A stretch of DNA of 27,545 nt, taken from the IMG/VR virus record IMGVR_UViG_3300045996_000667, positions 1 to 27,545 of that record; one strand, given 5' to 3'. The translations under genes and the position numbers were made by a program. The stretch is from a virus. This document shows positions 1 through 27,545 of this stretch, piece after piece; positions within the stretch are counted from its first letter, which is position 1; each line of letters opens with the position of its first letter. The notes below the pieces were generated by a model, which saw only the letters and a program-made list of their open reading frames with translations, was not told where the DNA came from and did no database searches.

Positions 1-1
1 C

Positions 2-196
2 AATTCGAATAGAACCTACCTCGAATGCCCATGCTGTGGGTGCGAGGGAGCTGAGTCAGACGCTGACGGCCTGTTCAACGACGGCCAGGAACTCATCTGC
101 GGATGCCCTGGCTGGGTGACAGCCGACGGAGATGGCGATGAAAGCTGGGCGTGGATCAATAACGGCGACGAGCCGTGCCAGCAATGTGAATTCTGA
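2..196 (+). CDS. Partial small acidic zinc-ribbon protein (C-terminal part)
   Basis: The reading frame is open from the window edge, so the start is missing; 64 residues are visible. It holds a cysteine cluster CPCCGC near the visible start, a CGC in the middle and CQQC four residues before the end, separated by Asp/Glu-rich sequence. This fits a zinc-binding ribbon of unknown function. Its stop codon (TGA) lies inside the Ser-Glu codons of the tag of the next gene, the same junction style as the rest of the array. Whether it begins with the EFF tag cannot be seen. Confidence 0.6.
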   Translation, partial: NSNRTYLECPCCGCEGAESDADGLFNDGQELICGCPGWVTADGDGDESWAWINNGDEPCQQCEF

Positions 197-383
197 GGAG
201 TTCTTCGCAGCTCTATCTAGGCGCGCTATTCTGTGGTGTCCGACTTGTGATCAACTGACAGCAGTACGTCACATTGGTGCAGACTTAATAGACACCGACA
301 AAAACTGGCAAGTAGGGCAGTGCGAAGAATGCGGCGAGAGAGCCAGTTGGTCCGAATGGCAGTTCGAAGAATTGGCCATATGA
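186..383 (+). CDS. EFF-tag zinc-ribbon protein 1
   Basis: 65 residues from a GTG start chosen because it sits just before the tag, as in the sister genes; an ATG 54 bases upstream is possible but would overlap the previous gene more. Tag SEEFFAAL at residues 3-10, then CPTC (18-21) and CEECG (46-50), spaced 24 residues apart, a plausible single zinc ribbon. The C-terminal tail is Trp- and Glu-rich. The stop overlaps the next ATG. Function unknown; family membership rests on the tag plus paired CxxC. Confidence 0.8.
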   Translation: MNSEEFFAALSRRAILWCPTCDQLTAVRHIGADLIDTDKNWQVGQCEECGERASWSEWQFEELAI

Positions 384-628
384 GCAACGACGAGTTCTGG
401 AACGAGCTTCTCGGTCTAAAAATCTTCTGTGTCGCTTGTGCTCTTAGGACAACACATTTACCAAGCCCTCTACCTACGCTGTCTCCGTATAAGGACTACA
501 ACCGCTACGACTGCTCACGCTGCAACTGTCGGTGGGTTTTAGTTAAGGGCGAAGAGGTCCTGCACCAGGAAAGTGGATGGAAACACGACCTCGACTTCGG
601 AGCAGCCTTGGAGTTGCCTCAAGAATGA
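380..628 (+). CDS. EFF-tag zinc-ribbon protein 2 (EFW variant)
   Basis: 82 residues. The tag is divergent, NDEFWNEL at residues 3-10, with Trp replacing the second Phe. CVAC (17-20) and CSRC (45-48) form the zinc pair. The tag codons differ at many third positions from the common form, which argues that the peptide rather than the DNA is conserved. The ATG overlaps the preceding stop. A 30-residue acidic/aromatic tail follows the second CxxC. Confidence 0.8.
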   Translation: MSNDEFWNELLGLKIFCVACALRTTHLPSPLPTLSPYKDYNRYDCSRCNCRWVLVKGEEVLHQESGWKHDLDFGAALELPQE

Positions 629-918
629 ACTGGGACTACCACAAGCAGCGACTACTGGACGGCAAGACCACGTCATTTCGGCCTAAGGGCAACAGCATGG
701 CTCCTCGCATCCTGTCCGGCCAGCTCGTCGTCCTCGAGCCGGCGCACGAGACGTACATTGAGGTTGGAGACGTAGTCTTCTGCAAGGTCGGTGGCAACTT
801 CTATGTCCACCTTGTCAAGGCTATCCAGGATGGCAGGTTCCTCATAGCAAACAACAGAGGCCACATCAACGGCTGGACCAAGGCCGTCTATGGCAAGCTG
901 AAACTCCTGATGCCATGA
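625..918 (+). CDS. S24/S26 serine-peptidase-fold protein
   Basis: 97 residues, ATGA overlap with the gene before. GNSMAP (22-27) matches the nucleophile-Ser-Met-x-Pro signature of the LexA/signal-peptidase I fold, followed by SGQLVVLEP and VGDVVFCK, the usual beta strands of that fold. A general base could be His62 or Lys65 in YVHLVKAI; the ANNRGHINGW segment resembles the late S26 motif with an altered acidic residue. There is no N-terminal membrane anchor and no DNA-binding domain, so it is neither a classical signal peptidase nor a repressor. A soluble processing protease is possible; activity is inferred, not shown. Confidence 0.65.
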   Translation: MNWDYHKQRLLDGKTTSFRPKGNSMAPRILSGQLVVLEPAHETYIEVGDVVFCKVGGNFYVHLVKAIQDGRFLIANNRGHINGWTKAVYGKLKLLMP

Positions 919-1319
919 AAGTGCTCTGTTGTGGTAGCAGGCACTGGGACCTTCGAACACCTGTTGAGGCGGCCCTGTCAGACCTGAAGGACTATGACGG
1001 CGGCGATGACCGTGATCTGTTCTTCAAGTCGCTGGACGTAACTCACATCGAGATAGTCCATGGCAACGCTCTCGGCGCCGATTCGCTCTGCGACTACTAC
1101 GCTCGAAAGCTAGGTTACGTTGTCCATCGACACCGTGCAGACTGGAAAAAGCACGGCAAGGCTGCCGGTCCTATCAGGAACCAGGAAATGCTTGATAAGC
1201 ATCCTGACATCTGCCTGGTGCTGGCATTCTCTTGGAATCTGTCAGAAAGCAAAGGCACGGCTGACATGGTTCGCAGGGCCACGAAGAAAGGCATCCCTGT
1301 CAAGGTTATCAGTGGCTGA
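915..1319 (+). CDS. SLOG-family (DUF2493/YspA-like) nucleotide-binding protein
   Basis: 134 residues, ATGA overlap. Hallmarks in order: CGSRHW (6-11), HGNALGADSLCDYYA (49-63), ADWKKHGKAAGPIRNQEML (75-93), then LAFSWN and SKGTADMVRRATKKGIPV. These are the conserved blocks of the DUF2493 branch of the SLOG superfamily, Rossmann-like proteins proposed to sense or process nucleotide-derived ligands and common on phages and mobile elements. The real substrate is unknown. It sits directly between the peptidase-like gene and an EFF gene, so it is co-transcribed with the array. Confidence 0.85.
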   Translation: MKVLCCGSRHWDLRTPVEAALSDLKDYDGGDDRDLFFKSLDVTHIEIVHGNALGADSLCDYYARKLGYVVHRHRADWKKHGKAAGPIRNQEMLDKHPDICLVLAFSWNLSESKGTADMVRRATKKGIPVKVISG

Positions 1320-1524
1320 CAGCGACGAGTTCTTCTTCAGTCTAATAGATCCTGTCGTCAATGTCTCACACGTTGAAGCATACTGCCCACGCTGCAAGGC
1401 TATGGCAGATCATGACAAAAAGACCTACGGAAATCCTCTAAGGTGTGCATACCTTTGCCGCCGCTGTGGGCTTCTAGAAGACTTGCCAAACTCGAAATTC
1501 CTAACATATGGACAGTTCTACTAG
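1312..1524 (+). CDS. EFF-tag zinc-ribbon protein 3
   Basis: 70 residues from a GTG that overlaps the SLOG stop codon. Tag SDEFFFSL (4-11); CPRC (25-28) and CRRCG (49-53) with an extra Cys45. The motif follows the start within three residues. Divergent from its neighbours outside tag and cysteines. Function unknown. Confidence 0.78.
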   Translation: MADSDEFFFSLIDPVVNVSHVEAYCPRCKAMADHDKKTYGNPLRCAYLCRRCGLLEDLPNSKFLTYGQFY

Positions 1525-1735
1525 TTCCGAGGAATTCTTCGGCGCATTGGCGATTAGGCTGAACGTCAGTTGCCCAAGATGTGACGATCCGCCTCTTAGT
1601 AGCACTGTCGTCGTTATCGACCGCTACAACGCGCTAGACCCAGATGGCAAGCAGGTTTACCCAAAGGTGCAGTGCGAGAAATGCCGCTTCGTAGGTGTAG
1701 TTCCAGAGTCTTGGCTGGAGGAACGGCGTGTCTGA
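1508..1735 (+). CDS. EFF-tag zinc-ribbon protein 4
   Basis: 75 residues. Tag SEEFFGAL (7-14) after a short Ser/Thr leader; CPRC (22-25) and CEKC (56-59). The 30-residue span between the cysteine pairs is among the longest in the array and contains a Val/Ile-rich strand and a YNALDPDGK turn. It overlaps the preceding gene by 17 bases. Confidence 0.8.
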   Translation: MDSSTSSEEFFGALAIRLNVSCPRCDDPPLSSTVVVIDRYNALDPDGKQVYPKVQCEKCRFVGVVPESWLEERRV

Positions 1736-1925
1736 TAACGAGGAATTCTGGGGCGCGCTAGTTGGTATAGATCTGAACTGCTTAAAGTGCGACAGCGTCA
1801 CGAAGCACATTGAAGCAGAAAATATCCAAGACTGGCATACGTTCCGGCCATACCGTTGCACAGTGTGCAAAAAGGGTGAGCGGCTTTACCCGCTCGACCC
1901 CGAAAATCAGAAATGGTGGCGCTAG
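1728..1925 (+). CDS. EFF-tag zinc-ribbon protein 5 (EFW variant)
   Basis: 65 residues from a GTG overlapping the previous stop. Tag NEEFWGAL (4-11), CLKC (18-21), CTVC (44-47). It is the last array gene before the integrase, which is on the other strand; the two stop codons overlap, so any terminator must lie inside coding DNA. Confidence 0.8.
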   Translation: MSDNEEFWGALVGIDLNCLKCDSVTKHIEAENIQDWHTFRPYRCTVCKKGERLYPLDPENQKWWR

Positions 1926-3037
1926 GCCATAGCCTTCTGGAACGTGTCGAGCCTCTTGGCCGCATCTTCTAGCATGGCCTGGTCGACGATCGTATAGCGC
2001 CGATAGACGTCCTCAGTCTTATGGCCAACCATCTGCATGGCCGCCTTCCTGCTCACTCCTGCCAGCTCGAGATTCCTGACAGCCGTCCTCCTGAAGTCGT
2101 GCAGGAACCTTTCAAGTCCTGCCGCCGCGCAGGCATCATTCCAAGCCTTGTAGAACGACCTGATAGGCTCGCCAGACGACCTGACGAATACGTATGGCAC
2201 CTTCTTCTTGGTCTTCTCCTCGATCTTGTCGACGTACTCGCGCTGCGCTGTCAGGACCCTGCGAAGTTCATCAGTGAACATGAACGTCCTGCCAACCTTC
2301 TTGTCCTTGCCCTGCCCGACGTACAGCAGCAACTGGCCGTTGTCGAAATCGACGTCAGACCACTTTCTGGTGAGCAATTCGGACTTGACGCGCCAACCTG
2401 TGATGTAGGCCACGTCCAGAACAGGGTGATAGCGCTTGCCGAGGTGTTTTTTGATGGCAAGAACCTCGTCCCGGCTGAAGAATCCGTGCCTGACGTTGTT
2501 TTCTGGCAGCTTGTCCATGAGCGGCACGGTCGTGATCTTGCCGGCTTTGAACGCCAGCCTCATTCCGCGCTTCAGTGCGGCGCATTCTCGGTTAATCGTG
2601 GCCGAGGCTGCCCCAGCTTCCTTCCTGGCCACCTGATAGCGCACGACAGCGGCCGTCGTTATCTGGGAGGCCCGCCAGCCGCCGAAGAACGCTGCCAGCT
2701 TGGGCATGGCGGTGTGCGTGAGTCTGTAGAGGCTCTGCCTGCGGTCCTTGAGGGTGTAGTCCTGCTTGACGAGGCTCAGGCAATCCTCGAAGGTCGTGCT
2801 GCGCTTGTCCGTGATCGGCACGCCGTCCTTGCGGGACTGATTCCGGTCGATCAGCAGCTGCATCGCCTTGCCGTAGTCGTCCGTGTCGGTCGTCTCGGTC
2901 TTGTACTCGCCGCTGACGTAGTACCCGAGGCTGTAATTGGGCGATTCTCGCATTTCGCCCGTCTTCCGGTCGCGCCATTTCGCCTTGAACACTCGTCCGA
3001 GGCCCCACGCCGACGCTTTTTTGGCTTTTCTTGGCAT
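1922..3037 (-). CDS. int: Tyrosine-recombinase integrase
   Basis: 371 residues. An N-terminal Arm/SAM-like domain (roughly 1-165) precedes the catalytic domain. Catalytic signatures: ITGWRVKSELLTRKWSDV (first Arg), HDFRRT (His-x-x-Arg), GHK (third basic position) and the Tyr in VYRRYTI near the C-terminus. This is the lambda-integrase/XerC superfamily that recombines attP with attB. An AGGAG ribosome site lies just before the ATG. It reads away from the adjacent tRNA-Leu and the repeat-rich block, the usual int-attP arrangement. All catalytic residues appear present, so it is probably functional. Confidence 0.95.
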   Translation of the reverse strand: MPRKAKKASAWGLGRVFKAKWRDRKTGEMRESPNYSLGYYVSGEYKTETTDTDDYGKAMQLLIDRNQSRKDGVPITDKRSTTFEDCLSLVKQDYTLKDRRQSLYRLTHTAMPKLAAFFGGWRASQITTAAVVRYQVARKEAGAASATINRECAALKRGMRLAFKAGKITTVPLMDKLPENNVRHGFFSRDEVLAIKKHLGKRYHPVLDVAYITGWRVKSELLTRKWSDVDFDNGQLLLYVGQGKDKKVGRTFMFTDELRRVLTAQREYVDKIEEKTKKKVPYVFVRSSGEPIRSFYKAWNDACAAAGLERFLHDFRRTAVRNLELAGVSRKAAMQMVGHKTEDVYRRYTIVDQAMLEDAAKRLDTFQKAMA

Positions 3038-3174
3038 CCTGGCTCCTACGCGTTCGGGAATTTCACGCTCGCTGCGTTGCTACGCGCATTGCACGTGTTA
3101 TTTTACCCCAAAACACACACAAAATGTGTGTGTGCGCTTCGGATTCCTAGAATTTCTTTAAAGGAACACAAAAC

Positions 3175-3191
3175 ACACAAGAATTTTGTGT
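3175..3191. promoter_or_regulatory. Operator-like dyad ACACAA-N5-TTGTGT (copy 1)
   Basis: A perfect 6-bp inverted repeat with 5-bp spacer, upstream of the integrase start. Its 22-bp surroundings match the sites at 9168 and 11606 at about 17 of 22 positions. Size and symmetry fit a dimeric HTH regulator; no binding protein is identified here. Confidence 0.5.
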
Positions 3192-3346
3192 TGTTTACGG
3201 GATTTTGAGTCCTGTTGAGAAGTGAGAATATGCCCTAAAATCGCCAAAATCAAGCAAATTCGCTGCGTTGCTCGCTGTGTTTACCAGCTTTCGCGCTACG
3301 ATCGCCCCAGAATGCAGCGAGCAGCCGAAACAGGCCCGAACTGAGG

Positions 3347-3352
3347 TATAAT
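3347..3352 (+). promoter_or_regulatory. Consensus -10 box of the tRNA promoter
   Basis: TATAAT, a perfect sigma-70-type -10 hexamer, ends eight bases before the tRNA 5' end, the right distance for transcription to start at or just before the tRNA. No good -35 hexamer is seen at 17 bases. Confidence 0.6.
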
Positions 3353-3360
3353 TGTGCTTT

Positions 3361-3447
3361 GGCGGTGTGGCGGAACTGGCAGACGCAGGAGACTCAAAAC
3401 CTCCCGACCTCACGGTCATGTGGGTTCGATTCCCACCACCGCCACCA
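3361..3447 (+). tRNA. tRNA-Leu (anticodon CAA)
   Basis: Complete type II tRNA with encoded CCA. The acceptor stem GGCGGTG pairs perfectly with CACCGCC, followed by discriminator A and CCA. The D stem is GCG/CGC. The anticodon loop CTCAAAA gives CAA, reading UUG, on a stem with an A.C mismatch at the innermost pair. The long variable arm GACC-tcac-GGTC is diagnostic of Leu/Ser/Tyr tRNAs. The T arm is GTGGG/CCCAC around TTCGATT. Its place next to the integrase suggests it is or overlaps the attachment site; it could also supply UUG decoding to the phage. Confidence 0.95.
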
Positions 3448-3461
3448 CCTAACGCGTTAGG
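3448..3461. repeat. 14-bp perfect palindrome after the tRNA
   Basis: CCTAACGCGTTAGG begins at the base after the tRNA CCA. It could be a short processing or termination hairpin, a protein site, or part of a crossover core. There is no T-run, so a simple intrinsic terminator is unlikely. Confidence 0.5.
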
Positions 3462-3514
3462 GCAACGAATGAGCAAACAACAGATACCATTGTGCAAGGG
3501 CGGCTGGCAACAGA

Positions 3515-3751
3515 ATGGACAAGTCTGACGAGTTCTTCGGAGCGCTAGCACCTGGCACGCCGCAATACTGCCACCACTGCGAGCGCGTGACAAAGTGGCT
3601 CAGGCTGACAGCCACGGAGAGATATAATTACGGTTCGTCATACACGGCGTGGTCAAAACTCATATGCAGCGAGCACGAAACGTCGTATGGACACCACGTT
3701 TACGGCTTGCCGGACGTGATCTATGAAGTTGACATGTCTTACGGCAACTGA
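3515..3751 (+). CDS. EFF-tag protein 6 (first array gene after the tRNA)
   Basis: 78 residues. Tag SDEFFGAL (4-11), CHHC (19-22). The second ligand pair is changed to Cys51-x2-His54, so a C3H-type zinc site is possible. Tyr/Gly/Ser-rich centre. It opens the right-hand, longer part of the array; no promoter other than that of the tRNA is obvious. Confidence 0.78.
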   Translation: MDKSDEFFGALAPGTPQYCHHCERVTKWLRLTATERYNYGSSYTAWSKLICSEHETSYGHHVYGLPDVIYEVDMSYGN

Positions 3752-3771
3752 CACTGACACACGTAACACAC

Positions 3772-3951
3772 ATGGATAGCGTGCAAGCTGACAAGTCGGC
3801 CGAGTTCTTCGAGGCCTTGAGGGAAACCATCATCAAGCGCTGTTCGGGTTGCAAGGAACAAACAGAGCACTCCTATAGTTATGGAAAACATTACGTCTGG
3901 TACGAATGCGAACGCTGTCATGCCCTCACAACAGAACACAGACCAGGCTGA
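3772..3951 (+). CDS. EFF-tag zinc-ribbon protein 7
   Basis: 59 residues. Tag SAEFFEAL (9-16) after an eight-residue leader; CSGC (24-27) and CERC (46-49), with a Tyr-rich span between. Its stop TGA is embedded in the Ala-Glu tag codons of the next gene. One of the smallest intact members. Confidence 0.78.
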   Translation: MDSVQADKSAEFFEALRETIIKRCSGCKEQTEHSYSYGKHYVWYECERCHALTTEHRPG

Positions 3952-4129
3952 GGAGTTCTTCGCAGCGCTGGCCGAAATTGTCAGACAACATTGCCTGGAC
4001 TGCGAAGCAACGGTAGACCATTACACCTATCAGCTAGCTGACAGAACAAGGCATGTGTGCAGATTCTGCGGACTGATGGTGGAGCGATTCAAGAATGGCG
4101 ACGTCACCTTCACCAGAAACAGCGGCTGA
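3920..4129 (+). CDS. EFF-tag zinc-ribbon protein 8
   Basis: 69 residues from the ATG nearest the tag; another ATG 39 bases upstream would give a longer leader and a larger overlap. Tag AEEFFAAL (10-17), CLDC (25-28), CRFCG (47-51). The tag DNA (GAGGAGTTCTTCGCAGCGCTGGC) is nearly the same as that of the C-terminal tag in the distant gene at 20597. Confidence 0.78.
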   Translation: MPSQQNTDQAEEFFAALAEIVRQHCLDCEATVDHYTYQLADRTRHVCRFCGLMVERFKNGDVTFTRNSG

Positions 4130-4331
4130 CAGGTCGGCCGAGTTCTTTCAGGCGCTGGAGCCGTTATACCGTCTCTACTGCTATTTTGGCTGCTGCATGG
4201 ACACACCTCACAGGATTACAGGCCCTTTCACCGACCCGATCTTCCACCAAGACATTGTCTATGTTGGTTGCACACTGTGCAACGGTACTGACTATTGGCC
4301 CCGCAAGACGCTTGAGCGCCATGCCATCTGA
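4095..4331 (+). CDS. EFF-tag protein 9, modified first zinc pair
   Basis: 78 residues. The longest leader of the array (13 residues) precedes the tag SAEFFQAL (14-21). The first cysteine cluster is CYFGCC (29-34), spaced Cx3CC rather than CxxC; the second is CTLC (59-62). It overlaps the previous gene by 35 bases. Confidence 0.78.
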   Translation: MATSPSPETAADRSAEFFQALEPLYRLYCYFGCCMDTPHRITGPFTDPIFHQDIVYVGCTLCNGTDYWPRKTLERHAI

Positions 4332-4518
4332 TAGGTCTGAGGAGTTCTTTCAGGCTCTTGAGTCGCGCTGGATGCTCTACTGCTTTGGGGTCTGCCGTAA
4401 ACAGCGGCAGCACGTATCTAAAGACGTGGTCCAAGGTACCCACACGATGAAATGCCTCACATGCGGCTACCTAGAAGAATGGCATGAGGATGTCCTCTGT
4501 GCAGACTACCAAATCTGA
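4321..4518 (+). CDS. EFF-tag protein 10
   Basis: 65 residues. Tag SEEFFQAL (6-13). The first pair is CFGVC (21-25, Cx3C), the second CLTCG (45-49), with one additional Cys near the end. The Cx3C spacing is shared with the preceding member, hinting that the two arose by duplication. Confidence 0.8.
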   Translation: MPSDRSEEFFQALESRWMLYCFGVCRKQRQHVSKDVVQGTHTMKCLTCGYLEEWHEDVLCADYQI

Positions 4519-4708
4519 GGAGTTCTTCCAGGCGCTGTCAAAGATGGCAACCTTGTACTGCGATGGGTGCAATTGCGCAACGGCATGGCGTTACCTCGGC
4601 CCAGAACCTGTCTACAAGCATGTAGGCTGGATAGAAGCCGAATGCACACGGTGCAACGCTGTAGCTCCTTGGCTTGACGTCACCTTTGACCGCAATGGCA
4701 TATCCTGA
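4490..4708 (+). CDS. EFF-tag zinc-ribbon protein 11
   Basis: 72 residues from the second of several possible starts (ATG; an upstream ATG and a downstream GTG are alternatives). Tag SEEFFQAL (9-16), CDGC (24-27) plus Cys29, CTRC (52-55). The stop codon of the previous gene lies inside this tag. Confidence 0.78.
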   Translation: MSSVQTTKSEEFFQALSKMATLYCDGCNCATAWRYLGPEPVYKHVGWIEAECTRCNAVAPWLDVTFDRNGIS

Positions 4709-4913
4709 CGACTTCTTCGAGGCGCTGAACATCCTGAACGGCCTGACAGAACGCTGTCAGGAATGCGGGCGCGCTATCAGCGAGGACGAATTCAGAGTGA
4801 ACTGGCAAAGCTGCGAGCTCTGCTTGGACGCCGCCATCGAAGAGTACTACCTAGCAGAAGCTGCCAAGGCTGAGAGGGAATATGAGCAACTCAAAGAGTT
4901 TGGGCAGATCTAA
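4695..4913 (+). CDS. EFF-tag zinc-knuckle protein 12 with helical tail
   Basis: 72 residues. The tag is divergent at DNA level, PDDFFEAL (4-11). CQECG (21-25) and CELC (40-43) are only 15 residues apart, the tightest pair in the array. A charged Ala/Glu-rich tail (about 44-72) should form a long helix and could make a coiled coil. The start overlaps the previous stop. Confidence 0.8.
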   Translation: MAYPDDFFEALNILNGLTERCQECGRAISEDEFRVNWQSCELCLDAAIEEYYLAEAAKAEREYEQLKEFGQI

Positions 4914-5109
4914 AGAGTTCTTTCAGGCGCTAAGACCGATGGCCCTGCTGTCGTCATCTTTCCACCCATGCGGAGATTCCGTATATGGGCGCTCAAAGAT
5001 GATTATCACAGACGAGAGAGACGACCGGTACACATACTGCGTTTGCCCACAGTGCGGCTACAAGGACGGATGGTACCATGACACTGTCGAGAAGAACCTG
5101 TGCCAGTAG
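4882..5109 (+). CDS. EFF-tag protein 13, reduced first zinc pair
   Basis: 75 residues. Tag SKEFFQAL (10-17). The first site has only His-Pro-Cys (28-30) and the second is CVCPQCG (53-59), so ligands may be H28/C30/C55/C58. The upstream stop TAA is embedded in the Ser-Lys codons of the tag. Confidence 0.76.
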   Translation: MSNSKSLGRSKEFFQALRPMALLSSSFHPCGDSVYGRSKMIITDERDDRYTYCVCPQCGYKDGWYHDTVEKNLCQ

Positions 5110-5294
5110 ACAAGGCTGAAGAGTTCTTCCAGGCGCTATCAACGTTGGCGAGACTAAACTGCCCTTACTGCGGGCCGCAACGCACCGTAGCTAAGCTGGA
5201 ACCACACGATGCAGCCACGACAGTAGGACAATGCATGTCTTGTCGAAAAACATCTATCTGGTTTAACTATTCTTGGGATCGCTTTGCCCTCTAA
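5100..5294 (+). CDS. EFF-tag zinc-ribbon protein 14
   Basis: 64 residues from GTG. Tag AEEFFQAL (6-13), CPYCG (21-25), CMSC (45-48). A compact member close to the family average. The tail is aromatic (WFNYSW). Confidence 0.8.
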   Translation: MPVDKAEEFFQALSTLARLNCPYCGPQRTVAKLEPHDAATTVGQCMSCRKTSIWFNYSWDRFAL

Positions 5295-5523
5295 AGCCGA
5301 AGAGTTCTTCCAGGCGCTGGACATGATCTGGGCCGACTGCGATCGGTGCAACCCTAAGACAAGGCGAGAAGGAAGCCACACCTGGTTGAGCGTAATAGGT
5401 TGGTACGCAAATGCGATGTGGGCTAAGACTGAGTGCCAGACATGCGGCAACATCGTATGGCACAGCGCCGGCTACATCGAAGCTCGCAAAAATGAACAAC
5501 CTCGAGGTCGGGTAAGGGCATGA
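5284..5523 (+). CDS. EFF-tag zinc-ribbon protein 15
   Basis: 79 residues from a TTG start forced by frame and tag position. Tag AEEFFQAL (5-12), CDRC (19-22), CQTCG (51-55); Trp-rich centre and a basic end. The upstream stop TAA lies in the codons just before the tag. Confidence 0.78.
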   Translation: MPSKAEEFFQALDMIWADCDRCNPKTRREGSHTWLSVIGWYANAMWAKTECQTCGNIVWHSAGYIEARKNEQPRGRVRA

Positions 5524-5654
5524 TCAATCTCCTAATATTCCTGCTCAGGTTCTACGACGTTCTACTCGTTGGACTGGCAGGCTCGTTCATTCTGGCCGTC
5601 ATCTGGTCGGCAGCCTCATGGCTGGCAGGACTGATAACTTATGTCCAAGACTGA
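5520..5654 (+). CDS. Small membrane protein
   Basis: 44 residues, ATGA overlap with the preceding gene. Two hydrophobic stretches (about 3-8 with 14-22, and 23-41) suggest one long or two short membrane segments; no signal-peptidase site is evident. It is the only untagged membrane gene inside the array. Its stop is embedded in the tag codons of the next gene, so it occupies a normal cassette slot. Possible holin-like or membrane-stress role, unproven. Confidence 0.6.
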   Translation: MINLLIFLLRFYDVLLVGLAGSFILAVIWSAASWLAGLITYVQD

Positions 5655-5880
5655 AGAGTTCTTCGAGGCGCTGTCAATGCGGTTCAGTGGTGCTCACGGC
5701 CAGTGCGCGCCAACACTAGCAGAATCTGGCGGCGTTATCTGGACTGTCGACATGGCCAGCTATCAGGCTGTCAAGCATGAATTACTTGACAACGTACTAG
5801 TCAAGTGCTCTCGCTGCAAGCGATGGTGCCGCACAACAAAATCTTACGTCGATGATAGACTCAGCACACATGCAGTCTGA
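5641..5880 (+). CDS. EFF-tag zinc-ribbon protein 16 (GAH subfamily)
   Basis: 79 residues. Tag TEEFFEAL (4-11). The first half-site is GAHGQC (His19, Cys22) and the second CSRC (56-59). The body, with W-x2-D-x3-SY-x2-V in the middle and K-x4-D near the end, is shared with the gene at 7785, so these two are true paralogues beyond the tag. Confidence 0.82.
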   Translation: MSKTEEFFEALSMRFSGAHGQCAPTLAESGGVIWTVDMASYQAVKHELLDNVLVKCSRCKRWCRTTKSYVDDRLSTHAV

Positions 5881-6157
5881 AGAGTTCTTCGCAGCCCTGA
5901 CAGGCACCATGTGCGGCATCTGTTATGCCCCGATAGTGCCTACCGAGAAGCCGTTGGGTGGCAAAGGCTACTACTTCGTATACGTCTGGGACCACGATTT
6001 CATCCCTCCGAACTGTAAGAAGGACGAGGATTCCTATTGTCAACTCCCGATGTGTCCAGGCTGCTATGGCTCGTGGGGAATGACCTCGGCAGGAAATATA
6101 AGATCTTGGGAACTGTGGGTAGTCTCAAGGAGGAAAGAACTTGGCCTCAAAGGCTGA
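5870..6157 (+). CDS. EFF-tag zinc protein 17 (long form)
   Basis: 95 residues from the ATG next to the tag; an ATG 18 bases upstream is possible. Tag SEEFFAAL (3-10), CGIC (15-18), Cys49, Cys57, CPGC (62-65). The 43-residue insert between the CxxC pairs is Tyr/Gly/Asp-rich and the tail is basic. The larger spacing suggests a different zinc fold or a binding loop. Confidence 0.78.
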   Translation: MQSEEFFAALTGTMCGICYAPIVPTEKPLGGKGYYFVYVWDHDFIPPNCKKDEDSYCQLPMCPGCYGSWGMTSAGNIRSWELWVVSRRKELGLKG

Positions 6158-6371
6158 AGAATTCTTCGAGGCTTTGCACACTGTGCAATCGACGTCCACT
6201 TGTCCATCCTGCAAGGCCACAGAAATGGCTAGGCCATACAGGCATATCACTGGACAATGCGCCTGGGAGTTATTCTGCCAGTGCGGCGAGAGTTTTCAGT
6301 CATCTCCTCGGGGAACATACTACAAAGACCTAAAAGCCATAGGCCACAGGCTACCAGACGATCATGACTGA
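6141..6371 (+). CDS. EFF-tag zinc-ribbon protein 18
   Basis: 76 residues from TTG, supported by a strong AAGGAGG ribosome site seven bases upstream, one of the few in the array. Tag AEEFFEAL (5-12), CPSC (21-24), Cys40 and CQCG (46-49). Confidence 0.8.
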   Translation: MASKAEEFFEALHTVQSTSTCPSCKATEMARPYRHITGQCAWELFCQCGESFQSSPRGTYYKDLKAIGHRLPDDHD

Positions 6372-6564
6372 CAAGTCTCGAGAGTTCTTCAAGGCTATCG
6401 GCGTTGTCGTGCTTGAACTGGAATGCCCATCGTGCGACTCTGAACAACTACATGACTGCGAGCCGCTTCCCGAAGGCGTCTGGGCAGTGATCTGTCAACA
6501 ATGCGGCAATGACTGGAAGAGCTACTACATAGCCCAGAAGAAGTACGATGAAGTATCGCTGTGA
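6364..6564 (+). CDS. EFF-tag zinc-ribbon protein 19
   Basis: 66 residues. Tag SREFFKAI (5-12), the most basic version. CPSC (21-24), CQQCG (44-48). The P-LPEGVWAVICQQCGNDW segment resembles the C-terminal half of the genes at 8008 and 8589 (F/VW-x-A-x-C-x2-CG-x-x-W), a shared ribbon subtype. Confidence 0.8.
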   Translation: MTDKSREFFKAIGVVVLELECPSCDSEQLHDCEPLPEGVWAVICQQCGNDWKSYYIAQKKYDEVSL

Positions 6565-6706
6565 GAACGGACAGCTCGTGCCAGATCCTGACGGCGATTG
6601 GATAAGGACTGAGATTACTATCGCCACTGGCACAGCTATCAGGCCGCCAGGACTCGACGGACAGAGGATTGTCGTATGGACGCTAAAGAGTTCTGGGACT
6701 CACTGA
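6548..6706 (+). CDS. Small hypothetical protein without tag
   Basis: 52 residues with ATG start, overlapping both neighbours (17 and 31 bases). No EFF tag, no CxxC and no membrane segment; the content is Asp/Thr/Ile-rich. It fills a gap that would otherwise be about 110 bases, so it may be real or chance. Confidence 0.4.
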   Translation: MKYRCENGQLVPDPDGDWIRTEITIATGTAIRPPGLDGQRIVVWTLKSSGTH

Positions 6707-6903
6707 TACCGCCCACCATCGAGCTGGCGATGTGTGGATGTAGCAGTCCCAGCAAGCCTGCCGAGTGTGTGCCAGTCAGGCAAGAGATGGTATGGTTCTG
6801 GAGGGCGACGTGCAAGAGCTGCGGCTGGGAGTACGACTGCCAGCCCGGTGGCGGCTACGCACAAAGGCTGGCTAGAGATGGATACATCCTCCCTAACGAC
6901 TGA
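6676..6903 (+). CDS. EFF-tag zinc-ribbon protein 20 (EFW variant)
   Basis: 75 residues. Tag AKEFWDSL (3-10). CGC (20-22), Cys31 and CKSCG (46-50). Aromatic MVWFW precedes the second knuckle. Its stop TGA lies in the Thr-Glu tag codons of the next gene. Confidence 0.78.
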   Translation: MDAKEFWDSLIPPTIELAMCGCSSPSKPAECVPVRQEMVWFWRATCKSCGWEYDCQPGGGYAQRLARDGYILPND

Positions 6904-7183
6904 AGAATTCTTCGAAGCTGTAGGTGTTGTCAGGTGCATAGCCTGCAGTCAGTTCACCAATAACGGCAAAAGCATGTGCTACGGCTGCTTTATTCCCTTT
7001 ATGCCCTACGAGCGGCTGTTAGAGCTGAAAGAGCGACGAGATGCCTCTTTCTATGCGGCCCCTGACCTCCGATACCGATACTTTCCAGTGCCGTCGACAG
7101 ACCCAACGCCGGCGCGCCCAGAAGCTGACGGACTCGAGAACGCGAGCACGGAACACCCCACCGCATCAGGCGGCCATGATTGA
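6878..7183 (+). CDS. EFF-tag zinc protein 21 with antisense-overlapping tail
   Basis: 101 residues. Tag TEEFFEAV (8-15), CIAC (20-23), CYGC (34-37). About the last 60 residues (Pro/Ala/Glu-rich, no cysteines) are encoded opposite the 3' end of the minus-strand methyltransferase. The family-like core ends about where the overlap begins, so the tail is probably read-through created when the methyltransferase cassette arrived and replaced the original 3' end. Confidence 0.65.
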   Translation: MDTSSLTTEEFFEAVGVVRCIACSQFTNNGKSMCYGCFIPFMPYERLLELKERRDASFYAAPDLRYRYFPVPSTDPTPARPEADGLENASTEHPTASGGHD

Positions 7184-7727
7184 CAGCGTACCTAATGTTC
7201 ACCAGAGGGAAATGACGGCCCAGCAACTCTCGCAGCTGCTCGGTCCTGTAATGCCTCTTATGGTCATGGTAGGGACGTGTCAGGAAATCACCGTTTGGCG
7301 TCGTCATCAGGAACCTGCCGCCAGGCCTCAGCACGCGGGCGACATTCGCCACGAAGGCCTCGTCAGCCTCCACGTGCTCCAACACCTCCACCGCCACCAC
7401 CACGTCGAACGACCGCGCCGGCAGCCGCGTATCGGTCATGTCGTCAATGACGTAGTCGTAGACGTTCGTTCTGGAGGCGATGACCTGCCGACGAATGGCC
7501 TCCGTCGCCCCAAGGTCCAGCCGCTCCTGCAGCTCGGACTGGCGAGGAATGTCGGAGATGATCACCCGACTGCGCAGGCCGATGGTATACTGGCTGCGGC
7601 GACCGCCGACGTCCAGGATTCGCAGAGGGCCGTCTGCCTCCATCTCTCGCAGCATCCTCGAAACACGCCAGTACAGCGGGTGCTCGACAGGGCGAACCAC
7701 ACGGCGCAACGTCTCGTATCGCGTCAT
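6999..7727 (-). CDS. Class I SAM-dependent methyltransferase
   Basis: 242 residues. Motif I is LRILDVGGRRSQYT (about 35-48), a glycine loop that binds S-adenosylmethionine; later FDVVVAVEVLEHV and LRPGGRFLMTTPNGDF match motifs IV-VI of the Methyltransf_11/25 type, and HDHKRHYR resembles small-molecule or lipid methyltransferases. The substrate is unknown; no DNA-methyltransferase DPPY-type motif is seen. It is the only non-integrase minus-strand gene, is G+C-richer than the array and overlaps its convergent neighbour by 185 bases, so it looks like a recent insertion. Confidence 0.85.
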   Translation of the reverse strand: MTRYETLRRVVRPVEHPLYWRVSRMLREMEADGPLRILDVGGRRSQYTIGLRSRVIISDIPRQSELQERLDLGATEAIRRQVIASRTNVYDYVIDDMTDTRLPARSFDVVVAVEVLEHVEADEAFVANVARVLRPGGRFLMTTPNGDFLTRPYHDHKRHYRTEQLRELLGRHFPLVNIRYAVNHGRLMRWGVPCSRSRVRQLLGAPALGLSTALESIGIGGQGPHRKRHLVALSALTAARRA

Positions 7728-7784
7728 AGCTCTAGCATATGCCGATTTTGGCTACCTGACAACACTTACTAGTGTATTCCTTTC

Positions 7785-8021
7785 ATGTCAACATCTGAGG
7801 AGTTCTTTCACGCGCTCGCTCCGTCCGTTATAGGTGCGCACGACGCCTGTCAGGGCAGCTTCGAACATCGCGTGTTCTGGATTATCGACACTGTCAGCTA
7901 TCATGACGTCAGGGATGGACAAGCCATGCTGACCTGCAGCAATTGTGGCCAGCAGGTATGGGCCGCCAAGGCTTGGATCAACGATAAGCTGGACCGAACA
8001 ACGCGACATGACCAATTCTGA
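7785..8021 (+). CDS. EFF-tag zinc-ribbon protein 22 (GAH subfamily)
   Basis: 78 residues. Tag SEEFFHAL (4-11), GAHDAC (His19, Cys22), CSNCG (51-55). Shares W-x2-D-x-x-SY-x2-V and the K-x4-D-x-L ending with the gene at 5641. First gene after the methyltransferase, with a 57-base divergent gap that must hold any promoter; a small ACACT-tact-AGTGT dyad lies there. Confidence 0.82.
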   Translation: MSTSEEFFHALAPSVIGAHDACQGSFEHRVFWIIDTVSYHDVRDGQAMLTCSNCGQQVWAAKAWINDKLDRTTRHDQF

Positions 8022-8211
8022 GGAGTTCTTCCAGGCCCTGACACCGACTACTATGGCTGTCTGCGATAACGACCGCTCGTGCGGCACCACCTTGCACGCC
8101 TGCACGCCACTTCCCGATTCCTTTTGGGAGGCTAGGTGCCTAAAATGCGGGGCTATGTGGGTCAGCAGCCTTGTCATTCATGAGGCGCTCCTAGAGGAGG
8201 GCAAGATTTGA
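8008..8211 (+). CDS. EFF-tag zinc-ribbon protein 23
   Basis: 67 residues. Tag SEEFFQAL (4-11); first cysteines CDNDRSC (19-25, Cx5C), second CLKCG (44-48). The upstream stop is inside the tag codons; its own stop overlaps the TTG of the next gene. Confidence 0.8.
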   Translation: MTNSEEFFQALTPTTMAVCDNDRSCGTTLHACTPLPDSFWEARCLKCGAMWVSSLVIHEALLEEGKI

Positions 8212-8381
8212 CAAAATCTGAGGAATTCTTTCAGGCGCTCACAGGCCCGGTAGTCGAAGCATCATGCCACCACTGCCAGGTTAACAGAATGTTCGTTTGC
8301 ACACATGTTCTAGGACCGCAATGGGAAGCGACCTGCCAAGTGTGCGGTAACGTTATCGCCTTCAGTGTTACTGATGACTAA
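8208..8381 (+). CDS. EFF-tag zinc-ribbon protein 24 (recent triplet, copy 1)
   Basis: 57 residues from TTG. Tag SEEFFQAL (4-11), then TGPVVEA, CHHC (20-23), FVCTHV, W-x-ATCQVCGNV (43-49). Nearly the same plan as the gene at 8589, showing recent duplication; the tail after the second knuckle is shorter. It ends GATGACTAA, the same bases that end the gene at 8468. Confidence 0.8.
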   Translation: MTKSEEFFQALTGPVVEASCHHCQVNRMFVCTHVLGPQWEATCQVCGNVIAFSVTDD

Positions 8382-8400
8382 ATCTGAGGAATTCTTTCAG
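8373..8400 (+). repeat. Direct repeat at duplicated tag junction
   Basis: GATGACTAAATCTGAGGAATTCTTYCAG occurs here and again at 8588-8615, with one base difference. It spans the end of one cassette and the tag of the next and marks the likely crossover DNA of the triplication. Confidence 0.7.
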
Positions 8401-8463
8401 GCGATCACAGGTCCAGTAGTCGAGGCTCACTGCACCGGCTGCCTGCCACGCAGAAGGGATTGA
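8374..8463 (+). pseudogene. Truncated EFF-tag gene (recent triplet, copy 2)
   Basis: 29 codons. Tag SEEFFQAI, TGPVVEAHC and CTGC match the flanking copies closely, then the frame runs into LPRRRD and a stop. The second half of the ribbon is missing, replaced by an unrelated small frame. Probably a broken copy, though a 29-residue tag-only peptide could still be made and could compete with full members. Confidence 0.65.
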
Positions 8464-8467
8464 GCGA

Positions 8468-8596
8468 ATGACTGAATGCGAGCCGGGATACCACGAATGG
8501 GAGTCCGGCGCCGGGTGGGGGACCATCATCGGCGTCAGTCGCTGTAAGCGTTGCGGTCGAGTGTCCCGCGCGTCTGATTTCTCCGGCGATGACTAA
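8468..8596 (+). CDS. Small zinc-ribbon fragment without tag
   Basis: 42 residues. HEW plus SRCKRCGR gives Cys4, His9 and a CxxCG pair, a ribbon-like set, but no EFF tag. It sits where the second half of the truncated copy should be and ends GATGACTAA like the first copy, so it came in as the body of another cassette. It may be an independent gene. Confidence 0.5.
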   Translation: MTECEPGYHEWESGAGWGTIIGVSRCKRCGRVSRASDFSGDD

Positions 8597-8789
8597 ATCT
8601 GAGGAATTCTTCCAGTCGCTAACAGGCCCAGTAGTCGTGGCGCACTGCATCGTCTGCGTCCAGATCGTCAAGTTCGTTTGCACACATGTGCAAGGCTCCA
8701 CATGGAGTGCTACCTGCCAGGACTGCGGCAACGTTTGGGAAAGCTTCTTCACAATCGAGCGTAAATTGATAAAGTCAGGTCAGATTTGA
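8589..8789 (+). CDS. EFF-tag zinc-ribbon protein 26 (recent triplet, copy 3; array end)
   Basis: 66 residues. Tag SEEFFQSL (4-11), CIVC (20-23), FVCTHV, CQDCG (43-47), then a basic/aromatic tail ending GQI. Last gene of the array. Closest relative is the gene at 8208. Confidence 0.82.
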   Translation: MTKSEEFFQSLTGPVVVAHCIVCVQIVKFVCTHVQGSTWSATCQDCGNVWESFFTIERKLIKSGQI

Positions 8790-9120
8790 CCACTTTGTCA
8801 AGCACTTTTTGCCCGACCAGTTCGCAACTTGCCAGTTGGCCAGCCCCATACTCCACTTCGCACCCCAAAATCAACATAAAAATGGCCATTTTAGCCATTT
8901 CACCCCGATTTTTCCCATATTTCAAGCCTCTCGTAACATTCCCATATAATTTTACAGGTCGATCGCACTAGGGAAACCGCCTGCCCTTACCCGGCCTCGA
9001 GGTCGATGGCTGCCGTCGGGCTCCCTTACTATTTCGCCGGCTACTTACCTTTGTATAGTTACTCACAGCTGGTGAGTGCCAGGCCTTTTGGTTAGTGCGG
9101 ACTAGCATAGGCTGATAGTG

Positions 9121-9138
9121 CTTGTCAAATTTGACAAG
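9121..9138. promoter_or_regulatory. 18-bp perfect palindrome
   Basis: CTTGTCAAATTTGACAAG is its own reverse complement over all 18 bases. It lies about 70 bases before the putative promoter of the 9244 gene, a likely binding site for a dimeric regulator distinct from that of the ACACAA dyad. Confidence 0.6.
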
Positions 9139-9167
9139 GTATAGCCTGTTATGCTTGGCCACCTAAT

Positions 9168-9184
9168 ACACAAGTCTTTTGTGT
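9168..9184. promoter_or_regulatory. Operator-like dyad ACACAA-N5-TTGTGT (copy 2)
   Basis: The inverted repeat extends to ATACACAA/TTGTGTAT (9166-9186). It matches the site at 11606 at 18 of 22 positions and lies 24 bases before the -35 hexamer of the next promoter. Confidence 0.6.
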
Positions 9185-9207
9185 ATGGGCAGAGCCTAGG
9201 CAGGGTA

Positions 9208-9237
9208 TTGACATAGAAGGAATACAGGCTGTAGGCT
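9208..9237 (+). promoter_or_regulatory. Putative sigma-70-type promoter
   Basis: A perfect TTGACA (9208-9213) is followed after 18 bases by TAGGCT (9232-9237), a poor -10. The start codon follows within ten bases, so the transcript would be leaderless or nearly so. The -10 match is weak. Confidence 0.4.
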
Positions 9238-9243
9238 TGTCGC

Positions 9244-9396
9244 ATGGTTACTTGGTTTGGTTCTGACGCGGTCGGTTTGGCGCTTGCGGCGCTTGGCTAT
9301 GACCGCTTGCGTTCTGTTAGCACCCTGTCTGCTGCTGAGCGTCTAGCATTCGATGCCGTTCTGGATGCCGCTATCAGGGTGCTCAATGTCCGCTAG
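9244..9396 (+). CDS. Small hypothetical protein
   Basis: 50 residues with ATG. Starts MVTWFGSDAVGLALAALGY and continues as an Ala/Leu-rich helix with RLRS and AAERLAFDAVLDAA. Probably a small helical protein. First gene after the promoter region; the next gene overlaps its 3' end by 11 bases. Confidence 0.6.
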   Translation: MVTWFGSDAVGLALAALGYDRLRSVSTLSAAERLAFDAVLDAAIRVLNVR

Positions 9397-9637
9397 GTCT
9401 GAGCGTAGACGGTTGCGCGCCATGGTTCACCGTTCCCTAGTGTCCAGCCACTACCGCAGTGCTAGCACTCAGCCCGATACCTCGGCGCGCGCCACCTACA
9501 TGGCAGAGTCTATCGTCCGTTCCTATGCTCTGACCGTCGTATCTCGCAAGGCTAGCGCTGACAGTTCCGTTAGCAAGGCTAGTCCGTATCTGTCTCACGT
9601 TTGCGCCACCTACGGCGCATACATTCAACAGGAGTAG
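9386..9637 (+). CDS. Small basic hypothetical protein
   Basis: 83 residues from the ATG overlapping the upstream gene. The N-terminus is strongly basic (SERRRLRAMVHR), the rest Ser/Ala-rich with YMAESIVRSYALTVVSRKAS. It may bind nucleic acid. Function unknown. Confidence 0.65.
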   Translation: MSARSERRRLRAMVHRSLVSSHYRSASTQPDTSARATYMAESIVRSYALTVVSRKASADSSVSKASPYLSHVCATYGAYIQQE

Positions 9638-9640
9638 ATC

Positions 9641-9979
9641 ATGCGTAACACTACCTCTAGCCGTCTTGTGTCACGTGGCAAGGTTCGCAAGGTGGCTCAG
9701 CCTGCCGTCCCTGCCGTTGATCCTGCCGTTCTGGCCGCACTCGGCAATCCTGCCGTTCTGGCAGGGCTGATACAGGCTCTGCAAGGTGGCAAGGTGGCTC
9801 AGCCTGCCGTCCCTGTCCAGCCTGCTACGCTCAGCCTGCCGATCAATGGCAAGCCTGTTTCCCTGTCAGTTGACGGGCGCAAGGCAGACGGGAGCGTCCG
9901 GCGATACAAGGGATCCGTTATCACTTCGATCAACGGTGCTCAGTTCACGGTCTACCTCAGCGCATACGCTCAGAAGTAG
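9641..9979 (+). CDS. Basic Pro/Ala-linker protein, paralogue of the 11724 product
   Basis: 112 residues with ribosome site CAGGAG. Basic N-terminus (1-17), an Ala/Pro/Val segment containing KVAQPAVP twice (17-24 and 51-58; a 25-bp direct DNA repeat at 9689 and 9791), then a beta-rich C-terminal domain (62-112) ending FTVYLSAYAQK. Spacing and ending match the gene at 11724 (L-x-L...TL-x-F...G-x4-V...F-x3-Y-x-K). An abundant DNA- or virion-associated protein is possible. Confidence 0.72.
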   Translation: MRNTTSSRLVSRGKVRKVAQPAVPAVDPAVLAALGNPAVLAGLIQALQGGKVAQPAVPVQPATLSLPINGKPVSLSVDGRKADGSVRRYKGSVITSINGAQFTVYLSAYAQK

Positions 9980-9995
9980 TCGGCAGGCACTAGCA

Positions 9996-10023
9996 GACTA
10001 GCAGGGTATCGGCCCTGCTAGTC
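9996..10023 (+). terminator. Strong hairpin after the 9641 gene
   Basis: GACTAGCAGGG pairs perfectly with CCCTGCTAGTC (11 bp) around a 6-base loop, 17 bases past the stop codon. No U-tract follows, so it may be a processing or stability element, or the first helix of the structured region, rather than a true terminator. Confidence 0.5.
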
Positions 10024-11013
10024 TCTAGCAGAGCCTATCACGGCATGCGCCTTGATCGGTTCTGTTAGAGACTACCAAGTCTCTAGCTCTTTACATACCG
10101 CGTAACAGCGCTGTAGGTTCGGGCGATTCGCCCACTATGGCCAACAATGCGGACTAGACTCAGGTGGCAGACAGTGACGCTATTGTCACTGCCGATACCG
10201 CTAGAGAAGCAAAAGACCGTAGAGTCTAACGTAGGCACGGCGAGTGCAATCACATAGACCACGGCGAGTGCATTAAGACCACGTCGCGCAGTGAAGCGCT
10301 TTAGGTGGCATGCACGGTAGCATCCTAGCAATTGCCCAGCAGATTGCGGTTTTAGCGTGTTTAGCCGTTCGTTAGTGGCCTAGCATGCCGTGACAGTAAT
10401 ACGTCCTAGGACGTCCCGCTAATCGTGCCGCATAGGTTATCCGTTGGCGGTATCTGCCGACTAAGTAGCATCCTGCCTGCCTGCCTTTAATGGCCACCTG
10501 AGTCTAGTCTGTATTGGCGCGAATGACAGTGTATGGTCGTCCCTGCTAGCACGTGGCAACGTCTAGCAGGCACCGTTAGTGCTGTTACTGTGCTGGCATA
10601 GCCTGAAAGACTACAGGCTAGCACTCAGGCAGGGTAAGCACTAGCACGCTATACGCCTACAGGACTGTCTAATACTGCCATTCCAATAGAGGGGATAGAT
10701 CCGACTAACCTGTAACGGACCTATCGCCGGCCCCACCACAACCAGGCCTGCCCCGCGACTTCATCAGTCGACCGAAGTGGACCAAGGGAGTAGTGTGTGC
10801 CGACGTATGCCCCTAGCCGGATGCAATATATCCTGCCCAACCGCGCATAGGATGCGAGCCTTCCATAGGCCATGATCCCTATACGCGCCTAGCCCCTGCC
10901 TTCTAACCGCTAGGCTTGCAGGACAATCTGGCGTCAACCATGCACGTTCAATAGTAGGTGGTTGACAAAGGCAGCGGGTTTAACCTCGAGTTAAACCGGC
11001 GAGCTGCGGGAAG

Positions 11014-11103
11014 TAGAGAGGGAGGAAACGGGACCGAAACAGCCCAAGCGGGGCATGGCTTAACCATGCCTGTCAAGTAAGCTGCTAGTAGGTCCCCTCT
11101 CTA
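11014..11103 (+). ncRNA. Nested four-helix RNA element
   Basis: The closing stem TAGAGAGGG/CCCTCTCTA (9 bp, 11014-11022 with 11095-11103) encloses GACC/GGTC (11032-11035 with 11091-11094), CAGC/GCTG (11040-11043 with 11081-11084) and a terminal hairpin GGCATGG-cttaa-CCATGCC (11052-11070). All helices nest in order. It lies about 90 bases before the ribosome site of the 11196 gene, so a leader or regulatory role is possible. Confidence 0.5.
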
Positions 11104-11195
11104 TAGAACGGGTCTGCTATACCTGGCCAAACCGCTGAAAGGCTAGGGAACCGCTCTATAGGGAGCATCTTAACCGCCCTAACTGGAGGAAACCA

Positions 11196-11324
11196 ATGTC
11201 TATCAAGACCTATGAGTGCCCAACCTGCCACGCCTTCGAGTTCAACTACATCCGCCCGCACTACTGCAGCAACTGCGGCCGCAAGGGCAAGCTGCGCCGC
11301 ATCATCGGCTGGTTCATCGGCTAG
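11196..11324 (+). CDS. Tiny zinc-ribbon protein without tag
   Basis: 42 residues with an excellent GGAGG ribosome site. CPTC (9-12) and CSNCG (26-30), then a basic GRKGKLRRIIGWFIG tail that could lie along a membrane or bind nucleic acid. This is the bare ribbon plan of the EFF proteins without the N-terminal tag. Confidence 0.7.
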   Translation: MSIKTYECPTCHAFEFNYIRPHYCSNCGRKGKLRRIIGWFIG

Positions 11325-11327
11325 GCC

Positions 11328-11441
11328 ATGCTGAGACTGTTCGCCTACGCATCCTGGGCTGCCGTGATGGCGCTGTTCGTCTACATCACAGTAGTCCCTA
11401 TCCTTAACCACGTTGTCACTGTTCTGGGGAACCTGCGATAA
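11328..11441 (+). CDS. Tiny single-span membrane protein
   Basis: 37 residues, almost entirely one hydrophobic helix (about 3-32), starting three bases after the preceding stop. Its last base is shared with the next start codon (TAATG). Function unknown; size and topology suit a phage membrane effector. Confidence 0.6.
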   Translation: MLRLFAYASWAAVMALFVYITVVPILNHVVTVLGNLR

Positions 11442-11593
11442 TGCTGACACTGCTGCTCGTCCTTGCCCGTAACGACGTCGTCCGACTGGCCAGCCCCGAG
11501 ACGCAGTGGTGGCTGTTAGGGCTGGTCGCAATCGAGCTGTTCACCGAAATCGTCGGCTACGCCCATTGGGTCGAATATCGGCTCAACCGCTAG
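11441..11593 (+). CDS. Small membrane protein
   Basis: 50 residues. A short hydrophobic start (MLTLLLVLA), a polar middle, then a second hydrophobic stretch (about 22-37) and a basic end. Coupled by TAATG to the membrane gene before it. A holin/spanin-like pair is one possibility, without direct support. Confidence 0.58.
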   Translation: MLTLLLVLARNDVVRLASPETQWWLLGLVAIELFTEIVGYAHWVEYRLNR

Positions 11594-11605
11594 CATCCAA
11601 GTAAT

Positions 11606-11622
11606 ACACAAGCATTTTGTGA
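11606..11622. promoter_or_regulatory. Operator-like dyad ACACAA-N5-TTGTGA (copy 3)
   Basis: Matches copy 2 at 18 of 22 surrounding positions and lies about 100 bases before the 11724 gene, the paralogue of the gene downstream of copy 2. Right half-site has one change (A for T). Confidence 0.55.
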
Positions 11623-11723
11623 ACGCTGCTGTGTGGGTCATGGCTGTCATGACCTACGCAAGAGCGCTCGTAAGACTGCGAGTGCCTACTAGGCAATACC
11701 GCCTAGCCGGACAGGAGGACACT

Positions 11724-12146
11724 ATGTTCGCCAACACCACCGCCGCCACCCGCGCCCGCAAGCAGGCTTTCATCGCCAAGGTTGCCGCCCGCAAGCAGGC
11801 CAAGACCGCCAACCGCCACACCACGCGCACCGCGAGCCGCAAGGCCCAGCCCGCCACCGCCGCGCCCGCCGTCAACCCGCAGGCTGCGTTCATCCAGGCC
11901 CTCGCCGCCGCGCTCGGCCAGACCCCCATGGCCGCTGCCCTGCTCAAGGCCAACGGCGGCACCAACGTCGGCACCGTGGGCAACCCGACGCCGCAGCTCA
12001 ACACCGCGCCCATCACCCTGAACCTCGGTGACCTCGGCACCCACACGCTGACCTTCGCCCGCGAGTCCAAGGGCCACAAGGCCGTCCACGAGCTGGTGCT
12101 GGAGGACGAGAACAGCAAGTTCTTCATCAGCCGCTACTCCAAGTAA
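11724..12146 (+). CDS. Basic Ala/Pro-linker protein, paralogue of the 9641 product
   Basis: 140 residues from the ATG behind ACAGGAGGACACT. The first 42 residues are highly basic and Thr/Ala-rich, followed by an Ala-rich helical segment (47-76), a Gly/Asn/Thr linker and a beta-rich C-terminal domain (95-140) ending FFISRYSK. It parallels the 9641 protein in order and ending. Codons are strongly C-ending, unlike the EFF array, hinting at high expression. Confidence 0.75.
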   Translation: MFANTTAATRARKQAFIAKVAARKQAKTANRHTTRTASRKAQPATAAPAVNPQAAFIQALAAALGQTPMAAALLKANGGTNVGTVGNPTPQLNTAPITLNLGDLGTHTLTFARESKGHKAVHELVLEDENSKFFISRYSK

Positions 12147-12159
12147 CCGCTACCCACAT

Positions 12160-12200
12160 GGACAGGGCTGGCCCTATGGCTAGTCCTGTCCAACCTCGCA
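12160..12200 (+). repeat. Conserved hairpin repeat, copy 1
   Basis: GGACAGGGCT and AGTCCTGTCC form a 10-bp stem (one G.U) around a 12-base loop, followed by AACCTCGCA. The same unit recurs at 14401, where the G.U is a G-C pair. It lies just past the stop of the 11724 gene and before the ribosome site of the next small gene. Confidence 0.7.
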
Positions 12201-12237
12201 ACAAGGCCAGTGACAGTGGCTTTGTTAGGAGGTCGTC

Positions 12238-12312
12238 ATGGGTCAACTGATAGACGAGCTCATCGTCGTGATCGCTCTCGGCAACTCTCACCCGACCGTC
12301 AACAAGCGTTAA
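12238..12312 (+). CDS. 24-residue leader-like peptide
   Basis: Starts behind TTAGGAGGTCGTC, a strong ribosome site. Hydrophobic core LIDELIVVIALG and a polar end. It lies between the hairpin repeat and the 12340 gene, so it may be a leader peptide or a minute protein in its own right. Confidence 0.5.
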   Translation: MGQLIDELIVVIALGNSHPTVNKR

Positions 12313-12339
12313 CCCTCACAACCTGACAGGAGAATGACC

Positions 12340-12726
12340 ATGCTTACCGCATCTCAGTGGAACCGTGTCCGCGCAACCGAAGCCGCCCTCGTCATCGTCA
12401 GCACCAACGCTGGCCAGAACATCATCAACCCCGTGCGCCGCGTCATGCCGAACGCCACCGCCAAGACCATCAGCAACCCGCAGGGCATGAGGATGACCGT
12501 GCGGCCGGCGCTCATCGAGAACCCGCTGCTGACCCTGTCCAACCCGCACAGCAGCTCGGCCACCATCGACAACGCCATCAGGATCGCATCTGGTGGTATC
12601 CGTCTGGTCAAGGGCGGCCGCAACTGGACCGACCCGCGCTACGTGGAATGCACCCGCTACGTCCCCATGGGCGTCACGTTCGGGGACTGCGTCCGTCAGC
12701 GCGAAGCCCTCAAGGCCAGCGAATGA
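12340..12726 (+). CDS. Hypothetical protein
   Basis: 128 residues. The second of two nearby ATGs is chosen because the CAGGAG site is seven bases before it and only one base before the first. Mixed alpha/beta composition with NPVRRVMPN, MRMTVRPALIENPLLTLSNP and late Cys in VECTRY and GDC. No family recognised. The last codons overlap the next ATG. Confidence 0.7.
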   Translation: MLTASQWNRVRATEAALVIVSTNAGQNIINPVRRVMPNATAKTISNPQGMRMTVRPALIENPLLTLSNPHSSSATIDNAIRIASGGIRLVKGGRNWTDPRYVECTRYVPMGVTFGDCVRQREALKASE

Positions 12727-12815
12727 GGGCCTACCTGCTTGACCTGCTCGATCGTCTGGTAAGATCCCTGCCATCGGCGTTGGACGCGGCAATCATAGCC
12801 GCGCTCGACGCCTAG
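12723..12815 (+). CDS. 30-residue helical peptide
   Basis: ATGA overlap with the previous gene. An amphipathic Leu/Asp/Ala sequence (LLDLLDRLVRSL) that should form one helix. Real-looking through its coupling and the ribosome site that follows it; function unknown. Confidence 0.5.
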   Translation: MRAYLLDLLDRLVRSLPSALDAAIIAALDA

Positions 12816-12827
12816 GAGGCACCCTGA

Positions 12828-13133
12828 ATGGACATCTGCCCTAGCAGAGACGACGCCCAACCTCACATCTTCGAGGGCGGGCGTTGTGCCCTCTGCCTCA
12901 CACCGCTGCCACAAAACGAACGCTGGATCGCACGCTACGGCTACTCTGTCGGTGGCACGAAGCACGATTTCAACTGGTTCTGGATTCGTGACGAATATAC
13001 GCCCAACGAGAAGGGCAACGCGGAGCGTTTCAATAGCGCAGCAGCTGCAAAGGCAGCGGCCCGCGAGGCCGTAACCAACGCCAGCGCAATACAGCCACAC
13101 CTGCAATGGCGCACGGCCGTGGAACGAGCATGA
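12828..13133 (+). CDS. Small zinc-knuckle protein
   Basis: 101 residues behind a CTAGGAGG site. Cys4, then CALC (20-23), an aromatic beta section (FNWFWIRDEY) and an Ala/Lys-rich helix. Only one clear CxxC, so a single incomplete zinc site. Stop overlaps the next ATG. Confidence 0.68.
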   Translation: MDICPSRDDAQPHIFEGGRCALCLTPLPQNERWIARYGYSVGGTKHDFNWFWIRDEYTPNEKGNAERFNSAAAAKAAAREAVTNASAIQPHLQWRTAVERA

Positions 13134-13351
13134 ACGCTGGAATGCTAGTCACTCGTCGTCAACTGCTGGCCCTTTATGAGGCTTGGCAAAAGGCTGGCAA
13201 CAAGGTTCCAACCAAGAAGTTGTCGTTCATCGGCCTCAAGTTCCCAGAAGGGTCAGACTTCTACGACGTCAACATCGAGTATACCGAACACAAGTCGCCC
13301 TATGGAAACCGCCTCTATAGGGTCACATTCCTGAACCCATGCCGACAATGA
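13130..13351 (+). CDS. Hypothetical protein
   Basis: 73 residues from the ATGA overlap. An N-terminal helix (RRQLLALYEAWQKAG) then beta strands with YTEHKSPYGNRLYRVTF. No known family recognised. Confidence 0.65.
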   Translation: MNAGMLVTRRQLLALYEAWQKAGNKVPTKKLSFIGLKFPEGSDFYDVNIEYTEHKSPYGNRLYRVTFLNPCRQ

Positions 13352-13536
13352 GAAGGCTTGAGTGTTGCTGCTGTGGAGGCCTCGCCTTAGCGGTGAAACA
13401 CTGGTGGAACCGCGACACGGGCTTTGGCCTCTGCGGGAAATGCGCCAACATGATCAAGGCGCGCAAGGACTACGACCCCGAAGAATTCACCCAGAACTAC
13501 GGACACGAAGGAGTCCACTGGATACCTGAACCATGA
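13339..13536 (+). CDS. Small zinc-ribbon protein (CCCC...CGKC)
   Basis: 65 residues; the ATG nine bases downstream makes an ATGA overlap and is an equally good start. CCCCGG (9-14) and CGKC (32-35) frame a short ribbon, followed by YDPEEFTQNYGHEG. The PEEF is only a loose echo of the EFF tag and is not counted as one. Confidence 0.68.
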   Translation: MPTMRRLECCCCGGLALAVKHWWNRDTGFGLCGKCANMIKARKDYDPEEFTQNYGHEGVHWIPEP

Positions 13537-13718
13537 ATGACGTCAAACGGATACAGGAGATAATCGACCGCTTCATCCCGCTCGGCAATCGTTCCTCCAT
13601 GTGTCACAGCTTCATCGTGCCAATGGAGGACTGTTCACGGTGCAAAGACGCCATCGAAATCAGAGAGCTGGTGGCTAAACTGGCAAAGGATAGCCATGCC
13701 AACCCTGAGAACCGCTAG
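13533..13718 (+). CDS. Small hypothetical protein with CSRC
   Basis: 61 residues, ATGA overlap. Cys24-His25 and CSRC (34-37) could bind one zinc between two helices (VKRIQEIIDRF and AIEIRELVAKLAKD). Function unknown. Confidence 0.65.
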   Translation: MNDVKRIQEIIDRFIPLGNRSSMCHSFIVPMEDCSRCKDAIEIRELVAKLAKDSHANPENR

Positions 13719-13947
13719 CACCCTGTCACCCGGCGAGTTCGTTGAGATGCTCGCCGCCAATCAGCCCAACGGCCTTGGCAGCGTGGTCAGCGTCGACATG
13801 AAGGCGCGGCGCGTCACCTGTCGGACCACGGACAGCCATGCCGCTCATGCGGTGGAACTGCTGGCCAACCGGAAAGGCCTGAAAGTCCTGACCACGCGGC
13901 CAGACGATGGCAGCTATGTCATCGGGGTCACGGGCTTCAAGGCCTGA
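13696..13947 (+). CDS. Hypothetical protein with EFV motif
   Basis: 83 residues. Contains PGEFVEMLAANQ near residues 12-23, loosely like the EFFDALAAND of the L7/L12-like fusion, then a beta-alpha-beta body. No cysteine pair. Whether the motif is related to the tag is uncertain. Confidence 0.65.
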   Translation: MPTLRTASTLSPGEFVEMLAANQPNGLGSVVSVDMKARRVTCRTTDSHAAHAVELLANRKGLKVLTTRPDDGSYVIGVTGFKA

Positions 13948-13957
13948 AGGATTCGCC

Positions 13958-14392
13958 GTGAAAGCTCCATTACACTATAAGCCTGCCGGACTAGTGTTAC
14001 CGCTTTGCTGCGCGATGTATGAACTGTCCACTGATGAGCTACCTATGGCTACCTGCCCAGAGTGCGTTGCGCTGGCGGCAGTACCTCTATGGTGCGCCCG
14101 TGGACATCAGTACAACGGCACCATAGAAAAGGACAAGTGTCCACAATGCGGCTTGCACGGACACACCAACAAGGCAGACGCAAACGCCGAAGCCTTCGAT
14201 CTATTTCACATGCGAACACCGCACGTCATCCACTGGCGCAGCATTCGGCTGTTCAACAACGCTGGCATGGACTTTCCGGCCTGCTATGCGTCGACCAAAC
14301 TGCTAGACCTCGACAAGTCGAGGCTGCGCACCAATCCTGAGCGGCACGCAGTAACCTGCAAGAGGTGTCTGCGGCTCATGGAGAAGCGCTAG
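13958..14392 (+). CDS. Three-knuckle zinc protein
   Basis: 144 residues from a GTG preceded by GAAGGA; a further upstream ATG would overlap the gene before. CPEC (33-36), CPQCG (61-65) and CKRC (134-137), with a central helical part. The C-terminal RHAVTCKRCLRLMEKR is typical of small phage zinc proteins. DNA or RNA binding is likely but unproven. Confidence 0.7.
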   Translation: MKAPLHYKPAGLVLPLCCAMYELSTDELPMATCPECVALAAVPLWCARGHQYNGTIEKDKCPQCGLHGHTNKADANAEAFDLFHMRTPHVIHWRSIRLFNNAGMDFPACYASTKLLDLDKSRLRTNPERHAVTCKRCLRLMEKR

Positions 14393-14418
14393 ACAAAACC
14401 GGACAGGGCTGGTAGAAT
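14390..14418 (+). promoter_or_regulatory. Putative promoter overlapping the hairpin repeat
   Basis: TAGACA (one mismatch to TTGACA), a 17-base spacer, then TAGAAT (one mismatch to TATAAT). The -10 lies in the loop of hairpin copy 2, so the inverted repeat flanks the -10 as an operator would. The best sigma-70 match I found in the window. Confidence 0.6.
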
Positions 14419-14441
14419 GGCTAGCCCTGTCCAACCTCGCA
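14401..14441 (+). repeat. Conserved hairpin repeat, copy 2
   Basis: GGACAGGGCT pairs perfectly with AGCCCTGTCC across a 12-base loop, followed by AACCTCGCA. It differs from copy 1 by a compensated stem base and by loop changes, so the fold or symmetry is under selection. Confidence 0.7.
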
Positions 14442-14450
14442 GTCAGGGCC

Positions 14451-14462
14451 ATACACGTGTAT
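14451..14462. promoter_or_regulatory. 12-bp palindrome ATACACGTGTAT
   Basis: Perfect palindrome downstream of the promoter and hairpin and before the ribosome site of the 14493 gene. The half-site ATACAC is shared with the ACACAA dyads, but the spacing differs. Confidence 0.45.
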
Positions 14463-14492
14463 TCTGTTGACCTTGACTAGGAGGTTTGTCTG

Positions 14493-14708
14493 GTGGAGCA
14501 CGAATATCCCAAGGAACGACGAAGTCCAGCACAACTGGCCGACGAGGAACACTGGACCGTGGTTGAGGTCCGACTCAACGAAGACCGCGAGAAACTGACC
14601 ATCGTTAACAGTTTCTCAGGTCAGGAGGTCGCAGAAAGCTACGTGCGCCGCATTCGCAAATACAGCCCTGACATCGTCAGCGTCAAGGCTCTTCCACCGA
14701 AAGGGTAG
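14493..14708 (+). CDS. Hypothetical protein
   Basis: 71 residues from GTG behind CTAGGAGG. Charged, with VVEVRLNEDREKLTIVNSF and an RRIRKYSPDIVSVKAL end, a beta-alpha-beta pattern. First gene of a long coupled run. No family recognised. Confidence 0.68.
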   Translation: MEHEYPKERRSPAQLADEEHWTVVEVRLNEDREKLTIVNSFSGQEVAESYVRRIRKYSPDIVSVKALPPKG

Positions 14709-14710
14709 CC

Positions 14711-14836
14711 ATGTTCCGCGAACTATGGTGGTGGATAAGAGGCGTCGAGCCTGCCACCTACCGACACGTCTGCAAACGCTGCGGCCAGACCGGTCAGGCT
14801 CACTGGTTCAACGTGTGTTGGAGGTTCAAAGAATGA
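14711..14836 (+). CDS. Tiny CxxC protein
   Basis: 41 residues. WWWIRG near the start and CKRCG (22-26), with a lone late Cys; half a zinc ribbon. Ends with an ATGA overlap to the next gene. Short phage CKRCG proteins of this shape are common; role unknown. Confidence 0.6.
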   Translation: MFRELWWWIRGVEPATYRHVCKRCGQTGQAHWFNVCWRFKE

Positions 14837-15030
14837 ACGAGAAAGACAAGCACATCATCACCATCGCACTGCAAGTCGCTATCACGTGCTACCAGGAAGA
14901 AGAGCGCCGCATGTGGCGCGCCGATGAGCTGGACAATTCCGACGTCTTCAAGCGCGTGGCCGAACAGTTCGCACGGCAGGCCAAAGAGGCGCAGGAACTG
15001 CTAGACCGCATCGCGAATGACAGGTTCTAG
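14833..15030 (+). CDS. Small all-helical protein
   Basis: 65 residues. Charged helices throughout (EEERRMWRADELDNSDVFKRVAEQ), a likely coiled coil or helical hairpin. ATGA coupling upstream. Confidence 0.65.
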   Translation: MNEKDKHIITIALQVAITCYQEEERRMWRADELDNSDVFKRVAEQFARQAKEAQELLDRIANDRF

Positions 15031-15031
15031 C

Positions 15032-15295
15032 ATGGACATCAAGACAGCCTTCAGGGTAGTCTCCGACGCCATAACCACACGAACAGACCTTTCCGAAATT
15101 GGCAGGCTGGCCATCGAGGACATGCTGGTCGAACTCCGAGACTGCAACATGTCTGTCTTACGGCATGGCGGCGGTAACAACGGCCTTGTCATCAGGGGAA
15201 AGGATGGAAGTTCGTCGTCTATTATTCGTATGAGTCCTGACCTGGCCGTCAGGATTGCCATCAATGCCATTCTTGAGCACTTGGAGAGATCCTAG
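15032..15295 (+). CDS. Hypothetical protein
   Basis: 87 residues from the ATG one base after the preceding stop; an in-frame ATG 15 bases upstream is possible. Helix, strand and helix pattern with a Gly/Ser loop (RGKDGSSSS). No family recognised. Confidence 0.65.
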   Translation: MDIKTAFRVVSDAITTRTDLSEIGRLAIEDMLVELRDCNMSVLRHGGGNNGLVIRGKDGSSSSIIRMSPDLAVRIAINAILEHLERS

Positions 15296-15296
15296 C

Positions 15297-15488
15297 ATGG
15301 ATCCCAACGCCAATCTGCAAGAACAGGAACGCATCATCGCTGAAAGGGAACTGCCAAACCCTGACTGGCGCGAATATGCTGAGCGCCTGCTCGACCTGCG
15401 GCAGGCCCTGTATGACTGGCTCAGGGACGGCGGCTTCGAACCGGACTGGTCCAAGGCTCCCAACGCGGCCAAGCATTACGGACACTGA
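15297..15488 (+). CDS. Small helical hypothetical protein
   Basis: 63 residues. QEQERIIAERELPNPDW then a helix LLDLRQALYDWLRDGGF and a polar end. One base separates it from the previous stop. Confidence 0.62.
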   Translation: MDPNANLQEQERIIAERELPNPDWREYAERLLDLRQALYDWLRDGGFEPDWSKAPNAAKHYGH

Positions 15489-15489
15489 C

Positions 15490-15687
15490 ATGGCCGATAT
15501 CTTTGGGGATTACATGGGCATGGACAGAGGCGAAGACCCAGACCACTATGAAGGCTGGCTCGCTGCTAAACGTGCCCACGCTGGCGGAATCAACATCACC
15601 ACTCACCGCTCTCAGGGCGACACTGAGTGGGACAAGGGCTGGAACGACTACATCGAAGAAATCGAAAGAGGGCTGATGTGTCCATAG
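15490..15687 (+). CDS. Small hypothetical protein
   Basis: 65 residues. DYMGMDRGEDPDHYEGW followed by DTEWDKGWNDYIEEIERG; acidic and Trp-rich. One base after the previous stop. No known family. Confidence 0.62.
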   Translation: MADIFGDYMGMDRGEDPDHYEGWLAAKRAHAGGINITTHRSQGDTEWDKGWNDYIEEIERGLMCP

Positions 15688-15950
15688 ACTATCTCGACAT
15701 TCAGATTCCAGGCGAGAAGATCAGCCACACCGACCTGACGGCAGACGCGCTGTTTTTCTCAGGGCGCACCACTGGCTGCTCATGTTGCTCGGACAGCTTC
15801 GACTTCAGCGAAACCTCCAAGGTGCAAGCCTTGGAACTGGCTGACCAGTGGATCAAGGAGCTGCGCGCACGGCTCAAGCAAGCCTGCGAGGTCAAGCGCA
15901 AGATTCGCGCGGTCAAGGTGGCAGACTGGGACAAGGCTAGGAGCACATGA
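15678..15950 (+). CDS. CSCC-containing hypothetical protein
   Basis: 90 residues from GTG, overlapping the upstream gene by ten bases. GCSCCSDS (33-40) gives three close cysteines, followed by a long charged helix. With only one cluster a classic ribbon is unlikely; a dimeric metal site or disulfide is possible. Confidence 0.62.
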   Translation: MSIDYLDIQIPGEKISHTDLTADALFFSGRTTGCSCCSDSFDFSETSKVQALELADQWIKELRARLKQACEVKRKIRAVKVADWDKARST

Positions 15951-16351
15951 ACTGGCTGACATTCCTCACCGCCCTGACAGAACAGGAGCGCGAAGAGCTC
16001 AAGGCCACCCTAGCCGACGCTGACAAGAATGCTGAGTTCTTTGATGCGCTGGCAGCCAATGATGCCCTGACCGCAGCTGAGCGCATCATTCGGCGGCGCG
16101 AGGGCAAGATACCGGCTATCAAGGCTGTCAGAGAGCGCACACGGCTAGGTCTGAAAGAAGCTAAGGACTTGGTCGAGCGCTGCGCACCTGACGACCTGTA
16201 CACCTTACCAGCCTGTCCTAAGTGTGGCTGCTGGAAAGAGCGCGTCAAGCCGGTAGCGCCATTGTCGCCAAATGAGTCACGGTATAACGGCAGGTTCCAT
16301 AAGTTTCATTGCCTGTCCTGTGACTGGATCTACGAGGCCAAGTACGTCTAG
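15947..16351 (+). CDS. Fusion: EFF motif, L7/L12-C-terminal-like helix pair, zinc ribbon
   Basis: 134 residues, ATGA start. The motif NAEFFDALAAND is internal (28-39). Residues 54-78 (KIPAIKAVRERTRLGLKEAKDLVER) follow the bacterial ribosomal protein L7/L12 C-terminal pattern KxxVIKxVRxxTGLGLKEAKDLVE, the surface that recruits translation GTPases. A ribbon CPKCG (90-94) and CLSC (122-125) ends the protein. The L7/L12 domain is partial (a helix-turn-helix core without the last strand). It may act at the ribosome or use the fold for another partner. Confidence 0.75.
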   Translation: MNWLTFLTALTEQEREELKATLADADKNAEFFDALAANDALTAAERIIRRREGKIPAIKAVRERTRLGLKEAKDLVERCAPDDLYTLPACPKCGCWKERVKPVAPLSPNESRYNGRFHKFHCLSCDWIYEAKYV

Positions 16352-16383
16352 GCCGCTTTGCACACGTGTTCAAGATTCGGCGT

Positions 16384-16516
16384 TCATTGCACAAAGTGCA
16401 AACAGTGCCAAGGCTCACAACCTAGATAGCCTCTAAAACGCTCAGGATGCGTTATGAGCGCATCTCAGGACTACCCGCACCCTAACCATTGCCCGACAGT
16501 TTAGAGGGCCTATAAG
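16384..16516 (+). promoter_or_regulatory. Leader region with hairpins and promoter candidate
   Basis: TTGCAC-aaa-GTGCAA hairpin near 16387; GATGCG/CGCATC stem enclosed by CCTCTAAA/TTTAGAGG (16430-16437 with 16500-16507), and an alternative CGCTC/GAGCG pairing that would exclude the inner stem. TTGCCC (16489-16494), 16 bases, TATAAG (16511-16516) is a plausible promoter for the next gene. Which element is used is not decidable by eye. Confidence 0.4.
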
Positions 16517-16532
16517 TCATGCTAGGAGGTTT

Positions 16533-16868
16533 ATGCGTATCAACGTGAACGAGAGCCGACAGATGAACCTGATGAAGGCGCTGAAGAACATGGGAGCCTG
16601 CGATGGATCTAAGGGCGCCATACCGTGGGTGAACACGAACCTGCAACCACAGCAGGGACTGCTCGACGCGTGGCTCCTGTGCCAGAACAAGGAATGGCTG
16701 CTCTGGCTGCTGGAACATTGGAAGCTGCTTGGCGAATGTACCTGCACGCTGAGCATTGACAGCATCAGCCGCTGCCCAATCGGTAAGGCCTACAACCTCG
16801 AATTCGAGGACGTGCAGGCCAATTACAGGGACGACATCGCCTGCATCGCCTACTACACCGGCCTTTGA
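16533..16868 (+). CDS. Hypothetical protein
   Basis: 111 residues behind CTAGGAGG. LLDAWLLCQNKEWLLWLLEHWKLL is a Trp/Leu-rich helical core, then three cysteines in ECTCTLSIDSISRC. No family recognised. It begins the run that extends to Ku. Confidence 0.7.
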   Translation: MRINVNESRQMNLMKALKNMGACDGSKGAIPWVNTNLQPQQGLLDAWLLCQNKEWLLWLLEHWKLLGECTCTLSIDSISRCPIGKAYNLEFEDVQANYRDDIACIAYYTGL

Positions 16869-16871
16869 CCC

Positions 16872-17069
16872 ATGGACGACGACGAACGCAACGCGAAACT
16901 CGCAGCGTTCACCCTAGGCCAGTTGGAACTCGTATCAGCCGTGTCAGACGCGCTAGAGATAGCATGGCGGTCAGGCCTGACCAAGCAACAGACCGCCGAG
17001 GCTGTCGAACTGGCACTGCAAGCTCGAGACTTCCTGGCCGTGATACAATCTCGGAACCTGCTGGAGTGA
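16872..17069 (+). CDS. Small helical protein
   Basis: 65 residues. Acidic start (MDDDERN) and two helices with a SGLTKQQTAEAVELALQA turn that loosely resembles a helix-turn-helix. DNA binding is a weak possibility. Confidence 0.65.
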   Translation: MDDDERNAKLAAFTLGQLELVSAVSDALEIAWRSGLTKQQTAEAVELALQARDFLAVIQSRNLLE

Positions 17070-17072
17070 CCC

Positions 17073-17237
17073 ATGAAGCCAGCGCAGGCCACGTTGTTCG
17101 ATAAGGGCACTCTCCCCAAGGCCCAGCCCGATACCTACCAGCGGCTGGCAGAACTGGCCCGTGAACAGGGCTGCAACAATACGGCTCAGCTCCTCGAAGA
17201 ATCTGCCAGATTGGCAGAAATTTCTCGCAAGCCTTGA
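17073..17237 (+). CDS. Small helical protein
   Basis: 54 residues, three bases after the previous stop. A Gln/Ala/Leu helix (YQRLAELAREQGCNNTAQLLEESARLAEI) suggests a short dimerising helical hairpin. Function unknown. Confidence 0.58.
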   Translation: MKPAQATLFDKGTLPKAQPDTYQRLAELAREQGCNNTAQLLEESARLAEISRKP

Positions 17238-17297
17238 CAGGCTGCCGAGGGCGCGCTACCCTAGTGCGTTCCCGTGGCCCGACCAGATGAGGTGGTA

Positions 17298-17489
17298 ATG
17301 CGCGTGTATCTTGTGTATTGGTCCTACGACAGAGGGCGCTACGTGTCCTACGAAGGGCCAATCAGTGACCTCGGAACCCAGCAATCGGGCCAGCTCGTTG
17401 AAGCCGCGTTCGTTGACGAGCAAGAGGCCAACACCTACGCCAACAGGAGAACCGTTCAGAACAACTACATGGAAGGGGTGCGGCAATGA
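17298..17489 (+). CDS. Small hypothetical protein
   Basis: 63 residues from the ATG behind GAGGTGGTA; a GTG 24 bases upstream is the alternative. RVYLVYWSYDRGRYVSYEG gives a beta-hairpin start, then FVDEQEANTYANR, typical of a compact alpha/beta phage protein. ATGA overlap with the next gene. Confidence 0.64.
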   Translation: MRVYLVYWSYDRGRYVSYEGPISDLGTQQSGQLVEAAFVDEQEANTYANRRTVQNNYMEGVRQ

Positions 17490-17881
17490 GCACGAAAACG
17501 TTCGAACAGATGGTGGCCGCTCGCATCAACGACTATCGGATCGAACCGCTCACCAACGCCGATGCGAAGGCGGCGTGGTTGTCAGCCCTGCGCAGCGGGA
17601 ACTTCGGCCAAACAAAGACACAACTTCGCAACCTGTTCGACCTGAACCGTTTCTGCTGCCTCGGCGTGATGTGCGAAGTCTTCAAGGATGCCGTCAATGG
17701 CGAGTGGAAAAAAGACCTTTTCGGCATCAAGGACGAACAGCGCTACGTTGGCGGGTATCCTCCGCTAGCGGTTACCAAATACGTCGGCATGACCGACGAC
17801 ACGCAGCGCTTCATCAGTGGCCTGAACGACGACGGGGCCACCTTCGCTGAAATCGCGGACTACATCGAGGCCAATCTGTGA
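17486..17881 (+). CDS. Phage hypothetical with CCLGV motif
   Basis: 131 residues. WLSALRSGNFGQ (31-42) and FCCLGVMCEVF (56-66), then NDDGATFAEIADYIE near the end. From memory this motif set recurs in small proteins of unrelated phages and prophages; function unknown. The last base is shared with the next ATG. Confidence 0.75.
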   Translation: MSTKTFEQMVAARINDYRIEPLTNADAKAAWLSALRSGNFGQTKTQLRNLFDLNRFCCLGVMCEVFKDAVNGEWKKDLFGIKDEQRYVGGYPPLAVTKYVGMTDDTQRFISGLNDDGATFAEIADYIEANL

Positions 17882-17979
17882 TGCAGTATACACACACCGA
17901 ACCACCGCTGAGAGGTTTCATCACGTTCCTGCTCCTGCTGTTCTTGGTGGCAGTCGGCCTGATCGGATTCGCAGGATGA
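17881..17979 (+). CDS. Tiny single-span membrane protein
   Basis: 32 residues: a polar start, then one hydrophobic helix (about 13-31). Coupled on both sides (TGATG and ATGA). It could be a membrane anchor or toxin-like peptide. Confidence 0.55.
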   Translation: MQYTHTEPPLRGFITFLLLLFLVAVGLIGFAG

Positions 17980-18311
17980 CCACCTTCCTACTGCGAGGCA
18001 AGGGACAGAAACCAACAGCACCGCCCAGATACCAGCATGACTGTTCAGCCTGCCGATTCATTGGGCAGGTTGACAAGTACGACATCTGGTACTGCCCGCC
18101 GGTCAGCGCCTACAAGACTGGTCCAAGCCTGATTGCCCGCTACGGCAATGACGGGCTTGAATACTCCAGCGGCGAAGACTTCGAATACCGCCACATCATG
18201 GCTATCAGGTCGGAAATCGGTGGCCTGACTAACGACGAGGTTATCCTGCTGGCCACGTTCCGCATGATGCCAAGTCTGCTGCTCAACATCTGGAAACCGA
18301 GGGAGAACTAA
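17976..18311 (+). CDS. Phage hypothetical with HDCxxC motif
   Basis: 111 residues. YQHDCSACRFIGQ (19-31), DIWYC ending at Cys40, then LIARYGNDGLEYSSG. From memory this is a recurring phage protein; C23, C26, C40 and H21 could bind a metal. Function unknown. Confidence 0.75.
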   Translation: MTTFLLRGKGQKPTAPPRYQHDCSACRFIGQVDKYDIWYCPPVSAYKTGPSLIARYGNDGLEYSSGEDFEYRHIMAIRSEIGGLTNDEVILLATFRMMPSLLLNIWKPREN

Positions 18312-19303
18312 TGCGTCGTTCGTTCGCAGCAGCCGCGTTGGCTGCGCTGCTTTCGGCTGGCTGTGGCGACTCGCCCGTCGCCATAGTCGGCCCTACTACA
18401 CCCACGGCATCGACTCAGGAGCTGTCACCGAAGGCCTGCGCGTTCAACATGACCGTGCTCGAGGCGTCGGTTGACCGTGCCTATCTCAAGGTCAGGAACA
18501 ACGACATCTGCGAACGCAGAGCGGGAGTCGCCGTCTACAAGGCGATTGACCCGTTCCTGCCACTGACGCAGGACAATCAGGAGCTGTTCTCGGACGTCAA
18601 CGTAGTAGTTCAACCAGGCGCGACAGTCGAGATCACAGCTGAACTGCCGCCGCCGTGCGGTGAATATCAGTTTGACCCGTATCACACGATTGAATCCGTC
18701 GGCGCGAAGGGTTCCAAGCCCAACTTCGGGCAGGGCGAGAATCTGTTCGACATCAGCCAGTTCTCGTCTCACTACGGCGGAACGCGCTGCGTAGTGGTGC
18801 CACCGCCACCACCACCGCCGCCACCACCACCGCCGCCACCACCACCGCCACCGCCACCACCACCACCGCCGCCACCGCCGCCTCCACCTCCACCTCCACC
18901 GCCACCGCCACCGCCACCGCCGCCCGTGTGCCCAGTGGTAACCAAGGCGAACGTGGACAAGTACATCACTAGGCGCGACGTGAACTCGGTCAAGGACGGC
19001 GCGTATGCCGTATTCACGATCGAGCTACCGGCTGGCTGCGACATTCTGCTGTCGCTGGTCAGCTACAAGAAATACAGCTGCGAGAAGTTCCCGCAGAAGT
19101 TCATCGACGGCAAGTCTGGGCGTTACAAGTCAGGAACATACACGTGGGAGCTGCAAGTCACAAAGACCGACAGGCTCTATCAGGTGGACCTACTGGTAGG
19201 CGGGTTCAAGCCTGAGGACCTGACACAACAGAACCACGATAGCGACTACGGTCCACGAACCATCGACTGGATATCAGACTGGACGGGTTGCCCGTCAAAG
19301 TGA
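18311..19303 (+). CDS. Exported lipoprotein with 42-proline linker
   Basis: 330 residues. The N-terminus MRRSFAAAALAALLSAGC is a signal peptide ending at a near-lipobox Cys18, so lipidation and a cell-envelope location are likely. Domain one (about 40-160) has paired cysteines, then 42 uninterrupted prolines (164-205), then a second Cys-containing beta-rich domain (206-330). The rigid polyproline would hold the domains about 10 nm or more apart and needs elongation factor P to be made. It is probably a lysogenic-conversion or envelope-interaction protein. Domains not recognised. Confidence 0.8.
   Translation: MRRSFAAAALAALLSAGCGDSPVAIVGPTTPTASTQELSPKACAFNMTVLEASVDRAYLKVRNNDICERRAGVAVYKAIDPFLPLTQDNQELFSDVNVVVQPGATVEITAELPPPCGEYQFDPYHTIESVGAKGSKPNFGQGENLFDISQFSSHYGGTRCVVVPPPPPPPPPPPPPPPPPPPPPPPPPPPPPPPPPPPPPPPPPPVCPVVTKANVDKYITRRDVNSVKDGAYAVFTIELPAGCDILLSLVSYKKYSCEKFPQKFIDGKSGRYKSGTYTWELQVTKTDRLYQVDLLVGGFKPEDLTQQNHDSDYGPRTIDWISDWTGCPSK
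18800..18925 (+). repeat. (CCN)42 trinucleotide tract
   Basis: 126 bases of mixed CCA/CCG/CCT/CCC codons encoding proline. Partly regular (CCACCACCACCGCCG units), so prone to length change by slippage, always in steps of three that keep the frame. Confidence 0.9.
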
Positions 19304-19309
19304 GGCTTC

Positions 19310-19510
19310 ATGCCCGAAGTGCTCGGACCATGCGACATCGTGCTAGAGGATAAGTGCTTCGCCTGCAATGGCAAAGGCGCTAAGAGCGAGAGCGAATTCC
19401 CCTGTTGGCGTTGCGAAGGCAGGGGCATCATCATCACCGAATTCGGAGCAAAAGTGCTCGACTTTGTCGCCCGCAATCTCAAACTGAACATCACTGGAAA
19501 GGTGGAATAG
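19310..19510 (+). CDS. DnaJ-type CxxCxGxG zinc protein
   Basis: 66 residues. CFACNGKG (16-23) and CWRCEGRG (32-39) are two copies of the CxxCxGxG repeat of the DnaJ zinc domain, enough for one zinc site. No J domain. Small proteins of this kind are frequent on phages; binding partner unknown. Confidence 0.75.
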   Translation: MPEVLGPCDIVLEDKCFACNGKGAKSESEFPCWRCEGRGIIITEFGAKVLDFVARNLKLNITGKVE

Positions 19511-19513
19511 GTC

Positions 19514-19693
19514 ATGGGATACGCTGCCAGGAACAACAAGACTGCCAAGCTCGCCAAGGCCGGTCAGCTCGCACCGCTCACGCCTGCCAAGCGCCGCCGC
19601 GTCAACAAGCCCGTCAACGTCGTAGGCCCGCGCCGTGTCATGACAGTGCTGGCCATGATGGCAGCAGTTGTCGTCGGCAGGTTCGGACGCTAG
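19514..19693 (+). CDS. Basic small membrane-associated protein
   Basis: 59 residues. A Lys/Arg-rich first half (NNKTAKLAKAGQLAPLTPAKRRR), then a hydrophobic stretch VMTVLAMMAAVVVG and a basic end. Probably a membrane-anchored peptide with a cytosolic basic arm. Confidence 0.6.
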   Translation: MGYAARNNKTAKLAKAGQLAPLTPAKRRRVNKPVNVVGPRRVMTVLAMMAAVVVGRFGR

Positions 19694-19695
19694 CC

Positions 19696-20007
19696 ATGCT
19701 GCTAGGCGTAGCAACAGTGGGCAGAGAGTCCAAGTTCAAAGAGGGCGACAGGGTTCGCAACTGTGACCGCGTCATAGAGAAGGCGCGCAGGTTTTGGGAG
19801 GAACGCAAATACACCAGCTATGCCACCAGCGCATGGAACTGGTATCAACGTGACAGGGACCGGCGAGGCACTGTCACCTGGGCAGGATGGAACGGCTACT
19901 GTATGGCCGTCGAAATCCGCTGGGACGACGGCATGACCAGCAAGTGCATGGACAGCGAAGTAACGCTCGTGCCCCTCAACCAAGACTTCATGGAGGCTCT
20001 GTGCTGA
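19696..20007 (+). CDS. Hypothetical protein, KOW/SH3-like
   Basis: 103 residues. FKEGDRVRNCDRV (about 14-26) looks like a KOW/SH3-like beta-barrel start, and DGMTSKCMDSEVTLVP like its last strands, with an Arg/Trp-rich insert. A nucleic-acid or protein-binding barrel is possible. Confidence 0.64.
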   Translation: MLLGVATVGRESKFKEGDRVRNCDRVIEKARRFWEERKYTSYATSAWNWYQRDRDRRGTVTWAGWNGYCMAVEIRWDDGMTSKCMDSEVTLVPLNQDFMEALC

Positions 20008-20414
20008 CACTCGGCAAGCTGATCGAACTCGCAGTCGGAAAAGACGAATCATCACACGTCGACACGTCCATCCCGCAAGGTGTCTTCGACAACATGTCAA
20101 CCGGACAGCGCGAGGACGTCGCTGGCTGGTGGTATGAGCGATATGCGGGCGGTACTCGCTCCATCTTCGGACGACTGCTGACCAAGACTGAGTGCTGGGA
20201 CAGGATTGTCCAGCATCTCAACAACGGCACCCTGCTAGCCACTGGCATGGGTGGCGGGCCTCTCTACGACATCTCATTCGTTGTCAAGGACTGGCCGTGT
20301 CTGCGCAAGCATGTCAACGAGGGCCACATCGCGCTCTACACGCCGACGCAGTTCGAAGAGGAGAAGGCGGAATACGAGGATCGGCAGCGGCGCATGGAAC
20401 GGCGCAATGGCTGA
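20001..20414 (+). CDS. Hypothetical protein
   Basis: 137 residues from a GTG inside the end of the previous gene. Mixed alpha/beta with GWWYERYAGGTRSIFGRLL and a charged C-terminal helix (EEEKAEYEDRQRRMERRNG). No family recognised. Confidence 0.65.
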   Translation: MLTLGKLIELAVGKDESSHVDTSIPQGVFDNMSTGQREDVAGWWYERYAGGTRSIFGRLLTKTECWDRIVQHLNNGTLLATGMGGGPLYDISFVVKDWPCLRKHVNEGHIALYTPTQFEEEKAEYEDRQRRMERRNG

Positions 20415-20589
20415 CAAACAGGTCGAATACCGGATTCAGTTCCTGAACATGGCGTATTGGAAGGATATCGCCAAGCCCTACAAGCGCCAGTCACCAGCTG
20501 TCAGGTTGGCTAACAGACTGGCAAGAAATGGCGACGTTACTCGCGTCGTCAAGGTCGAAACAACCGTTGTCGTTGTCCACTTCAAGTAA
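20407..20589 (+). CDS. Small basic hypothetical protein
   Basis: 60 residues: strand, basic helix (SPAVRLANRLARNGDV), strand; pI high. A beta-alpha-beta shape that could bind nucleic acid. Overlaps the upstream gene by eight bases. Confidence 0.62.
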   Translation: MADKQVEYRIQFLNMAYWKDIAKPYKRQSPAVRLANRLARNGDVTRVVKVETTVVVVHFK

Positions 20590-20596
20590 CGCTGAC

Positions 20597-20968
20597 ATGG
20601 CTGACAAACTGTTCATACCGACCATCGGCACGCAACTTGTGCTCGCAGAGCCGTGGACCTTCAAGGTCTACAGCGAATATCGGAACGCCGACATCCTGTC
20701 AATGGTCAACCATGTCCAGCAACGCTACGGCGTTCACCACGTTAACAACCTGACACTGCCTGTCGGAACTGTTCTGACGGTCGACCGCATCTACATCAAG
20801 AAAGGCATGCCCGACTTCGATAGCATCACGTTCAGGGCCAGCGACTACGCCACTAACAGCGTTGACGAATTCTTCGCAGCGCTGGCAGACTTCAAGATCA
20901 AGAAGTCTATCAGGTTCTGGGTGAAGCTGGCAGACGCCAACACCATCGTCTACAAATCACAGGAGTAA
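20597..20968 (+). CDS. Protein with an internal/C-terminal EFF motif
   Basis: 123 residues. A beta-rich body (1-85) is followed by SVDEFFAALADFKIKKS (88-104) and a final strand pair. The motif has the same peptide and almost the same DNA as the tag of the 3920 gene but sits near the C-terminus and without cysteines. It shows the motif is portable and need not be N-terminal. Confidence 0.7.
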   Translation: MADKLFIPTIGTQLVLAEPWTFKVYSEYRNADILSMVNHVQQRYGVHHVNNLTLPVGTVLTVDRIYIKKGMPDFDSITFRASDYATNSVDEFFAALADFKIKKSIRFWVKLADANTIVYKSQE

Positions 20969-20969
20969 C

Positions 20970-21293
20970 ATGCGTATCGTATTCTTTCCGCCCCGTCCCA
21001 ATCAGCGCTCACTGGCCGACTTCCAAATCGAATTCACCGAACCCGGCAGCTTGCTCGAAGGCCTGTGCATCGCCGGCTTCTCCATCTGGCAGCGTCGGAA
21101 CGCACAAGAGGGCGACCTGCCCTACTCCATCACCATGCCGTCGCGCAAGTACGAAGACAAGGACGGACAGACCCAGTATTGGGACTTCGTGCGCCTGATC
21201 GACCTCGAGGACAGCCGCTACAAGACGCGGTTCCTGCGCGCCGTCATCGACCAGTTCGAGAAGTGGGACAGCAAGCGCCGTAACGGCCGCTGA
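20970..21293 (+). CDS. Hypothetical protein
   Basis: 107 residues. IVFFPPRPNQRSLADF start, then SIWQRRNAQEGDLPYSITMPSRKY and a helical basic end. One base separates it from the gene before. No family recognised. Confidence 0.68.
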   Translation: MRIVFFPPRPNQRSLADFQIEFTEPGSLLEGLCIAGFSIWQRRNAQEGDLPYSITMPSRKYEDKDGQTQYWDFVRLIDLEDSRYKTRFLRAVIDQFEKWDSKRRNGR

Positions 21294-21295
21294 CC

Positions 21296-21661
21296 ATGAG
21301 CTACTTCGAAACCAACCTCGCGCCGCCGAACAGCTACTACGAGGTTGTCGAGCCTATCAACGTGCTAGAGCTCATAGGCCACAAGCCTAGCAATGCCTGG
21401 TATGGCGCGTCACGCATCTGGGATCCTGTCTACCGGCCGCTGGAACTGAAAGTCGGCGGGATCCTGATGAACCTGCATGGAGGCCTGTTCTACGCTGACA
21501 AGGCCGGCGACGTCTGCCGCCCTGTGGTCATGCTGGAGAACCCCAAGAGCGCCTTCGAGAAGCGCTACTCGCCGGACTATCACGAGTGGCCACTGGATAG
21601 CCTGCGGCCGACTGACAAGGTTCCCTACGTCCACAAGGATCTGGACAAGCTTCCCGAGTAG
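21296..21661 (+). CDS. Hypothetical protein
   Basis: 121 residues, Tyr/Pro-rich, with ELKVGGILMNLHGGLFYADKAGDV and RYSPDYHEWPLDSL. No cysteine clusters except one Cys. Function unknown; followed by a TAGGAGGAG ribosome site. Confidence 0.68.
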   Translation: MSYFETNLAPPNSYYEVVEPINVLELIGHKPSNAWYGASRIWDPVYRPLELKVGGILMNLHGGLFYADKAGDVCRPVVMLENPKSAFEKRYSPDYHEWPLDSLRPTDKVPYVHKDLDKLPE

Positions 21662-21672
21662 GAGGAGAGAAC

Positions 21673-22212
21673 ATGGCTACATGCGCATGGAAAGACGAAG
21701 CCTGCACGTTCGAATCGGATGGCAACAGCAAGTACTGCGGCCCGAAGGGCAACAACCATCGCAAGCTGGCCCGCTTGAGGTTCAAGGACTTCGTCGCTGA
21801 ACAGGCGGCGGTTCGGGCCGAGAAGAACGACCAGTTCAAGGCCATCTTCGAGGAAGCTCGACAAGCCGGACTGGCAGCGGGACAGGCGATCACACCTCGA
21901 CCGATGATCGTCACTCGTGATAGCATGTCGATCGTGACCAGCTCTGGCCAGCGGCCCATCCTCGACCGGGACTACGTGGTGCCGGACGGCCCGTGCGGCT
22001 TCGCGTGGGTTGTCATTCGGCCAGGAAACTCGCCAGCTGCCAACTACGCCAAGAAGAATCTCAACGCGCACAAGCACTACTACGGCGGCATGGAGATCTG
22101 GGTCAGCGACTTCGGCCAGTCGATGGCACGCAAGGAAGCCTACGCCGAAGCCTACGCCGAAGTATTGCGGAAGCACGGCATTCAGGCGAGCGCCGGCTCG
22201 CGCATGGACTAG
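21673..22212 (+). CDS. Hypothetical protein with N-terminal Cys/His cluster
   Basis: 179 residues with a strong ribosome site. Cys4, Cys11, Cys22 and His29 resemble the small CxnCxnC...H zinc fold of proteins that begin with CAWxxC. A basic helix (RKLARLRFKDFVAEQAAVRAEK) follows, then an alpha/beta domain. Nucleic-acid binding plausible. Confidence 0.68.
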   Translation: MATCAWKDEACTFESDGNSKYCGPKGNNHRKLARLRFKDFVAEQAAVRAEKNDQFKAIFEEARQAGLAAGQAITPRPMIVTRDSMSIVTSSGQRPILDRDYVVPDGPCGFAWVVIRPGNSPAANYAKKNLNAHKHYYGGMEIWVSDFGQSMARKEAYAEAYAEVLRKHGIQASAGSRMD

Positions 22213-22227
22213 GAGCACGTAATACAC

Positions 22228-22563
22228 ATGGAAAACGTGAGTGGAGTCTGGGCGATCACCACCATCAGTAGCGCCGATTTCCCAAAGGGCCATAGAACGC
22301 CGGGTGTGGTGCGAACGCTGGAGGAAGCCACCGAGTTGATCGAGGGCAACTACGGCGACATCTACGAATTCTCCTACGACTACGCCGTCGCGGAGTTCGT
22401 GCCGTTCGGCCTCTACTCACTGCAGCGCCGTCAGGTCTGGTTCCGATGGCAGCATGACAAATACGTCAACATCGGCAGCTCTGTTCCTGATGGCATGACT
22501 CAGGCCATGGCCAAGGTTGGCTTCGGGGCCACGCGCATGGCCAACTGGAGCGGGATAGGGTGA
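22228..22563 (+). CDS. Hypothetical protein
   Basis: 111 residues. VWAITTISSADFP then EEATELIEGNYGDIYEFSYDYAVAEFV, an alpha/beta fold seen in small phage proteins. Its stop shares one base with the next ATG (TGATG). Confidence 0.68.
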   Translation: MENVSGVWAITTISSADFPKGHRTPGVVRTLEEATELIEGNYGDIYEFSYDYAVAEFVPFGLYSLQRRQVWFRWQHDKYVNIGSSVPDGMTQAMAKVGFGATRMANWSGIG

Positions 22564-22892
22564 TGCGATTCTACCTGTCAGACGAACGGCCACAACTGTT
22601 AGTCCCTTGCAGAATGGCCGTCTTCGGTATCGTAGCCGTAGCCACTGGCCGACCGACAAAGAAGCGGCCCTACACGCCCATCGCTTTCAAGCCGGCAGGA
22701 TGGCAAGCGTGGAACAGCGACCCTGTCATGGAGCACAGAACGGCTAGGCTGAAAGGCGCTGGCTCCTTCTACTGGCAGGGTGCTGTCAAGGCGCTGGCAG
22801 AGGCTCGGAGAATCATTGACAGTGCTCCCAGCGTTCACCAAATCAAGATCGAAACCATCAGCGGACGAGAGATAGGAAGGCTATACCGGTGA
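22563..22892 (+). CDS. Hypothetical protein
   Basis: 109 residues from the coupled ATG; a GTG three bases upstream is possible. MAVFGIVAVATGRPTKK, GSFYWQGAVKALAEARRII and KIETISGREIGRLY suggest an alpha/beta protein with a late basic helix. Function unknown. Confidence 0.64.
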   Translation: MRFYLSDERPQLLVPCRMAVFGIVAVATGRPTKKRPYTPIAFKPAGWQAWNSDPVMEHRTARLKGAGSFYWQGAVKALAEARRIIDSAPSVHQIKIETISGREIGRLYR

Positions 22893-23239
22893 TAGCAACG
22901 CTAGAGGTTGAGAGGACTCGCCCTCGGGACATCCCATGGGCGGAACGGCAGATTGAGGCCCAGCTCAAGCAGCCTGTCATCTACGGCAGAAACGGGCTGC
23001 GGCGCTGGGTAGCTCGTCTGGGCGGCGCGGCCTGCGTAGTTGACGCCTTCGGCAACAAATTCCGGCCACTTGGTAAAGGCTGGGATGACCTGCAAGCTGC
23101 TGCTGACCTCTGGCGACGACTCAAAGAGACGCACAAAGATAGTGCAATTCTCAGCCAAGGGATCTACTATAGATGGAATGCCAGCGACCGGCGCTTCATC
23201 GAGGTTGATCACGTCATCATCAAGGACGCACGGCGGTAA
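22889..23239 (+). CDS. Hypothetical protein
   Basis: 116 residues from GTG, overlapping the previous stop. Basic helix RRWVARLGG, then WDDLQAAADLWRRL and beta strands. No family recognised; followed by a one-base overlap with the next ATG. Confidence 0.64.
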   Translation: MIATLEVERTRPRDIPWAERQIEAQLKQPVIYGRNGLRRWVARLGGAACVVDAFGNKFRPLGKGWDDLQAAADLWRRLKETHKDSAILSQGIYYRWNASDRRFIEVDHVIIKDARR

Positions 23240-23577
23240 TGGGACTCCTCCAGCAAGAGCGGCGGCGAGCGCGCGGCCTGTGCGTTCGCTCACGCTGCAA
23301 AAACAAACCGACGATCAACAAACGCACCGGGTATCCGTTCAGGATGTGCCGGGACTGTCGGCTCGTCAACTCGAAGCAATACACGGCTCGCTACCACAAA
23401 CGCAAGAACGCCAAACGTTGCGTCAGGTGCAAGGGTGAACACGACACCAAGTTTGCCCTGTGCCAATCATGCAGAGAGATGAGGAGGATTAGTGGAACTG
23501 GCAGAACGGACCATCTCCAGAGCGCCATCAGGGGTCTATCAGAAGTTGGCCACGTGGCTAGCGCAATGGCTCTGTAA
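23239..23577 (+). CDS. Two-module basic zinc-finger protein
   Basis: 112 residues. Cysteines C15, C20, C37, C40 form one possible zinc module and C61, C64, C75, C78 a second, with highly basic linkers (RRRARGLC, YHKRKNAKRC). Probably binds DNA or RNA. The next gene begins inside its 3' end. Confidence 0.72.
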   Translation: MGLLQQERRRARGLCVRSRCKNKPTINKRTGYPFRMCRDCRLVNSKQYTARYHKRKNAKRCVRCKGEHDTKFALCQSCREMRRISGTGRTDHLQSAIRGLSEVGHVASAMAL

Positions 23578-23746
23578 GCACAATTACCTTGTGTATCATG
23601 AGGGTAAAAGGATGGCCCTGCGCTGTCAGGAGTGCCAGCATGAGACACCTGGTATCGAGGTAACAGGCGAACCCAAGAGGCTGCTCGACGGTCAACCATC
23701 TCGTCACGTTCTCAGAAACGACAGACTCGCCAAGAGGACCAACTGA
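23492..23746 (+). CDS. Small zinc-binding protein
   Basis: 84 residues from GTG behind GATGAGGAGGATTA. Cys28-x-His30 and CQEC (45-48) with HEGKRMALRCQEC and ETPG, a pattern used by short phage zinc proteins (C-x-H...LRC-x2-C). It overlaps the upstream gene by 86 bases. Confidence 0.68.
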   Translation: MELAERTISRAPSGVYQKLATWLAQWLCKHNYLVYHEGKRMALRCQECQHETPGIEVTGEPKRLLDGQPSRHVLRNDRLAKRTN

Positions 23747-24114
23747 TGTTCGACAGAAAGAAGTGCCAAGTCATCTCTGCGGAAGTCGCCGTAGCTCTAG
23801 CGCCTATCGCCACACGTCATGGCCTGACCATCGACGTCAGGGGTGGCAGGTTCGACAGCACGACTTTCACTCCAAAGATCGTGTTCAACGTAGCAGACGG
23901 CGGAAGGTTGCGCTTCGAGCAGTGGGCCAAGGCGCTGGGGCTGCAGCCTACCGACTTCGGGCGCCAGTTCTCGTTCGGCGGCAAGACCTACACAATCAGC
24001 GACGTCAACCCGAATGCCTTGCGCTCAGTCGGAGCCACGCGCGACGGCAAGACCTACTTCTGGAAGGCCAGCGACATCAAGAAGCTCTTAGGACCGGAGG
24101 TGGTATGCCCCTGA
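23746..24114 (+). CDS. Hypothetical protein
   Basis: 122 residues. VAVALAPIATRHGLTIDVRGGRFDSTTFTPKIVF is an alpha/beta start; later FGGKTYTISDVNPNA and GKTYFWKASDIKKLL. No catalytic motif recognised. The one-base and ten-base overlaps place it firmly in the Ku operon. Confidence 0.7.
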   Translation: MFDRKKCQVISAEVAVALAPIATRHGLTIDVRGGRFDSTTFTPKIVFNVADGGRLRFEQWAKALGLQPTDFGRQFSFGGKTYTISDVNPNALRSVGATRDGKTYFWKASDIKKLLGPEVVCP

Positions 24115-24287
24115 CCTACTGCGCCATGTGTCACCACGAGTACCTGAAGACTCGGCCGCGTTGCCCCGCCTGCGGCCACGTCCCAGCAAACAAGGAGAAC
24201 CGCACAATCAACGAGCAGGACGACGACTTCACAAGACAGCTCAGTCTGGTAGCGAGTTCGGTCAATCGAAGGAGCCAGCAGCGATGA
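24105..24287 (+). CDS. Small zinc-ribbon protein before Ku
   Basis: 60 residues. CAMC (6-9) and CPACGH (20-25), a compact ribbon, followed by a polar tail. ATGA overlap with Ku, so the two are translationally coupled; a functional link to DNA ends is possible but unproven. Confidence 0.68.
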   Translation: MPLTYCAMCHHEYLKTRPRCPACGHVPANKENRTINEQDDDFTRQLSLVASSVNRRSQQR

Positions 24288-25147
24288 GTGCTCGTGCAAA
24301 TTGGAAAGGCAGCCTGTCCATCGGTCTTCTCAATATCCCCGTAGCCGTGTTCACGGCGACGGACGACGTCAACGACTTGCAGCTTAGGCTGCTCCACTCG
24401 AAGTGCGCAAACCCGATCAATCAGCCGAGGAAGTGCGTGCCCTGCGGCGTGGACGTCACGACGGACGACATCGTCAAGGGCTACGAGATCGCCAAGGGTC
24501 AGTTCATCCAGCTCTCCAACGAGGAACTGGCCAACATCAAACCAACGTCCACGCACACCATCAACGTCGACAGCTTCACGCCCGTGAAGGACATCGACCT
24601 GATCTACTTCGACCGGCCCTATTACCTCGGGCCGAACGGACCTGTCGCCTACAAGCCCTACAAGGCTCTCCGCGACGGCATGAAGCGAACCGGCAAGGTA
24701 GCGCTCGGCGTCATCACCATGTATGGCAGGGACCATCTCATGGCCATCCGTCCCGAAGGCAGCGGCCTTGTGATGCAGCGCATCCGTGAACGCCGCGAGG
24801 TGCGTGGCATCGAGATCCTGCCAGGATACGAGGAACTGGCCTCGGCTGCCGATGGGCCGCACGTCGCCATGGTGTCCCAGATCATCGACAGCATGGAGCA
24901 GGAGTTCGATCCGGCTCTCCATGAGGACAGCTACCGGCGAGAGCTGCTCAACCTGATCGAGTCCAAGGTCGCTGGCATCGAATACACCGCGCCAGTCGTC
25001 AAGGAAGCGCCGCCGACCGAGGACATCATGGAGGCTCTGACCAAGACGCTGGAGCAAGCCAAGTCCGGCAAGACCAAAAAGCGCATGGCGAAGGCCGAAG
25101 AGCCGGCGGCCGCGAAGAAGTCCAAGCGCAAGGCCGTAGCGGCCTAA
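24284..25147 (+). CDS. ku: Bacterial-type Ku DNA-end-binding protein
   Basis: 287 residues, the usual bacterial Ku length. It begins ARANWKGSLSIGLLNIPVAVFTAT, the conserved Ku start, followed by LRLLHSKCANPI, CVPCGVDV, DIVKGYEIAKGQFIQL and a core with IDLIYFDRPYYLGP. The C-terminal tail is Lys/Ala-rich as in many bacterial Ku proteins. Ku homodimers ring broken DNA and recruit ligase D for end joining. No ligase is seen in the window, so it would rely on a host or distant ligase, as proposed for mycobacteriophage Omega and Corndog Ku. It could help genome circularisation. Confidence 0.93.
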   Translation: MSARANWKGSLSIGLLNIPVAVFTATDDVNDLQLRLLHSKCANPINQPRKCVPCGVDVTTDDIVKGYEIAKGQFIQLSNEELANIKPTSTHTINVDSFTPVKDIDLIYFDRPYYLGPNGPVAYKPYKALRDGMKRTGKVALGVITMYGRDHLMAIRPEGSGLVMQRIRERREVRGIEILPGYEELASAADGPHVAMVSQIIDSMEQEFDPALHEDSYRRELLNLIESKVAGIEYTAPVVKEAPPTEDIMEALTKTLEQAKSGKTKKRMAKAEEPAAAKKSKRKAVAA

Positions 25148-25152
25148 CAGTC

Positions 25153-25213
25153 TTGGGGTCGGGGCTAGTCATAACATTGATACTCGCCCTATCAGTCCTA
25201 GCCTCGGCCCCAA
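25153..25213 (+). terminator. 16-bp hairpin after Ku
   Basis: TTGGGGTCGGGGCTAG pairs over its full length with CTAGCCTCGGCCCCAA, using two G.U pairs, around a 29-base loop. It begins five bases after the Ku stop. It has no clear U-tract, so it may be a terminator of the other type, an mRNA-end protector or a protein site. Confidence 0.55.
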
Positions 25214-25244
25214 GTTCACCAACAACCACACCAAGAGGACAGTA

Positions 25245-25652
25245 ATGAGGAAATTTGTACTTCTCGCAGCCTTGCTAGTTTTCGGCGCCACTCTGTCGGC
25301 GCAGTCGCTCGTGATCACCGTGAACGACGCCCTGAGCTTCGACTACAGGGACGACTACATGGCCGACTACGCGGTCCAGCGTTTCGAGGTGACTTGGGAC
25401 TGCAATCCGGCGACAACTCAGTGTACCTTCCAGACGCTGAACACTACGCAGTTCAGGGACGCGCTGACACAGGACGGACACTCGTCATACCGCTACGTGC
25501 CGCCCTTCTCCAACGGCAACCATACCGTAGCTCTCAGGGCGTGCAACGCGTGGGGCTGCGGAGGTAGCTCGACCCCTTTTCCGTTCGCCTACGAAAACGT
25601 TAGCCCGCCGCCGGGAGTGCCTACCAACTTCCGGAAGGTTCCCCGTCAGTAA
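25245..25652 (+). CDS. Secreted Fn3-like small protein
   Basis: 135 residues behind AGAGGACAGTA. MRKFVLLAALLVFGATLSAQS is a clear signal peptide (cleavage near 19). The mature part is beta-rich with two Cys pairs and HTVALRACNAWGCGG, the end of a fibronectin-III-like domain, then SPPPGVPTNF. Probably an exported adhesion- or envelope-acting protein. Confidence 0.75.
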   Translation: MRKFVLLAALLVFGATLSAQSLVITVNDALSFDYRDDYMADYAVQRFEVTWDCNPATTQCTFQTLNTTQFRDALTQDGHSSYRYVPPFSNGNHTVALRACNAWGCGGSSTPFPFAYENVSPPPGVPTNFRKVPRQ

Positions 25653-25664
25653 TCGGTAACCAAG

Positions 25665-25705
25665 GGCCTGCAACGTATGCTTGTGTGTATGTTGCAGGCC
25701 TATTT
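25665..25705 (+). terminator. Rho-independent-type terminator
   Basis: GGCCTGCAAC pairs perfectly with GTTGCAGGCC (25665-25674 with 25691-25700) around a 16-base loop, followed by TATTT. Best terminator of the window; it separates the secreted-protein gene from the next run. Confidence 0.8.
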
Positions 25706-25721
25706 ACACTAGGAGACTCTA

Positions 25722-26033
25722 ATGGAACCTGTTAAGCTCGGACGCATCATCAAGGGTGACAACGCTGGCAGAGACGCTGTCCATATTGCCATAGCTCCTG
25801 TCAGGGCCGCCCAGATCCTCCAACCAGGCGAACGAATCGGCTTCGTAGATGAGGACCAGCTCCTCGTCGGCCGCGTGACTGACTACGTTGGCATCGTTGA
25901 CCCGTTCATGGGCAAGCCTGTCATGCCCGGACAGGACTTCTACATGTGCCTGTTCCCAGGAACCACCACGTCGCTCACGCACGTGTGGAAACACCCGTCG
26001 TTCAAGGAAGAGGGCGAGCGTGTACTCCAGTAG
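25722..26033 (+). CDS. Phage hypothetical protein (DPF/HVWKHP type)
   Basis: 103 residues behind CTAGGAG. Blocks RDAVHIAIAPVRAAQILQPGE, GIVDPFMGKPVMPGQDFYMCLFPGTTTSLTHVWKHPSF. From memory this pattern recurs in small phage proteins; function unknown. First gene after the terminator. Confidence 0.76.
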   Translation: MEPVKLGRIIKGDNAGRDAVHIAIAPVRAAQILQPGERIGFVDEDQLLVGRVTDYVGIVDPFMGKPVMPGQDFYMCLFPGTTTSLTHVWKHPSFKEEGERVLQ

Positions 26034-26283
26034 GTCTGAAGAATTCTTCGACGCGCTGAACGACGGATCCAAGAAGTGGCTGCAGGGTTTCGCCGCCGAC
26101 TTCGGAATTCCATTCGAAAAGCTCATACGTGACTGCACAAACTGGGTCGTGAACGACGAGTACTTCTGGTACGAAAGCATGGACAGCATCTCGACCCGCG
26201 AGTTTTGGAATCGCTTTGAGCAATACAGCGGCCTCAAGGTTACTGCCGACAAACGCATCTCGTTCTTCTCCTGCTCCTGCTAG
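26020..26283 (+). CDS. EFF-tag protein without zinc ligands, second EFW motif
   Basis: 87 residues from GTG, overlapping the previous gene by 14 bases. Tag SEEFFDAL (6-13), then a helical/aromatic body with a second related motif TREFWNRF (59-66). No CxxC ribbon, only a terminal CSC. Shows the tag on a different body, far from the main array. Confidence 0.75.
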   Translation: MYSSRSEEFFDALNDGSKKWLQGFAADFGIPFEKLIRDCTNWVVNDEYFWYESMDSISTREFWNRFEQYSGLKVTADKRISFFSCSC

Positions 26284-26519
26284 TGCATAGGCGCAAGCTT
26301 CGGCAGATTCGTCGCAAGCTGCGAGAAGATCCTCAGCCCCTCACAGTCACTGAGTCTTTCCTAGAAGAGGCCACAGGGGACAGGGCCTATAACAGGCGCT
26401 GTCCGTACTGCCTGAGCCTCACACAGGTGGTCAATGGCCAATGTCAACGTCTCGAGTGCATCGTCAAACGGTCAGCCGACCGCATCAAAGACTGGCGAGA
26501 ACGACAGCGTAAACGATGA
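26283..26519 (+). CDS. Basic zinc-binding protein
   Basis: 78 residues from GTG sharing one base with the previous stop. A strongly basic helix (HRRKLRQIRRKLRED), CPYC (40-43), Cys54 and Cys59, then a basic tail. Likely nucleic-acid binding. Confidence 0.65.
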   Translation: MHRRKLRQIRRKLREDPQPLTVTESFLEEATGDRAYNRRCPYCLSLTQVVNGQCQRLECIVKRSADRIKDWRERQRKR

Positions 26520-26637
26520 GCTGCTGACCTCATCCGCTGACATCGCTGTTAATCTGGCCACCCGAGAGCGCGGCCTACTTGACTCGGCCACGATTGCTGA
26601 GTTAGAACAGTGGCTGGCAGAAACGAACAAGCCATGA
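26434..26637 (+). CDS. Small hypothetical protein
   Basis: 67 residues. Ser/Asn-rich disordered first half, then a helix RERGLLDSATIAELEQWLAE. No alternative start exists downstream, so it overlaps the gene before by 86 bases. ATGA overlap with the next gene. Confidence 0.55.
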   Translation: MANVNVSSASSNGQPTASKTGENDSVNDELLTSSADIAVNLATRERGLLDSATIAELEQWLAETNKP

Positions 26638-27008
26638 CAGAAGCTGAGAAAAACGGCGAGTTCTGGGATGCGCTGACAGGGCCGAAAGTCTACCTAGAAA
26701 GGTCGCGCATTCGCTACCAAGACGAGCGCGACGACAGGATCTATCGCAGCAATGTCGTCTACGACGCGATGCGAGAACTAATGAACGCAGCTCGTAGCAA
26801 GGGATACATCGCAAGCGAGTACATCAACAAATCTATTCAGGCCACCAGTAAAGAGTTCACCGCCGAAACGGTTGAACTAGCCAGATCTTACGCCTACTTC
26901 GCTGGCTGCGATGCTCGTCGCGCCTTCACAGTGGCACAGCTCGTGCTCGACATGTACGAGGAACACCAGAAACTCGGCGGTTTTCCTGTCGACTTCACAA
27001 AGCTATGA
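26634..27008 (+). CDS. EFF-tag (EFW) helical protein without zinc
   Basis: 124 residues. Tag KNGEFWDAL (6-14), immediately after the start as in the array, then an all-helical body (VVYDAMRELMNAARSKGYIAS, TAETVELARSYAYFAGC). No cysteine pairs. Another case of the tag on unrelated cargo. Confidence 0.74.
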   Translation: MTEAEKNGEFWDALTGPKVYLERSRIRYQDERDDRIYRSNVVYDAMRELMNAARSKGYIASEYINKSIQATSKEFTAETVELARSYAYFAGCDARRAFTVAQLVLDMYEEHQKLGGFPVDFTKL

Positions 27009-27103
27009 CAGACTACGATCCATTCACACTGGAACTCCTGACCAAGCAAGGCTTTGACACGCCTGCCAAGCTGAACCTGCGCCTACGAGTGCTACTGACA
27101 TGA
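27005..27103 (+). CDS. 32-residue peptide
   Basis: ATGA overlaps on both sides. Acidic start MTDYDPFTLELLTKQGFDTP and a basic end. Coupling supports translation; function unknown. Confidence 0.5.
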   Translation: MTDYDPFTLELLTKQGFDTPAKLNLRLRVLLT

Positions 27104-27294
27104 CAATCCGACACGAGCTGTTCAAGCGGCTAGAGATGACAGCTCCTGAACGCGAACAGTGCGAACGTGGGCAGTGCGCTGGCGAGTGGCACATCTGGAC
27201 GCCTCAGAACCCTGACAAGTGCCAGTGCGGCGGGTTGACCAAATACGAATTCGGCGGCCTAACCTTGGTGCGAGAAGTATTGGAGGGACGATAG
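27100..27294 (+). CDS. Small zinc-binding protein
   Basis: 64 residues. Cys21, Cys26, His31, CQCGG (41-45), a possible zinc site; W-x2-P and LTKYEFGGLTLVREV follow. ATGA start. Confidence 0.64.
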   Translation: MTIRHELFKRLEMTAPEREQCERGQCAGEWHIWTPQNPDKCQCGGLTKYEFGGLTLVREVLEGR

Positions 27295-27296
27295 TC

Positions 27297-27437
27297 ATGT
27301 CAGACGGACCCGAGTTCTACCAGACCGGCTACGGCAAACGGTTCTTCGATTCGCAACTGCCAGACCTGATCAAGCAACTGACCAGAATCGCGGACGCGCT
27401 CGAGGCGATCCTGCGAAGCCGTGGAGAGAACGACTAA
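27297..27437 (+). CDS. Small phage helical protein
   Basis: 46 residues. PEFYQTGYGKRFFDSQLPDL then LTRIADALEAI, a plan that (from memory) recurs in short phage proteins. The FY-x-T-x2-GKRFFD part is not the EFF tag. Shares one base with the next ATG. Confidence 0.68.
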   Translation: MSDGPEFYQTGYGKRFFDSQLPDLIKQLTRIADALEAILRSRGEND

Positions 27438-27545
27438 TGGAGCGCAAGGCTGAAGTTCAGATCAAGGGCCGCGACACTCACGTCACGTTCTTCGTCAAGG
27501 GTACTCCGACAGATCCTTACCTTGGCTGGAGCGGGCGCACTTTCG
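27437..27545 (+). CDS. Partial small protein (N-terminal part)
   Basis: 36 residues visible to the window edge, coupled by TAATG. Begins MERKAEVQIKGRDTHVTFFV, then KGTPTDPYLGWSGRTF. Beta-strand start; identity not recognised. Confidence 0.55.
   Translation, partial: MERKAEVQIKGRDTHVTFFVKGTPTDPYLGWSGRTF

Follow-up and report, generated by a model that had tools for sequence, protein, structure and literature searches.

What occupies the 1.2 kb between the stop codon of gene p1 (9979) and the start of a gene for a 42-aa zinc-ribbon protein (11196) in this phage? The window, i.e. the whole stretch of DNA analysed here (27,545 nucleotides), covers the initial 27.5 kb of a virus record of 125,713 bases (IMGVR_UViG_3300045996_000667), and the remainder of the record encodes large terminase, portal, head, and tape-measure genes. 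A sequence-only reading had described 9980-11195 as gene-free and packed with helices, and had raised the possibility of a giant ornate RNA.

Gene content and source of the gap

The claim that 9980-11195 holds no credible gene is borne out by both the ORF listing and the base periodicity. No ORF of at least 90 aa is found in 9980-11084, and the only ORFs of at least 60 aa in the gap are a minus-strand ORF with a TTG start (10083-10331) and the reverse frame of the next genes. The gap also shows no three-base periodicity (chi2 of 5.8-9.7 on 6 df, where neighbouring or known genes score 34.6, 43.1, and 110.9). Adjoining genes are all on the + strand, and the paralogs p1 and p2 (BLASTP E 0.003) stand on either side of the structured region. 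No large structured region follows p2, no family match was found for p1 or p2, and the AlphaFold model of p1 is uninformative (pLDDT 45).

Another assembly (IMGVR_UViG_3300042904_000085) matches with 100% identity across the 13 kb compared and has the same terL at its end, so the structured region is genuinely phage DNA; being identical, this assembly offers no sequence variation for analysis. The isolate nearest in TerL is Tunturiibacter phage Tunturi_4 (35.6% identity), an acidobacterial siphophage (PMC11924767), and TerL identity to IMG/VR relatives reaches about 47%.

Folding strength and predicted architecture

Compared with dinucleotide shuffles, the + strand of 9980-10690 (711 nt) folds at -315 kcal/mol vs -250 for the shuffles (z = -11.0, 20 shuffles), and with 40 shuffles z is -9.2 on the + strand and -6.4 on the minus strand. 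Across 24 other 711-nt segments the mean z is about -1.3 and the minimum -5.0, and the most extreme 200-nt segment in a folding scan of the whole record is that at 9921. Inverted pairs scoring at least 8 number 22 in the region, vs a mean of 6.7 and a maximum of 12 in 60 shuffles, and both their count and their best score are the highest among 176 segments of the same record (mean count 5.8). The region also contains the strongest hairpin (10019-10074) and the longest long-range helix (10145-10168/10493-10516) of the 125.7-kb record, i.e. its folding potential is unique within the record.

About 20 helices are predicted, most with a pair probability of at least 0.88, which agrees with the stems reported earlier for this gap. 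The bulged hairpin that had been named at 10542-10570 is likewise recovered, as 10539-10554/10559-10573. Dense packing with helices holds for about 0.7 kb (9982-10680) rather than for 1.2 kb, since structure in 10690-11195 is no more than moderate (z -2.9 to -3.6, equal on both strands). This second stretch carries four palindromic hairpins (10933-10966, 10977-10997, 11052-11070, and 11096-11165) and the record's second-highest inverted-pair count. Because 9982-9986 and 10675-10679 pair with each other, they would be the natural ends of an element of about 700 nt (Table 1).

Table 1. Coordinates of the predicted structural elements and of the genes around them (P, pair probability).
Feature	Position	Strand	Details
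Upstream gene p1	9641..9979	+	112 aa; paralog of p2 with a basic N-terminus
Main structured domain (proposed ncRNA)	9982..10679	+	z -9 to -11
Outermost closing pairs	9982-9986/10675-10679	+	P 0.97
Hairpin H1	9990..10028	+	17 bp, P 0.98, 11 nt past p1 stop codon
Alternative long hairpin	10019..10074	+	26-bp stem, 2 mismatches; incompatible with H1/H3
Hairpin H2	10030..10063	+	13 bp
Hairpin H3	10064..10087	+	10 bp, P 0.91
Central-domain closing helix	10105-10118/10655-10668	+	12 bp, P 0.90
Long-range helix	10145-10165/10496-10516	+	21 bp, 2 G-U, 330 nt apart, P 0.98
Inward continuation of long-range helix	10166-10187/10459-10481	+	P 0.89
Further inward helix	10191-10206/10442-10457	+	P 0.88
Bulged hairpin	10539..10573	+	P 0.90
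3' branched hairpin	10575..10645	+	17 + 10 bp, P 0.92 and 0.88
Second, weaker structured stretch	10690..11195		z -3.6 (+), -3.5 (-)
Zinc-ribbon-like protein	11196..11324	+	42 aa, GGAGG ribosome site, first gene past gap
p2	11724..12146	+	140 aa, basic N-terminus, paralog of p1

Two conformers are predicted for the 5' domain (9980-10103), at -62.2 vs -60.0 kcal/mol, a gap of 2.2 kcal/mol. In the alternative conformer, four complementary 5' strands re-pair as the 10019-10074 hairpin and an outer helix. The core of H1 is a perfect 12 bp (9995-10006/10013-10024). The 5' arm of H2 (10035-10048) is 93% complementary to 10383-10396 over 14 nt; this pairing could be a pseudoknot or an alternative to H2, and may be chance. 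Two of the 4 best inverted pairs (10016-10077 and 10035-10048/10383-10396) clash with the MFE fold. Further in, the long-range helix, whose 24-nt arms are 92% complementary, and the two helices inward of it are predicted to form a rod of about 54 bp.

Known RNA families, homologs, and related phages

The sequence-only reading had guessed that no known class would fit, and the Infernal search against Rfam agrees. At gathering and permissive thresholds, the window, the two halves of the gap, and the rest of the record return only tRNAs and chance matches. The covariance model of GOLLD (RF02032), run on the whole record with E up to 10, has no match, nor do permissive scans; the model of ROOL (RF03087) also has no match in the whole record at E up to 10, a result to be read with the control genomes, which are equally without a match and leave its sensitivity undemonstrated.

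GOLLD and ROOL, two RNAs of phages, often lie close to tRNA islands and form cages made of RNA only, and GOLLD expression rises in lytic growth (PMC12286853). Like the element described here, GOLLD is a large ornate RNA of hundreds of nucleotides in gene-free gaps of phages and prophages (PMC12286853). The candidate differs in lacking a match to the model, nearby tRNAs, and a recognised GOLLD conserved 3' domain: the nearest Rfam tRNA (3361-3444) is 6.5 kb off, and the main tRNA cluster lies near 51-52 kb of the record. In its predicted form the candidate is close to ROOL in length (659 nt for ROOL env-120; PMC12286853), multi-branched with possible pseudoknots, and phage-borne. It differs from ROOL, whose cage is homo-oligomeric, in having no match to the model and in not being near tRNAs. 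A divergent GOLLD or ROOL RNA past the reach of Rfam would account for the size of about 700 nt, the phage origin, and the ornate fold, but given the empty model searches and the distance from any tRNA island we regard this explanation as very improbable.

A closer parallel in setting comes from phage ICP1, whose most abundant transcript, about 800 nt long, is noncoding and comes from a 1-kb gap that has no ORFs, adjoins the lysis cluster, and is not near tRNAs (PMC7567579). The two cases have in common a gap of about 1 kb without ORFs, a phage genome of 126 kb, no tRNAs nearby, and no assigned class. The same folding test gives z of about -2.3 for the ICP1 gap, i.e. the structural signal at 9980-10690 is much stronger than at this proven ncRNA gap. 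By contrast, the abundance of the ICP1 RNA is proven by RNA-seq and its folding barely exceeds chance, whereas here an extreme fold is predicted. The ICP1 ncRNA and the region share no sequence similarity. By analogy, the element could work like the GOLLD, ROOL, or ICP1 RNAs; by the features tested, it does not belong to GOLLD or ROOL.

Searches for homologs of the region returned only the identical contig. Blastn of the region against phage and plasmid records and tblastn of p1 and p2 find no homolog, and peptide-pattern scans for p1, p2, and TerL recover only that 100% identical contig. TerL alignment scans yielded 40 viral and 14 genome loci; across 33 of these records, the best blastn match of the region is a chance one within a coding frame. 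Exact motif scans of IMG/VR yield no homolog and one extra match attributable to chance, and two single-sequence covariance models find none in 683 kb and 26 records or in six genomes. These empty searches are weak evidence, as there is no homolog to serve as a positive control; absence and divergence are indistinguishable. Divergence from the nearest viral relatives is too great, and the accessory genes of the window are found in none of them. The identical contig has no substitutions from which covariation could be read.

Two relatives, Tunturi_4 (64453-66825; L011 14453-16825) and IMG/VR 3300048854_000056 (L068 9900-11920), share a homologous gene-free, CTAG-rich region of about 2 kb. As in our phage, with which they have a head-tail gene set in common, the largest gene-free gap is a CTAG hotspot, but folding is weak and no sequence similarity to our region is detectable. 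Both gaps carry the conserved string AAAGGnTCTTTGACAATnTnGGCAG upstream of a CobT-like gene, a gene that our phage lacks. Along the operon behind that gene are type-P5 twister ribozymes, four in Tunturi_4 (L011 8349-13149, minus strand) and two in 3300048854_000056 (L068 13206 and 15789); none is found in our phage.

Readings of the element and other features of the phage

On balance, we consider it somewhat probable that 9982-10679 encodes, on the + strand, a large structured ncRNA that belongs to no assigned class. This reading is drawn from a z of -9 to -11 over 711 nt that is the extreme of the record, from ends that pair mutually around nested and compatible helices of high pair probability, from the absence of coding periodicity and of a DNA-site signature, and from the precedent of the ICP1 ncRNA in an ORF-less gap (PMC7567579). 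The + strand is favoured because it folds better than the minus strand and because the neighbouring genes are all on it. Of the earlier proposal of a giant ornate RNA, the large, strongly structured, gene-free element of GOLLD- or ROOL-like size stands; its RNA nature is unproven, as G-T and A-C oppositions are balanced and no promoter or terminator above chance was found across the region.

How the candidate would be transcribed and processed, from which strand, and how it would act in trans and function, we infer as follows. An RNA spanning 9982-10679 would be made within, or cut from, a + strand transcript of the operon at 9244-11593. It would fold by itself into a closed, particle-like domain comprising a cluster of stable hairpins on the 5' side with two competing conformations, the rod (about 54 bp), and hairpins on the 3' side, all held together by the helices that join both ends. 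It would most likely act in trans during infection, as a scaffold or a self-assembled particle in the way proposed for GOLLD and ROOL. More tentatively, and with a chance we put a little short of even, it may represent a new RNA class, large, self-folding, phage-encoded, and without kinship to GOLLD, ROOL, or OLE, from a phage distantly related to acidobacterial siphophages, and distinguished by the long rod and by a 5' domain able to switch between two four-strand pairings of near-equal energy.

Part of the evidence also fits palindrome-rich DNA without RNA function, either produced by local inverted duplication of CTAG-containing motifs or used as a DNA site in replication, in recombination, or by a binding protein. 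Both strands fold well, and in helices chosen by Watson-Crick pairing, i.e. without regard to strand, mismatches are evenly split (31 G-T vs 30 A-C). This strand-symmetric wobble test gives no sign of selection at the RNA level, so the inverted repeats may have arisen at the DNA level, and with a single sequence and balanced mismatches strand-specific selection is unproven. CTAG is enriched seven-fold in the region (21 per kb vs 2.9), and since the excess reaches the genes just upstream (9.4 per kb), the surplus of inverted repeats may partly be a compositional quirk. The CTAG hotspots of Tunturi_4 and 3300048854_000056 show no comparable folding, which also agrees with a DNA-level origin, and the palindromes of 10690-11195 resemble operators. 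However, chance palindromy seldom yields many mutually compatible helices that span 700 nt and close it end to end, the region is not near the terminase or an integrase, and it has no iterons, tandem array, or skew switch. An origin with iterons, the alternative that had been set against the RNA from the start, is unsupported: only 2-copy short repeats (13 nt, at 10236 and 10260) and minimal tandem repeats are present, with no direct-repeat array, and the cumulative GC skew falls steadily across the region with no turning point. Overall we find a DNA element without RNA function rather unlikely.

A cis-acting role can also be envisaged, in which the RNA of 9980-11195 is a long leader that regulates elongation in, or translation of, the small-protein operon from 11196, the two conformers acting as a switch (antitermination or attenuation). 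The gap immediately precedes 11196 and shares its strand, the conformers are close in energy, and the phage has repeated hairpin leaders just before ribosome sites at 12160 and 14401. Against such a leader, the strong domain is closed on itself and more than 500 nt from the next start codon, no T-run terminator separates it from 11196, and 1.2 kb is an unusual leader length, and we judge this role unlikely.

To our knowledge, few classes of large phage RNA exist, and the jobs of GOLLD and ROOL are unknown. If the new-class reading is true, an unrelated large RNA in a phage lineage related to an acidobacterial isolate would mean that such RNAs arose repeatedly. The candidate would then provide a single sequence for in vitro folding and self-assembly tests. 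It also illustrates a limit, namely that Rfam and comparative pipelines cannot see an RNA of extreme fold that occurs in only one genome.

The phage has several other recurrent features. The repeated hairpin leader GGACAGGGCTGGnnnnATGGCTAGnCCTGTCCAACCTCGCA lies ahead of ribosome sites at 12160-12209 and 14401-14451 of the window, and its copies differ by G-U/G-C in the stem. A candidate phage promoter family, TTGACA-CA-CACANNNNNCTTGTG-TATNNT, has a palindrome in its spacer, a possible repressor operator, with copies on the + strand of the record at 38395, 49704, 64164, 103201, 115138, and 121098. Related palindromes without the promoter are found at 9169 and 11607 of the window, on either side of the cassette of p1 and the candidate RNA.

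About 40 short ORFs have in common an N-terminal tag pattern, (S/K/N)-x-E-E-F-F-x-A-L, and in most of them CxxC pairs come next (window 132-8789, 15947, 25888, and 26610, and record positions up to 125670); the tag pattern has 0-4 occurrences in six related phages. The tag resembles a shared signal for targeting, docking, or processing in a family of small zinc-ribbon proteins. The ORF at 24281-25147 of the window is, judging from its sequence, presumably a Ku-like DNA-end-binding protein. Finally, near-identical protein starts (ASLSRLSVAD-DEFFFSLI) occur at both ends of the record (window 1120-1524 and record 125338-125670), and may mark a possible diverged terminal duplication.

Follow-up and report, generated by a model that had tools for sequence, protein, structure and literature searches.

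Two related intercistronic leaders in a phage genome that may mask the ribosome sites of the following cistrons

Introduction

Leaders that mask a Shine-Dalgarno (SD) sequence are a known type of control element, found among phage mRNA operators, translational riboswitches, and r-protein leaders. They place a local helix over the SD and have another structured region that could respond to a factor; the units described here are predicted to share these features. Lambda-type nut sites occur as two near-identical hairpins per phage. Phage HK022 has two put RNAs of ~70 nt (putL and putR) that are similar to each other and have two stem-loops each. A -10-like sequence is reported to be present in stem I of all aligned putLs and of no putRs, and was suggested to pause polymerase for folding (PMC9378689).

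Here, we describe two leaders in a stretch of viral DNA, hereafter the window, that comprises bases 1-27545 of the 125,713-base virus record IMGVR_UViG_3300045996_000667. Like nut, the leaders are two near-identical hairpins in one phage, but boxA (GCTCTTTA-like) is absent at either of them, and its sole exact copy in the window is at 10086. Like putL and putR, they are two similar copies in one phage with two stem-loops each, and one kind has a -10-like sequence in stem I. They differ from put in their place in the genome and in having the SD within the second helix. We regard the likeness to put as resemblance only.

Results

Two 41-base units are present on the + strand at 12160-12200 (copy 1) and 14401-14441 (copy 2), where the original prediction had placed them, and they are identical at 36 of 41 bases. 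The repeat is not due to chance: the window contains two matches, and none of 100 dinucleotide shuffles reached two. Further copies elsewhere in the genome, on whose occurrence the original prediction had staked half of its case, were not found. A third copy was absent from the 125,713-base record when up to 3 mismatches were allowed, and a search of the record for the CCTCGCA..TAGGAGG frame gave no additional copy. Nor did a covariance model run on the whole record, whose other matches were weak and fell on the - strand of the leaders. A descriptor that combines the first hairpin (P1), a masked SD, and the second hairpin (P2) matched exactly copies 1 and 2 in the 125.7 kb record. Another record, IMGVR_UViG_3300042904_000085, is 100% identical to this DNA over the 11,741 bases compared; thus, we take it to be the same virus and to offer no independent evidence.

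The copies are 2.2 kb apart, point in the same direction, and lie between genes of a co-directional cluster. Upstream of copy 1 an ORF stops at 12146, and downstream is a 24-codon ORF (MGQLIDELIVVIALGNSHPTVNKR, read from the sequence; 12238-12312, + strand) that ends 27 bases before the ATG at 12340. The latter begins a 128-aa orphan protein (12340-12726, + strand), the next cistron after copy 1. This start was picked by its spacing from an AGGAG; the start given by the ORF tool is 12334, and the ORF from 12334 had no Pfam or PHROG match. For copy 2, the upstream ORF stops at 14392, and the gene behind it encodes a 71-aa orphan protein with a GTG start (14493-14708, + strand) that also lacks a Pfam or PHROG match. 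The distance from upstream stop to P1 is 13 bases for copy 1 and 8 bases for copy 2, so both leaders are intercistronic. Comparison of two neighboring proteins with phages gave no relative, and among ten neighboring proteins scanned, none had a Pfam match that passed its cut-off or a PHROG match with E under 0.017. Structure models are poor for the 128-aa protein (mean pLDDT 35) and weak for the 71-aa protein (mean pLDDT 65, beta-beta-alpha-beta). Two small proteins encoded nearby, at 9641-9979 and 11724-12146, have Ala/Pro-rich parts that are weakly similar to each other (E 0.003 in a single comparison).

The two leaders are predicted to share one architecture. For copy 1, folding and alignment of the copies give a P1 of 14 pairs with a CTAT loop (12160-12191, + strand). 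It is followed by AACCTC (12192-12197, + strand), of which ACCTC is predicted by folding to pair with GAGGT at 12229-12233. Next come P2, with 10 pairs supported by folding and pair comparison (12200-12226, + strand), and the ribosome site AGGAGGT (12227-12233, + strand), which lies partly within the masking helix. In the predicted fold of copy 2, P1 has 13 pairs (14401-14432, + strand) with TAGAAT (14413-14418) on the loop side, and AACCTC (14433-14438, + strand) pairs with GAGGTT at 14481-14486. Here P2 has 8 outer pairs, again from folding and pair comparison (14441-14478, + strand), and AGGAGGT is at 14479-14485 (+ strand). The P2 strands (AACAAGGCCA and TGGCTTTGTT in copy 1, AGTCAGGG and CCTTGACT in copy 2) stand between the AACCTC and SD strands. 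Folding also suggests a possible outer stem, P0, in copy 2. Its 5' arm (14387-14396, + strand) shares bases with the upstream stop codon and with the "-35" of copy 2, and its partner (14486-14495) includes the GTG start. P0 is plausible for copy 2 only; the copy 1 version was lost in a longer fold.

These folds revise the hairpin as originally described, a 10-bp stem with a 12-base loop and a trailing AACCTCGCA. The 10-bp stem is there, the trailing sequence is present in both units, and each unit does precede a strong ribosome site. The loop, however, is mostly paired: P1 closes to 14 or 13 pairs, so that the 12-base loop is really one of 4 or 6 bases. Within the tail, AACCTC serves as the pairing partner of the ribosome site. 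The stem position reported to be G.U in copy 1 and G-C in copy 2 is as described, but the change is one-sided and not compensatory. Two-sided changes sit instead in P2, a hairpin absent from the earlier description.

Comparison of the copies, a pair count from two sequences for which the P2 loop of copy 2 was shortened for alignment, shows that 26 of 26 aligned pairs form in both. In P1, 11 pairs are the same in the two copies and 2 differ on one side. In P2 and the SD helix together, 9 pairs are the same and 4 differ on both sides; the SD helix does not vary between the copies. All 4 of the doubly changed pairs are among the 8 shared P2 pairs, a pattern that covariation could produce, as seen in only two sequences of one virus. 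When the P2 partners were slid by 1-3 columns, 25-52% of cells remained paired, versus 100% unslid. A P2 stem equally long with its ends fixed arose in 8 (copy 1) and 115 (copy 2) of 200,000 shuffles. In a covariation shuffle control, which is weak with two rows, 25 of 500 shuffles reached the observed value. Given just two rows, in which four double pairs vary, shuffles must reach what was observed about 1 time in 16, so the count alone is not proof.

The pair comparison also bears on a reading at the DNA level, in which a protein binds P1 as a palindromic site, or in which the unit arose as a small duplicated insert and has no function at present. In favor of such an element, P1 comes close to a perfect palindrome and the copies number just two. 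Yet it predicts neither the two-sided changes in P2 nor the SD pairing, and the G.U positions preserve the RNA stem and break the DNA palindrome. The flanks of the two copies are no more alike than shuffles (653 and 760 of 1000 shuffles as good). We consider the DNA-level reading very unlikely. Homology of the coding starts behind the copies (CAACTG...GACGAG) was considered separately and rejected, as 653 of 1000 shuffles were as good.

Both leaders are among the most stable 90-base windows when both strands are compared. Folding yields z-scores of -7.1 and -7.3 for their + strands, lower than in any of 200 shuffles for each copy, and of -4.8 and -4.7 for the - strands. By the + strand folding advantage, copy 1 stands out with a rank of 37 among 3,923 windows, whereas copy 2, at rank 482, does not. 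In the predicted stable fold of both leaders the ribosome site is paired, with a computed AACCTC:SD pairing probability of 0.99-1.00 at four core pairs, and opening the SD would cost 8.9 and 9.4 kcal/mol. When opening cost is taken over a fixed interval from -14 to -4, these starts come first and third among 40 (45 were listed, and 5 with wrong coordinates were left out). Within a set of 100 SD-like sites from the record, copy 1 reaches only about the 90th percentile in opening cost, and the 15 highest do not include copy 2. Masked SDs accompanied by a P2 of 7 or more pairs are common when taken alone, and 5 shuffles of 47.5 kb contained 7. When transcripts are folded at growing lengths, the minimum-energy structures form P1, then P2, and the SD is captured on appearing. 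No alternative open structure was seen in folding. Between 10 and 50 C the modelled SD pairing stays level on average, which makes a simple thermometer unlikely.

P1 alone is predicted to be very stable, at -26.7 to -28.2 kcal/mol. This stability, and a position between co-directional genes 13 and 8 bases past the upstream stops, could befit a processing or stability element, in which the stack of P1 and P2 is cut by RNase III or halts decay and thereby parts the downstream from the upstream mRNA. The 13-14 pairs of P1 are few for an RNase III site. Such an element would also leave unexplained the exact complementarity of AACCTC to the SD and the contrast between P1, which is kept in sequence, and P2, which is kept in pairing. 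We therefore judge a processing role to be improbable.

The original prediction interpreted the repeated hairpin as a promoter-bearing boundary of transcription units. TAGACA-N17-TAGAAT is indeed found in copy 2, at 14390-14418, and transcription could on this account start near 14425. The site matches at 10 of 12 positions and has an extended -10 (TGGTAGAAT). Two such extended -10 sites occur in the window, compared with a mean of 0.15 in 40 mononucleotide shuffles; sites of this quality are rare, and the promoter reading thus deserves consideration. However, when the extended -10 requirement is dropped, the window has 2 sites versus 1.65 in shuffles, and promoter-like sites at 11-16 kb are at chance number (3, versus 1.5 +/- 1.1 in shuffles). 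The hexamers are present in copy 2 only, and copy 1 has CCCTAT at the place of the -10. Those of copy 2 coincide with other features, the -35 with the stop codon and the possible P0, and the -10 with the P1 loop. Moreover, a transcript that started at ~14425 would be without the 5' arm of P1. No T run that could indicate an intrinsic terminator follows either copy, and a search of the + strand from 11000 to 16000 detected no such terminator. We consider a promoter or transcription-unit boundary quite unlikely; what stands of the earlier interpretation is a structured unit, repeated before two ribosome sites.

The TAGAAT of copy 2 can also be viewed in light of HK022, given that these are two similar two-hairpin RNAs of which only one has a -10-like sequence in the first hairpin. 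By analogy with put, the leaders could be antiterminators, two-hairpin RNAs that bind RNA polymerase and allow terminator read-through as putL and putR do. We find this highly doubtful. The copies have one direction, lie deep in a gene cluster, and are not visibly just past early promoters, and their second helix includes the SD, which put does not require. A model of the leader (R1) compared with 8 kb of HK022, in which the put sites were not located, had a best E of 0.98, at noise level.

Searches for relatives returned little beyond the virus itself. The exact P1 frame was found in viral contigs only in this virus, and a frame of the tail plus SD in two other stretches of viral contigs, neither with P1. 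A 15-base core occurs in 40 other stretches of viral contigs; GGACAG lies within 50 bases upstream in 0 of 40 and an SD-like site within 75 bases in 1 of 40, and model R1 found nothing on them. Genome contigs gave no matches to the P1 tail and two chance stretches with the SD frame. The covariance scan took in 28 of 40 terminase-related loci, Tunturiibacter phage Tunturi_4, one Ku-carrying record, and the virus's own record, and matched 0 of 29 records besides this virus and its twin contig. On 461,750 bases of related phage DNA, the descriptor gave 5 weaker matches, with 11-12 pairs in P1 and P2 versus 25 and 21 in the leaders. In blastn searches, copy 1 had no match in phages and copy 2 none in plasmids; copy 2 had 3 partial matches in phages with E of at least 0.3, which we take as chance. 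With Rfam, only a tRNA in the window reaches the gathering score, and the leaders give weak matches only. The nearest of these, che1 (RF02935), was rejected, as it scored 24.2 bits against a cut-off of 54.1 and matched copy 1 but not copy 2. In the literature on phage and Shine-Dalgarno masking we recognized no description of this element, which does not show that none exists. The terminase is 36% identical to that of Tunturi_4, a siphovirus with a host from the Acidobacteriota (PMC11924767). From this sequence likeness, the host of the present virus is probably also a member of the Acidobacteriota.

Several other features of the window were recorded. The region at 9977-11195 comprises ~1.2 kb without a convincing gene, and is a candidate for a large structured RNA. 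It includes very stable tandem hairpins (~9985-10085), the most stable stretch of the window (top 90-base window near 9981, noncoding), the boxA-like GCTCTTTA noted above, and a 24-base long-range inverted repeat (10145-10168 / 10493-10516) with two imperfect positions that are G.U on the + strand. The region has no Rfam match and no phage blastn match. Within 132-8789 and elsewhere in the record are ~30 short ORFs with a shared N-terminal SEEFFxAL-like motif, in many cases followed by CxxC pairs; 12 ORFs of this type searched in viral contigs gave no confirmed relative. The gene at 24284-25147, which we take to encode a Ku-like protein, has a 28% identical relative in another viral contig. 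A presumed integrase-like gene (1922-3037, - strand) adjoins a tRNA-Leu (3361-3447, + strand), possibly an attachment site. The protein encoded at 18311-19303 has a lipoprotein-like start followed by a proline run of ~45 residues.

Discussion

Based on the modelled folds, we see about an even chance that each unit is an intercistronic leader of ~80-95 nt that acts in cis to control translation by hiding the SD of the next cistron. P1 would lie just past the upstream stop, AACCTC would hold the GAGGT of AGGAGGT, and P2 would bring these two strands together. In the closed state, the downstream cistron may be translated little until the helix is opened. A trans-acting factor, most simply a phage RNA-binding protein, could read P1 and the junction and set the helix open or closed. 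If the factor were shared, two separate cistrons would be switched together. We regard the element as an orphan variant of an already known control type, the SD-masking leader.

The SD-masking reading assigns different roles to the two hairpins. P2 needs only to pair, and its sequence has drifted for this reason. As P1 is kept in sequence and P2 in pairing only, recognition more likely involves P1 and the junction, with P1 as the probable recognition part. In copy 2 there may also be coupling to the upstream gene, since the predicted P0 would pair the end of that gene with the start codon.

A more specific proposal, which we consider unlikely, is a phage RNA device of a new class, used twice, that combines a P1 read by sequence with a freely drifting P2 that clamps the SD. 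The two cistrons would then be set in step by one phage factor or by RNA polymerase, the latter in a put-like manner in which the TAGAAT of copy 2 causes a pause that depends on sigma.

If the SD-masking reading is right, these leaders would constitute a compact two-gene translational regulon in a phage that is probably a relative of Acidobacteriota viruses. The two copies would be a natural variant pair that separates the sequence-bound parts (P1 and the junction) from P2, which needs pairing only. This pair would then provide a direct handle for finding the binding factor.
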